In this document: positions 1-64,000 of the stretch, one piece after another
Position numbering within the stretch: position 1 is the first letter of the stretch
Layout: each line of letters opens with the position of its first letter
Source of the DNA: Mya arenaria
Taxonomy: Eukaryota; Mollusca; Bivalvia; Myida; Myidae
Assembly: GCF_026914265.1 (NCBI RefSeq)
Contig: NC_069124.1
Coordinates: 26,444,989 to 26,508,988 of the forward strand
Reading direction: 5' to 3'
Length of the DNA: 64,000 bases
Notes under the pieces: model-generated
The model's database searches: none
The model's input: only the letters and a program-made list of their open reading frames with translations
Told to the model about the DNA's origin: nothing
Position numbers and translations under genes: made by a program

Positions 1-611
1 CGTGAAAGTATTTAATGTGTCCTTTGTTTTTGTAGTGCACCATGTCACTGTGATAGTCCTTATGAAATCTTATGTCCTTCATTTCAATGCATTGTACACT
101 TTTTCGAACAAGATTATTGATGCGTTTTCTCTGTGCGTTGAAATTTTTTTGCTTAGAAATTTGTCTTTGAAGTTCCCCCTTTCTGTTTACCTGTGTATAT
201 TTTTTCGTATTTTGCTATTGTTTATTTTGTGTAATTATTTTCCTTAACTGTTGTGAACATACCTTTTCATTATCTCTCATTATTGTAAACCAAGTTAAAC
301 ATATGATTTCACTTGGTGTAACTTTGTTCTGTTGTATTTGTTTGTTTATTTTTTTTAATTTTTTTTATGATTACGTATATCAACCAATGTACATGTATAA
401 ATAACCATAAATAAATGTCTGGCATAAACAAATAATACAAAACAATTTTCGGATTATTTATTAAATTTTTAATATTTTCAAAATTCGAACGTAAAAAAGG
501 GCCATGATTGAGGGCGCCTCCACGTGGTATGGCCTGGATGTGTATGGATATTGTGTTTATCATGAAAAAAATTAAACAATTATGCATACACAACAAAACG
601 CCCTCACAATA
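1..611. other. AT-rich stretch, no gene seen
   Basis: No splice-bounded or conserved coding segment was found on either strand. The open frames here are short, hydrophobic and low in complexity, as expected from T-rich noncoding DNA. It could be intron or flank of the WD-repeat gene that lies on the minus strand at 2206-3598. Confidence 0.5.
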
Positions 612-1735
612 TAACTTCAACTTTCTTATTTTTGGATCAATTTGAATAAAATTTGAAATATAAACCCATTATGTAGCCTTTTCAATTATTTGTTCAACAA
701 AAAAATAATTTGTGAACAATAAATGAGTTATGAGTGGATTTCACGTCTCAAAAAGTGGATTTCACTTGTTAAAATGTGGATTTCACTTCGATTTCCGATC
801 TTTTTTTCAAAATAGGTCTACAACTTTCTTATTTTTGGATCAATTTGGATAAAATTTGAAATATAAACCCATTATGAAGCGCTTTCAATTATTTGTTCTA
901 CAGAAAAATTAATTTGTTAAAAATAAATGAGTTGTGAGTGGATTTCACGTCTGAAAAAGTGGATTTCACTTGTCAAAATGTGGATTTCACTTCGATTTCC
1001 GAAAAATTGCTCTAACTTCTTCATTTCTTAATATATTTCAATAAAATTTGAAATATAAACCCTTCATTAGGCACTTTCCAAAATGTATACAAAAAATAAA
1101 AATAACTTATTAATAAAACTGAGTTAAGAGTGGATTTCACTTCTCGAAAACTGGATTTCACCTCAATTTCCGATCTATTTTCGAAAAATTGCTCTAACTT
1201 CTTCATTTTTTGACTAATTTCAATAAAATTTGAAATATAAACCATTTATGAGGCACTTTATAATAAATATACAAAAACAGAAAATTATTTATTAAAATTA
1301 ATGAGTTATGAGTGGATTTCACTTCTCGAAAACTGGATTTCACCTCGATTTCCGCTATTTTTGGAAAAAAATGAAAAATTGCTTTAACTTCTTTATTTTT
1401 TGACCAATTTCAATAAAATTTGAAATATAAACCCTTGATGGGGCACTTTCTAATAAATATACAAAAACAGAAAATTATTTATTAAAATTAATGAGTTATG
1501 AGTGGATTTCACTTATCGGAATCTGGATTTCACCTCGATATCCGATCTCTTTTTGGAAAAAATGAAAAATTGCTCTAACTTCTTTATTTTTTGACCAATT
1601 TCAATAAAATTTGAAATATAAACCCTTCATGAGGCACTTTCTAACATGTATATAAAAAAAATTATTAATTAAAATAACTGAGTTCTGAGTGGATTTCACG
1701 TTTTGAGTGGATTTCACGTGAACTCCACTGGATTC
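612..1735. repeat. Tandem repeat, about 190-bp unit, six copies
   Basis: Six successive copies start near 617, 822, 1014, 1196, 1387 and 1577. Each holds an AT-rich core with the phrase TTTGAAATATAAACC followed by one to three copies of GTGGATTTCAC. Unit length varies between about 180 and 205 bp, and the copies diverge gradually along the array. No coding potential is apparent. Confidence 0.85.
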
Positions 1736-2205
1736 CTGTATCACCCCGCACCCGCTATTTTGCGGTTACCCGGATCGGATTTTACCGGATACGGGCACGG
1801 ATAATATCTGAAAGTTTGCTATCAAAAAATGTTTGAAATAGAAGTAACTTCAATGAAATGCAAACTTAATTTTGCAGGTTTAAATTGTAAGTAAATAGAA
1901 ACTCGGAAAAAAGGGGAAAAATGAATTCTGTTTTTTGGGAAAAAACTGGCGATATTTGGGGGAAAATGGAGGCTTTTCGCCGAGGGGAAAGGGCCGATAT
2001 TCTAAAATTAGCCAAAAAATCACTGGCAGTAAAGTCAACATTTCTAAAATTTATGCCTTTATAGCAAAATGTTTCAAAAAAATGAATAATTTAATCTCAT
2101 ACTAAACTGCCTACTTTGATATTAATGATATTCCACGTAGACACAAACAGGTGAGCGGAGTTCTTTATCAAAATGTCTGAAATATGATTGTGAAGCACTC
2201 AATAC
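1736..2205. other. Noncoding stretch beside WD-repeat exon
   Basis: No recognisable gene. A GC-richer patch at 1741-1800 resembles debris of a dispersed repeat. By position it would be intron downstream of the WD-repeat exon ending at 2206. Confidence 0.45.
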
Positions 2206-3598
2206 CTGAGACACTCGCCAGTGGAGGTGATGACAAGAATGTTGACTGCTCCCTGACTGTCACCAAACAGGATCAGGCTTACATCATGGCCAGTAGAACT
2301 AGATCGGTGAAAAATTATTAATATAGTATATTTTGAAACATTGAAATTTTAATAAATGTCTATATCACTATCTTCTATCTAATAAACATGGTGCAAATGT
2401 GAGCTAAGCTCCTGGCCCCAATTTCTCGAAACTTCTTAAGTCCCTTAAAACAGGATTAAGCAAAGCTCACTATTTTTGTTTTTCAATCATTTGCATACTA
2501 TTGACTTCTTTAAGTGTGTTTATACTTTAGATACAGATTATCTTTATGATAAAAACACAATTAACCAATTTTTCAATTATCAAATGCTAATTGAAATAAG
2601 CTACTTAAGCCTGTAAAGCATTTTTTATAAGAAGTTTCGAGAAATTTGGGCCTGCTGTTCACTTAGTCAGAAGTTACTGTCAGAGGTGCTTAAAGTAATC
2701 CATTGGAGTATTACACAATGTGTTGTTATTTACTGACAAAATACAATCCCATAACTGAAAGGTTACCGGTAAATGGTGACTATCTAGAGTCTTATACATT
2801 GTGAAGGTAACCATTTCCTAATCATGTTCCAATGATCAATTACAATCAAAAATTGATTGGTTTGGTCTGAAATCAGCGACAATCAATTGTATTTTGTCAT
2901 ATTTTACTAGGTTTATTCCCAAAATGTTTGAAAGTGCTCCGAGAATTTTTCCCCCAAAACTGAAAAAAACGTGTGTTTTTTTCCAAAAAAAGGGCTATGG
3001 TGTCTTCTCCATAACTGGTATAAAGGCCCTGTACATGCACTTTAATCAGCATTTGATTTCTCGTGCCAGTACTGAGTTATTAACAAATGCTTGTCATACT
3101 GTTTTACATACCAGTAGTCGAGTTTGAGAGGAACAGTTTCCAGACCACTGATCTGACAATATGGCTCAAATGACGACAACTCAAAGAACTGAATCTCTCG
3201 GTCTCTGTAAATCTAAAATAATAACAGCTATACACGTTTTCATGACCATTAAAACACATTATAAAGAACATAATTCAGACATACCGTACCCAAGTCGTTT
3301 CATTATTAATGAACATACATTTTTTCATCATCATATATGATTAAACTTTTCATACATAGTTTTAATTGTTGATAAGATTTTACAAATTAAAATACCAAAG
3401 GAGCAAATACTAGCAATCAATGGGTGTCAGGCTCATTTAAAAAAACAACAGTAAAGACTATGGCATTAGTGAACTTATTGCTGCCTTTGGAATACTAATG
3501 GTCACAAACCCAGTTCCGACGATGAACTTTGTAAACTGTGGCATAATGACGAAGTCTGTGATCCACTTGGGTTTTACTCTGGATGAACGCTCTGTGTC
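2206..3598 (-). CDS. WD-repeat protein, three internal exons (partial gene)
   Basis: Three consecutive minus-strand exons with GT-AG borders and matching phases: 3510-3598 (89 nt), 3112-3204 (93 nt) and 2206-2298 (93 nt). They read in order KPKWITDFVIMPQ, then DREIQFFELSSFEPYCQI, then LILFGDSQGAVNIL. The first join completes a glycine codon and gives FIVGTG-DREIQ, typical of WD-repeat blade edges. The run of motifs resembles the WDR49 / WD-repeat-on-Y-chromosome family, proteins with several WD blades and often EF-hands; this is from memory of the family, not a search. No start or stop exon is visible. The 190-bp repeat lies downstream and nothing convincing lies upstream, so the gene either continues outside the window across long introns or is a remnant. 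No stop codon interrupts the three exons. Confidence 0.72.
2414..2652. mobile_element. Small inverted-repeat element (MITE) in WD-gene intron
   Basis: The ends are inverted copies of GGCCCnAATTTCTCGAAACT, about 25 bp long with few mismatches, bounding about 239 bp of AT-rich sequence without coding capacity. It lies between two WD-repeat exons. A clear target duplication was not identified. Confidence 0.7.
2653..3111. other. Intron sequence of the WD-repeat gene
   Basis: Between the exons at 2206-2298 and 3112-3204. Beyond the inverted-repeat element no feature was recognised. A plus-strand frame at 2894-3127 overlaps the exon antisense and has no family resemblance. Confidence 0.5.
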
Positions 3599-3931
3599 CT
3601 GTTATATGAAAGATACCATTTTAACATTAATTAACACTTTAACAGTGTTACTTGTTTGTAGTCATCTCCGTTCAAGTATTTAGGAGTTTTTGGAATGTGT
3701 ATAACCTGATATTTGAATTACAAACTTTTTTTTTCAACAAACTATTATAAAGTTATCATATGCACATAATTATTGCGATGTGCACATGGTCGCAACCAAA
3801 TGTGTTATAACTTCATTTTGTTTATACAGTATGATTGATTTTTAAAGTTGTTCTATCGGAAATGTTTATATACTGTACATGTTTATATTATATGTAACTT
3901 ATGAGCTGTAAGTTTAAGGTAAATAAAATCG

Positions 3932-3970
3932 TCTTCTTCTTCTTCTTCTTCTTCTTCTTCTTCTTCTTCT
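3932..3970. repeat. (TTC)n microsatellite, possible retroelement tail
   Basis: Thirteen TTC units follow AAATAAAATCG. A simple repeat directly after an AATAAA-like signal is how many non-LTR retrotransposons end, so the preceding 100 or so bases may be a truncated element tail. The microsatellite is certain; the tail reading is a guess. Confidence 0.85.
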
Positions 3971-4892
3971 GTGCACAATAAGGCGTACATATATAAACAA
4001 TAACTAAATATGTGAAGGGAGAATCAAAGCCATATAAATTGCTGCGCAAAAAAATGACATCCTTTGCGTGTATCTGTGCATTTAGAACAACGCCGACGAA
4101 ATTTCAGAAGCGATGACAAATATATAACGCGAAGGAGTTATAAAAACAAAGCAGCCATGAAGACAAAAAAGGCGACGATGAACACCAAACAACGACGACA
4201 GCTACGTTGCAAGGACACTTGAATAGACTAAAGAGATATGACAAAAATGAACGAGATAACGATGCACTACCAGGAACAGTTAAAGATCGAAAACGAAAAG
4301 GCAGTTTAATAGATGCCGTTCGCGTAACGTTAGTGAAACACAAATTTTGTAATACGACGTCGCAGCTTGTTAATCATGTTAATCATGACCAATAAAGAAA
4401 GTATATTTCGTCAATGAATAAAATCACATGGTCTCATGATCAAATTGATTTCTTTGACCAACTCCGACAATAAAACTCTGACAAGTGACCAGCCTGAGCA
4501 AGGCCAGTCATTGCAATTTGTCGAGATTATTTGGCAAAGGTTTTTAAATAAGTACGTTGGTTAATGCAACCTTGTGTTTTTATTTATTTTGCAAACTATA
4601 ATCATATTTCTAGTCAACTGATCACAATGAATTGAGGATATGTTATCGATTTGGGCCTTAATCTTTCTCATATTTTAAATCCCCTGACATATACTTAATA
4701 CCTGAAAAGGCATACACATTGGCAAAACATGCAATTTGATGATAGATGGCTGTCCAGGTATGAATGAATCGTACATTTGATGCTCCGACTCGTGCTTTCA
4801 TTGGAAGGTGATGTGGTATATGCATGGTCGTTGAGTACTTGAAGTATAATATTAGTTGATATGAATTTTCGTTTTATGCTTCATTGCCTTTA
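3971..4892. other. Unassigned intergenic sequence
   Basis: A lysine-rich 62-codon open frame at 4207-4395 has no recognisable family and no splice or start context that favours it. No repeat structure was seen in the rest. Confidence 0.4.
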
Positions 4893-5000
4893 AGATGCAC
4901 CGGCGTGGCTCAATGCGTTAAATGTTGCACGTATTAGTAAAACTTGGTGCAAGGTTGACGATGAGCGCTAGTTCACCAGTTTCACCCCAAGAGAGCTCCT
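4893..5000 (+). repeat. Possible decayed tRNA-derived SINE head
   Basis: TGGCTCAATGCG fits an RNA polymerase III A box in most positions. About 70 bases later AGTTTCACCCC is a weak B-box match. Together with the GCGTGGCTCA opening this resembles tRNA-derived short interspersed elements. The cloverleaf is not intact, so it is not called a tRNA gene. Confidence 0.3.
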
Positions 5001-5099
5001 AATCTCTTTTGCTGACCGTGAAATGGTGGTACTCCTGATAACTATATATTTCTATGAGTATTTGTTGTTGTTTTATGGCGTTGTGTGTCAATTGTTTAG

Positions 5100-6720
5100 G
5101 TTTTAGTGTTTTCTTGCTTCGAGCACTTTTAAGCGTGACATTTGCTTAACTGAAGGTATCGAGTAACGGAAGTGTCCGATGATGTGGCAGAGGTAAAGCA
5201 GAGCATAATTGAAAAGTGTTCGTATCCTATGGTGGAGCAGACGCACGAATAGTAGTGCGTAGTGTTCTAGGTCTGAACTGCATAGTGAACTAAGGTCAGA
5301 CAAAGGCTTAACTACATAGCCTACTAGGGTAAGATATAAACTGTACTACGTAGTGCACTAGGGTAAGACAAAAAATGAACTTGAAATTGATACTTAGCAA
5401 CATAATGCGACAACGATTTCAACCAAGCCAAACTAAAAGACAATTTTACCAATTATCCTTTAGTGTGACCTTAACATTTGACCTTGCACGCAACATGTAC
5501 TCATGCAACTTTAATGTTCTAAGCTGTATGGCCAAGCAAAAATTCAAGACTTAAACAATGATTATTTTTTATTGTGACCTTGACCTTTGACGTACAAACA
5601 TATATGTCTTGCACTCGATACGACTGCTTTTTAGGGCGAATATTTGTGCCTAGTTATTTTGAAATAAGCATATGCGAAAGTAAAGTTACATACCAGCAAC
5701 GTCGGACGGACAGACCGCCACCACTAACATAGACTCGACCGCTATGCACGTAATCTGCTTCACCATCTTACACGCACACATCTTTCATTTATTTAATGCT
5801 AGGTCATTCTCATGTAGCCAATTGTCATTGTAGACGTAAATGCAACTACTACAAACCAAAAAAAAGCAAGAACTAACATACGCACGTACGCACGTCCACA
5901 TGCTGTCTTTGGTTTTGCCGCTTGCTTTAAATGCAATTGTTGAATATTGCGTGTTTGTATTCTTTCTCTAAAACGTAGAACATTTGGGGTTATTTCGAAA
6001 CCAAATTAAGCAGAAATTCCACTGATCTTGCTATGACTTTAGCCATTGTGCCGGCGGCTGTTGAAACGAAGGTATCGTCGATAGAGAAGGTTATGAGGCT
6101 GAGGGTAAAGCTGTGGCAGCCTCACCAGTCATATCGTGGTATTGTGGCATAAAACTCGCCAGAGAAAGGAGTAACAAGACGAAAAGATAACAACGATACG
6201 GAATAGGCTTTACCAAGTTTTGATTGCGTATCAACCTAAAACAAGAAATATAATGAATTGGAAGGTCTCGTTCGTTACAAATATGCTACTGTTAAAAAAC
6301 GTCAAAAAATAAGTCTACGTTACGGTGTGCCTCGGTTAAAATGAACGCGTAATTAAAATGCATATCGCATCAAACAATCCTATTCAAAAGTTACACAAAT
6401 TATGTATTTTTTTGTTTACCTATTATATCAAATAAATATAATTTCCAATAACATTAAAATGTTTATTTTGCAGATCCTTTCCGCATCATTTGGAATATGT
6501 ACTCTTTACTATGGATATACTAATATTCCTTTAATACATATCCTGATTTAGTAGAACAAGAGAATTTTCAATATTCCATTATATTTCCCGAATTTCTCCG
6601 ATAATTGAAAGCGCAGTAACATCACGTACCGATAAAACGCATGTCGCTTATTGCAGGCATTTTACTTTGTGTTTGTTTTCATGCCGCAACATTTGCGTAT
6701 TAGATTCAAAGACATATCTA
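5100..6720. repeat. Duplicated block, copy A (paralogue of 31.1-39.3 kb)
   Basis: This stretch matches 31.1-39.3 kb in order and orientation. Shared landmarks are the leader around 5100-5160 (cf. 31160-31230), the phrase CAGACCGCCACC near 5712 (cf. 37022), GACATGCTGTCTTT-like sequence near 5898 (cf. 38310), the GTATCGTCGATAGAGA region near 6072 (cf. 38508) and TTTGCAGATCCTTTCCG near 6468 (cf. 39066). The 39-bp minisatellite that fills the second copy is represented here by only one or a few degenerate units near 5150-5240. The stretch 5460-5720 also carries GACCTTGACCTTTGAC-type repeats. Confidence 0.75.
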
Positions 6721-6919
6721 AACGAATGCAGCAGCGATTGCCACTCTCAAAGAGCCACAAAATTCATGAAGACAGGCGATTCTAAAGTTCATAATCGCAA
6801 TTTCACCGTAAAATAGAAGTGTAGCAATCACATGAATATGTCGACCTTCGGTTAAGATCCCGCCACCCAACAACATCATTGAATTGCAATCCGTTATCCA
6901 ATAAGCGGCTAAATTAAAA

Positions 6920-8697
6920 TGTAAAGATTTTTTCTAGTATAATAAATGACAGAATATATGCTTGGGTCGAGGAACACGAAATCATTGAAGAGTCACAAGC
7001 AGGTTTTCGTTCAGGCTACTCTGTAGTTGATAAGTTATTTTGCCTACAAAGTATGGTTCAGAAATATATTTCAAAACCGGGGGGCCGCTTCTATGTCCTT
7101 TACGTAGACTTTCAGAAAGCGTTTGGTTCCCTTATACACTTTAAATTATTCGCTAGCCTTTCAGAAAAGGGCATGAATGGTAAGACTTTAACAGTTCTTA
7201 AGTCAATGTATTCAAAATTAAGCGCCCATGTAAAAGTTGAGGGAAATAGCATTTCCCAATCATTTTTATGTAACGTAGGCACCAGACAGGGGGATTTGAA
7301 TTCACCAATAATATTTTCTCTTTACATCAATGACTTAGTAGCACATTTAAGAGACCCATGCAGAAATGGCATATTTATAACTAATGATATTCCTGATATT
7401 GTTTGTCTTATGTATGCTGACGATGTAGCGAACTGTGCAGATACGGCAAACAATCTCCAGTTGCAACTTAATGCTGTTTCTAGCTTTTGTAAAGATACGA
7501 GTACATGCAAATGAATTTTAAAAAAAGACAGAAATAATAGTATTTCAGAACGGTGGTCCATTACGTAACTATGAGAAATGGTTTCTCAATGACCATCCAA
7601 TTAACACCGTATCCGTATACAAATATATGGGATTATTGTTTACCGCGAAACTTTCCTGGACAACGGCTAAAACTAAATTGGTGTCACAGGCACGCAAAGC
7701 AGCCTTTTCCATAAAACAATTCCAAAAGCCGTTCGGCTATTTTTCGCATTCTGATATATTTAAACTATTTGACAGTATGGTATCTCCAATTCTCACCTTC
7801 GGGTCTGAACAAGCAGAATTGTGTAGATATTTTATTGGAGTGAATTCGACAGTAAATACAAGTATGGTACTTGGGGAATGCGGTCGACTTCCACTTTGCA
7901 CTGTATATTATTCATAATGAATCAAATTTTGTTGCAAATTGTTGCAAATGCCAAATCAAAGATATCCAGTTAATTGCTATAAAATGATAAAATCGCTGGA
8001 CGAGATGGGTAGGTGAACGTTGGCAACTGGTGTTAAAAATCTGCTGTTTAGGTTTGGCTTTGGTTATGTTTGGATCTCGCAGGACGTTGGGGGTATACAT
8101 TTATTTCTATATACATTCAAGCAGCGTTTAAACGATTGCATATCCCAAACTTGGCATAATGATGTTATTACTTCATCGCGATGCGGCACTTATCAGTGTT
8201 TTAAATCACTGTTAACCCCTGAGAAATATCTAACAATAGACATACCTTTTAAAATCAGACTAGCACTCGCGCGTTTTAGATGCTCAAGCCACAAGTTAAA
8301 CATTGAAATAGGTAGACACAATTATGTTCAACGTGAAAATCGAATTTGTTTACACTGTTTCAGGTATTTAAACATCCAGGTATGTAATTGAATACCACGC
8401 CTTGTTCGAGTGCCTTCAATATGAGGAAATACGAATAAACCATCTATATAACTGGTATAGTAGTCAGAGAAATCAAATTTCATTTAATTGTTTAATGAGC
8501 AGTAACGATAGCTTTGTCGTTAAGCATGTTGCATATTTTCTCTAGATCAAATATTGACTGCAGTAGATAATAGATAAAACATAAAGCAGTCAGTATTTCA
8601 GGGTGGCACAGATTATATTATTGTAAACGTTTGTTGATGTTGTATTCTGGGTCGGAGGCCTTTATTTACAAATAAATTGAGTTGAGTTGAGTTGAGC
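6920..8697 (+). mobile_element. 5'-truncated non-LTR retrotransposon (LINE), decayed reverse transcriptase
   Basis: Reverse-transcriptase motifs appear in order: QAGFRSGYS near 7000, YVDFQKAFG near 7100, GTRQGDLNSPIIFSLYINDL near 7280 and YADDVANCAD near 7415, the last being the polymerase catalytic box. The frame breaks near 7514 and resumes at 7562-7917 (KYMGLLFTAKLSW, LGECGRLPLC), then again at 8020-8391 with the RNase-like or zinc-knuckle tail region (RLALARFRCSSHK). Several stops and shifts make it inactive. The element ends in repeated TTGAG units at 8672-8697, typical of a LINE 3' tail. There is no endonuclease domain, so the copy is 5'-truncated. It sits inside duplicated block copy A. 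Confidence 0.88.
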
Positions 8698-9614
8698 AAA
8701 AATCACAAGGACCCTCGTTAAAAGATCCATGAAAACTACACATTTAGCGTCTTTAATCAATTGTCCGATTTCATAGTTACAGTGCTGTCGGACCAAATAG
8801 TCAAGTTGTAGTTGCATGGTACTTAATGTTGACGCTTTTAGAGTGAATGTTTTATTACTTTATGTAAATGCTTCATATATTGATCAACGATTAAAAAATA
8901 TTCCGTTTAGTTGTAGTTGTTCGATAAATGTTTTATTCCGATATCAACATTTTAATAAGTTCAGCAATTATTCTTGTATATGCTTTGTTACAATGCCATT
9001 CTGGGAATTACGTTAAAAACATGTACAGGACGGGTCGCATGAACTAGGCTACAGTGTATGAAACCATCAAATTACCCCAACTTCGTAGACGTAAAACGTG
9101 TCAATCAAATTTATATATATATATCTTCATCCCCGTTCTCCGAATACCCAAAACGTCGATCCATGAATTGAATATTTATTTACAAATTCCCCATTCATAA
9201 TAATGTTCTCATTAAAGTAGTAGACGAGGAAGAATGTTTACCAAGATTGACAATACTTCGACATTTTACTTCGACAAACAGACATCTAACAAGATGCCAA
9301 TAGTTACTTTTTTCCTCTGGGATTCCTGAAGCGATATAGAAGAATCCCATTAGTGATAATCAGTGTATATGATGTTTAAATGTCCATCGCTCGGTAGAGG
9401 GACGACAAATTGTAACCAATTAAATTGTCGCATGTCCAGACGAGTTCCTGACGTATCCATGAAATTCATAAGCGGCTGTTGGAGGAGTCGTTAACAGGTA
9501 AAACGGAATAAACGGACAAACTGATAAACTGACAAATAATGTCATACCTTAATATACATCTCGTCTAAACACGCCCAAGAAATGAACGGTCTAGATACCG
9601 ACACAAACACGATA
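8698..9614. repeat. Duplicated block, copy A continued
   Basis: Matches 39310-39560 and 11385-11610; the shared landmark CAGGACGGGTCGCAT occurs here at 9026, at 11551 and, with one change, at 39491. No coding region was seen. A 66-codon open frame at 8816-9016 is just part of this noncoding duplicate. Confidence 0.65.
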
Positions 9615-9829
9615 GCTGGCTAGAATAAAATTAACGAGTCATTCTTATTCATCATTTACCATTGAAATTCAATATCAGTTTACTCAAAAGCATAATGAAT
9701 AACATCCTAAAATTAATATTTTAGGAGGCTCATGCAGGTTTTCATTACCTTCTTCCCTCTTTAATGAAAGTGATTACTCGGTTTGCACACCAATTCGCAA
9801 AAGGACTCGTTAATTTTATTCTAGCCAGC
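9615..9829. mobile_element. MITE with perfect 26-bp terminal inverted repeats
   Basis: Arms 9615-9640 and 9804-9829 are exact reverse complements beginning GCTGGCTAGAATAAAATTAA. The 163-bp centre has no coding capacity. It interrupts block copy A and is missing from the matching positions of the other copies. Confidence 0.8.
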
Positions 9830-10031
9830 ATTCCATTTTTCTGTAAACGCAGCTTTGTTTCTTTTCTTTTCTCAGATAAAATTTGTACAGCACTGTACGT
9901 TTTTTAAATGCACACCTTGTCTGTAGAAACATTCTTATCATTTTTTGTTGCACAAATTACAAAAGCGTGTTGTAACCTAAAACCTTCCTGGTCAATTAAA
10001 TGTCATTTTCCCTTAGCATTTGGAGCTCCTC

Positions 10032-10295
10032 GGCCATTTCCCATTGAAAACAACCTCGGATGTATGCCGGTACATTAGTAGAAGTAGGCCGTTGAATTTT
10101 AAATAATAGTTTAAATTGATTGTCATTGAAGTGTTTTATTGCATAAATAATTAAGATCCCTAGAATAAAGTCATTAGGTTTAACTGCTAAATTGAAATAA
10201 CCTCGCGATCAATTTGCATCGTAGTAAAATGTAAAGATTTCTGACATTGTAAACCGTCCATATAGATCCGAGGTTGTTTTCGATGGAAAATGGCC
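10032..10295. mobile_element. MITE family 1, first copy
   Basis: Terminal inverted repeats contain GAAAACAACCTCGGAT flanked by GGCCATTTTCCAT-type ends. A second copy with the same ends and related interior (including GATTTCTGACATTGTAAAC) is at 25851-26143. Noncoding, about 264 bp. Confidence 0.8.
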
Positions 10296-10476
10296 TAGGT
10301 GATCCGAATGTTTCCTTGAGACGATAACTGGTGATGTGTATGAATAGTTCATAACGTCGCATATTCGCTACCCGGCAGGTGTCTTTTCAGAACAAGGGCA
10401 AAACTATGCCGGATAATTTCCAGCATGAAATGCGGCCATTCCAGGGTAACTGCTGTGCATTGGTATCCTGAACAGT

Positions 10477-10605
10477 TATACAACCACCAACGGCATCATG
10501 TCAATATCGTCGCTTGTTACTCCTATCAAAGCATTAATAAACGTCGACTTTTCAGCATCCGATTCGCCAACTATAGCTATGTCTACTACGTTGTGTTTCC
10601 AATAA
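10477..10605 (-). pseudogene. IRG P-loop fragment, copy 1 (dead)
   Basis: Read on the minus strand this gives IVGESDAEKSTFINALIG followed by VTSDDI, an IRG-type Walker A region in which the canonical GESGAGKS has become GESDAEKS. The lost glycine next to the lysine would be expected to destroy nucleotide binding. A stop follows shortly and no switch regions are present. It is paralogous to the fragments at 12075-12211, 40844-41044 and 63203-63403. Confidence 0.68.
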
Positions 10606-11229
10606 GAATGGACTTTGTCATCTTATCATTGCAAGAGGTCTTGCTCAGACAACTGTTCGCTTTTTTATCGAGATGACTTGATATCCAGATCGTTCTCAAG
10701 AAGAACTGAAATACAAAAACATGTACCGTGTGTTACATAAATAAACAGTTGAAAGTTTAAAATGTGGTCCAAATCAAGCCAACAGTGTGACCTAAAAGTA
10801 GCATAATTTGAGAAGTTATGACTTTTTTATCATTGAAGAGATGTATGTAGTTGTAATAGTGATAGGAACGGTTATTAATTCAGAACAGGCATTTCTAATA
10901 TAATATTTCCAAATCGGTATTGTACGGTCAAAATCTATAAAATAAGGTTTTCAGGTTACATTGCTTGTGTTTGCAGTTAATCATTACAACTTAAGTGTAC
11001 TCAGTGTAAAATTGTGCAGTAACATTGACATGGGTTTTTTAAAAAAAAAAGGAAAATAATAGTTTCTTAAAACTGGTATGACACTGTGAATTCCATGTAC
11101 ACTGCATAGATATATAGATACTGATGCATATACATGATACAAAAAAGCTTCAATTACCTTAAAATCCACATAATTGTCTTTCGTATGGCTGCTGATACAA
11201 GGCATGGTAATAGCTAAAAGGCACGAGTG

Positions 11230-12074
11230 TTGACGAGTATTAGATTACGTAGTGCATACAATGCAATTCCGTTTCTCTCATCCTCGTTTTTCTTTTACAA
11301 CAGAAACTAGGTTTAGGCATAACCTTCGTAGTCGTATATATGACAGTATGTCAAGTTTTGGCTTCATGAATACTCTTTTGTTGCTTTGTTTTTGATTATT
11401 TCTTCATAGAACTGCTTCATGTATAAAGTAACTTTTTGAAAATTCATCCGTTTACTTGCATTCGTTCATTTTAATTTCTTAAATTGTATTCTTGTACATA
11501 TTTTGAAACGAAGCTGTCCCGAGAATCTCGTTTAAATCCTAAACAGTTACAGGACGGGTCGCATACATGATTTAACAGTGCCCGAAACCAGCAAATTATA
11601 CCAACTTGGTGAACAGGTAGAAATGTTTATAATATTTATATATTTATTTATCACCATTTCGTGAATACCTGATCAGCAATAACAATGATGTGAAAGTTTC
11701 TGTCGCTTTATGATGATTGCCTTGTTATTTAACGTCCTCTTCAACATTCGAAAATAGTTTAATGTCTCGTTACTATATATCAAGAATAGTTCGTACAGAT
11801 AGACGCCTCTTTAATTTTTATAATATCCGATATAAAATGTACAGCACTGTGTGATTTGGATGAGCTCGCTTGTTGCAGTAACGTTCATGTCATTTTTTTC
11901 GTACAAATTTCAAAGGTGTGTTGTTACCTCCAACCTTCTTGACCAACCAAATGTCATTCTCCCTCAGACGATAACTGGTTGTGAGAATGAATATGATATA
12001 TTGTCGTGAGTTTGCCCTCGTTCTAAAACGGCACCTTCAGCAATGTGGTGAGTATGCATGGTATTTCCCGAGTT
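11230..12074. repeat. Duplicated block, copy B (partial tandem copy)
   Basis: Repeats the P-loop-fragment neighbourhood directly after copy A. GAAACGAAGCTGTCCCGAGA near 11508 and ATATCCGATATAAAATGTAC near 11823 recur near 39448 and 39786, and inverted near 63930. It lacks the minisatellite part of the block. No gene was seen. Confidence 0.65.
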
Positions 12075-12211
12075 TCCAGGGTAAATGAGGATCAATGTTT
12101 AGTCACAACCAACGGCAGCAGCGCCAATATCGTCACTTGTTACTTCCATAATAAGCACCCGATTTGCCAACAACAGCTATGTCTACAGCTTTGTTTTCTA
12201 TCAATTCAAGA
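12075..12211 (-). pseudogene. IRG P-loop fragment, copy 2 (Walker A deleted)
   Basis: Aligns with 40844-41044 but lacks about 20 bases exactly where that copy encodes GKSTLINA. The flanking parts, including the opening equivalent to ENIAVDKAVVGKSG, remain. The deletion removes the phosphate-binding residues, so it cannot encode a GTPase. Confidence 0.65.
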
Positions 12212-12599
12212 AGAAATATAATTTGTCTTCTAAGCCACTGGTCGCTGTGTTTATCTAGATGCCTTGCAAGTTTCTTTCTAGTCTATCCACAAGAGAAAAG
12301 GACATGTGCCCATTCTTACACAAACGTACTATTAATATTTAAATACAAGTCGTCAAATAGGCTCCGATGCTTGTCTACAATTTGACCAGAGAATTTTGAG
12401 GAACCGTGACTGTATGTACCATTGGCGAGATGGGCTAGATACTGTTTTTAACCCAGGACAGGTATTTCCATTACAATATCTCGAAATTGTTCTAGCAATG
12501 TCTAAAGTTTTGGAAAAGTTGTCATGCTGCATTACTTGTGTCTGTAGTTCTATAAGCATTACCATTTTAGTGTAAAAATTAATTAAACATGGCAATAGA

Positions 12600-14597
12600 A
12601 ATTGATTACCTTCAAATTAACGTCTCTCGGAGTTGTAATTAGGTTACAGACCACTAAATAAATTTCCTATATATTCTATAGTCAATTGACCAATTGGCAT
12701 GCACGATATCACTGATTTCTACTGCTTCACGACCCCAACATAATATATGGGGAGAAATTTCCACTTGAGTATAAACATTAAACAAGGTTGGACAAAAGTT
12801 ACGTTTCTCCTAAGAAAAATAAAATTGGTTAAACGTAACTACAGTGTATTTTGTTAAATGACAATATCCGGTGAACGAGGACAAACAATGTACTGGAAAT
12901 GCAAACAATAAAAAGTAGATCGCGTATATCCAGCATGTTCAGCATGTTTTTGAAATCACAGGCAATTCAGCTTCAAAACCTATTAATATGGATTAAGCAA
13001 TTGTCTGAGATGGTATAACCATGCTTTAATTCACCGTCATGTGTCATGTATTTCGAACAAAGCTTTTTCACTTCTATCCGCCTCGTTTGTTTTTGTTTTG
13101 TTTTATTTTACAACAAATGAGAAGTTTTCGCATTACGGTGGTATTGGCGTCGTCGATGGCATATATCCAAGTGAATTAACATTCATCTTAGACGTTGCAA
13201 GCCGAGTTATAAGACAATAGACGAGATATGATAAATACACAGCGTATATGAATGCAGTAAACACGAACAAGATAGGTGGTGTTTTATCGCTGACGTCACA
13301 GAACTTGACTCGCAAACAGTTTCTTGAGGCGTTCCTTTATATTTATATATACGTGCCTGAATGTCTTAGACATAAAGCCTTGTGTTTTTTAAACAATGTA
13401 TGCGACATCACAATTTTTGAATTGTACAACTGTATTCATTGCCGAAGTAAATCGCTAATCTGCTTATTATGTACAGTATTGTCATTTATATTATTAGTTA
13501 TCATTCGTACATATTTATATAATATGAATATCACGTGTGGTGGATATAAAGATATGTTGACTTAAGTTTGTATTTAAGAACAACAATAACCATAATTTAA
13601 GAAAAGGAATACCCTTTTAAAAGAAAATCAAAGCGTTTTGTTTAACAAGTGAGCTCTGCGACCAGAGCAAGGTATCGCAAACAAAAATTAAATAGCCCCT
13701 TTCATATTTGTTTCAAGATATACCAGGCCCTGAAGGACAAAAATAAAAACAGCTACACTGTAGACAAAGAACCACCTAACAGAGTCCGCTATTTAAAGCT
13801 GCACTCTCACAGATTGACGTTTTGACATTTGTTTGTCTTGAAATGAGCCGATGTTTGTGTAAATGTCTGGAAACCAGTGGTACATGACTAGTGACAAAAT
13901 ATCAGATCGCAGCGCTGCTAACGCTTTGAGAAAAATCAAATTTTCGGCAGTTATCCAATAAATGGAGATCTGTTCTAATGTGAGTAATGTTACATGACTG
14001 AATTAAAGGCATTGCTATCAAAATCAGCTAATTCTGGGCCAAAACTATAACAAATGTCAAAACGGTCCATCTATTATGATCACAGAAGCTTGTGTTAGGT
14101 TCTTTCACTGAGTAAATTAATATCAGAAACAATCCTTTTTTGTTTTTTTTAACCTTTTTTCCCATTGACAAACTAATTATTTCTGAACCATTTGTCATAA
14201 CTTTAACTTATCTATAACTGCATCCGTATGAATTAAATCAATGATGTTTTGAACGATGGTGAATATTTGGTTGGCACGATGTACCATAACGAGATTAAAA
14301 TAATGTCCAAAGGTTTCAACGCATCACTTGGCGACACATGGAATACAAAAGTGTTTATTACAAATAATTACCACCACAAAATGAAACAACATTAACGCAC
14401 ATAAACACATTGAAATATTAAAACAAGAAATGGTGCTTAGTTACTAACAGACGGACACATTCCTGAATAAATTGATTGATGGTTCAAATGTATTTTTCTG
14501 CAGGATATATATCCTGCTTGATAATATTGTGATATAATTAATTCAACAATGCAGCCATTTGTTAACACAAACTGGTGAACTTATATACGAGGGCATA
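12600..14597. repeat. Duplicated 3' region of IRG locus 1
   Basis: Reads as the reverse complement of 57.5-62.0 kb with insertions: 13060-13330 matches 61720-62000 and 13570-13810 matches 58470-58740. It also matches the start of the segment at 41510-41760 near 14380-14590. The part at 13793-14070 is a member of a small-element family whose left end reads GCTGCACTCTCACAGATTG; other copies are at 58131-58493 and 60876-61238. No gene was seen apart from noncoding open frames. Confidence 0.62.
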
Positions 14598-16436
14598 GCC
14601 AGAAGTTCGTGTAGGAAAAGCTTGATAAAATGAAAACAATATGCAGCATATCTTTAAAACTTTCATACAATAATAATCAGGTAATATGAAATTAGGAATG
14701 CGAGTTTCATCGAATAGCATGTTATTATGACAACGTAGTGATCACTATGGAAACAGGTGGTCGCGCGTTCCTCCGCAGTTGCTAAAATAACCCATGACAA
14801 TATCTTGTTTTTTTTTACCAATCACATTGAAACAAATAAAACGGCGCGAAAGTTTGCACATTTGACGTGACGTCAATAACGAGTGATGACGGGAAGTTTT
14901 AAGTCAGTGGGTTTGTTTGTTTGTTTCAAAGTAAGCATTTTAGACAGAACGGTATAGTTATTTTTTGTTTAAAATGACGCCAGAAGACAGATTGAAAAAA
15001 CGGGCAGTGATAGAGATCTGTGTGAACCTAGGAAAAACTCCATCGCAAAACTTAAACTGATGAATGAATCATCGAGTGAAACTCCAGTTAAGCGAATGCT
15101 CGTGTACAAGTGGCACAAGCGGTTCAATGACGGGCGAGACAGCATTTGTGACGACGTGAGGTCTGGGCGACCGGTTTCACAAACTACGGAGAGTGACGTC
15201 GAGGCCATGAGAAACATCGTTGAAGCTGATCGTCGAGTCACTCTTCATGAAATAGGCAAGATGTTGGACATGAGTTATGGGTCGGCACGGACGATAATGA
15301 AAGACAGTTTGAAAATGAGTCGAGTGAGTGCGCGTTGGGTTCCACGGCTGCTGACAGAAGATGAGATGAGCAGAACAGTACGGGAATCACGCCGATTCTT
15401 AGCTCGGTACGAAAAGGAAGGAAACCGTTTTCTTGAGAAGATAGTCACTTGCGATGAATCTGGCTGTATATTACGACCCTGATAAAAAACAGCAAAACAG
15501 TCAATGGAAGACTACCGGTTCCCCGCCTCAGAAGAAGGCACGATCATCCCGCTCGATAGGAAAGCATATGTTTATTGTCTTCTTTGATGTGCACGATGTT
15601 ATTCTACTCCATGCAGTTCCACGGGGCCAATCTGTGACGGGTGCTTACTATTCTAAGGTTAAGTGATATATAACAAAATTCATTTTTATCAATATTTAGT
15701 TCTTGATTAAATCTGCATAAAACACTGTTTAAAAAGTTTATGATTAAAAACATGGGATTGAATAAGTGTTAGTTTTAGTTATGATACTTGATGAAGTACG
15801 CAAAACGCGACAAATGCATTATGTTATTAGCCTCAGTTGTGTTCTCCTATTAAGGTATTGAGGCGTGACTTGTACAGGGCGATGGCATTAAAGAGACCAC
15901 AGGCGTTGCATAATGCGTGGATTCTTCACCAGGATAATGCACCAGCGCATAGATCGGAGGAGGCCCAGACTACAGCGACATTCCAGCTTGAAGCGGAGAT
16001 CCTTCCCCACACCCCTTATTCGCCGGACCTAGCGCCATGTGATTTTGCCCTTTTTCCGATACTTAAATGTGAACTGAAAGGTAAAACGCTTCAATGACTT
16101 TCAGGAATTACAGAGTGAACCTCAGACACGCCTGTACAAGTCAGAGTGGTTCAGTGACATTTACCGGCAGTGGGTAGCGAGACATCGACGTTGTATTGCG
16201 GCGAACGGCTTTTACTTTAAGAAGTTATGACGTTGACGTCAGATTCTGATGTTTAAACTGCGGGGGCTATACTGACCTCATGTTAATGAAAAAGCAGTAG
16301 TTTCCTTAATATTGTATGTATCAGTTTGAAATTTTATATGTCATTTACACCTGAAATATATTTTATAGCGAGCTGACGTTCGTTGAAAAATGTTAAAATG
16401 TGTAGATTTTATTTAGCAATTCCACGAACTTCTGAC
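14598..16436 (+). mobile_element. mariner-type transposon, defective, inserted at IRG stop codon
   Basis: TA target duplications (14596-14597 and 16437-16438) flank inverted ends G(C/T)CAGAAGTTCGTG. The transposase starts near 14973 (MTPEDRLKKRAVIEIC) and continues at 15060-15482 with the helix-turn-helix region and first catalytic aspartate in VTCDES. Then come VFFDVHDVILLHAVPRGQS, HQDNAPAHRS with the second aspartate and YSPDLAPCDFALFP with the third; by my count 35 residues separate the last two aspartates. Frame breaks near 15045, 15460 and 16095 make it inactive. A 197-bp GT...AG interval (15658-15854) splits the frame. At 1839 bp it is longer than a typical 1.3-kb mariner, mostly because of this interval and a 375-bp leader. 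It lies antisense to the IRG gene. Confidence 0.9.
15658..15854 (+). other. Intron-like interval inside the mariner transposase
   Basis: Removing these 197 bases joins TCT-AAG to GTA-TTG and restores the expected SKVLRRD reading between two conserved transposase blocks. The interval begins GTTAAGTG and ends CTCCTATTAAG, so it has donor, pyrimidine-rich tract and acceptor. It has in-frame stops and is not a multiple of three. It could be a true intron or a small insertion that happens to have these ends. Confidence 0.55.
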
Positions 16437-17632
16437 TATATCGGCGCACTCGTTACATCGCACATCCATTGCTCGAACATTATGGTCACATTATAAGCCT
16501 CTTTTTCGCACATATTCAGCAATCTGTTTAGTGTATAGTAACAAATAGGAAAGCTAGCTGCCGCACATATTAAATGTCCGGAAGAAGGGGCAGCCCATTT
16601 AAGCAAACTCTCTGTGGCTTCCGATACAGCAAATTCAGTACACATCTTAAGAAAGCTATCACTTGACGCTAAGAGAATATACGAAGTCATATCGAGTCGC
16701 TTGTATATATGCTCTACGTTTATACACATCTTCATTGCAAGCTCTTGCATCGTTTGCTTATCTGTTCCCAATTGTGACTTGTAAAAGTTCACCTCCTTCA
16801 TGAGTATTTCAACTTCATAAGCTAATCCAACTCCCTGAATCGCAAGCGAGCCAATGGAAGCAAGCATTGCCTGATATTTTATTCGTGAACGAAGAGAAGC
16901 TACCTTTTCCTTTAGTATGTTCGCACTTGCTGCCGATATCGAAAATATCAATGATTGCTTAATGAGTGACGGTGCGTCGACAATGAGTCTTTCCATCAAG
17001 TTATCAAAGTAAAATCGTCTGGTTTCATAGTTGTCGATCAGGAAAACATTGTTTGGGCCAATATTTATTGATTTCAATTGTTCTGCTGTTTTGGTTCGAA
17101 TTTCCTTGAGCAGTTTGACTCGATTATGTGAACGCGGGTGGGCTTTTTTGTCCGAGCTAACATCAACGTCTATTTTGGTTCTAACAAAATAAAAATGCTT
17201 TTCACGTTTCGTAATTTCTTTAACCAGCCATAGGTCATTTTCTTTAAACCGACACTGTGTAATCAATATAAAAAAGTGGAAACTCTCAATTTTCACAGCT
17301 TTAAGGTAAGATTCTTTCGGAAAGTTTGGTGTTCCTACACCAGGAAGATCAATAAACGATAATGTCTTCTTACAAGGGTGTCGAAATTCTTGGCATGCAG
17401 GCGTGCACTCATTACAGCCTATCTTTGCCGCATAAGGATCGTCCGAAGTAATTCCAAGCATTTCATTTATAAAGGACGACTTGCCTGATCCTGATTCACC
17501 AATGATAGCAAACCGTATCACTATATTTTGCCAAAGATTCAACTCTGAGATGATCTTCTTCTGCAAAACGGAATATCCTCCTGTGATCAGTGTTGCTTCA
17601 TGTTCATCTTGCAGATTATCCACGAAGAGATC
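16436..17632 (-). CDS. IRG locus 1, large GTPase exon
   Basis: One long exon encoding 398 residues. It begins after the acceptor ATATTTAAG at 17633 with GAT-CTC-TTC-GTG. There is no ATG near its start and the first candidate codon in the open frame is GTG, so the start must come from upstream exons. It carries G1 GESGSGKSSFINEML, G3 FIDLPGVGTPNFPK and G4 VRTKIDVD, then long helical stretches with YYTLNRLLNMCEKEA near the C terminus. It has the GKS (not GMS) form of G1. The last codons TSAPI-stop differ from the TSTSIE-stop of the paralogues because the stop codon is made by the mariner end. Confidence 0.92.
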   Translation of the reverse strand, partial: DLFVDNLQDEHEATLITGGYSVLQKKIISELNLWQNIVIRFAIIGESGSGKSSFINEMLGITSDDPYAAKIGCNECTPACQEFRHPCKKTLSFIDLPGVGTPNFPKESYLKAVKIESFHFFILITQCRFKENDLWLVKEITKREKHFYFVRTKIDVDVSSDKKAHPRSHNRVKLLKEIRTKTAEQLKSINIGPNNVFLIDNYETRRFYFDNLMERLIVDAPSLIKQSLIFSISAASANILKEKVASLRSRIKYQAMLASIGSLAIQGVGLAYEVEILMKEVNFYKSQLGTDKQTMQELAMKMCINVEHIYKRLDMTSYILLASSDSFLKMCTEFAVSEATESLLKWAAPSSGHLICAAASFPICYYTLNRLLNMCEKEAYNVTIMFEQWMCDVTSAPI

Positions 17633-18422
17633 CTTAAATATGTAAGAAACATTTAATATACATTCTTAATGACACGTTGCATAGACCTATTTTCATAAAG
17701 CATTTAGCCTATGGGACGAACATGTGCATTCAAGAAGTTTCTCCCCCATCTCTTGCGCCAAATTTTGGATCCATCCCTTTTGCAAGCTTTGTGATCTGTA
17801 TTCGATTGTGAACATCGTCCACAACCCTGGTACTTTATTCCGTTTGCATTTTTAGGAATACGTAATAGTCTTTCGTGGGTATCCGACGATTGTTTATGGG
17901 TCATTAGGGGAAACTGAAATACGTTACTTTAAACAATTTTATGGTGGTTAGAATGGTTTTGTATAAAGTAATAAAGCAACAATATTAACTTACCATTGAC
18001 CCGTCATCAGAATCATTCACAGCTGCATTCGCTAAAACAATAAAGAATCACATGCGAGGAAATCCTAGGTTATTATTATATACTTTTTGTGTAACACGTT
18101 TTATAGATACACTTAATAGTTTTCCTTTCTAAGAAATAATATTTCCTCCCCCGTAGAGGGCACATTACGAGGCAAACCTCGGCAACCACTTGAAGACCGT
18201 TGCACAGCCAATATTATGCAGACAACACGACAGGTTCATACAATTAGAAAATATGTAAATAGGAACTCGTTTTTAATCAGTTATGTGTATGCAAATGTGG
18301 CCTTTGATACGTGATATACACTACATTATGCGTTAGCGGTGATACATCATATCTTATTCTTAATTGGTTTGATAAGTGTGACAGAATGGGCCGTACGTGG
18401 AGAGACAGTTAACCAGACAGTG

Positions 18423-18512
<90 letters not shown>

Positions 18513-21500
18513 TTCAACGTGAATTGGTTTCTTGGACAAATTTAAAGCATTTCATATTTAAGTAAAATCACTTTAACGTCTAAGCTACTGAAATATTACT
18601 TCATGCCGGAAATTCCTCTTGGTATTCCATAGACGACCGAAAAGCTGAATAACTCTTTAAAAGAAGCTGAGTAGTAAAATAAGATAAATCCCGCTAAACG
18701 CTGATAAAGTTTACTTAAATATTTGTAATATTTTTGCCAAGATCGATTTAATTCAGAAAGATATCAGTCTTAAGAAGCCTTCGATAATCGGACAATATTC
18801 AAACGAAACTAGACAAAAGGTACTAAACCGATCGGCGACTTACCGCCCCAAATGTATTCTTGCAAATTTGTGTGTATATGTCTTTAGCGTTTACCCAGTG
18901 CCATTTAACCGGGTTTATGTTTAAACTTTTTGCTACTGAGCTTGTTTCTGTAGTTTTAACTAAGTATTGAAAGGATGTCGTTGTTAGTTTTGTTTTCATA
19001 ATCGGTCGTATCCTGCCATGCCGCGATATAAAGCGCGATAACTCGATCGATACAACCGCACGAAAGACCACGAGTTGTTTGAAAAACAGTTGACCAAAAT
19101 GTGTATGGGGGAATTGTTCATTATCTCTACGATATTTCGGGCGATTTATGTATGTTACGAAAAATCAAGATTATCTTTGGAAATGCACGAGAATACAGAG
19201 ATCTTTGTACGATATAGTTGGAATTACTAAGGGTTCGTACAAGTCAAAATGTTCGGGTTTATAAGTTATTAATCGGTAAGTTGAGACGTAATGTGTACGG
19301 CTTGGTACAATACTCTTCGAGTTAATAATCATCTTTTAAAAAACGGAATTAAAATACTACAACATGATATGGGCTTTCAAAATTAAGTAGCCCCATCAAC
19401 TGCGTTGAAAATCAATGCTAAATATTGAAAAAAACCTTCCCGTCTTAACAAGTGCGATACAGTCTCATATATTTAAACATAAACAGTCGAAGCCCACAGG
19501 CGTATACTCGATTGGATCGTCTTTCTCGTTGACACGAACTCGATGTAAAAAAAGTTCTTGTACGCGAAGTAATATCGTAGTGGATCAGTCATCATTTGGC
19601 ACACTTATGTTCGCGTTGTGTCTCATATTTTCGCAATGGTGTAGAAATAGCTTTAAGTCAGCAAGATCATAAGACATCATGAGCAATTGAATGTCGTAGC
19701 GTATGGTAAGCTGTACGCGAAGCTATCGACGCCGATCATTTTCAAACAGCTTATGTTCCGTAGGCCATATCCGTCAGGCGGCAAAGGTTTGAATTCATAC
19801 GACATATCTAGCAAAATATTTCTTCTCCCTCACAGCGCCAGCTCGTTGCAACTCAAAGCAAAAGTCTCGACAGCGTCAAGGGTGTACAATTACAATATTA
19901 CCGAGTTCCTTTGGACATTTGTCAACAGAAGTTTTTAGTTAATGCCGATTATTTGCTTAACGACAGCCGACATTCGCACGATAGTCCACCTAATAAATGA
20001 ACAAGCACCGACATGATCCAGAGTGTTAACTGATAATGTTAAATATAAACACACGTAGCTTATCTTATGCTTCGTCTCAAATTAAACACTTAAACGGAAC
20101 TTTCATCTGGAAAAAGGGGAAAAACAGTGACATTATGATTAGTGTAGAATAACATATTATTCCTTCAACTATAATGCGGATATAACACGTACCTTCATTG
20201 TCTGTCTGAATGGCTTTACAGATTGCTTGATTTCGACCAGAAACGAAACCAATATTAAAGAGAAATAGAACATTTTCATCAACTGGTATAACATGGTTTA
20301 AGAATGGTTCAATTATTATGACATGAATTGACTCAGTATAAGTAAATGAGCCTAACTACACACATAACGAATTTTAAAAAAAATCATCTTAATTTAATTA
20401 ATTGTGAATTATACCCGACGTGACATAAATATGAAAAATACTTAGATGATACGAAACCAGACATTCAATCTAGCATAAAATAGTTGAAAATAATATACCC
20501 TCCGCATTATGAAAAGCATTGATTTCAACAGGATTTGAAGGCAATTCAAGATGATTCCCATTTTCGCACAAACTGATTTTCTATATGGCTGATGAAGATT
20601 TGGTAAATGGACTTTTAATAGTTCATATATTTTTGTCTGATACTGGCAGTAACAAACTGGATTTAGAAAGCAATTCTAACAAAGGTTGACAACTACTAAT
20701 TGGAAAAAAGCGTTTCGACATAGTTGCATCAGTTTTAATGATTCTACAAAGTGGCGTCAATATTCCTGATGCTACATGTTGGCGTTAGTGTTCTAGATTG
20801 TACAAAGTAGTGTCAATAAACTTGATTCTACATAGCTACGTCTGGATTCGTTATTATACAGAGGCGTCAGTACTCTTGACTTTACATAGTAGCGTCATTA
20901 TTACTTATTCTACGTAACTGCGTAATTATTATTCATATAATTCACTGGCTTCAGTATTATTGTATTATTGTTGCTTCATAGTTGCGTCATTAATTTTCAT
21001 TTTCCATAGTGGCGACAATATTCTTGATTCTTCGTAGTTGCATAAATATTCTTAATTCTAAATTATGGCGTCAGTATAACTGAATCAACACAAAAGTGTC
21101 AGAAATAATTATGTAACATAGTGGCGTCCGTTTTCTTGATTCTATTATTGTATTTTATAACACGTACCTTCGTTGTCTGTCTGAACGGCTTTAGTGACTG
21201 CTTGATTTCGACCTGAAAGGAAAATTCTCCTTATCGTACATGGTGAAGATCTACAAAGGCAAATGTCTGAAGAATGTTTGCCTTATTCTGAATGTTTCTT
21301 ATTTAGTATTGCTTTTGATCATTTGAATTGTCTATGCTGCAAGTAATCATATTTATATTTGCGCATCCAAGCCTCTGAAGTTCCATTTATGTTACAAGGA
21401 AAACGTAAGAAAGGTTGAATTTAAAAAAAAGATGGCCTATATCGCTCACCTGAGTAAAACATTGTGCTATAGACTTGTTGATCATTAAAGGACAGTAACA

Positions 21501-24500
21501 GGGATTTGGCTTCTCTGATGTATAATGCCAATTCACATTCTCACCAAACTTTGTGATTATTGGACAAATGCTTAAAAGGTTATTGATAGGACAAGAGCAA
21601 TTTTAGGTTATTTCTATAATTAAAGCCCAATAACTCTCGGGTAACTACAGCAATTTTGCTAATTATCAAACACGTTCATACATATTCTGACCAAATTTGG
21701 TCAAGATTGGACAAAGGGTTAAAAGTAATTGATCGGACTACATACTGGATGGTACCTGTCTGCCCTTCCATACACCATAGGTGGAACTATTATATGTCCA
21801 GTTTTTTTAAACAGGCGTGTAAAAACATGACAAATACGTATTTGTTTAAAAGATACAATTGGCAATAACTCTTACAATATTTAGGTTGGATTTAAATAAC
21901 TCGTCATAAAAAAAATCACAATTTACTGTGAATAAGCTCATGAAGTTTGAAGTTGGTACCTTTAAAGATTTTAAAACAATAACATAAAAAACAACAACAG
22001 GTGACCCAAATTCGAACTTGACATGAAAAAATCAAAACAACCTTTCTGACAAATTTCGTGGAGGTTTGGGCTGAAAATGTTACCTCTAGAGGGTTTAACA
22101 ACGTTTTTCTATATTTGGGCATTTTGACCTAGTTTTTGACCCCGGATGACCCATATTCGAACTTGAGCTAGAAATCAACGGTAAAACATTTCTGACAAAT
22201 TTCCAGAATATTTGGGCCGAAAATGTTACCTTCAGAGTGTTAACAAGGTTTTTTTCATCTTCTGGCTCTATGACCTTGTTTTGACGCCAGATGACCTTTA
22301 TTCGAACTTGATCGAGAAATCAACGAAACAACCTTTCCAGGATATTTGGACTGTAAAGGTAGCCTCTAGAGTCGTCCGAGTAATTACTGGAACAAACATC
22401 CTGACCAAGTTTCGTGACAATTGAGGCAAACATGTGACCACTTGAGTGTTAACAAACTAAAAGTGGACGGACGACGGACGACAGACGATGGACGACGGAC
22501 ATTCATCGATCCTAATAGCTCACCCACAGCTTACGGCTAAGGTGAGCTAAACACAAAACTTGTATAATTACACAAACATTATACAATCTGTTGAGTTTTA
22601 TTGCGGATTAAGCTGTGTAATAGACTGATGAACCATGCAGTCATTATTATTTTCTTTCATTAAAATTTCCGTCCTAGAATAATCGTATGCATATGCAATA
22701 AAATCGGGACCATGGCAAGGCGAATAAAATACACCTAACTACGACATATTTTTCCGAGGAGCTTGTTGAATTATAATACCTTTACGACATTACACTTGTA
22801 ATATGTTGTATATCGCTTCTACTTACCCTGGACATAAGGCTAGTTTCGAAGCGGCCATATTTTGTAGCAAAGGTCAAGACAATGTAAGGGGGTTTCTAAC
22901 GTTTTATTAAAAATGAAAAGTCTGCTTAGAACGTCTTTTAAGACAAAGACGCTCTACGAAACAAAAAATAATAGTATATATTATCAACAAATTCGTCTTT
23001 ATATAATTTATGTATTTAAGCTAGCTTTGTGTCATACAAGATGTGCACTTCAAGTGTCCCCGGGTGGAAAAAAATCAAATAAACTGCCATAACTTAGGTT
23101 ATTAGAATGATCTGTGCTAAGTAGTTGATAAAATATCAATATTATAAGAGTAACAATTTGGGAAATTGTCTGTCCGACTGTTCAAGTCATTATGATTCTT
23201 CAAAACACATGACCGCTAGTCGAGGAAACATTTTCTTCTGCTTATTCTGTTCAACACGACGTCGATTCGGACGCACTCTGATTGTATAAATTGCCGCTAC
23301 TGCCATAATGTCCAAAGCATCGGGATTTTCGATAAATATCGGATTGTGAATCTATAAGTCGAGTGTTTAGTGAACATTCATTTGCAATATTATGTAACCG
23401 TCCATTACCTTATAGCTATCCTTTCCAGGCAGAAAAACCGATTAACTAGGTCGGCATTAATCTTATGTTATCGGTAGCTCCATTCCACCAAATCTATTAT
23501 CGTATGATAGTGTTTGCGAGTGTGATGACTTATGTAAGACTGCACTACGAATAGAACAACAAAACTGTAAAGTGAAGCCGCAGGCGATTGCTTTCGCGTA
23601 TTCTAATAACCTGAGTCACAAGTAATCTTTTATTATCAAAGGCATAGTATGATTGTAGATTACGCTTCCTTGCTTAGTACGTAGGGCGTTATATATAGTT
23701 TCTTATCCTGGTGCATTCTAGGTGAACTTTACAGTCGTATATATACTATTTTCCATTCGATCTCTTCCTATTATAACTGTGTACATATGCAAAGAAATCA
23801 CGACCGGGACATACTTTTGATTTTACATAATGACCTTTGTTTGTCTTGATTCTTTTTTACTCTGTCAGTATTTGTGTTAATATCTTATTACATGCTTGCT
23901 ATCGCAAACATGATCACTTACACGGTAATATATGATATTATTACACGTACCTTCGTTGTCAGTCTGAACGGCTTTAGTAACTGCTTGATTTCTACCTGCA
24001 AGGAAAATACTCATCATTATATATCATTCGAAAAATATGAAGACAAGCGTCTTAAGATTGTTTGCCTTAATTTGAAAATTTTAGTTTTTCGTATAATACC
24101 GCACAAGGTTTTACTCCTCAATAAATTAGCTATGTAAGCTAAGACATAACGACTATAAACTCCATGATTGATCGTTAACTTCCATGGTCATTGTCGTAAT
24201 ATTCCTCATATTAAAGTGCTTGCGAGAATTTCACCGTTTGTTTAAGAGTGACATATTCTTGCATGAACCTGCAAGACGTATATAATACAGCTTACTAGGG
24301 CAGAAGAAATTCCGAATTCATTTATGAAGAGCATGTTCAATTTACGACAATGCCCTTGCACGACATATAGCGATATTGCTACCACTCAGCCAACTGCTGT
24401 GAAATTACCTGTGTTGTCTGTCTGGACATCTTGAGACAAAAACGATTTAACAGCTGTAACGAAAGTACAACTGATTAATATAAATTTAAACAATTATGTG

Positions 24501-24744
24501 ATTGCAATAGTATAAATCTGTAAACGCGTGGATTGTGACAATAAGTTCCAGCAGAACAAGTTAAAATCCATATTTTGATTTTGCGTTTGAAACAAGTATG
24601 GCTATTTTTGTATAATTTGTGAGGTAAATGACGTATTCTACCTGGCCTAGGCGCATCGTTAACATCGTTCTTTTTTGTAAGCCAAACGTACAAAAACAAC
24701 CCAATCATTCCAATAGTAAGGGTCAGCTGTATCCACTCTAGCAT
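16436..24744 (-). CDS. Membrane-anchored immunity-related GTPase (IRG), spliced gene model
   Basis: Proposed coding exons in transcript order: 24642-24744, 24409-24453, 23951-23995, 21168-21212, 17994-18031 and 16436-17632. All have GT-AG borders and compatible phases. The joined frame is 490 codons without a stop. Residues 1-34 hold a hydrophobic segment (LTLTIGMIGLFLYVW) followed by lysines. A linker of related 15-residue cassettes follows, then the GTPase: GESGSGKS (G1, near 137), DLPGVG (G3, near 187), TKID (G4, near 244), a FLIDN segment where IRGs have G5, and a helical C-terminal region. IRGs are dynamin-like GTPases that act on vacuole or organelle membranes in cell-autonomous defence; vertebrate members attach by lipid or amphipathic helix rather than by this kind of anchor. 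The acidic N-tip and following lysines predict a cytosolic GTPase. The gene ends at a mariner insertion. Confidence 0.8.
17633..17993. other. Last intron of IRG locus 1
   Basis: Contains a minus-strand open frame at 17704-17904 with a cysteine-rich patch (GCGRCSQSNTDHKACKR). An acceptor-like TTTCAG precedes it, but it has a stop and no clear donor. It has no counterpart in the matching intron of locus 2. It might be an alternative terminal exon or chance. Confidence 0.4.
17994..18031 (-). CDS. IRG locus 1, 38-nt linker exon
   Basis: Reads ANAAVNDSDDGSM, preceded by TTGTTTTAG and followed by GTAAGT. It enters in phase 1 and leaves in phase 0, joining the cassettes to the GTPase exon. The same exon is conserved at 43253-43290 (ANAVVNGSDEDTT) and 58953-58990 (ANAVVNGSDVDKT), which supports it as real coding sequence. 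Confidence 0.85.
18032..20192. other. Intron of IRG locus 1 with a TA microsatellite
   Basis: Holds a (TA)n run at 18425-18510. The stretch 18820-19150 has patchy similarity to 26340-26650, both containing GGTCGGCGAC-like and ACCAAAATGTG phrases, so it may be an old dispersed repeat. Open frames at 19415-19938 have no family resemblance. Confidence 0.5.
18425..18510. repeat. (TA)n microsatellite
   Basis: About 43 uninterrupted TA units inside an IRG intron. The open frame of alternating Tyr-Ile across it is an artefact. Confidence 0.97.
20193..20237 (-). pseudogene. IRG locus 1, fourth cassette exon with lost acceptor
   Basis: Encodes GRNQAICKAIQTDNE, clearly a relative of the cassettes at 21168 and 23951, with a good donor (GTACGTG). 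The acceptor reads TTTCTG where the sister cassettes have TTTCAG or TTGCAG, so it is probably skipped. The frame itself is open and the phase is unchanged. Confidence 0.75.
20745..21155. repeat. 29-bp satellite GTGGCGTCAGTATTCTTGAT, intronic array
   Basis: Degenerate repeats of a unit close to TAGTGGCGTCAGTATTCTTG plus ATTCTACA lie between two cassette exons. The same unit forms the larger arrays at 44470-44888 and 46775-47665 in the corresponding introns of IRG locus 2. Confidence 0.85.
21168..21212 (-). CDS. IRG locus 1, third cassette exon (45 nt)
   Basis: Encodes GRNQAVTKAVQTDNE, phase 1 at both ends, with acceptor TTCCTTTCAG and donor GTACGTG. Nearly the same peptide as the cassette at 23951. 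The flanking intron is also similar (AGGAAAAT...TGTTTGCCTTA), showing that the exon was duplicated together with its surroundings. Confidence 0.83.
21430..22552. mobile_element. Dispersed repeat with inverted ends and internal tandem units
   Basis: Ends are inverted copies related to GCTCACCTGAG / CTAAGGTGAGCT. Inside, a unit of about 140 bp repeats at least three times (GATGACCCATATTCGAACTTG-type phrase near 22001, 22146 and 22287), followed by GGACGACGGACGACAGACGA near 22470. Noncoding, lies in an IRG intron. The class of element is not known to me. Confidence 0.6.
22553..23950. other. IRG locus 1 intron, nothing recognised
   Basis: No coding segment with splice borders, no tandem structure and no inverted-repeat element was recognised on either strand. 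Confidence 0.45.
23951..23995 (-). CDS. IRG locus 1, second cassette exon (45 nt)
   Basis: Encodes GRNQAVTKAVQTDNE with acceptor TCCTTGCAG and donor GTACGTG. Phase 1 at both ends. Its peptide equals that of the cassette at 21168 while the DNA differs at several sites, which suggests the protein sequence is being kept. Confidence 0.83.
24409..24453 (-). CDS. IRG locus 1, first cassette exon (45 nt)
   Basis: Encodes AVKSFLSQDVQTDNT, ending in the same QTDN motif as the other cassettes. Acceptor CGTTACAG and donor GTAATT. Same length and phase, so it is a diverged member of the cassette series. Confidence 0.78.
24642..24744 (-). CDS. IRG locus 1, first coding exon with membrane anchor
   Basis: ATG at 24744 follows directly after the acceptor ATATTTCAG, implying an upstream noncoding exon. 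It encodes 34 residues: a short tip MLEWIQ, a hydrophobic core of about 16 residues, then LTKKNDVNDAPRP, ending in a GTAGAA donor. The homologous exon at 48223-48322 has the same acceptor-ATG arrangement. No signal-peptidase-like site was seen, so an uncleaved anchor is preferred. Confidence 0.82.
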
Positions 24745-25850
24745 CTGAAATATAAGTAGAAGCCATTACCTGCTTTATGGTCATCGTTATAGTTGGTTTA
24801 TCTCATAGCGATAAAAACTTGTATGTAATGCTATTAGACCATGCAGAAGGTTGTTGTTAATGTGTGCTATAGCTGGAAACTTCCGACTTCTGATGTTGTA
24901 TTGTATCTGCTTAGGTATTTGCATTTCATATTTGTATTTAGTTGCTAAGTTTGTGCAATGTTCTCCTCTTATATCTGCCCTCTGACCAACCCAATAGTTT
25001 GACCTACATACGATGATTGCCTTACATTGACGTCGCTTTCGAGGAAACTAACCCTTATACTATAAGTATATATTTCCGCAACACTAGTGTCTATGTTTAA
25101 CCGTGACACTTTATATAAAATGCTACCTTCGATATAGTCCTTTCTTTGGAAATGACAAAAGCACTTATCTACTCTTTTATGATGAAAAAGAGAATCACTT
25201 GGGAAACTTTCCATAACTTAACGTCGACAGCTAAGGGAAATATATTGCCACATGAGAAACCGGACATAAAACTACATAAAAACGGCATACACGTAGGCAA
25301 AATGAGGCTTTATTTAAAATTAAATTACCAAAATGCAAATACTTACGGCTGATCAGTATCGTTTCTTTTTACTAATAAATGATACAAGAATCAGTTAAAA
25401 CTAACTCCGATTGTCTCTTTCTATATCAATATAAAGTTTTATCTATAAATGTTAATAATATTCCATGTATGTTTGAAAATACACCTTGAGATTGTAAAAA
25501 ATAATTGCTATCTTGATTACCTTTATTGTAAAATGACTTAAACTCGGCGCAATTCCAATATTCCCATTATATCAATCAACCAAATGAACCAGAGTCGGTG
25601 TATTTGTAATAAAAGCATTTCTTTTCATTTCAAATGCGCTATGAATGTTATGTCATTTGTATAATGTACTTGAAGTTTATTCATGGTTTACATCGAAAGA
25701 CTTAAGTATATATTCCTTCTTAAATTTCATGCTAAAATCAATGATTATCAAACGCTTTAATAGTCATACCGCGTTACAAGTACAAAGGTGCAGCGTGTAT
25801 CTTTATAAAGTCTCATGTTTCTTCTATCTCATTCGGAACATCTCGCTTAT
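24745..25850. other. Upstream region of IRG locus 1
   Basis: Expected to hold the promoter and a 5' noncoding exon, but neither could be fixed. Parts recur upstream of locus 2: 24830-24920 resembles 27230-27330 and 48690-48800, and 25370-25560 resembles 27880-27990 and 48950-49050. Such conservation over three copies marks it as part of the duplicated block. Confidence 0.5.
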
Positions 25851-26143
25851 TTCTATCGAAAATAACCTCGGATGTATGCCGGTATATTATACATATATAA
25901 AGATTTTAATTGTAGTAGTATCTAATTGTGTTTTGAGGAATATTTTGTATAATTAAGTCTAAATTGATTGACAAAGTAAAGAATTATTGCATAAATAATT
26001 AAAATCCCACGAGTACAGCGATAAAGTATTACTGCTGGGTAAAACATACTACGCGATCTACATGCAGCTTAGTTTATTATAAAGATTTCTGACATTGTAA
26101 ACTGTCCATATACATCCGAGGTTGCTTTCGATGGAAAATGGCC
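25851..26143. mobile_element. MITE family 1, second copy
   Basis: Same inverted ends as 10032-10295 (left AATAACCTCGGATGTATGCC, right with ATCCGAGGTTGCTTTCGATG). About 293 bp, noncoding, upstream of IRG locus 1. Confidence 0.8.
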
Positions 26144-26867
26144 GAGGTGGTCCGGATGCTACTATTCATGTTATTAATTTCTTTTCTGAGTTTAAATATA
26201 GTTGCATACAACCTGCATTTATTTAGATTGTAATTCGCCCGAGGTCTTATCATCAATAAAAGGCAGATGATGATACAACAGGTCTGCCGGGGCAGGATAG
26301 AAGCACATCAAAAACAAACAACGTTTAAGTTTTCATCTTTGAAAGTGATCGGTGATCGGACAATTTAAAAACATACGTAGTTAACAGGTCGGCGACCTAT
26401 TGCCCAAACAGTTTTCTTGCAAAATGTGGGTTTTGTTATGCAGTTGTTGTGTGTTTTCATAGTTCGGCGATCGGTCGTACCTCCAGGTGAATTATCACTA
26501 CTACCCCTATCACGCTGTCTCGACATTCTTCCGACATGCTGTGATGTAAAAGGCGAGATAACTCGCAAGATACTGATTCACAAAAGGTTAACCAAAATGT
26601 GAGTGTATTTTACGACATCTCAACGATATTTTGGCCATATATACGATTACGGTACATCATCACGAAATTGTCATCGGAAATGCACGAACATGTAGAGCTT
26701 AATAGGACGACATTAGTGTTGTTATCTATATAAAGCCGCACTCCACTTTACCTACTATTGTATAAGATTGTATGCGACTAGGATTGATTTTGAATGACCC
26801 GCAACAGAACAACCCAAAATGTGTAGGTAGGTGCATTCGAGGGATTTAAGTCTCATGTAATCTTATA
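26144..26867. repeat. Noncoding, part of a local duplicate with 28.3-28.6 kb
   Basis: 26190-26310 resembles 28400-28555 (CAACCTGCAT...AATTCGC...CAGATGATG...GTCTGCCG...GGA). Together with the pair 25740-25830 / 28290-28390 this shows a duplicated upstream segment of roughly 1 kb. Open frames here have no family match. Confidence 0.5.
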
Positions 26868-27185
26868 AGTATCTATCATGTGTTTCCGGTACGGATCGAA
26901 AAATCCGACCCGAGGGCACGCGCGTAAGCCGGTAATGAGGCTTGCCGATTGATATGATTGATATTTTTTTCTTGCATACCAAAAATATGGATTTGTGGAA
27001 TAATTTATGTAGAAAACGCACTTTTTTTACATTTCACCAAAAAGCGCGCGAGACGTTGTGTACTGACGTCATAAAGCGCAGTAATTTTAAATCACTATCG
27101 ACGTCAAATAGTTCCTTTAAAAATCGCGCTTCACGTCTTACGATTATTTATTTTCAATTTTAATTAAAAGTATTGTATATATATT
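26868..27185 (-). mobile_element. Hairpin-ended repeat, reverse-oriented copy
   Basis: Reverse complement of part of the element at 40301-40823. It shows GTTTCCGGTACGGAT, AAAAATCCGACCCGAGGGCA, then the body with GACGTCATAAAGCGCAGTAA and ends near ATTTTCAATTTTAATTAAAA. The left hairpin is incomplete and the far part of the element is missing. Noncoding. Confidence 0.75.
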
Positions 27186-27338
27186 TATATATTATTACTT
27201 TGTGTAGTTTGTTTTAAGTGTCTCTATCCAGCCGATGAAATCACTTGGTAATGTTACCTTCGCATGGTTGTACTTGATCTGTGCTACTGCTTAAACTTTC
27301 CGGCTCCTGATGTTGTTTTGTTTCTGCTTACCAGGTAA

Positions 27339-27660
27339 GGCCTAAAAAAATATGTCCGTTTCGGGTAACCCGACCCTACCTATAAAAATGCGCCGACCCT
27401 TACTATTTTTTTCCGTTTCTGAGCAAAAAAAATATTCGTTAGCGAATAGAGAGTTACGAAGGGCGGATAAATGCAGATTTTAATCAGAATTATTGTTTAT
27501 ATGATAAAACAAAGTCAGGCAATGACAGTAATGTAGGAAAGACTGCAATGTGCAAGAAAACACTCTGAACTTACGACAGATTTTGAAAAAAAAAAATCCC
27601 TACCTACCCTACCTTGAAATTTTGGGAAGGTTACCCTAAACAAACAATTTTTTTTTGGCC
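27339..27660. mobile_element. MITE with GGCC ends and TAA target duplication
   Basis: The flanks are TAA on both sides (27336-27338 and 27661-27663). Ends read GGCCTAAAAAAATATG and, inverted, GGCCAAAAAAAAATTG, continuing into inverted GGGTAACC and CTACC motifs. A 3-bp TAA duplication fits PIF/Harbinger-type elements, but no transposase is present to confirm this. Confidence 0.68.
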
Positions 27661-28734
27661 TAATTCTTATTTTGCTGTTTGGTTGATTAGTTGTTTAGTT
27701 GTAGATTTTTCTCGTCTTATGACCACCCCTTGAACAAGGCAATGCTTTTGCCAGCAATCTTTTATCATTGGTTTGCAGATATTTACGCAACCATTTGCTC
27801 TTTCCAAGACAAAAAATAAAAAAGTTGTACAAACGGTATATCTGTGAGAGTGCAGCTTTAATAACACATCATATAAGTTTGCAAATTAACCATTGCTATT
27901 GTGTACATATTTGAAAACTAAATTATCTTTATTGTTAAATGATATAAACTCGGCGGCATTCCAATATTCCCATTTAAGCAGACCAATTAACAAATACATA
28001 GTCGGGGTCGGCGTAGTAAAATCTTTGGCTTCATTCTTTACATTGTTTTTGTATTCAGAATTAAAGTGAAATTGGTATAATCTATGCAAAACGGCCCGTA
28101 CCTTGTAGGCTCGGCCTTGGATTCGTAAACGTATTCCCTGCTAAAAGGTTGAAGTTATTTTGGGTAAAATTCAAATGCTTTCACTGTATTTAAATGTTTT
28201 TTTATTTGCATGGTCTACTTGTAGTCAATTCTCCATTTTTACATCGAAATACATACGTAAATATACTTCTAAAGGTCTCGTGTCAGAATGAATGATTAAT
28301 ACTTTAATCGTCATACCGCGTACCAAGTACAATGGTGCTAGGTGTACGCATTTAAAAAATAACGTCTTATGTTTCTTCTATCTATGTCTTCTTTTTCAGT
28401 ATCAATATAGTATTTGCATTCAACCTGCATGTATTTGAATTATAATCCGCTTTAAACTGGCGAGCGCCGCTGTAGCGAATGAGGTCCTATCATCAATTAT
28501 AGATAGCGGATGATGCACAAAGTCTGCCGAGGAAGGATTGGAGCACAAAAAATGAACACCATTTAATCACATAACGATTTTCATCTTAACACATATTCCT
28601 ATCCTGTAGTTCCTATAGTGCGGCAAAGCCCTGTTTGATTATCATACACCGGGCCCTTTGACATCCGTAGTGTGCATCGTCGGGCAACCATCTCCGGTAT
28701 ATGCAATAATTAATAATACTTTTATGACCAAGTA
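27661..28734. repeat. Duplicated upstream segment and element end, noncoding
   Basis: Near 27840-27862 lies the right end of the small element family that also occurs at 13793 and 58131 (inverted CTGCACTCTCACAGAT). 27880-28570 is the local duplicate of 25440-26310. No gene was seen. Confidence 0.5.
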
Positions 28735-29017
28735 CAGCATGAAACGGAAAATAAATATCACAACACACCAAGAGACCGAACATGAGAATCAAAATTATAG
28801 GCAATGCCACGAAAACAATAATCCTTTGTGTCGTAACATTAGGAGACCCAACCGCTGAAGTTGTGCTATAAGGGGTCGCAAAATACGATGTATGTACATG
28901 AAGCGAAAAACAATTACAACACAGCATAGGACCAAACAGGAAAATCAAAACCATAGACAATGCAAAAAAACAATTCCATCCTTTGCTTCGTTATATTTGG
29001 AGAACCAATCGCTTGAA
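28735..29017 (-). other. Two tandem transmembrane-coding segments, gene unknown
   Basis: On the minus strand two related segments follow each other. The first (about 28901-29017) reads GSPNITKQRMELFF and, after a one-base slip, VLIFLFGPMLCC. The second (about 28735-28858) reads GSPNVTTQRIIVFVALPI then LILMFGLLVCCDIYF. Both are an N-glycosylation-type NxT motif followed by a hydrophobic span. An acceptor-like CTTCAG precedes the second. They may be duplicated exons of a membrane protein or of an alternative anchor upstream of the IRG gene on the same strand. No family is recognised. Confidence 0.4.
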
Positions 29018-29144
29018 TTAGTTTGCTATGTGCCGCATAATACCTACATGCGAACCAAAAATGTGCGCTGCACACTATGTTAAAAACACGAATTTTGTAA
29101 TAAAAACACATCGCTGTATTTCAATATTGACCAAAAAGGGATTA

Positions 29145-29304
29145 TTTAAGGAATGAATTGCGGGGTTGGTGTCATTATCGGGGTATGAACGCACTTGGGC
29201 TGGTCAAAGTGTGTGGAGTCCGAATGATTCCACGCGTACGTTGACCAGCCCAATTGCGTTCATATCCCCGATAATGACATCAACCCTGCAATTCATTCCT
29301 TAAA
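29145..29304. repeat. Long foldback (inverted repeat, about 62-bp arms)
   Basis: Arms 29145-29207 and 29241-29304 pair almost fully (shared start TTTAAGGAATGAATTGC, shared inner GGGCTGGTCAA) around a 33-base loop. Likely a foldback or MITE; transcribed, it would form a stable hairpin. Confidence 0.85.
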
Positions 29305-30546
29305 TTCACACCAATAGTTCATTATTTCATTCAAGAATTGTTAAAAAATACTTCATTTCATTTAAGAAAACCTTTCAGTAATCCTTTTTTACCCATAATG
29401 TAAATAGAACGACCCGACTGTAACCGGAAACATTTTTTTCAAATGACGTCACAATAACGCGGGAAAAAATCAACCACTGGAAACACATTTGGCAATAATA
29501 CGTTTAAAATAGAATAAATTAACACTTTCTTAAATGTTGATTTATATTTACGAGACCTACTGACACAATACAACAATTACAAGATCAATAGTTTTGATGT
29601 ATATTGTTATGCGATGAATTGCGATCCGAACATATCCGAAGATGTTGCGTTCATCGATTGATAAACGCAATTGCCGAAAGGCAGTTCATTTAAGGAATGG
29701 AAGTTGAGGTGTAAATATATTAGAATTAACAAATGAAATCACATGGTTGTATAATCCAAATTATTTCTATAATGACCAAGTCCAAATGGGTTGACGACTC
29801 GCTAATGATATTATTGCATTTTGCAAGGGGCTTCTGGTAAATACATTGGATAATGTAACCATGTGCTTTAAATTATTTACAAAAAAAAATCATATTATTG
29901 TTCAACTGATTGTACATAGTGGTTTGATGTTAGGTTAATGAATTAGGGCCTCATGGAAAACAACTTAAATCATATTATACCTTAATACAATAATCGGAAC
30001 AAGAAATACATGAACCATTCTAAGTTTAAGGCCAAAAATTGCTGACCTATGCTGAAACCGATGTGCTAAATATTGGAATGTACATGCACTTATATTCAGC
30101 TGATTACACAAGTCAATCACGACATTCGATACAATCATAGCGTACATACAAACGAACTTACGTTGTTTCGGTTTTCTTTCACACAATTTTGAATAGAGCT
30201 AAAATCCCTCAGATGCCTGCTTACAAATATAGATTTGTCAATGTAAATGTTGAATGATTATTGATGTTTAACAAGTATAATGCATGTCCATGCTCACTAT
30301 GTAGAATACCTGACCATATGTGTAACCCGTTTTCGAAAAATCTACTTTCCATTTAAATGTTTTCTATATTAACACTCAAAGGGAAGCTACTGATATTGTG
30401 TAGAATAATTGCTTTTTCTTCACATCATTATTAGAATGACGTATATAGCTAAATGAAAAAAATGGATAGTGGGAATCAAATTTGAAGCATGCAACCATGC
30501 CAATTTTCACTCTTATTTGAACGCGTCCATATACTCTTATTAAGGG
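29305..30546. other. Intergenic, nothing recognised
   Basis: No conserved frame, tandem repeat or inverted-repeat element was recognised. A phrase TTTAAGGAATGGAAGTTGAGG near 29693 echoes the foldback arm, so the foldback element may extend this far. Confidence 0.4.
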
Positions 30547-30593
<47 letters not shown>

Positions 30594-30613
30594 TGCGTGC
30601 GTGTGTGTGTGTG
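30547..30613. repeat. (TG)n / (TGCG)n microsatellite
   Basis: TG units flank six or seven GTGC units. Open frames on both strands across it (alternating Cys-Val or His-Thr) are artefacts. Confidence 0.97.
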
Positions 30614-31223
30614 AAATGATATTTCATGGCTTTCAAGGCTACATTAAAGGAACATTTAAAACTTTTCAATGTTTATATAAATTAAAGAAAAAAACACTAG
30701 TATTTGTCCATTGGATACAGCCATGTATTATTAGTTACTGTAAGTAGCTAGGGGTGTATGGGATATACACTTCAGTATTTTCATTCCATGTACGAGCTGA
30801 GCTCACACGTGGTATGATAACACTGATGGTGCATATCCAATACACCGTGATTCTATCTGTAAAACGATTATATCTCATCGAGTTTTTTTATTAGTAATAC
30901 AGATACTAAGTTTACAAAAATAATTACATTTTATTATACAAAATATAAGGGGTGTATGGATTATACACTCCCTCCGCGTGATCAATTATGACCAATTGGA
31001 TAGCGTCATTTATGTAGGAGGTGAGATAATAAACTTTATTACGGCTTAGTTTTAAATATGTTTAGGCGACAGTTGGCTTCTTCTGTAAGAAATATAGTAC
31101 CTTGAAGGAGATAGCACAGGCACTAGTAATAACTATATTGTAATATGTGTTTAATGTTTGTTTTTGTCGATGTGTGTCTAGTGTTCGCTTACTCCGAGTA
31201 CCTTTAAGCACAACATTGGATAA
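30614..31223. other. Intergenic, leader of the minisatellite block
   Basis: Two copies of GGGGTGTATGGnATATACACT-type sequence lie at 30750 and 30950. The last 70 bases (31150-31220) match the leader at 5085-5160 of block copy A. Confidence 0.5.
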
Positions 31224-34200
31224 ATGTTACGGTGGAGGAAATCGATAATGAAGAAGAGCATATCATGTAATAGAATAGCTGAGGAATCCGCTGGTGGAGC
31301 AGACTGTAAAAGAATAGCTGAGGTACTTGATGGTGAAGCAGACTATGATACAATAGCTGTGGTACCTGATGGTAGAGCAGACTGTAATCAAATAGCTGAG
31401 GTACTTGATGTTGAAAAAAACTGTTGCAGAAAATCTGAGGTACCAGATTGCGGAGCAGACTGTAAAAGAATAGCTGAGGTACCTGATGTTGAAGCAGACT
31501 GTAATATAATAGCTGAGGTTAATGCTGGTGAAGCAGGCTGCAATATAATAGCTTAGGTACCTCCTTGTGAAGCAGATTATAATGGAATAGCTGAGGTATC
31601 TGATGGTGAAGCAGACTGTAATGGAATTGCTGAGGTATCTTTTGGTGCATCAGACTGTAATAGAATAGCTGAGGTATCTGATAATGAAGCAGACTGTAAT
31701 GTAATAGCTGAGGTATCTGATGGTGAAGTAGACTGTAATGGAATTGCTGAGGTATCTGATGGTGCAGCAGACTGTAATAGAATATCTGAGGTATCTGATT
31801 ATGAAGTAGACTGTAATGGAATAGCTGAGGTAGCTGATGGTGAAGCAGACAGTAATGGAATAGTTGAGATATCTGATGGTGGATAAGACTCCTATAGAAA
31901 AGCTGAGGTACCTGATAGTGAAGCAGACTATAATAAAATAGCTGAGGTACCTGTTGGCGAAGCATACTGTTACAGAATAGCTGAGGTACCTGATGGTGGA
32001 GCAGACTGTAAAATAATAGCTAAGGTACCTGATGGTTGATAAGACTCCGAAAGAATAGCTGAGGTACCTGATGGTGGAGTAGACTGTAATAGTATAGCTG
32101 AGGTAGCTGATGGTGAAGCAGACAGTAATGGAATAGTTGAGATATCTGATGGTGGATAAGACTCCTATAGAAAAGCTGAGGTACCTGATAGTGAAGCAGA
32201 CTATAATAAAATAGCTGGTGTACCTGTTTGTGAAGCATACTGTTACAGAATAGCTGAGATACCTGATGGTGGAGCACACTGTAAAACATTGGCTTAGGTA
32301 CCTGATGGTGGGTTAGACTCCGAAAGAATAGCAGAGGTAACTGATGGTGGAGCAGACTGTAATAGAATAGCTAAGGTACCTGATGGTGGATTAGACTCCG
32401 AAAGAATAGCTGAGGTACCTGATGGTGGAACAGACTGTAATTGAATAGCTAAGGTACCTGATGGTGGATTAGACTTCTATAGAAAAGCTGAGGAACCTGA
32501 TGGTGGAGCAGACTGTAATAGTATAGCTGAGGAACCTGGTGGTGAAGCAGGCTGTAATAGAATAGCTGAGGTACCTGATGGTAAAACAGACTGAAACGTC
32601 ATAGCTGAGGTATCCGAAGGTGGAGCAGACTGTAATAAAATAGCTGAGGTAACTGATGGTGAAGCAGACTGTAATAAAATAGCTGATGTAACTGTTGTTG
32701 AAGCATACTGTTACAGAATAGCTGAGGTACCTGATGGTGGATCAGACTGTAAAATAATAGCTAAGGTACCTGGTGGATCAAATTCCTATAGAATAGCTGA
32801 GGTACCTGATGGTGGATCAGACTGTAATAGAATAAGTGAGGAACCTGATGGTGCTGCAGACTGTAAAAGAATAGCTGAAGTTCTTGATGGTGGTGTAGAG
32901 TGTACTAATATAATAGCTGAGGTTTCTGATGGTGAAGTAGACTGTTATAGAATAGCTGAAGTACCTGATGGTGGAGCAGACTGTAAAATAATAGCTGAGG
33001 TACTCGATGGTAGATCTGACTGTTATAGAATAGCTGAGGTACCTGATGGTGAAACAGACTGTAATAGAATAGCGTAGGTAAATGATATAGGATCAGGCTT
33101 TAAAAAATAAGGTATCTTAAGATGGTAAATCTGACTGTTATAGAATAGCTGAGGTACCTAATGGCCGAGCAGACAGCAAAATAGTAGCTGAGGTACCTGA
33201 GCGTGGAGCAGACAGTAATAGAATAGCTGAGGAACCTGATGGTAGATATGACTGTTATATTAAAGCAGAGGTACCTTATGGTGGAGCAGACAGAAAAAGA
33301 ATAGCTGAGGTACCTGATATAGGAGCAGACTGTAATATAATAGCTGAGGCATCTGATTGTGGAGCAGTATGTAATGTAATAGCTGAGGTATCTGATGGTG
33401 GAGTACACTGTTACAAAACCGCTATGGTAACTGAATGTGAAGGACACTGTAATAAAATAGCTGATTTACCTGTTGGTGAAGCAAACATTTACAGAATAGC
33501 TGAGATAACTGATGGTGGAGCAGACGGTAAAATGATAGCTAAGGTACCTGATGGATGATCAGACTCATAAAGAAACACTGAGGTACCTGATAGTGGAGCA
33601 GACAGTAATAGAATAGCTGTGGAACCTGATGGTGAAACAGACTGTAAAAGAATAGCTGAGGTACTTGATGGTAGAGCGGATGTTATAGAACAGCTGAGGT
33701 AACTGATGGTGAAGTAGACTGTTATAGTGTAGCTGAACTACCTGATGGTGAAGATGACTGTAAAATAATAGCTGCGGTTCTTGAGGGTGAAGCAGACTGT
33801 AATAGAATAGCTGAAGTACCGGATGGTCAATAAGACTGTTAAAGAATAGCTGAAATACCTGATGGTGGAGCAGACTGTAAAAAATAAGGTATCTGATGGT
33901 AGATCTGACTGGTATAGAATAGCTGAGGTACCTGATTGTGGAGCAGACAGCAAAAGAGTAGCTGAGGTACCTGATGGTGGAGAAGACAGCAAAATAATAG
34001 CTGTACAATAGGTACCTTATGCTGGGGCTGACTGTCATTGAATAGCTGAGGTACCTGATCGTGGAGCAGACTGTACTAGAATAGCTAAGGTACATCATGG
34101 TGGAGCAGAGTGTTATAGTACAGCTGAGGTACCTAATGGTGGAGCAGACTGTTATAGAATAACTGAGGTACCTGATTGTGAAGCAGACTGAAATAGAATA

Positions 34201-37030
34201 GCTGAGGTACCTGATAATTTATTTAACTTTTATAGAATAGCTGAAGTATCTGATGGTTGATCAGACTGTAAATAAACTAAAGATACCTGATGGTGGATCT
34301 GACTGTTAAAGAATAGCTGAGGTACCTGGCAGTGGAGCAGACAGCAAAAGTGTAGCTGAGGTGCATGATGGTGGAGCAGACTTTAAAAGAATAGCTGAGT
34401 TACTTGATGGCGGAGCAGCCTGTGTAATTAACGCTTACTTACCTGATGGTGGATCAGGCTGTTATCGACAGCTGAGGTACCTGCTGGTAGAGCAAACTTT
34501 AAAATGAAAGTTAAGGTATCTGATTGTGGATCAGACTGTTATAAAATAGCGGAGGTACCTGATGGTTGAGCAGACTGCAAAAGAAAAACTGAGGTACCCG
34601 ATGGTGGATCAGACTATTATAGAATAGCTGAGGAACCTGACGGTGGAGCAGACTGTAAAAGAATAGATGAAGTACATGATAGTTGAGCAGACTAAAATAG
34701 AATATCTTATGAACCTGGTGGGGAAACAGAATGCAATAGAAAATCTGAAGTACCTGATGGTGGAGCAGACTGTAATTAAATAGCTGAGGTACCTGATTGT
34801 GGAACAGCCTATAAAAATAGCTAAGGTATCTGATGGTGAATCAAACTAGTTTAGAAAAGCTGAAATACCTGATGGTGGAGCAGACTGTTATCGAAAAGCT
34901 GAGGTACCTGATGAAGGAGCAGACTGTTATTGAATAGCTGAGATACCTGATGGTGGAGCAGACTCTCCTAGAATAGCTGAGGTACCTGATTTTGGAGTAG
35001 ACTGTTATCGAATAGCTGAGGTATCTGATGGTGGGGCAGACCGTTATCGAACAGCTGAGGTATTTGATGCAGGAGCAGACTGCTATTCAATAGATGAGGT
35101 ACATAATGGTGGAGCAGACTGTTATATAATAAATGAGGAACCCGGCGGTTGAGCAGACTGTAATTTAAAAGCTTAGGTACCTGATGGTGGATCAGACGGC
35201 TATAAAATAGCTGAGGTTTCTGATGGTGGAGCAGACCGCAAAAGAAAAGCTGAGGTACCCGATAATGGATCAGACTGTTATAGAATAGCTGAGGAGCCTG
35301 ACGGTGTAGCCAACTGTAAAAGAATAGATGAAGTACCTGATAGATGAGCAGACTGAACTAGAATAGCTAATGTACCTGGTGGTGAAGCAGAATGTAATAG
35401 AATAGCTGAAGTACCTGATGGTGGAGCAGACAGTAATCAAATAGCTTAGGTACCTAATTGTGGCACAGACTATAAAAATAGCTAAGGTATCTGATGGTAG
35501 ATCAAACTAGTTTAGAAAATCTGAGATACCTGATGGTGGAGCAGACTGTTATCGAAAAGCTGAGGTATCTGATTCAGAAGCAGACTGTTATTGAATAGCT
35601 GAGGAACCTGATGGTGGAGCAGACTCTCCTAGAATAGCTGAGGTACCTGATTTTGGAGTAGACTGTTATCGAATAGCTGAGGTACCTGATGGTGGAGCAA
35701 ACTATAATCGATAAGCTGATGTACTTCATGGTTTAGTAGACTGTTATCGAATAGCTGAGGTACCTAATTGTGAAGCAGACTGTTATCGAATAGCTGAAAT
35801 ACCTGATGTAGAAGCAGGCTGTTATCGAATAGCTGAGGTACCTGATGGTGGAGCAGTCTGTTATGGAATAGCTGAGTTACCTTATGGATGAGTAGACTGT
35901 GATCAAATAGCTGAGCTACCAGATGGTGGAGCAGACTGTTATCGAATAGCTGATGTACCTGATGCAGGAGCAGACTGTTATCGAATAGCTTAGGTACCTG
36001 ATTGTGGAGCAGACTGTAATTGAAAAGCTGAGGTACATGATGATAGAACAGAATGTGCTTGAATAGCTGAAGTACCTGATGGTGGAGCAGAATGTAATAG
36101 ATTAGCTGATGTACCTGATGGTGAAGCAGACTGTAATCGAATAGCTGAGGTACATGATGATGGAACAGAATGTAATAGATTAGCTGATGTACCTGATGGT
36201 GAAGCAGACTGTAATCGAATAGCTGAAGTACCTGATGGTGGAGCAGAATGTAATAGATTAGCTGATGTACCTGATGATGGAGCAGAATGTAATAGATTAG
36301 CTGATGTACCTGATTGTGAAGCAGACTGTAATAGATTAGCTGAAGTACCTGATGGTGAAGCAGAACCTAATAGATTAGCTGATGTACCTGATGGTGGAGC
36401 ACAATGTAATAGATTAGCTGATGTACCTGATGGTGAAGCAGACTGTAATCGAATAGCTGAAGTACCTGATGGTGAAGCAGAATGTAATGGATTAGCTGAT
36501 GTACCTGATGGTGAAGCAGAACCTAATATATTAGCTGATGTACCTGATGGTGGAGCACAATGTAATAGATTAGCTGATGTACCTGATGGTGAAGCAGACT
36601 GTAATCGAATAACTGAAGTACCTGATGGTGGAGCAGAATGTAATGGATTAGCTGATGTACCTGATGGTGGAACACAATGTAATAGATTAGCTGATGTACC
36701 TGATGGTGAAGCAGACTGTAATCGAATAGCTGAAGTACCTGATGGTGGAGCAGAATGTAATGGATTAGCTGATGTACCTGATGGTGAAGCAGGCTGTAAT
36801 CGAATTGCTGAGGTGCATGATGATGGAGCAGACTGTAATCGTATAGCTGAAGTACCTGATGGTGGAGCAGACTGTTATCGAATAGCTGAGGTAGCTGATG
36901 GTGGATCAGAAAGCTATCGATAAGCTGTGTTACCTTATGGTAGAGCATATTGTAATAGAATAGCTGAGGTACCTGATATGGAGTAGACTGTAATATAATA
37001 TCTGAGGTATCTGATTGTATACAGACCGCC
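31224..37030. repeat. 39-bp minisatellite, about 150 units
   Basis: The unit is close to ATAGCTGAGGTACCTGATGG followed by TGGAGCAGACTGTAATAGA. It repeats about every 39 bases over 5.8 kb with many substitutions and few length changes. Because 39 is divisible by three, long open frames arise: AEVPDGGADCNRI per unit on the plus strand, and YYSLLHHQVPQLF on the minus strand. Frequent stops break them all and there is no splice or start context, so coding is unlikely. Larger duplications are visible, e.g. 31838-31960 recurs about 273 bases later (7 units) and 34812-34930 about 663 bases later (17 units). The last kilobase favours a two-unit 78-bp pattern. Confidence 0.95.
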
Positions 37031-40000
37031 ACCTTTAAAATACACCCAACCGCAATTGTGGCAACTGTGATCCGCACTCTTTGCTCCACCATCTTTCACG
37101 CATTGATTTGTTAGTTACTTTATTCTGGATCTAGAATGTTTAGCCTTATAATAATTGTGTGCCATTGATACCTAATCCATTCGAAAAATAGTCAGCCTTA
37201 CTTGGAGACAAGTTACTCTGCAATGGCAATAGCACTGGACAATACGGTAAACGATGCATAGTTATGATTTATAAATGCAAATTTCAATTGGAATCTTACC
37301 GTATCAGTGTGATCCCAATAACAAACATCTGAACATCAAATAATACGTTTCTAGGAACAACCAACAACCAAATGTGACTTCTTAAACTGTATGTTATGTC
37401 CACACTGGATTGTGAACTTCTACGAAAACTATTTTCGAATATTTTCTATTTTCGTCAAGTATTTCGTAAATACAAGTACAGTAAAATGTTAAGTTACATA
37501 ACCAACACTAAACAGTTTAACAAATAGAAACCCAAACAATCCATTTTGCATTATGTTTTTCGAGGGGAATACTTGAATTTTTTAACTCCACTAAGCATAT
37601 GTAACTTAAAATAAACAAGAGGGTCATGATGGCTCTAAATCGCTAAACTGAATGCAAGTTTTTAACATTTGTTTTTGTATGATAATAAATGAGTTTATTC
37701 GTTTATGAAGATGCAACTAGGGATCAAACTATGATCGAGTATTGTCAAATATTGGAGTGGTTACGGTCATCAGTGCACAACATTAACATTTGTTTTCAAA
37801 ACTATACACATGACCATTCCTTGCTGTATCTTAAACAATAAAATCCTAGTTCATAAGGACACAGTAACGCTCATCCGAGAAAACATTGATATTTGTTTTC
37901 AAAAGTGCACTCATGGACCAAATTTCACTGCTGTATCTTCAGAAAAAAAAACGTAGTTGATAAGTTAACAGTATAGCTCATTAAGGGACATAATTTGGAA
38001 CAAATTTGGGTGAAGGCCATTGTATAATGATACAAACAAAATATCAAGGGTCAAGGCCATGACTTGACTTGATTAATCATATTGTCAATTATTTAGTTAG
38101 CCTTTCCTTTGTAAGTTATTCGGTGAGCAATTAAAACCCTTATCTAAATAATTGCTAAGTACAAACTACATAAATAAAACAATAACTAGTATTTACACAT
38201 GTATATTGTGTAACAAACCGATTGCAAAATACAAGTCTAAATCTGCAAGTCTCTAGCTCATTAAACTTTTTGCATTTGTCATTGCCCGATACCAAAATAG
38301 CACTCGTGTACATGCTGTCTTTTTAATTCGCGCGCTTGCTATAAATGCATCCGTTGAATGTTGTTATTGAGTATTCCTGTTGCACCGCTTAGAAAATTTA
38401 GGTACAGGGTATTACGGTATTACGTCAAAGGCAGAATGATGCAGAACTTAAGACTGATGTTGCCATGTCAATAGACGATGTGCCGGCAGTCGGTGAAACG
38501 GAGGTTTCGTCGATAGAGACGGGCTCTGGGGCGGCCATCGCAGTCTCTCCAGTTTAATTATTGTATCGGTGTACGAAAGTTGCTTCTGGAGAAAAAATAC
38601 TATCTTAAAAAAAAATTGACCATGTTTCAATTGCGCATCAGATTTAAATGTGTTTAAAGACAAACAAGGATTTAAAATTAAGTGCACGAATATGCAATCC
38701 ATTAACAAATACCAGTTCAATGAATTTCATTAAAGAATAAACATTTTGACACACATTTGTTGTGCACGACACGCCGTAAATAATCTTTCAAAACAATATG
38801 ATTGATTGTAATGAAATGTAAACACTCGGATAGATCCATACAGAAATACCATATGAATTATAAAAAACCCATTAGTTTTGCAGTTAAAATCATCAAAGGA
38901 ACAAGTCTGAGTTACAATGTACGGCTTGAGAAATTAGAAATTAATATGTAAATAAATACATTTCGCATCGAACAATACTATAAAAGTAACACAAACTATT
39001 TATTTTATGTAATATAATGATATCAATTATATACCATTTACAATTTCACGATGATGTATATTTTGCAGATCCTTTCCGTAAGCATTAGTCAATTGAATAC
39101 AATACTCTTTGCTACGCATAGTTTAATATTCCTACAACACATATCCTTATTTATAACAATAAATTGGCAATTTTAATTTTTCATTTAATTTTCCCGCATT
39201 TCTAAGGGAAATGAGTCTTGTAACATCACGAACCGATAAAATGCATGTCGCTTATCGCAGGCACTTTACTTTGAGTGTTGGTTTTCATGCCCGTCTTCAA
39301 TAAGTTGTCTTAAGATGTATATGTTTATTACTTTATAGAACTGCTACATGTATTAATTATTGTATTGAAAATTAGTCCGTTTAGTTGTATTTGTTAAATA
39401 AATATCTTATTCTAGTTTCTGAAATTGTATTTTAGTACATTCTTTGAACCGAAGCTGTTCCGAGAGTCTCGTTAAAATCCTAAACAGTTACAGGATGGGT
39501 CGCATAAATGATGTTACAGTGCGTGAAACCATTAAATGACACCAACTTGTTGGACAGGTTAAAAAATGTTAATAAAATTCATATATTTATGTATCACCAT
39601 TTCTTGAATACCTGAACAGCCGAACAATGACGTGGAAGTTTATCTCGCTTTATGATGATTGCCTTGTTATTTAACATCCTCTTCAAGCTTTGAAAATATT
39701 TCAATGTCTCGTTACTGTATATCAAGGATAGTTCGTAGAGATAAATGCAATTTCCCTGTTGGCACCGATTTTTTTTTGTTTTCTAATATCCGATATAAAA
39801 TGTACGCAACTGTGTGTTTTGGGATGCCCTCGCTTGTTTGAAGAAACGTTCATATTATTTTGATCGCTCAAAGTTCAAGGGTGTGTTCTTACCTTAAAGA
39901 AAAAGCCTTACTCCCAAATAAGACTTACCACAATTAATTCAATTGTTTTAATGTATAAAAAAGGATGAATAAATATTAAAAAAAAACAATGATCTTCGTG

Positions 40001-40300
40001 AAGGATACCGAGTTTAATTTAAAAGAAAGGTGCCGACAACACGATATGTCTTCCTTGAGACAAGTAAATCTTTTAGCACTCACCAATCATTTAAAATTTG
40101 TGCGTTTTCAGCTATTCATTACACGGTTGCAATCTTGTTATCAGCAACTAATATTTTCAATAAATGCACTATTTAGTTAGTAGTTCATGGTTTATCATTC
40201 AAAAGTTATGTTTGTTAAATATTGATTATGAATTAGAGTGTCACTTAAAACCTTCCTGTCCACCTAAATGTCATTTTCACTCTGATTGTGAGAATGAATA
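37031..40300. repeat. Duplicated block, second copy (paralogue of 5.7-6.7 and 8.8-12 kb)
   Basis: Follows the minisatellite in the same order as block copy A and then continues into sequence matching copy B. It lacks the LINE of copy A, so at about 39290 it represents the empty site of that insertion. The end (39750-40300) also matches the inverted third copy at 63420-64000. Open frames at 38448-38720 and 39659-40379 have no family match. Confidence 0.68.
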
Positions 40301-40823
40301 TTCTTGCATACCGGACGTGTGTTTCCGGTCATGTGACCAGTGCTGGAAAAACCCGTCTTACATACCCCATGTAAGATGAGTCACGCGCCACTTCTTATTT
40401 CTTAAAGTGTATGTTTAATGAAAAGTATATTATGTCATTTCAAAAAAACGCAATCAAATATTTAAGTATGCAAGACTTTAATTAAAATTGAAAATAAATA
40501 ATCGTTAAAACGCGATTTTTAGAGGAACTATTTGACGTCAATAGTGATTTTAAATAACTGCGCTTTATGACGTCAGTAAACAACGTCGCACGCGCGTTTA
40601 TATAAAATGTACAAAAGTGCGTTTTCTACGTGAATTTTTCCACAAATTGATAGTTTTAGATATGCAAGAAAAAATATCAATCATGTGTTTCCGGTCCGGA
40701 TAAAAAATCCGACCCTCGGGCACGCTGCGTCTCCGGTAACTCGGCAAGCCTCGTTACCGGCTTACACGCGTGCCCTCGGGTCGAAGTTTTCTATCCGTAG
40801 CGAAAACACATGATAGATACTAA
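40301..40823. mobile_element. 523-bp hairpin-ended element, TA target duplication
   Basis: TA flanks it at 40299-40300 and 40824-40825. The matching position in the third block copy reads TGAATAAGTCATAT without an insert, giving a clean empty site. It begins TTCTTGCATACCGGACGTGT, carries two GACGTCA motifs, and ends in an inverted repeat (40700-40810) around CCGACCCTCGGGCACGC. Other copies are at 26868-27185, 44889-46770 (interrupted) and 47669-47935. No coding capacity. Confidence 0.82.
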
Positions 40824-40843
40824 TAAGTCATATCTACGCATAT

Positions 40844-41044
40844 TCACTTCCAGGTTAATTCCCAGCTTGAAATAAGGGTTTTCCACGGTAAATGATGGTC
40901 ATTGCTATCCCGAAATAATGAGTCACAACCAACGGCAGCCGCGCAAATATCGTCACTTGCTACCTCTATAGAAGCATTAATAAGTGTCGACTTTCCAGCA
41001 CCCGATTTGCCAACAACAGCTTTGTCTACAGCTATGTTTTCCAT
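40844..41044 (-). pseudogene. IRG P-loop fragment, copy 3 (Walker A intact)
   Basis: A 66-codon frame with VVGKSGAGKSTLINASIEV, then DDICAAAVGCDS, as in the G1-to-switch-I part of IRGs. It ends before any G3 DLPG or G4 motif, at LISSWELTWK-stop. It lies about 0.7 kb downstream of the locus 2 GTPase exon on the same strand, the same order as in locus 3. It is probably a relic of an adjacent IRG gene. A short functional product cannot be excluded because the frame is open. Confidence 0.6.
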
Positions 41045-41481
41045 CGATTCAAGTAGAAAAAGAATTTGTGTTCTAGTTCTTGCAAGAGGTCTTGCTAGAA
41101 CAACTGGTCGCTGTGTTTATTCAGTCTGTCCTTAAAAGAAAAAAGACATGTGCCGAGTCTTACACAAACGTACGATTAATATTTGAATACAAGTCGTCAA
41201 ATAGGCTCCGATGCATGTTAACATTGTGGCCAGAGAAATTTGAGAAACCGTGACTGTATGTACCATTGACGAGATGGGCTAGATACTGTTTTAACCCAGG
41301 ACAGATCTTACTATTACACTAATAATAATGACTATCTCGGAAATGTTCTAGAAATGTCTACAGTCATAGGAAAATTCGCCATGGTACTTTTATTTCTGGA
41401 AAAACTCATCTTACACCCCACATGTAAGTGTATATTACAAATATTTAACACTACAAAGATGAAATTTATACACAAGAGCAT

Positions 41482-41504
41482 GGTTAGGGTTAGGGTTAGG
41501 GTTA
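41482..41504. repeat. Interstitial telomere-type repeat (TTAGGG)
   Basis: Three and a half TTAGGG units. The matching place in locus 3 (near 57820 and 60565, inverted) has only one TTAGG-like stub between the same flanks, so the extra units were gained at locus 2. Confidence 0.85.
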
Positions 41505-43290
41505 TGATCGAAGAAGAACAACATTAACGCACACAAACACATTGAAATATTAAAACAAGAAGTGATGCTTAGTAACTAACAGTCGCACACGGTCATGAAT
41601 AAGCTGATTGACGGTTTAAATGTACTTGTTCTTATGTCTACCATAAAGAAAATATGGTGATATGATTAATTCAACAGAGCAGCGGTTTGTAAACACAAAC
41701 TGGTAAACTAATAAACACGATACATTGTACAAGTGTATGTTTGGCATTGTGAATCCTATTAAAGTCACTCGATTGAGGTACTTGTTTGGTTTACCACCCA
41801 TTGCTCGAACGCTTTGTTCACATTCTGAGCCTCTTTTTCGCACATGTTCAGCAAACGGTTTAATGTATAGAAACAAGCAGGAATGCTAGCCGCTGCAGAC
41901 ACTAAGTGTCCTAAAATGGGAATACTCCCTTTAAGCAGGCTCTCCAACGTTTCAGACAAAATGGTTTCAGCATACATCCTAAGAAAGCATCTCTTGACGC
42001 TAAGATAAAATGCGAAGTCATACCGATGTCCTTGTACAACGATTCCAGAGACATACCCATCTTTGCTGCCAGCTGCTCCATCGTTTCCTTATCTGTTCCC
42101 AATTGCAACTTGTAAAATCTCACTTCCGTCAGGAGTATTGCAACTTCACAAGCTAATCCAACTCCTGGAATCGGGGTAAGCGATCCAATTGAAGCAAGCA
42201 GTGCCTGGTATTTTATCCGCGAACGAAGCGTAGCTACCTTTTCCTTGAGTACGTTCGAACTTAGTGCCGATATCGAAAAGATCAATGATTGTTTTATGAG
42301 TGCGTCGACAATGAGTCTTTCCATCAATTTTTCATAATCAAACAGTCTTGTATCATAGTTGTCTATTAGGAAAATATTGCTTGAACCGACGCCTGCTGAT
42401 TTTAATTTGTCGGCTGTGTTGCTTCGAATTTCCTGGAGTAGCTTGTCTCGATTGTCTGAACGTGGGTGGGCTCTTTTGTCTGAGCTTATGTCAACGTCTA
42501 TTTTGGTTCTAACGAAATAGAAATGCTTTTTACGTTTTTCAATCTCGTTAACCAGCCAAAGGTCATTTTCCTTAAACCGACACTGTGTAATCAATATGAA
42601 GAAGTCGAAACTCTCAAACTGCACAGCTTCCAGGTAAGATTCTTTCGGAAATTTGGGGGTTCCTACACCAGGAAGGTCAGTAAACGATAATGTCTTCTGT
42701 CGTGCACTCATTACAGCCTACCTTTGCCGCTGTAGGATCGTCGCCACTTAGTCCAAGCATCGCATTTATAAAGGAGGACTTGCCTGATCCAGATTCACCA
42801 ATGATAGCAAACCGTATAATTATATTTTGCCAAAGGTTCAACTCTGAGCTGATCTTCTTCTGCAGAGCAGAAATCCCCCCTGTGCTAAGCGTTTCCTCAT
42901 ATTCCTTTTGCATTTCGTCAGACATGGTTATATGCCCAAAGGAATCCTAAAAGATGTAGAAAAGTTAAAAACAGCTACAAATAGATGAGTCAATTATTTA
43001 TGTCAAGCGTATTTTACATTAAGTAGTAATATATAACCAATTCAATAAGTTACATGGTTGAGTTATGCTGAAAGAAGATACAAAACCAATGCAAAGTCGA
43101 GCAAGCGCTGCATCTTATTTCTGGTGGAAAAACGCCATCAATTCTAGATATCTCAGTGATTCGCCCAAGATGTCCACTTGAAAGTTACGTTTAATGAAGA
43201 CAGTGTATTAATCGATAGGATGATATTATTTATATAGATAATATTTACATACCGTTGTATCCTCATCAGAACCATTCACCACGGCATTCG

Positions 43291-44469
43291 CTGAAACAGT
43301 AACATGTGTATATGCGAGAAACACTGCACATCGTAATAGAGTACAAGTATGTCCTTATCTTCAGTTGCATATCATAATTAGTTTTCGTTTCTAAATAAAT
43401 AGTGAATAATTGTTTGCTTCAGTGTAAGATCGTAATTTATATCACCGACCGAGCACCAAAAGTTTTATTTTAAGAGTGTTGTAGTCTTTTTTATCATATG
43501 CCTAAAATATGTAAAATTGTGTTGAATTGTAGTTTTTCAGAAAAGCGCAACAAATTGTACACGAACGTTACGCCGTCGTTGAAATTGTGTCACATCCCTG
43601 TGCGCGCTGAGTTAAAAAAATAAAACAGTGAAAAATATCAAAATGTATTTTACTGATCAATTTCAATAAACCACCGGAACATCGGACAGCGTATACGAGA
43701 TAGAGAATAACAGGAGGTTTCAGTGAGATATCGATTTTATTTCATCAAGTGAGCACCGAAAGTCATATTTCCACGAGTGGCAAAGCCAAAGCTGTTTCAA
43801 AACAGTGATATATCAAATTTATTTAATTGACCAATCTCTATAAACCACCAGAAAACATGAACTAAAATAGGGTTATTAGTACTGCGTTTTGATCCGGGAG
43901 GTTGTATTCCAGGCGAGTGAATTTTTCCGATTCGGATTTCACGAGGCGCAAGCCGAATCGGCAATAAACCGGCACAAAAGTTGAAGGAATTTGATACAGG
44001 GTCATCTAAGAAAGCTCCCTGTGAAGTTAAAATCGGGTCAGTGGCTTATGAAAACAAAATTTTCATCAGGTCAGTGGCTTATGAAAAGAAAATGTTCAAA
44101 GTGTTTCCTTTCGATTGCCATGGCAACCACAGTTCTGGATGGAACCACGTTTATTGAAATGAATCTGGAAGAGGAACCCAAGGAAGTTCCTGTGGAGTTG
44201 ATTGAAATAGTCCCAGTGGTTTAGGAAAAGTATTTGTTTGAAGGAAAATGTTGACGACGGACGGACGGACGGCCGGACACTCACTTATTATAATAGCTTA
44301 AGGCTACAAATAAACATATTTCAATTTAAGGTAATGTTTACTAGCACACAAACAAATCGTAAGGCTGATAAATGGACTTTTTTAATTTTGATACTGAACG
44401 TAACAAACTACTTGTAATGTTTGACTGGAGATTAAGACTCGAGTTAGAATATAAGAAATAATTGTGTTT
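43291..44469. other. IRG locus 2 intron, dispersed repeats
   Basis: 43300-43430 matches 58806-58950 inverted. 43440-43860 holds two related copies of a repeat containing GAGCACCnAAAGT and AATAAACCACC. 44255-44275 is a GGAC-rich run. The open frame at 43991-44224 is short, partly tandem (TCAGTGGCTTATGAAAA twice) and unrecognised. Confidence 0.5.
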
Positions 44470-44888
44470 TCTGCACAAAGTGGCGTCAGTATTTCTTGAT
44501 TCTACATAGTGGCGTCACGATTCTTGATTCTATAGAGTGGCGTCGGTATTCTTGATTCTACAAAATGGCGTAAGAAGTTTAAATTCTACACCGTAGCGTC
44601 AGGTATCTTAAATCAACAAAGTGGCATCATTATTCTTGGTTCTACGTTGTGGCGTCAGTATTCTTGATTCTGCATGGTGGCGTCAGTATACTTGATAATA
44701 CGAATCTACGTTAGTCTTCTTAACTCGACAAAGAGATGTCAGTATTCTTGATTATACATTGTAGCATCAGGATTCTCGATTCCTAAGCGTGGCATCAGAC
44801 TTTTCTTGGACCTACACAATGACGACAATTTTCTTCATTCTCCACAGTGGCGTTAGTATTTTATATTCTACATAGTTGCGTCATTATT
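44470..44888. repeat. 29-bp satellite array, left part
   Basis: Repeats of AGTGGCGTCAGTATTCTTGA plus TTCTACAT with many substitutions. The array is interrupted at 44889 by a mobile element and resumes near 46775. Confidence 0.88.
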
Positions 44889-44941
44889 CTTGCATACCGG
44901 ACATGTGTTTCCGGTCATGTGACCAGTGCTGGAAAAACCCA

Positions 44942-46373
44942 CAGGCAGCAGTTACGTTGACAGGACCCACCTTATGGCCACCCCCCTCTAAAAAAATAGT
45001 AAAAACAAGAGCTGTCACAGTATGTGATGAATGCCCCCGAATGTGACATTGAACAAGGTCAGTAGATGAAAAGTTGATCTTGCCTTTACGTGTCAAATAC
45101 ATATGGCAAGTTATTTTAAATTGCCTCTGAACATAAAAAATACCACCCATACTTGACAACCTACAATGTTATGTCCTTATATTCAGAATTCCCTTGTGAA
45201 TAAGCACTTAGTGTATCTTTCACCTTAGAGGTAGGGACTTGGGTCTTGCACACGACACGTCGTCTTCGTATGTGGAACACATGTAGCAGGTTATTTTAAA
45301 ATCTGTCCATACAAGAGAAAGTTACAGCCCGGACACGACAACCTATACTCTATGTCCTTGTATGCAGCACTCCATTGTGAATAAACACTAAGTGTGACCT
45401 TGACCTTTGAGGTAGGGACACGGGTCTTGCACGCGACACGACGTCTTGGTATGTGGAACACATTTGGCAAGTTATTTTAAAATCTGTCCATACAAGGGAA
45501 AGTTACAGCCGGGACACGACAACCTATACTCTATGTCCTTATATGCAGCACTCCATTGTGAATAAAAACTAAGTGTGACCTTGACCTTTGAGGTAGGGAC
45601 ACGGGTCTTGCACACGACACGTCGTCTTGGTATGTGGAACACATGTGGCAAGTTATTTTAAAATCTGTCCATACAAGGGAAAATTACAGCCCGGACACGA
45701 CAACCTATACTCTATGTCCTTATATGCAGCACTCCATTGTGAATAAACACTAAGTGTGACCTTGACTTCCATACAAGGGAAAGTTACAGAGCCGGACGGA
45801 CGGACGGATGGACGGACGGACGGACGGACGGACGGACAGACGGACGGACGGTGCGATATTAATATGCCCACCTTCGGGGGCATAAAAATAATTTCAAGAC
45901 CAAAAATGATTGGAACATGATCATTTATCATAAAAACATAAATATCAACCAAAAATTCCACTATTTGTTTCCCCCAATATTTACTTTTATTATGTAGTAA
46001 AGGTTGACATGTGAAGGCCCTCGTACGTAGGGTGGTGTTTTTGAAAAGCACGTAACTAACTTATTTTTCAACCAATTTTCTCCAAATAACTTGTCTCTGT
46101 CTTTGTTTATATGAACAAAGAGTAAATAAAAATCGATCCTTTTAATCTGGTTGAGCCAACGAGGATATCGAGCCATGAGATATCGAGCCAACGAGTTTCG
46201 ACTGTATAATAATAGTAAATATTGGGGAAAAAAATTAGTGGAATTTTTGGTTGATATTTATGTTTTTATGATAAATGATCATGTTCCAATCATTTTTGGT
46301 CTTGAATTTTTTTAAATATTTTTTTAGAGGGGGGTGGCCATAGGGTGGGTCCTGTCAACGTGCCTGCTGCCTG
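44942..46373. mobile_element. Long-inverted-repeat element with 11-bp target duplication
   Basis: Ends are CAGGCAGCAG...CGTTGACAGGACCCACC inverted at the right end. The direct flank GGAAAAACCCA is present at 44931-44941 and 46374-46384 and only once at the empty site near 40338. The inverted repeats extend inward to about 150 bp each once a further insertion (45004-45886) is discounted, including ATGATTGGAACATGATCATT on both sides. Duplications of 9-11 bp with long inverted repeats suggest a Mutator-like nonautonomous element; this class assignment is inference. Confidence 0.78.
45004..45886. mobile_element. Inner inserted repeat with 182-bp tandem units
   Basis: Runs from ACAAGAGCTGTCACAG with ATGCCCCCGAA to the inverted CTTCGGGGGCATAAAAA. 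It splits the left inverted repeat of the surrounding element. It contains about three units of 182 bp (45190-45780; GAGGTAGGGACACGGGTCTT) and a GGAC microsatellite (45790-45852). Similar GACCTTGACCTTTGA sequence is near 5560. No coding capacity. Confidence 0.7.
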
Positions 46374-46774
46374 GGAAAAACCCATCTGACACCACCCCCC
46401 CATGTAAGATGAGTCACGCGCAACAACGCGCCACTTCTTATTTCTTTTATTGTATGGTTTATGAAAAGTATATTGTGCCGTTTCAATAAAGAGCAAACAA
46501 ATATATATGTTTACAAGACTTCGATTTAAAATTGAAAATAAATAATCGTAAAAAATGCGATTTTTACTTATTCAAAATAACTACGCGCTATGACGTCAGT
46601 TAACAACGCCGCACGCGCTTTTTGGTGCAATTGTACAAAAGTTCGTTTTCAACGTCATTCTTTCCACAAATTGATAAATTTAGATACTCGGCAAACCTCG
46701 TTACAGGCTTACGCATGTGCCCACGGGTCGGATTTTTCTATCCGTACCGAATACACATGATAGATACTTATAAT

Positions 46775-47665
46775 ATTTATTATACATATTGGTGTCAGTA
46801 TTCTAGATTTAATTCAGTATTCTTTATCCTACATAGTTGCGTCATTATTTTTTTATCGTACACAGTGGCGTCAGTGTTCTTAATTGTACATAGTGACGTC
46901 TGTATTCTTGGTTATACATAGTGGAGTTAGTATTCTTCATTCTACATAGTGGCGTCAGTATCGATTTATAATATTGAGTGGCGTCAGTATTCTTAAATCT
47001 TCATAGTGGCGTCAGTTTTCTTGATTCGATTCAGTGGCGTTTGTATTTTTATCACACATAGTAGCGTCATTATTTTTATCAAACATAGTGGTGTCAGTAT
47101 TTTTTTATTCTACGTAGTTGCTTCAGTATTCTTCGTTCTATATAGTGGCATCAGTATTATTCATTCTACAAAGTGGCGTCAGTATTCTTGGTTCTTCAAA
47201 ACGGCGTCACTAATCTTCATTCTACTAAGTAGCGTCAGTATAGATTAATTATATTGAGTGGCGTTAGCATTATTCAGTCTACATAAAGGTGTCAGTATTC
47301 TTGATTCGATTAAGTGGCGTCAGTATTCTTGATTCGATTAAGTGGCATCAGTATTCTTGATTCGATTAAGTGGCATCAGTATTCCTGATTCGATTAAGTG
47401 GCATCAGTATTCTTGATTCGATTAAGTGATATCAGTATTCTTGATTCGATTAAGTGGCGTCAGTATTATTCATTCGATTAAGCGGCATCAGTATTCTTGA
47501 TTCGATTAAGTGGCGTCAGTATTCTTGATTCGATTAAGTTGTATTAGTTTTCTTGATTCTACAAACTGGCGTCAGTATTTTGAATTCTACATATTGGCAC
47601 TGATGTTCTTGATTCTACATATTGGCGTCAGTATGTTTGGTTCCACATAATGGCGAAAGTATATA
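46775..47665. repeat. 29-bp satellite array, right part
   Basis: Continues the array from 44888. At 47295-47530 about nine units are nearly identical (TTAAGTGGCATCAGTATTCT plus TGATTCGA, 28 bp), showing recent local amplification, while the rest are older and degenerate. Confidence 0.9.
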
Positions 47666-47668
47666 CGT

Positions 47669-47935
47669 ATCTATAATGTTTCCGGTACGGAAAGAAAAAT
47701 CCGACCCGAGGCCATGCAGCATGCCCGAGGGTCGGATTTTTCAATCCGAACCGGAAATACATGATTGATATTTTTTCTTGCATATTTAAAATTATCAATT
47801 CGTGGAAAAATTAAGGTAAAAAACGCACTTATGTACATTTCATCAAAAAGCGCGTGCGACGTTGTTTACTGACGTCATCAAGCGCAGTAATTTTAAATCA
47901 CTATTGACTAAATGAGTTCTTTATCCTTTATAGGC
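47669..47935 (-). mobile_element. Hairpin-ended element, partial reverse copy
   Basis: Starts with a strong hairpin (47686-47755; CCGGTACGG and AATCCGACCCGAGG paired with CCCGAGGGTCGGATT). It continues with TTGTTTACTGACGTCATCAA and stops near GAGTTCTTTATCC, lacking the remainder of the 523-bp element. Confidence 0.72.
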
Positions 47936-48222
47936 ATATTATAAAAACTATTTCACCTCGTGAACATCAAAAGTAGATATTTCACACGTTGCTTTCCTGC
48001 TTTAGGTGTTCACTGTATTAAATATATTGCGATCTTACGCTCAAACAAACAATTATTCTCTATATAAACAGCATTAAAACTTGTGCAAAAACCATATGAT
48101 TTTTATATTGCAATGGTATGCAATGTAGAAATTTACCCTTAGTTGTTACTGGTTAAGTTAAAACTTATAATTTGGTGATGCTATTTTTGTGTGTAATTGG
48201 TGATATAAATGACGAATATTAC

Positions 48223-48322
48223 CAGTCCTAGGCGCATCTTTAACATCGTCCTCCATAGCTAGCCAAACGCACAAATACCAAATCGTTCAAATTGTTAGTG
48301 TCAGCTGCATCCAGTCGAGCAT
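48223..48322 (-). pseudogene. IRG locus 2 first-exon remnant
   Basis: Matches the anchor exon of locus 1: acceptor ATATTTCAG then ATG, MLDWMQLTLTI, then TGA where locus 1 has GGA. Reading on, the frame continues to DDVKDAPRT and a GTAATA donor. It is one codon shorter than its homologue. The nonsense change would stop translation inside the anchor. Confidence 0.8.
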
Positions 48323-49429
48323 CTGAAATATACGTCAAGTGAAGACCATTACTTTACCACACTGGTGTATGGACATCTATATGAAATAGTTGGTTTATCT
48401 GAAGGATAAGCAGAAGTTTACATTTTTTACCACCCCAGATAAGTAGATCCAAATATTTGGGCATGCTGGAAATCCTTATCTTGCCCTCGGGCAAAGATAA
48501 AAAAGTTACCGTATGGAAGATTGGAGAAAAGGCATCTACCATGGCCGCTCGTGTAAGATAGGTTCATCCCGATTCATGTGCATGGTGTTTTGCTGAAACT
48601 CGGTAGACCTCGTTTCGGCAAAATGAACTACGCTCGGGCTGTTATGAACCTTTCTTACATGAGCGGTGATGGAAGATACTGATAGTCTCTACCCAGCCGA
48701 TGGAACCCCTTGGTCATGCTACTAGACTTTGCGGATGGTAGTTCCTACACAGTGGTACTGCTGGAATTCTCTGACTTCCGACGCTGTTTCGTTTATGCTA
48801 ACTAAATATTTCTGATTTTGCTGCTTGAGGTATTTTCTCGAGAGTCTTATGTTAGCAACCATTGTGCAACCCAACATTTCCGCGGCCCAATTGAGAATTA
48901 GTGGTAAACCACTTAACCTCTAACTAGTAAATGAAACAAGAATTAGTTTGAACAAACTCCGTAATCTCTTTCTTTATATAAATATATAAAGTCTAATGCA
49001 CTTTGAATGTACTTAAATGTTACCCGAATTTTATAGTCTCCGTGAAGTCAATTCGGCACGTCGTTTACCGGCAAAACTAATGACGGGAGTAATGTATTGA
49101 GATTAATAGAAACATGAATTATTTTCTTTCGCCCCAGATAAGTTGATCCCAATATTTGGCCAAGCTTTTACCGCTAACAATGTGCCCTAAAACTTTAACC
49201 TAAGTTCCTAAGTCATAATGGGTCCAAAATTTGTATTCATGATGAAATGGTGTTATGTAACCTAATTGTAAGACGGTAATCAATAATATGTGCGTGAAGT
49301 TAGCACCGTAGCACCGTATCACCATATCACCGCGGTGATGCGGTGCTAGCACCGTATCTCCATATATTGTCAGATCAGTATACTAGTAGTATTAAGAGTC
49401 TCTTATTCCTGGATATGACACCTATAACA
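48323..49429. other. Upstream region of IRG locus 2
   Basis: Similar to the regions upstream of locus 1 near 48690-48800 and 48950-49050. A 16-base motif CTAGCACCGTATC / TAGCACCGTA recurs around 49300-49370. No gene was seen; the 62-codon frame at 48354-48542 is unsupported. Confidence 0.45.
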
Positions 49430-52400
49430 CTGTGGGGGCAAGACCTAACCATAGGTAAAAGTTGCATGTGAATAACCTAGGATTTTAGGCCGGCAATGCC
49501 GTATTTGAATATAGGCACATAATGGCTATTCGCCACATAGTCAGTAAAAAAACACGCCGAAACGTTGGTTTATAATTAAAAGTAAAGTATACGTGTTATT
49601 TTTTGGGTTACTCATTTAACCACATAGTCAGTAACTCATATACAGGGGAAACCTTAAAATCAGCGATGGGACCATAGCGATCAATGTCACCGTGTAGCCA
49701 AAACATGGCCATGGGTGATAGAACATGTTAATTTCCTAGGAATTCAGGCTGAATAGGCGGAATAAGGAGATGACATAGGTTCCAAATGACTATTTATCGC
49801 ATAAAATGGTATAACTATGGTGCGGAAACCTCTAAATGAGCATGGAGACCATAACGACCTATGTCATCGTGTAGCCGAGGACTAGGCCTAGGTAATAGTA
49901 TTTGTGAATAACCTAGGATTTTAGACAGGCTTTGCGGTAGAGGAACATAGAATAGACCCCCAATGTCTATTTGCCGCATATTCATTAACTGGTTATGGCA
50001 CGGTCACTTTAAAACAAGCAAGGGGACCATATCGACATATGTCACCATGTAGCCGAGCCCTAGTCCTAGTTGATAGTACATATGAATAACCTAGGATTTT
50101 AAGCAGGCTATGCGAGATACGTACATGGAAAAGGCTCCCAATGCCTATTTGCCTCTTATAAAAGACATGTTTTGGTGCAAAAACCATAAAACGAGAAACG
50201 TGACCAAAGCGACCTATGTCACCATGTAGCAGAGACCTAGTCCTAGGTGATAGTACATATGACTAACGTAGGATTTTATGCAGGCTATGCGAGATAGGGA
50301 CTTAGAAAAGGCTCCCAATGTATATTTTCCTCATATCCATTACATGTTATGGTGCAAAAACCTTCAAACAAGCAAGGGGACCCTAGCGCCCTATATCAGT
50401 GTGAATCTTAGACCTAGTCCTAGGTGATAGTACATATGAATTACCTAGGATTTTAGGTAGGCTATGAGTGATAGGGGCATGGAAAAGTCTCCCAATGGCT
50501 ATTTCCCTCATATTCATTACATGTTATTGTGCAAACACCTTAAAACGAGCAAGGGGACCAAAGCGACCTATGTCAGCTCGTTGCTTAGATCTTTTTCTAG
50601 GTGGTAGTACATATGAATTATCTAGGATTTTAGGCAGGCTATGCAATATAGGGACATGGGAAAGGCCCCTTATGCCTATTTGCCTCATATTCATTACATG
50701 TTTTGGTGAAGAAACCTTAAAACGAGCAAGGGGACCATAGCGACCTATGCCAGTTCGTTGCTTAGACCTATTCCTAGGTGATAGTACATATGAATTACCT
50801 AGGATTTTAGGCAGATTGTGGCAGAAAGTGACATGGAAAAGGCTCCAAATGCCTATTTTTACCTCATATTCATTAAATGTTATGGTGCAGAAACCTAAGA
50901 ACGAGCAAGGGGACCATAGCGACCTATGTCAGCTCGTTGCTTGAACCTAGTCCTAGATGATAGTACATATGAATTACCTAGGATTTTAGGCAGGCTATGT
51001 GAGATAGGGACATAAAAAATGCTCTTAATACCAATTTCCCTCACATTTATTACATGGTATGGTGCAGAAACCTTTAAATAATTAAGGGGACCATACGTCA
51101 CCATAGCGACCTTTGTCAGCTCGTTGCTTAGACCAAGTCCTAGGTGATAGTACATATGAATTACCTAGGGTTTTAGGCAGGCTATGCGATTTAGGGACAT
51201 GGAAAAGGCTCCCAATACCTATATGCCTCTTAGTATTACATGTTATGGTGCATTAACCTTAAAACGAGCAAGGGGACCATAGCGAACTATGTCAGCGTGT
51301 GGCTTAGACCTAGTCCTAGGTGATAGTTCATATGAATTACCTAGGATTTTAGGCAGGCTATACGAGATAGGGGCATGGGAAAGGCTCCCAATGCCTTTTT
51401 GCCTCATATTCATTACATGTTATGGTGCAGAAACCTTAAAACGAGCAAGGGGACCACAGCGACCTATGTTAGCGTGTAGCTTAGACCTAATCCTAGGTGA
51501 TAGAACATAAGAATTACCTAGAATTTTAGGTAGGCTATGAGTGATAGGGGCATGGAAAAGGCTCCCAATGCCTATTTTCCTCATATTCATTGCATGTTAT
51601 TGTGCAAAAACCTTAAAACGAGCAAGGGGACCAAACCGACCTATGCCAGTTCGTTGCTTAGACCTATTCCCAGGTGATAGTACATATGAATTATATAGGA
51701 TTTTAGGCAGATTGTGCGAGAAAGTGACATAGAAAAGGCTCCAAATGCCTATTTTTACCTCATATTCATTAAATGTTAATACATGGTATGGTGCAGAAAC
51801 CATTAAATAATTAAGAGGAAGGGGACCATAACGACCTATGTCAGCTCGTTGCTTAGACCTAGTCCTAGGTGATAGTACATATGAATTACCTAGGATTTTA
51901 GGCAGGCTATGCGATATAGGGACATGGAAAAGGCTTCCAATGCCTATTTGCCTCTTCTTATTACAAGTTATGGTGCATTAACCTTAAAACGAGCAACGAG
52001 ACCATAGCGAACTATGTCAGTGTGTGACTTAGATCTAGTCCTAGGTGATAGTACATATGAATTACCTAGGATTATAGGCAGGCTATACGAGATAGGAACA
52101 TGGAAAAGGCTCCCAATGCCTATTTGACTCATATTCATTACACGTTATAGTTCAGAATCCTTAAAACGAGCAAGGGGACCACAGCGACCTATGTCAGCGT
52201 GTAGCTTAGACCTAGTCCTAGGAGATAGTACATATGAACTATCTAGGATTTTAGGCAGATTGTGCGTGATAGGGACATGGGAAAGACTTAAAATGCCTAT
52301 TTTTACCTCATATTCATTACGTGTTATGTTGCAAAAACCTTAAACAAGCAAGGGGACCAAAGCGACCTATGTCAGCTCGTTGCTTAGACCTAGTCCTAGG

Positions 52401-55400
52401 TGATAGTACATATGAATTATCTAGGATTTTAGGCAGGCTATGCGATATAGGGACATGAAAAAGGCCCCTTTTACCTATTTGCCTCATATTCATTACATGT
52501 TATGGTTCAAAAACCTTAAAACGAGCAAGGGGACCATAGCGGCCTATGTCAGCGTGTAGCTTAGACCTAGTCCTAGGTGATAGTATGTATAAATTACCTA
52601 CGATTTTAGGCAGATTGTGCGAGATAGGGACATGGAAAAGACTCTGAATGCCTATAATAACCTCTTATTCATTAAATGTTATGGTGCAGAAACCTTAAAA
52701 CGAGCACGGGGACCATTGCGACCTATGTCAGTTCGTTGCTTGAACCTAGTCCTAGATCATAGTACATACAAATTACCTAGTATATTAGGCAGGCTATGCG
52801 AGATAGGGACATGAAAAATGTTCCATATGCCAATTTGCTTCACATTTATTACATGTTCTGGCGCAAATTATTAAGGGGACCATAGCGACCTATGTCAACT
52901 CGTTGCTTAGACCTAGCCCTAGGTGATGGTACATATGAATTACCTAGGATTTTGGGCATGCTATGCGATATAGGGACATGGAAAAGGATCCCAATCCCTA
53001 TTTGTCTCATATGCATTACATGTTATGGTGCATTAACCTTTAAACAAGCAAGGGGACCATAGCGCCCTATGTCAGCGTGTATCTTAGACCTAGTCCTAGG
53101 TGATAGTACATATGAATAACCTAGGATTTTAGGCAGGCTATACGAGATAGGGACTTGGAAAAGGGTCCACATTCCTATTTGACTTATATTCATTACACGT
53201 TATTGTTCAGAAACCTTAAAACGAGCAAGGGAACATAGCGCAGATTGTGCTAGATAGAGACATCGAAAAGACACCAAAAACCTATTTTTACCTCATATTC
53301 ATTAAATGTTATGGTGAAGAAACCTTAACAGTAGTAAGGGGACCATAGCGACCTATGCAAGTTCGTTGCTTGGACCTCGTCCTAGGTGATAGTACATATG
53401 AATTATCTAGGATTTTAGGCAGATTGTGCGAGATAAGGACATGGAAAAGACTCCAAATGCCTATATTTACCTCTTATTTATTAAATGTTATGGTGCAGAA
53501 ACCTTAAAACGAGCACGGGGACCATAGCGGTCTATGACAGCTCGTTGCTTGAACCTAGTCCTAGATCATAGTACATACAAATTACCTAGGATATTAGGCA
53601 GTCTATGCGAGATAGGGACATGAGAAATGTTCTAAAAGCCAATTTGCCTCACATTTATTACATGTTCTGGCGCATAAACCTTAAAATAATTAAGCGGACC
53701 ATGGCGACCTATGTCAGCTCGTTGCTTAGACATAGCCCCAGGTGATGGTACATATAAATTACCTAGGATTTTAGGCAGGCTATGGGACATGGAAAAGGAT
53801 CCCAATGCCTATTTGCCTCATACTGATACATGTTATGGTCCATTAACCTTTAAACAAGCAAGGGAACCAATGAGACCTATGTCAGCGTGTATCTTAGACC
53901 TAGTCCTAGGTGATAATACATATGAATAACCTAGGATTTTAGGCAGGCTATACGAGATAGGGACATGGAAAGGGCTCCATATTCCTATTTGACTTATAAT
54001 CATTACATGTTATAATGCAGAAACCTTAAAACGAGAAACGGGACCATAGCGACCTATGTAAGCTTGTAAACGAGAACTAGTCCTAAGTGATAGCACATAT
54101 GAATAACCTCGGACTTTAGCATTGTTATGCGAAAAAGGAACATGGAAAAGGCTCCAAATGCCAATTTGACCCATGTTCATTACATGTTATGTAGCAGAAA
54201 CCTTAAAACGAATAAGGGTACCATACCGACCTATGTAAGCTCGTTGCTTGGACCTATTTCTAGATGATAGTACATATGAATTACCTAGGATTTTAAGCAG
54301 GCTATGCAAGATAGGGACATGAAAATTGCTCCACATGCCAATTTGCCTCACATTTATTACATGTTATCGTTTAAAAACCTTAAAACGAGCACGGGGACCA
54401 TAGCGACCTATGTCAGCTCGTTGCTTGAACCTAGTCCTAGATGATAGTACATATGAATTACCTAGGATTTTAAACAGGCTATGCGAGACATGAAAAAGGC
54501 TCCCAATGCCTATTGCCCTACATTCATTACATGTTATGGTGCAGAAAATTTAAAACGAGAAACGGGACCAAAGAAACGTATTTCATCGTTTAGCCGAGAC
54601 CTAGTCTTAGGTGATTGAACATATGAAATTCCTAGGATTTAAGGCAGGCTTTGCGGTAGAGGAACATGGAATAGACCCCCAATATATATGTGCCTCATAG
54701 TCATAAACTTGTTATGGCACGTAAGCATTCAACCGAGCAAGGGGATCACAGCGACATGTGTCACCATGTAGCTGAGACCAAGTCCTAGGTGATAGTACAT
54801 ATGAATAACCTAGGATTTTAGGCACGCTATGCGAGATACGTATATGAAAAAGGCTCTCAATGCCTATTTGCCTCGTATTAATTACATGTTATGGTGCAGA
54901 AACCTTAAAACGAGAAACGGGACCAAAGCGACCTTTGCAACCATGTAGCAGAGACCTAGTCCTAGGTGATAGTACATATTAATAACGTATGATTTTAGGC
55001 AGGCTATGCGAGATAGGGACATTGAAAAGGCTCCCAGTGTATATTTGCCTCATATTCGTTACATGCTATGGTGCAAAAACCTTAAAACGAGCAAGGGGAC
55101 CAAAGCGACCTATGTCAGCTCGTTGCTCAGACCTAGTCCTAGATGATAGTACATATGAATTATCTAGGATTATAGGCAGGCTATGCGATATAGGGACGTG
55201 GAAAATGGCCTCTTATGCCTATTTGCCTTATTTTCATTACATGTTATGGTGAAGAAAACTTAAAACGAGCAAGGGGACCATATAGACCTATGAGAGTTTG
55301 TTGCTTAGACCTAGTCCTAGGTGATAGTACATATGGATTACCTAGGATTTTAGGCAGATTGTACGAGAAAGTGACATGGAAAAGGCTCCAAATGACTATT

Positions 55401-57003
55401 TTTACCTCATATTTATTAAATGTTATGGTGTAGAACCCATAAAAAAACAAAGGGACCATAGCGACCTATGTAAGCTTGTAAACGAGACCTAGTCCTAAGT
55501 GATAGTACATTTGAATAACCTCGGACTTTAGGCATGTTATGCGAAAAAGGAACATGGAAAAGGCTCCAAATGCCAGTTTGACCCATGTTCATTACATGTT
55601 ATGTAGCAGAAACCTTAAAACGAATAAGGGTACCATACCGACCAATGTAAGCTCGTTGCTTGGACCTATTTCTAGATGATAGTACATATGAATTACCTAG
55701 GATTTTAGGCAGGCTATGCGAGATAGGGACATGAAAAATGCTGCCAATGCCAATTTGCCTCACATTTATTACATGTTATTGTGCAAAAACCTTAAAACAA
55801 TTAAGGGGACCAAAGTGACCTATGTCAAGATGTAGCTTACACCTAGTCCTATGTGATAGTACATATGAATCACCTAGGGTTTTAGGCAGGCTATGCGAGA
55901 TATGGACATGGAAAAGGCTCGCGGTGCCTATTTTTACCTCATATTCACTAAATGTTACGGTGCAGAAACCTTTAAACGAGCAAGGGGACCATATCGACCT
56001 TTGTCATCATGCAGCCGAGACCTAGTCCTAGGTAATGGTACGAGATAGGGACATGGAAAAGGCTCCCAATGCATGTTTGATTCATATTATATACATATTT
56101 TGGTGCGGAAACCTTATAACGAGCAAGGTGACCAAAGCGACCTATGTCACCATGTAGGACAGACCTAGTACTAGATGATAGTACATATGAATTATCTAGG
56201 ATTTTAGGCAGTCTGTGCGAGATAGGGACATGGATAATGCTCTCAATGTCCATTTTCCTAATATTCATTACATGTTATTGTGCAAAAACCTTCAAACGAG
56301 CAAGGGGACCATACCGCCCTATGTCAGCGTGTAGCTTAGATCAAGACCTAGGTGATAGTACAATATTAATTACCTAGGATTTTAGGTAGACTATGGGTGA
56401 TAGGGACATGGAAAAGGCTCCCAATGCCTATTTCCCTCATATTCATTACATGTTATGGTGCAAAAACCTTAAAACGAGCAAAGGGACCATAGCGACCTAT
56501 GGCAGGTCGTTGCTTAAACCTAGTCCTAGGTGATAGTACATATGAATTACCTAGGATTTAAGGCAGATTGTGCGAGAAAGTGATATGGAAAAGGCCCCAA
56601 ATGCCTATTTTAAACTCATATTCATTAAATGTTACGGTGCAGAAACCTTAAAACGTGCAAAGGGACAATAGCGACCTATGTCAGCGGATTTAACCTAGTC
56701 CTATGTGATAGTATATATGTATTACCAGGATTTTAGGCAGGCTATACGAGATAGGGACATGGAAAAGGCTCCAAATCCCTATTTGCCTCATATTATTACA
56801 TGTTATGATGCATTAATCTTAAAACAAGCAAGGGGGCCATACCGAACTATGTCAGCGTGTAGCTGAGACCTAGTCCTAGGTGATAGTACATATGAATTAT
56901 CTAGGATTTAAGGCAGGCTATACGAGATAGGGACAAGGAAAAGGGCCCCAATCCCTATTTGCCTCATATTCATTAAATGTTATGGTGCAGAAACCTTAAA
57001 CCA
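49430..57003. repeat. Satellite of about 177 bp, some 42 units
   Basis: Successive GGGGACCATAGCGACCTATG landmarks occur at spacings of about 177-179 bp (e.g. 50732, 50911, 51088, 51451, 51628). Each unit has GACCTAGTCCTAGGTGATAG, ACATATGAATTACCTAGGAT, and a tail CATTACATGTTATGGTGCAG. Short internal palindromes around CCTAGG recur. The first units (49430-50000) and some near 54000-54700 are more divergent. Open frames of about 60 residues per unit (RARGPKRPMSARCLDL) arise only because some units are near multiples of three; all have stops. The array ends abruptly at the third IRG copy. Confidence 0.95.
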
Positions 57004-57541
57004 TTCACTCATTAAGCAATCATTGATCTTTTCCATATCGGCAGTAGGTTCGAGCATAGTCGAAAAGGTAGCTGCTCTTCGTTCAAGGATACAAAAACAG
57101 GCATTGCTTGCTTCAATTGGCTCGCTTACCCCGATTCCAGGTTTTGGATTAGCTTGTGAAGTTGCAATACTTATGACGGAAGTGAGATTTTACAAGTTGC
57201 AATTGGGAACAGATAAGAAAACCATGGAACAGCTGGCAGCAAAGATGGGTATGTCTCTGGAATCGTTGTACAAGGACATCGGTATGACTTCGCATATTAT
57301 CTTAGCGTCACGAGAAAGCTTTCTTAGGATGTGTGCTATACCACTTGTGTCTGAAACGTTGGAGAACCTGCTTAAAGGGAGTATTAACATTTTTGGACTC
57401 TTAGTGTCTGCAGCGGCTAGCTTTCCTGCTTGTTTCTACACATTAAACCGTTTGCTGAACATGTGCGAAGAAGAGGCTAAGAATGTGAACAAAGTGTTCG
57501 AGCAATGGATGGTTTACAAAACAAGTACCTCAATCGAGTAA
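57004..57541 (+). pseudogene. IRG C-terminal fragment (tandem copy)
   Basis: Encodes only the helical C-terminal half: IEKVAALRSRIQ-like helix, PIPGFGLACEVAILMTEV, YTLNRLLNMCEEEAKNV, ending TSTSIE-stop. There is no G1-G4, no ATG with context, and the satellite adjoins directly. It appears identical to 59749-60286. Confidence 0.88.
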
Positions 57542-58130
57542 CTTGAATAGAATTCACACAAAAACTTGTACAATGTATCGTGTTTATAACTTCACCAGTT
57601 TGTGTTTACAAACCGCTGCACTGTAGAATAAATTATATATCACCTTATTAATGCAAGTTATATATCCTTTGTGGTAGACTGAGCAAAATAATACATTTGA
57701 GCCGTCAATCAGCTTATTCATGAACGTGTGCGATTGTTAGTAACTAGGCATCACTTCTTGTTTCAATATTTCAATGTGTTTGTGTGCGTTAATGCTGTTT
57801 TTCGTCGATCCTAACCATGCTCCTGTGTATAAATTTCATCTTTGTGGTGTTTAATATTTGTAATATACACTTTTGTGTTCCATGTGTCGCCAGTTGATGC
57901 GTAGAAACTTTTGGACATAATTTTAACCTCGTTTTGGTCCATCTTACCAAACAAAATGTTCACCATCGTTGAAAAATTTATACAGTTCTAGATAATTTCA
58001 AGTTATGACGAACGGTTCATAAATAAATAGTTTGTCTGTGGGAAAAAGGTTTTATAAATGTCAAAACAGTGTTGTTTCTGATATAAATTTATTAAGAGGA
58101 AGAACATAAAACTTCTGTGACGAAAATATG

Positions 58131-58493
58131 TTAAGGCTTACTCTCACAGATTGATCGTTTTGACAATTGTTTTAGTTTTTGTCTCAGATTCAGCTGATTT
58201 TGGTATAAATGCATTTAATTCAGTCGTATAAGATTACTCACAACAGAACTGATCTCAATTGTTTGGAAAACCGCCGAAAAATAGATTTTTTTCTAAAAGC
58301 GTTAGTAACGCTTTTAGCCATAAATCATCAATTAACAAACGTGAATATGGTAAACTGCGATCTGATATTTTGTCACCAGTCTAGTATCACTGGTGTCCAG
58401 ACATTTAATAAAAAATAGGCTCATTCCAAGACAAAAATTGTCAAAACTTCAATCTGTGAGAATGCAGCTGAGAATGCAGCTTTAAATAGCGGA
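58131..58493. mobile_element. Small inverted-repeat element (CTCACAGATTG family)
   Basis: Left end TACTCTCACAGATTGATCGT, right end inverted with ACTTCAATCTGTGAGAATGC. Contains an internal inverted repeat around AAAAGCGTTAGTAACGCTTTT. A diverged copy is at 13793-14070 in the matching place of locus 1, so it predates the block duplication. Confidence 0.72.
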
Positions 58494-58952
58494 CTCTATT
58501 AAATGGTACTTTGTCTATAGTGTAGCCATTTTTGTCCTTCTTGGTCTGGTTTGTCTTATCTTGAAACAAATATAAAACCGATAAAGTGACTGCCAGGTGG
58601 TGATTTAATTTTTGTTCGCGATACCTTGCTCTGGTCGCAGACCTCACTGATTAATTAAAACGCGTTGGTTTTCTTTGGCACTGTTTTTTGAAAAGGGTAT
58701 TCTTTTTCTATGTTATGGTTATTGTTTTTATTTAATACCAACTAAATTTATCTTTATTTCCACCTCATGGTGATATTCAAATACAAATACATAAAATGAT
58801 AATTACAAAATGATCTTACACTGAAACGAACAATTATTCACTATTTATTTAGAAACGAAAACTAATTGTGATATGCAACCGAAGACAAGGACATACTTGT
58901 ACTCTATTACGATGGGCAGTTTTTCTCGCATATACATATTTTACTGTTTCAG

Positions 58953-60286
58953 CGAATGCCGTGGTGAATGGTTCTGATGTGGATAAAACGGTATGTAAAT
59001 ATTATTTATATAAATAATATCATCCTATCGATTAATACACTGTCTTCATTAAACGTAACTTTCAAGTGGACATCTTGGGCCAATCACTGAGATATCTTCT
59101 TTTAGCATAACTCAACCATGTAACTTATTGAATTGGTTATATATTACTACTTAAAGGAAAATACGATTGACATAAATAATTGACACATCTATTTGTGCGG
59201 CGTATCTTTTTTGTAGCTGTTTTTAACTTTTCTACATCTTTTAGGATTCCTTTGTGCATATAACCATGCCTGACGAAATGCAAAAGGAATATGAGGAAAC
59301 GCTTAGCACAGGAGGAATTTCTGCTTTGGAGAAGAAGATCAGCTCAGAGTTGAACCTTTGCCAAAATATTGCGATACGGTTTGCTATCATTGGTGAATCA
59401 GGATCAGGCAAGTCCTCCTTTATAAATGCAATGCTTGAACTTAGTGGGGACGATCCTACAGCGGCCAAGGTAGGCTGTAACGAGTGGACGATAGGTTGCA
59501 AAGAATTCCAACACCCTGAAAAGAAGACATTATTGTTTTATGATCTTCCTGGTTTTGGAACCCCAAACTTTCCGAAAGAATCTTATCTGGAACTGGAAGC
59601 TGTGCAGTTTGAGAGTTTCGACTTCTTCATATTGATAACGCAGTGTCGTTTTAAAAAAAATGACCTATGGCTGGTTAGAGAGATTGAAAAACGTAAAAAG
59701 CATTTCTGTTTCATCAGAACCAAAATAGACGTTGACATAAGCTCTGACTTCACTCATTAAGCAATCATTGATCTTTTCCATATCGGCAGTAGGTTCGAGC
59801 ATAGTCGAAAAGGTAGCTGCTCTTCGTTCAAGGATACAAAAACAGGCATTGCTTGCTTCAATTGGCTCGCTTACCCCGATTCCAGGTTTTGGATTAGCTT
59901 GTGAAGTTGCAATACTTATGACGGAAGTGAGATTTTACAAGTTGCAATTGGGAACAGATAAGAAAACCATGGAACAGCTGGCAGCAAAGATGGGTATGTC
60001 TCTGGAATCGTTGTACAAGGACATCGGTATGACTTCGCATATTATCTTAGCGTCACGAGAAAGCTTTCTTAGGATGTGTGCTATACCACTTGTGTCTGAA
60101 ACGTTGGAGAACCTGCTTAAAGGGAGTATTAACATTTTTGGACTCTTAGTGTCTGCAGCGGCTAGCTTTCCTGCTTGTTTCTACACATTAAACCGTTTGC
60201 TGAACATGTGCGAAGAAGAGGCTAAGAATGTGAACAAAGTGTTCGAGCAATGGATGGTTTACAAAACAAGTACCTCAATCGAGTAA
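58953..60286 (+). pseudogene. IRG locus 3 (inverted paralogue, internally deleted)
   Basis: Linker exon 58953-58990 (ANAVVNGSDVDKT; donor GTATGT) and GTPase exon from 59245 after TTTTAG. G1 GESGSGKSSFINAML, G3 YDLPGFGTPNF and G4 RTKIDVD are intact. After SSD about 172 bases are missing relative to locus 2, the frame shifts and stops at 59760; the C-terminal half follows out of frame at 59768-60286. Upstream of 58806 there are no cassettes or anchor exon, because the tandem duplicate was joined there. A truncated GTPase-domain product is possible but a full IRG is not. Confidence 0.87.
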
Positions 60287-61550
60287 CTTGAATAGAATTC
60301 ACACAAAAACTTGTACAATGTATCGTGTTTATAACTTCACCAGTTTGTGTTTACAAACCGCTGCACTGTAGAATAAATTATATATCACCTTATTAATGCA
60401 AGTTATATATCCTTTGTGGTAGACTGAGCAAAATAATACATTTGAGCCGTCAATCAGCTTATTCATGAACGTGTGCGATTGTTAGTAACTAGGCATCACT
60501 TCTTGTTTCAATATTTCAATGTGTTTGTGTGCGTTAATGCTGTTTTTCGTCGATCCTAACCATGCTCCTGTGTATAAATTTCATCTTTGTGGTGTTTAAT
60601 ATTTGTAATATACACTTTTGTGTTCCATGTGTCGCCAGTTGATGCGTAGAAACTTTTGGACATAATTTTAACCTCGTTTTGGTCCATCTTACCAAACAAA
60701 ATGTTCACCATCGTTGAAAAATTTATACAGTTCTAGATAATTTCAAGTTATGACGAACGGTTCATAAATAAATAGTTTGTCTGTGGGAAAAAGGTTTTAT
60801 AAATGTCAAAACAGTGTTGTTTCTGATATAAATTTATTAAGAGGAAGAACATAAAACTTCTGTGACGAAAATATGTTAAGGCTTACTCTCACAGATTGAT
60901 CGTTTTGACAATTGTTTTAGTTTTTGTCTCAGATTCAGCTGATTTTGGTATAAATGCATTTAATTCAGTCGTATAAGATTACTCACAACAGAACTGATCT
61001 CAATTGTTTGGAAAACCGCCGAAAAATAGATTTTTTTCTAAAAGCGTTAGTAACGCTTTTAGCCATAAATCATCAATTAACAAACGTGAATATGGTAAAC
61101 TGCGATCTGATATTTTGTCACCAGTCTAGTATCACTGGTGTCCAGACATTTAATAAAAAATAGGCTCATTCCAAGACAAAAATTGTCAAAACTTCAATCT
61201 GTGAGAATGCAGCTGAGAATGCAGCTTTAAATAGCGGACTCTATTAAATGGTACTTTGTCTATAGTGTAGCCATTTTTGTCCTTCTTGGTCTGGTTTGTC
61301 TTATCTTGAAACAAATATAAAACCGATAAAGTGACTGCCAGGTGGTGATTTAATTTTTGTTCGCGATACCTTGCTCTGGTCGCAGACCTCACTGATTAAT
61401 TAAAACGCGTTGGTTTTCTTTGGCACTGTTTTTTGAAAAGGGTATTCTTTTTCTATGTTATGGTTATTGTTTTTATTTAATACCAACTAAATTTATCTTT
61501 ATTTCCACCTCATGGTGATATTCAAATACAAATACATAAAATGATAATTA
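59749..61550 (+). repeat. 1802-bp direct duplication, second copy
   Basis: Matches 57004-58805 to the last compared base; similarity stops after AATTA at 61550. It includes its own copy (60876-61238) of the CTCACAGATTG-type element. Confidence 0.93.
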
Positions 61551-61999
61551 ATAATAAATTGTCAACACTACAAAATAAGCCGATTAGCTATTTACTTTGG
61601 CAATGCATACAGTTCTTTAATGCAAAAATCACTATGTCGCATACATTGTTTAAATAAACTTAGCTTAATGTCTTAGACACTCGGGCACCTATACATAAGC
61701 ATGTAGGATAGCCTCAAGAACTGTTTGCGAGTCAAGTTCTGTGACGTCAGCGATAAAACACCACCTATCATGTTCGTGTATACTACATTCATATACGCTG
61801 TGTATTAATCATAGCTCGTTCATTTTCTTAATTGGTAAGGGGGCATAACTCGACTTGCAACGTCTAAGTTACATGTTAATAATCTTGGGTCGATGCCTTC
61901 GACGACGTCATTACCACGGAAATACGAAAACCTATCCTTTGTTGTAAAATAAGAGGTGGAGAGAAGTGAAAAAAAGCTTTGTTCGAACTAAATATCTTA
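61551..61999. repeat. 3' flank of IRG locus 3, matches locus 1
   Basis: Reverse complement of 13060-13440 (shared CTGTTTGCGAGTCAAGTTCT and GATAAAACACCACCTATC). No gene was seen. Confidence 0.65.
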
Positions 62000-63008
62000 A
62001 AGTATAAGTTAAACTTCTTCGTTCTATTAAGCTATCGAATATTCGATCGAACGTTTGGTATTCGAATGTCAAAATCGGTATTCGAATATTCGATGTTTTT
62101 GTTGAATTAATAAATTAATAAACTTTTTGCCTACAACTGTCATCTTCGTCTGTCTTGTTTTTACAACGATGGACCTGTAATGCCAGAGGTGTGAACTTGA
62201 TGACACTATACACGCGCCATATCGGATATATAGTCGGGAACTATAAACAGTCCCCGTAATTTTGCATTTACTGGCTGTTAGACAAGTGACATCAAACACA
62301 TTCTAATTATTTTGGGAACATATAAGATCGGCCTTTATACCAATGTGTTGTCTTCACTGCTAATCAAGCTTGACGATATTGCGCAAATCGCCTTGATGAT
62401 TCGAAGGACATGTGCTAGTTATGTGCTTTAAACTGTTTTCCATGTTTCGATACAACGCTCTTGCGTTGAAAAGTAATTGTATGGTTTACGTTTAAGGATA
62501 TATGTCCTGTATTGCTGTACAATACATCAGTCAAAATCGACGTTTGGCCATGGTTGGTGGCGTTTTCTATAAATATATTTCGTAAACATCAATCCCAGAA
62601 CGAGGCTGCAAGTAACACGTTGGCGCATATCGTCATTTAACCGGGAAAAAACGAAATTCCCCGATCTTATTTTGCATTGTTTAGAAAGGTGAACGCAGAT
62701 AAAGTTATTTATTTATTTATTTAGTTATTTATTTATTTATTGATTAAGTTCGTTTTTTTTTTAAATATATCGCTTTTTCTTGGGATATATTCTGAAAAAG
62801 GGGAAATTCAGAGGCTAATTTGTGAAACAATAAGTGTCAGTCGCGTGTACCGAATACGACAAGGAAGGGTAACAGGGCCCTGGCTATTACGTTAGTGAAT
62901 ATTAGTTAACTACAATTCTTAAAGGATCAATTTTTGTATTCGAATATTCGATCGAAAGAATTACCGAATATTCGAATATCAATTTTGCCATTCGTTTGCA
63001 TCCCTACA
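62000..63008. mobile_element. Probable nonautonomous DNA element, about 1 kb (hAT-like ends)
   Basis: The flanks before and after are adjacent in locus 1 (near 13060), so about 1 kb was inserted here. Both ends are rich in ATTCGAATATTCG in inverted arrangement, and the right end reads CGTTTGCATCCCTA, like hAT termini. No transposase was found; a frame at 62069-62299 is unrecognised. Exact borders and target duplication were not resolved. Confidence 0.55.
62702..62741. repeat. (TTTA)n microsatellite
   Basis: About ten TTTA units with one G interruption, within the inserted element. Confidence 0.9.
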
Positions 63009-63202
63009 TTGAATCAATCAAACCATGGTTATACCATCTCAGACCATTGCCTACCATCTATATTAGTAGGTTTCGAAGCTGAATTGTAACACTGGGCACA
63101 CGTATTTTTTCTCTTAAGAACAGACTGGATAGCAAGACATGTAGATAAAAACTGCGACCAGTTGCATAGATTACAAGACAACTTTTATTTATACTTGAAT
63201 CG

Positions 63203-63403
63203 ATGGAAAACAAAGCTGTAGACAATGCTGTCGTTGGCAAATCGGGTCCTGGAAAGTCGACGTATATTATTGCTTCTATTGAAGTAACAAGTGACGATAT
63301 TTGCGCTGCTGCCGTTGGTTGTGAATCAATATTTTGTGATAACAATGACCATCATTTACCTTGGAAAATCCGCATTTCAAGCTGGGAATTAACCTGGAAG
63401 TGA
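63203..63403 (+). pseudogene. IRG P-loop fragment, copy 4 (inverted block)
   Basis: A 66-codon frame colinear with 40844-41044: AVVGKSGPGKSTYIIASIEV, DDICAAAVGCES, ending ISSWELTWK-stop. The GKS core is intact, while the third glycine-box position is proline. No G3 or G4 follows. It is downstream of the locus 3 GTPase exon on the same strand, as in locus 2. Confidence 0.6.
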
Positions 63404-64000
63404 ATATGCGTTGATATGACTTATTCATTATCACAACCAGTTATCGTCTAAGTGAAAATGACATTTGGGTGTACAGGAAGGTTTTAAGTGACACTCTAAT
63501 TCATAATCAATATATAACAAATATATGTTTTGAATGATAAACCTACTAACTAAATAGTGCATTTATTGAAAATATTAATTGCTGATAACAAGATTGCAAC
63601 CGTGTAATGAATAGCTGAAAACGCACACATATTAAATGATTGGTGAGTGCTAAAATATCTACTGCGATCTACTCATCTCAAGGAAGACATATCGTGTTTT
63701 CTGCATTTTTCTTTCAAATTAAACTCGGTATCCTTCACGAGGACCATTGCTTTCGATATTTATTCATCCTTTTTTGTATATTAAGACAATTGAATTAATT
63801 CTGGTAAGTCTTATTTGGGATTAAGATTTTTTCTTTAAGGTAACAACACCCCCTTGAACTTTGAGCGAAGAAAATAATATGAACGTTTCTGCAAACAAGC
63901 GAAGCATCCCGAAACACACAGTGCTGTACATTTTATATCGGATATTAGAAAACAAAACAAAGCGGTGCCAACAGGGAAATGGCGTTTATCTTGACGAACT
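63404..64000. repeat. Duplicated block, inverted third copy, to window end
   Basis: Reverse complement of 39760-40300 and 40824-40860 without the 523-bp element, so it provides the empty site for that insertion. It continues past the window end. Confidence 0.75.

Follow-up and report, generated by a model that had tools for sequence, protein, structure and literature searches.

The IRG GTPases described so far use lipids or an amphipathic helix to get to membranes: according to the accessible part of PMC3994021, Irga6 is myristoylated, and Irgm1 is held by a C-terminal amphipathic helix, alphaK, together with palmitoylation. Mouse IRG reading frames typically occupy one long 3' exon, the first Met of Irgm1 and Irgm2 splice forms comes at the very end of the next-to-last exon, and IRGQ (FKSG27) carries about 100 extra N-terminal residues on three short exons and has lost the GTP-binding motifs (PMC1297648, as far as its available text goes). 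Searching the open-licence literature, we found no description of an IRG with a transmembrane segment in the titles and abstract beginnings among the matches listed, and nothing on IRGs in the accessible part of PMC8195603.

Here we analyze a window of 64,000 nucleotides (C3:26444989-26508988) from the genome of the bivalve Mya arenaria (1.216 Gb, 18 contigs), which contains an intact multi-exon IRG gene whose product is predicted to carry its own membrane anchor. A first-pass annotation, made from the DNA letters, had put forward such an anchor and had contrasted it with the myristoylation or amphipathic helix of vertebrate IRGs, in agreement with the accessible part of PMC3994021, which adds palmitoylation. 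An own transmembrane anchor would indeed set the clam protein apart from the IRGs covered there, and it bears on the use of the expanded IRGs in bivalves, given the 109 IRG-domain matches, fragments included, that we scored in the M. arenaria genome and the Iigp5 expansion described in two buried bivalves (PMC7251785, available portion).

The clam protein is similar to Irga6/IIGP1 and the other GKS-type IRGs (Irgb10 and Irgb6) in GTPase sequence, predicted fold and the GKS P-loop. It differs from Irga6, which is myristoylated (PMC3994021, accessible part) and has neither an N-terminal anchor nor a cassette tether, in that both are predicted, and from mouse IRGs in general in that the frame spans six exons rather than, typically, a single long one (PMC1297648, available text). 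With mouse Irgm1, it would share membrane association, predicted in the clam, as well as a Met that closes the penultimate exon, but Irgm1 relies on the alphaK helix and palmitoylation, not on a transmembrane segment; with IRGQ, it shares an extra N-terminal part on short exons, but not the loss of the GTP-binding motifs (same two sources, with the same scope).

If the anchor reading is correct, the combination of an own anchor with a splice-variable tether would separate GTPase action from targeting, and it would become directly testable whether an IRG works when held in one membrane. Outside the IRGs, a comparable layout, with a transmembrane segment at the N-terminus, short exons subject to alternative splicing and then the GTPase, is found in the dynamin-like OPA1; however, OPA1 resides in the mitochondrial inner membrane, its GTPase lies in the intermembrane space, and it belongs to another GTPase family. 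The GIMAP GTPases (AIG1 family) are immune GTPases, some of them built into membranes, but their anchors are C-terminal, and with 19.6 bits the focal protein stays under the AIG1 cut-off of 27.

An intact IRG gene with six coding exons

Six minus-strand exons (E1, cassettes a, b and c, E5 and E6; Table 1) join in frame into a 490-aa product that agrees with the NCBI protein P0001 ('interferon-inducible GTPase 1-like', Mya arenaria) at every one of its 490 residues. All five introns between E1 and E6 are GT..AG, and exons one to five end in phases 1, 1, 1, 1 and 0; the coordinates of the exon chain proposed in the first-pass annotation, with exact splice sites and matching phases, hold. The accompanying statement that the GTPase exon lacks an ATG is correct for the part of E6 before the P-loop, but the last codon of E5, directly at the E5/E6 junction, is an ATG. 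Cassette d was considered as a further part of the protein and ruled out by its TG acceptor and its absence from P0001.

The product matches the whole Pfam IIGP domain (PF05049; 217.2 bits, cut-off 24, E 4.7e-64), and its GTP-binding motifs are intact: GESGSGKSS for G1 (GxxxxGKS), DLPGVG for G3 (DxPG) and TKID for G4 (TKxD). The loss of these motifs that marks IRGQ-type quasi-IRGs is thus not seen in P0001; in the paralogue P0002, they are altered (GSGNSS, TRLPG). The closest solved structures by sequence are Irga6 (1tq4, E 9.6e-50), then Irgb10 and Irgb6, and the first Foldseek match of the AF2 model (mean pLDDT 73.7, pTM 0.70) is again Irga6 (5fph, E 7.0e-23, TMq 0.59). By sequence and predicted fold, the focal protein is an IRG.

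As to the annotation itself, the earlier reading of the sequence recovered the annotated coding exons with exact ends. Paralogue names with 'isoform X' are in a style that we take to be that of the NCBI automatic pipeline, which uses RNA reads where they exist.

Table 1 Exons, exon relatives and repeat of the focal IRG gene and its neighboring copies (window positions)
Feature	Position	Strand	Remarks
E1, first coding exon, 103 nt, MLEWIQLTLTIGMIGLFLYVWLTKKNDVNDAPRP	24744-24642	-	in P0001; ATG, donor gtagaata, ends phase 1
Cassette a, 45 nt, AVKSFLSQDVQTDNT	24453-24409	-	in P0001; AG..GT, phase 1-1
Cassette b, 45 nt, GRNQAVTKAVQTDNE	23995-23951	-	in P0001; AG..GT, phase 1-1
Cassette c, 45 nt, GRNQAVTKAVQTDNE	21212-21168	-	in P0001; AG..GT, phase 1-1
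Weak 28-bp minisatellite, intron between cassettes c and d	20739..20913	-	6.3 copies, 62% matches, score 96
Cassette d, 45 nt	20237-20193	-	acceptor TG, not AG; absent from P0001
E5, 38 nt, brings phase back to 0	18031-17994	-	in P0001; last codon ATG (Met92)
E6, IRG GTPase exon including stop codon	17632-16436	-	in P0001; GESGSGKSS, DLPGVG, TKID intact
Broken E1, second window copy	48322-48223	-	77.8% identical over 99 aligned bases; in-frame stop, common with L018
E5 relative, second window copy	43253-43290	-	ends ACG, not ATG
E6 relative, second window copy	41795-42912	-	79% identical, 1155 aligned columns; longest open frame 268 aa
E5 relative, plus-strand copy	58953-58990	+	ends ACG
E6 relatives, plus-strand copy	59279-60256	+	two overlapping open frames

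A predicted N-terminal signal anchor

Residues 4-23, encoded by E1, are 20 uncharged, mostly hydrophobic residues and are predicted to form a signal anchor. In a home-made Kyte-Doolittle scan with 19-residue windows, the best mean of the focal E1 is 1.73, the highest in P0001, and the corresponding values for the paralogues L011, L009 and L013 are 2.01, 2.04 and 2.45. On an insertion scale with approximate values, the focal segment sums to +0.88 over 19 residues and to -0.66 over 17 residues. The AF2 model of the focal protein has one helix at residues 2-23 (pLDDT about 60 for residues 1-20), then an unstructured chain (residues 18-96 below pLDDT 50) and then the IRG fold. Judged by the insertion sums and the pLDDT, the focal E1 helix is only moderate.

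In all six E1 sequences compared, Glu3 precedes the hydrophobic segment and Lys at 24 or 25 follows it, with no positive charge ahead of the segment and the positive flank on the C-terminal side. An N-out/C-in orientation is therefore predicted, which places the GTPase in the cytosol, as the first-pass annotation had it. When the same number of base changes was introduced at random, 24 of 5000 simulated exons were as hydrophobic as the E1 of L013 and 348 of 5000 as hydrophobic as that of L011; the former count speaks for the anchor reading and the latter against it.

Two family-seeded protein searches, whose products are not a census of IRGs, yielded 90 proteins, 88 of them with a recognizable P-loop, and a stretch of at least 1.3 before the P-loop was detected in 7 of the 88. 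Five of these seven are Mya models with E1 (P0001, P0002, P0003, P0005 and P0008), and in another, P0067, the hydrophobic stretch lies at residue 361 of 847, that is, not N-terminally. The last of the seven, P0087, bears the source label 'interferon gamma inducible protein 47' and has a mean of 1.59 from residue 4.

Membrane anchoring is, as a prediction from sequence, well supported, and we consider it likely that the focal protein is a signal-anchored IRG, with the E1 helix, a tether of cassettes and E5, and a predicted cytosolic GTPase; such a protein would probably be built into its membrane rather than recruited. The first-pass annotation went on to propose that this would fix the protein to one organelle, which is conceivable. 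In the mechanism that we infer, E1 would supply one N-terminal transmembrane helix (about residues 4-23), inserted N-out/C-in, most likely into the ER and less likely into the mitochondrial outer membrane. The cassettes and E5, which encode residues 24 to about 91, would form a tether between the anchor and the GTPase, the length of which would be set by the number of usable cassettes and by which of them get spliced in. At the end of the tether, the canonical IRG GTPase would face the cytosol, where its GTP-dependent assembly, presumably in an immune role, would work on the membrane that holds the anchor or tie it to a second one within reach.

Conservation of the predicted anchor exon among paralogues

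E1 is present in 11 copies (10 on C3 and 1 on C4), 9 of them open and 2 broken by the same stop; these counts, like those of the cassettes, are lower bounds. A DNA search of the genome located E1 at 7 places (6 on C3, 1 on C4), and the remaining copies came from reading of the loci: L036 (gene gB), L039 (gene gC), the broken L018 and the broken second copy in the window. The first-pass annotation had taken the last of these, the exon ending at 48223, as a sign that the design is common to a family; that copy is indeed a broken E1, and the family is real, but the open copies are far better evidence for it.

Compared with the focal copy, dN/dS of E1 is 0.09 for L014, 0.16 for L011, 0.18 for L009 and 0.44 for L013, against 0.62, 0.43, 0.50 and 0.49, respectively, for the GTPase exon. 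In none of these four comparisons is the anchor exon less constrained than the GTPase exon. Across all 15 E1 pairs, dN/dS ranges from 0.09 to 0.67, each value resting on few changes.

The family is not uniform, and the exceptions at L016 and L010 and in P0004, P0006, P0003 and P0008 count against the anchor reading. In the genome DNA search, no E1 was found for L016, a close paralogue with an E5 identical to the focal one at 38 of 38 bases, and L010 has an E1 with a 9-nt deletion, one cassette without GT at the usual place and no E5 that we could find. The hydrophobic part is missing from the NCBI models P0004 and P0006, though E1 is open in their genes. P0003 and P0008 begin 17 aa earlier, and their predicted anchor lies correspondingly deeper in the protein; for the 17 aa ahead of the E1 Met in P0003, there was no convincing match in the loci read. 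When P0005 residues 1-200 were compared with other species, P0005 and P0006 were the only hits among 3508 candidates, a weak absence given that shared 5-residue words were required. The copy of the N-terminal exons on C4 was rejected as a second gene: it contains E1 and cassettes, but C4:25532300-25550864 has no match to the P0001 GTPase. This copy ends near an (AT)n repeat at window positions 18425-18510.

Position of E1 in the transcript and alternative products

By itself, a hydrophobic ATG exon is unremarkable in the window: AG directly followed by ATG and 34 open codons occurs nine times on the minus strand, with two of the nine above a hydrophobicity threshold of 1.7, and five times on the plus strand, with none above it. 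What sets E1 apart from chance is not its hydrophobicity but that it matches the annotated protein exactly and is conserved in paralogues, and on these grounds a chance frame was ruled out. That E1 is nevertheless a chance or mispredicted exon, with the real transcript beginning elsewhere and the annotation repeating the same computational guess, appears highly improbable: hydrophobic starts of this kind do arise by chance, as the minus-strand count indicates, but several paralogous GTPases are preceded by an E1 with the same acceptor and phase, and the dN/dS of E1 is low. A splice acceptor, atttcag/ATG, directly abuts the E1 Met in all 11 copies (ttatatttcag in the focal one), so that a further exon should lie ahead of E1, which is merely the first of the coding exons; the first-pass annotation was right about the hydrophobic core and the lysines after it but had called this the first exon. 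Read unspliced upstream, the focal E1 frame meets a stop 8 codons before the Met. Besides E1, one other minus-strand open start clears the threshold of 1.7.

Given that E5 ends in ATG in 6 of the 11 copies, a soluble IRG could also be made: a start at Met92 would yield a conventional 399-aa protein beside or instead of the anchored form, much as the Irgm1 and Irgm2 splice forms have a first Met that closes their next-to-last exon (PMC1297648, available text), and the models P0004 and P0006 are annotated without the hydrophobic part. We regard such a product as possible but doubtful, since the annotated focal protein begins at E1, the other 5 E5 copies lack the ATG, and the strong constraint on E1 would be unexplained if the soluble form were the only one.

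Assuming that E1 is used, the destination of the protein can be read differently. Mitochondrial outer-membrane anchors of the Tom20/Tom70 type are of moderate hydrophobicity, with lysines directly after, and the focal E1 fits this pattern; the topology would not change, and the GTPase would act on mitochondria instead of the ER. The clearly more hydrophobic L013 version (2.45) argues against this assignment, which we consider rather unlikely. An N-terminal hydrophobic segment such as E1 could also be a cleaved signal peptide, with the GTPase secreted or luminal, but there is no basic residue ahead of the core, lysines follow directly, inspection by eye reveals no small-residue cleavage motif, and the lumen has no supply of GTP for a GTPase; this reading is hardly credible. 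We retain the signal-anchored IRG with a cytosolic GTPase as the preferred reading.

A predicted tether of skippable cassettes

The cassettes are 45 nt long, in phase 1-1, encode 15 aa each and can be skipped without a change of frame. The focal gene has 3 usable cassettes and its paralogues up to 15, so that the genes read through contain 3 to 15 splice-competent cassettes; of the 16 in gene gB, 14 are flanked by AG..GT, as are all 15 in gene gC. As judged by eye from protein against genome, annotated proteins use subsets of these cassettes: P0005 (isoform X3, from a cluster of 9 sequences) 10 of 14, P0006 14 of 15, P0003 two of the three in L011 and P0002 three of the four in L014. At four cassettes, AG is replaced by TG, and at each of these sites a relative has cag; the counterparts of cassette d in L016 and on C4 carry CAG.

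All 14 'QNQ'-type cassettes of gB and gC, but none of the 17 'RNE'-type ones, have a minisatellite of about 28 bp that starts at most 220 nt from the start of the cassette, as expected if a unit of two cassettes and the minisatellite was tandemly duplicated. Six gB/gC cassette pairs give a dN/dS of 1.42, a value that rests on few changes, 16 in all, and AF2 models the long tether of P0005 as partly helical, with low confidence. Among the proteins with the predicted anchor, some have intact GTPase motifs and one is motif-dead. Tentatively, these proteins might constitute a permanently anchored IRG subfamily whose reach is tuned by splicing of 45-nt exons and, in the course of evolution, by tandem expansion of the two-cassette unit with its minisatellite, with membrane-resident effector and regulator members, unlike the recruited mouse system. 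The focal gene itself has one weak minisatellite array (Table 1).

Variation among paralogues of the IRG with a predicted anchor

The predicted signal anchor encoded by the first coding exon (E1) of the focal immunity-related GTPase (IRG) is retained in its paralogue P0002, where the GTPase motifs are changed, with GSGNSS in place of GSGKSS and TRLPG in place of TDLPG, in both genomic copies (L014 and L015). Judging by these motifs, P0002 is a quasi-GTPase with a predicted E1 anchor. The N-terminal exons also occur on a different chromosome, where a copy of the region from E1 to cassette d is 94–98% identical to its counterpart in the window; within the stretch of C4 that was read (C4:25532300-25550864), the GTPase exon was not found beside this copy.

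Arrays of an ~28-bp minisatellite lie behind every QNQ-type cassette in the paralogous genes gB (L013+L029+L036) and gC (L012+L038+L039), and the two paralogues bearing these arrays have 16 and 15 cassettes; the minisatellite is a possible motor of cassette expansion. Four cassettes have a ctg acceptor and their relatives have cag, one A-to-T change being common to all four. Because the counterparts of cassette d in locus L016 and in the C4 copy carry cag, its ctg acceptor is derived.

Coordinates of paralogous copies, ctg acceptors and other elements
Feature	Location	Details
Copy of E1-to-cassette-d region	C4:25532300-25550864 (L037, L034, L031)	counterpart window 18498-26948
P0002 copy, L014	C3:26841400-26851399	
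P0002 copy, L015	C3:26539400-26549399	
ctg-acceptor cassettes	window 20237; L015 2874; gB (L013+L029) 12216 and 16868	
Large tandem array	window 31266-37015	39-bp unit, ~148 copies
Large tandem array	window 49816-57000	177-bp unit
Open frames resembling reverse-transcriptase fragments	window 6918-8391	judged by eye
Open frame resembling N-terminal part of mariner-type transposase	window 14973-15482	judged by eye

Other observations

The 39-bp array contains long open frames on both strands.

The N-termini of bivalve IRGs may vary widely. Two Dreissena polymorpha IRGs, P0018 and P0088, have N-terminal zinc-ribbon-like Pfam matches slightly under the cut-off (25.2 bits against 27 and 24.7 bits against 25, respectively).
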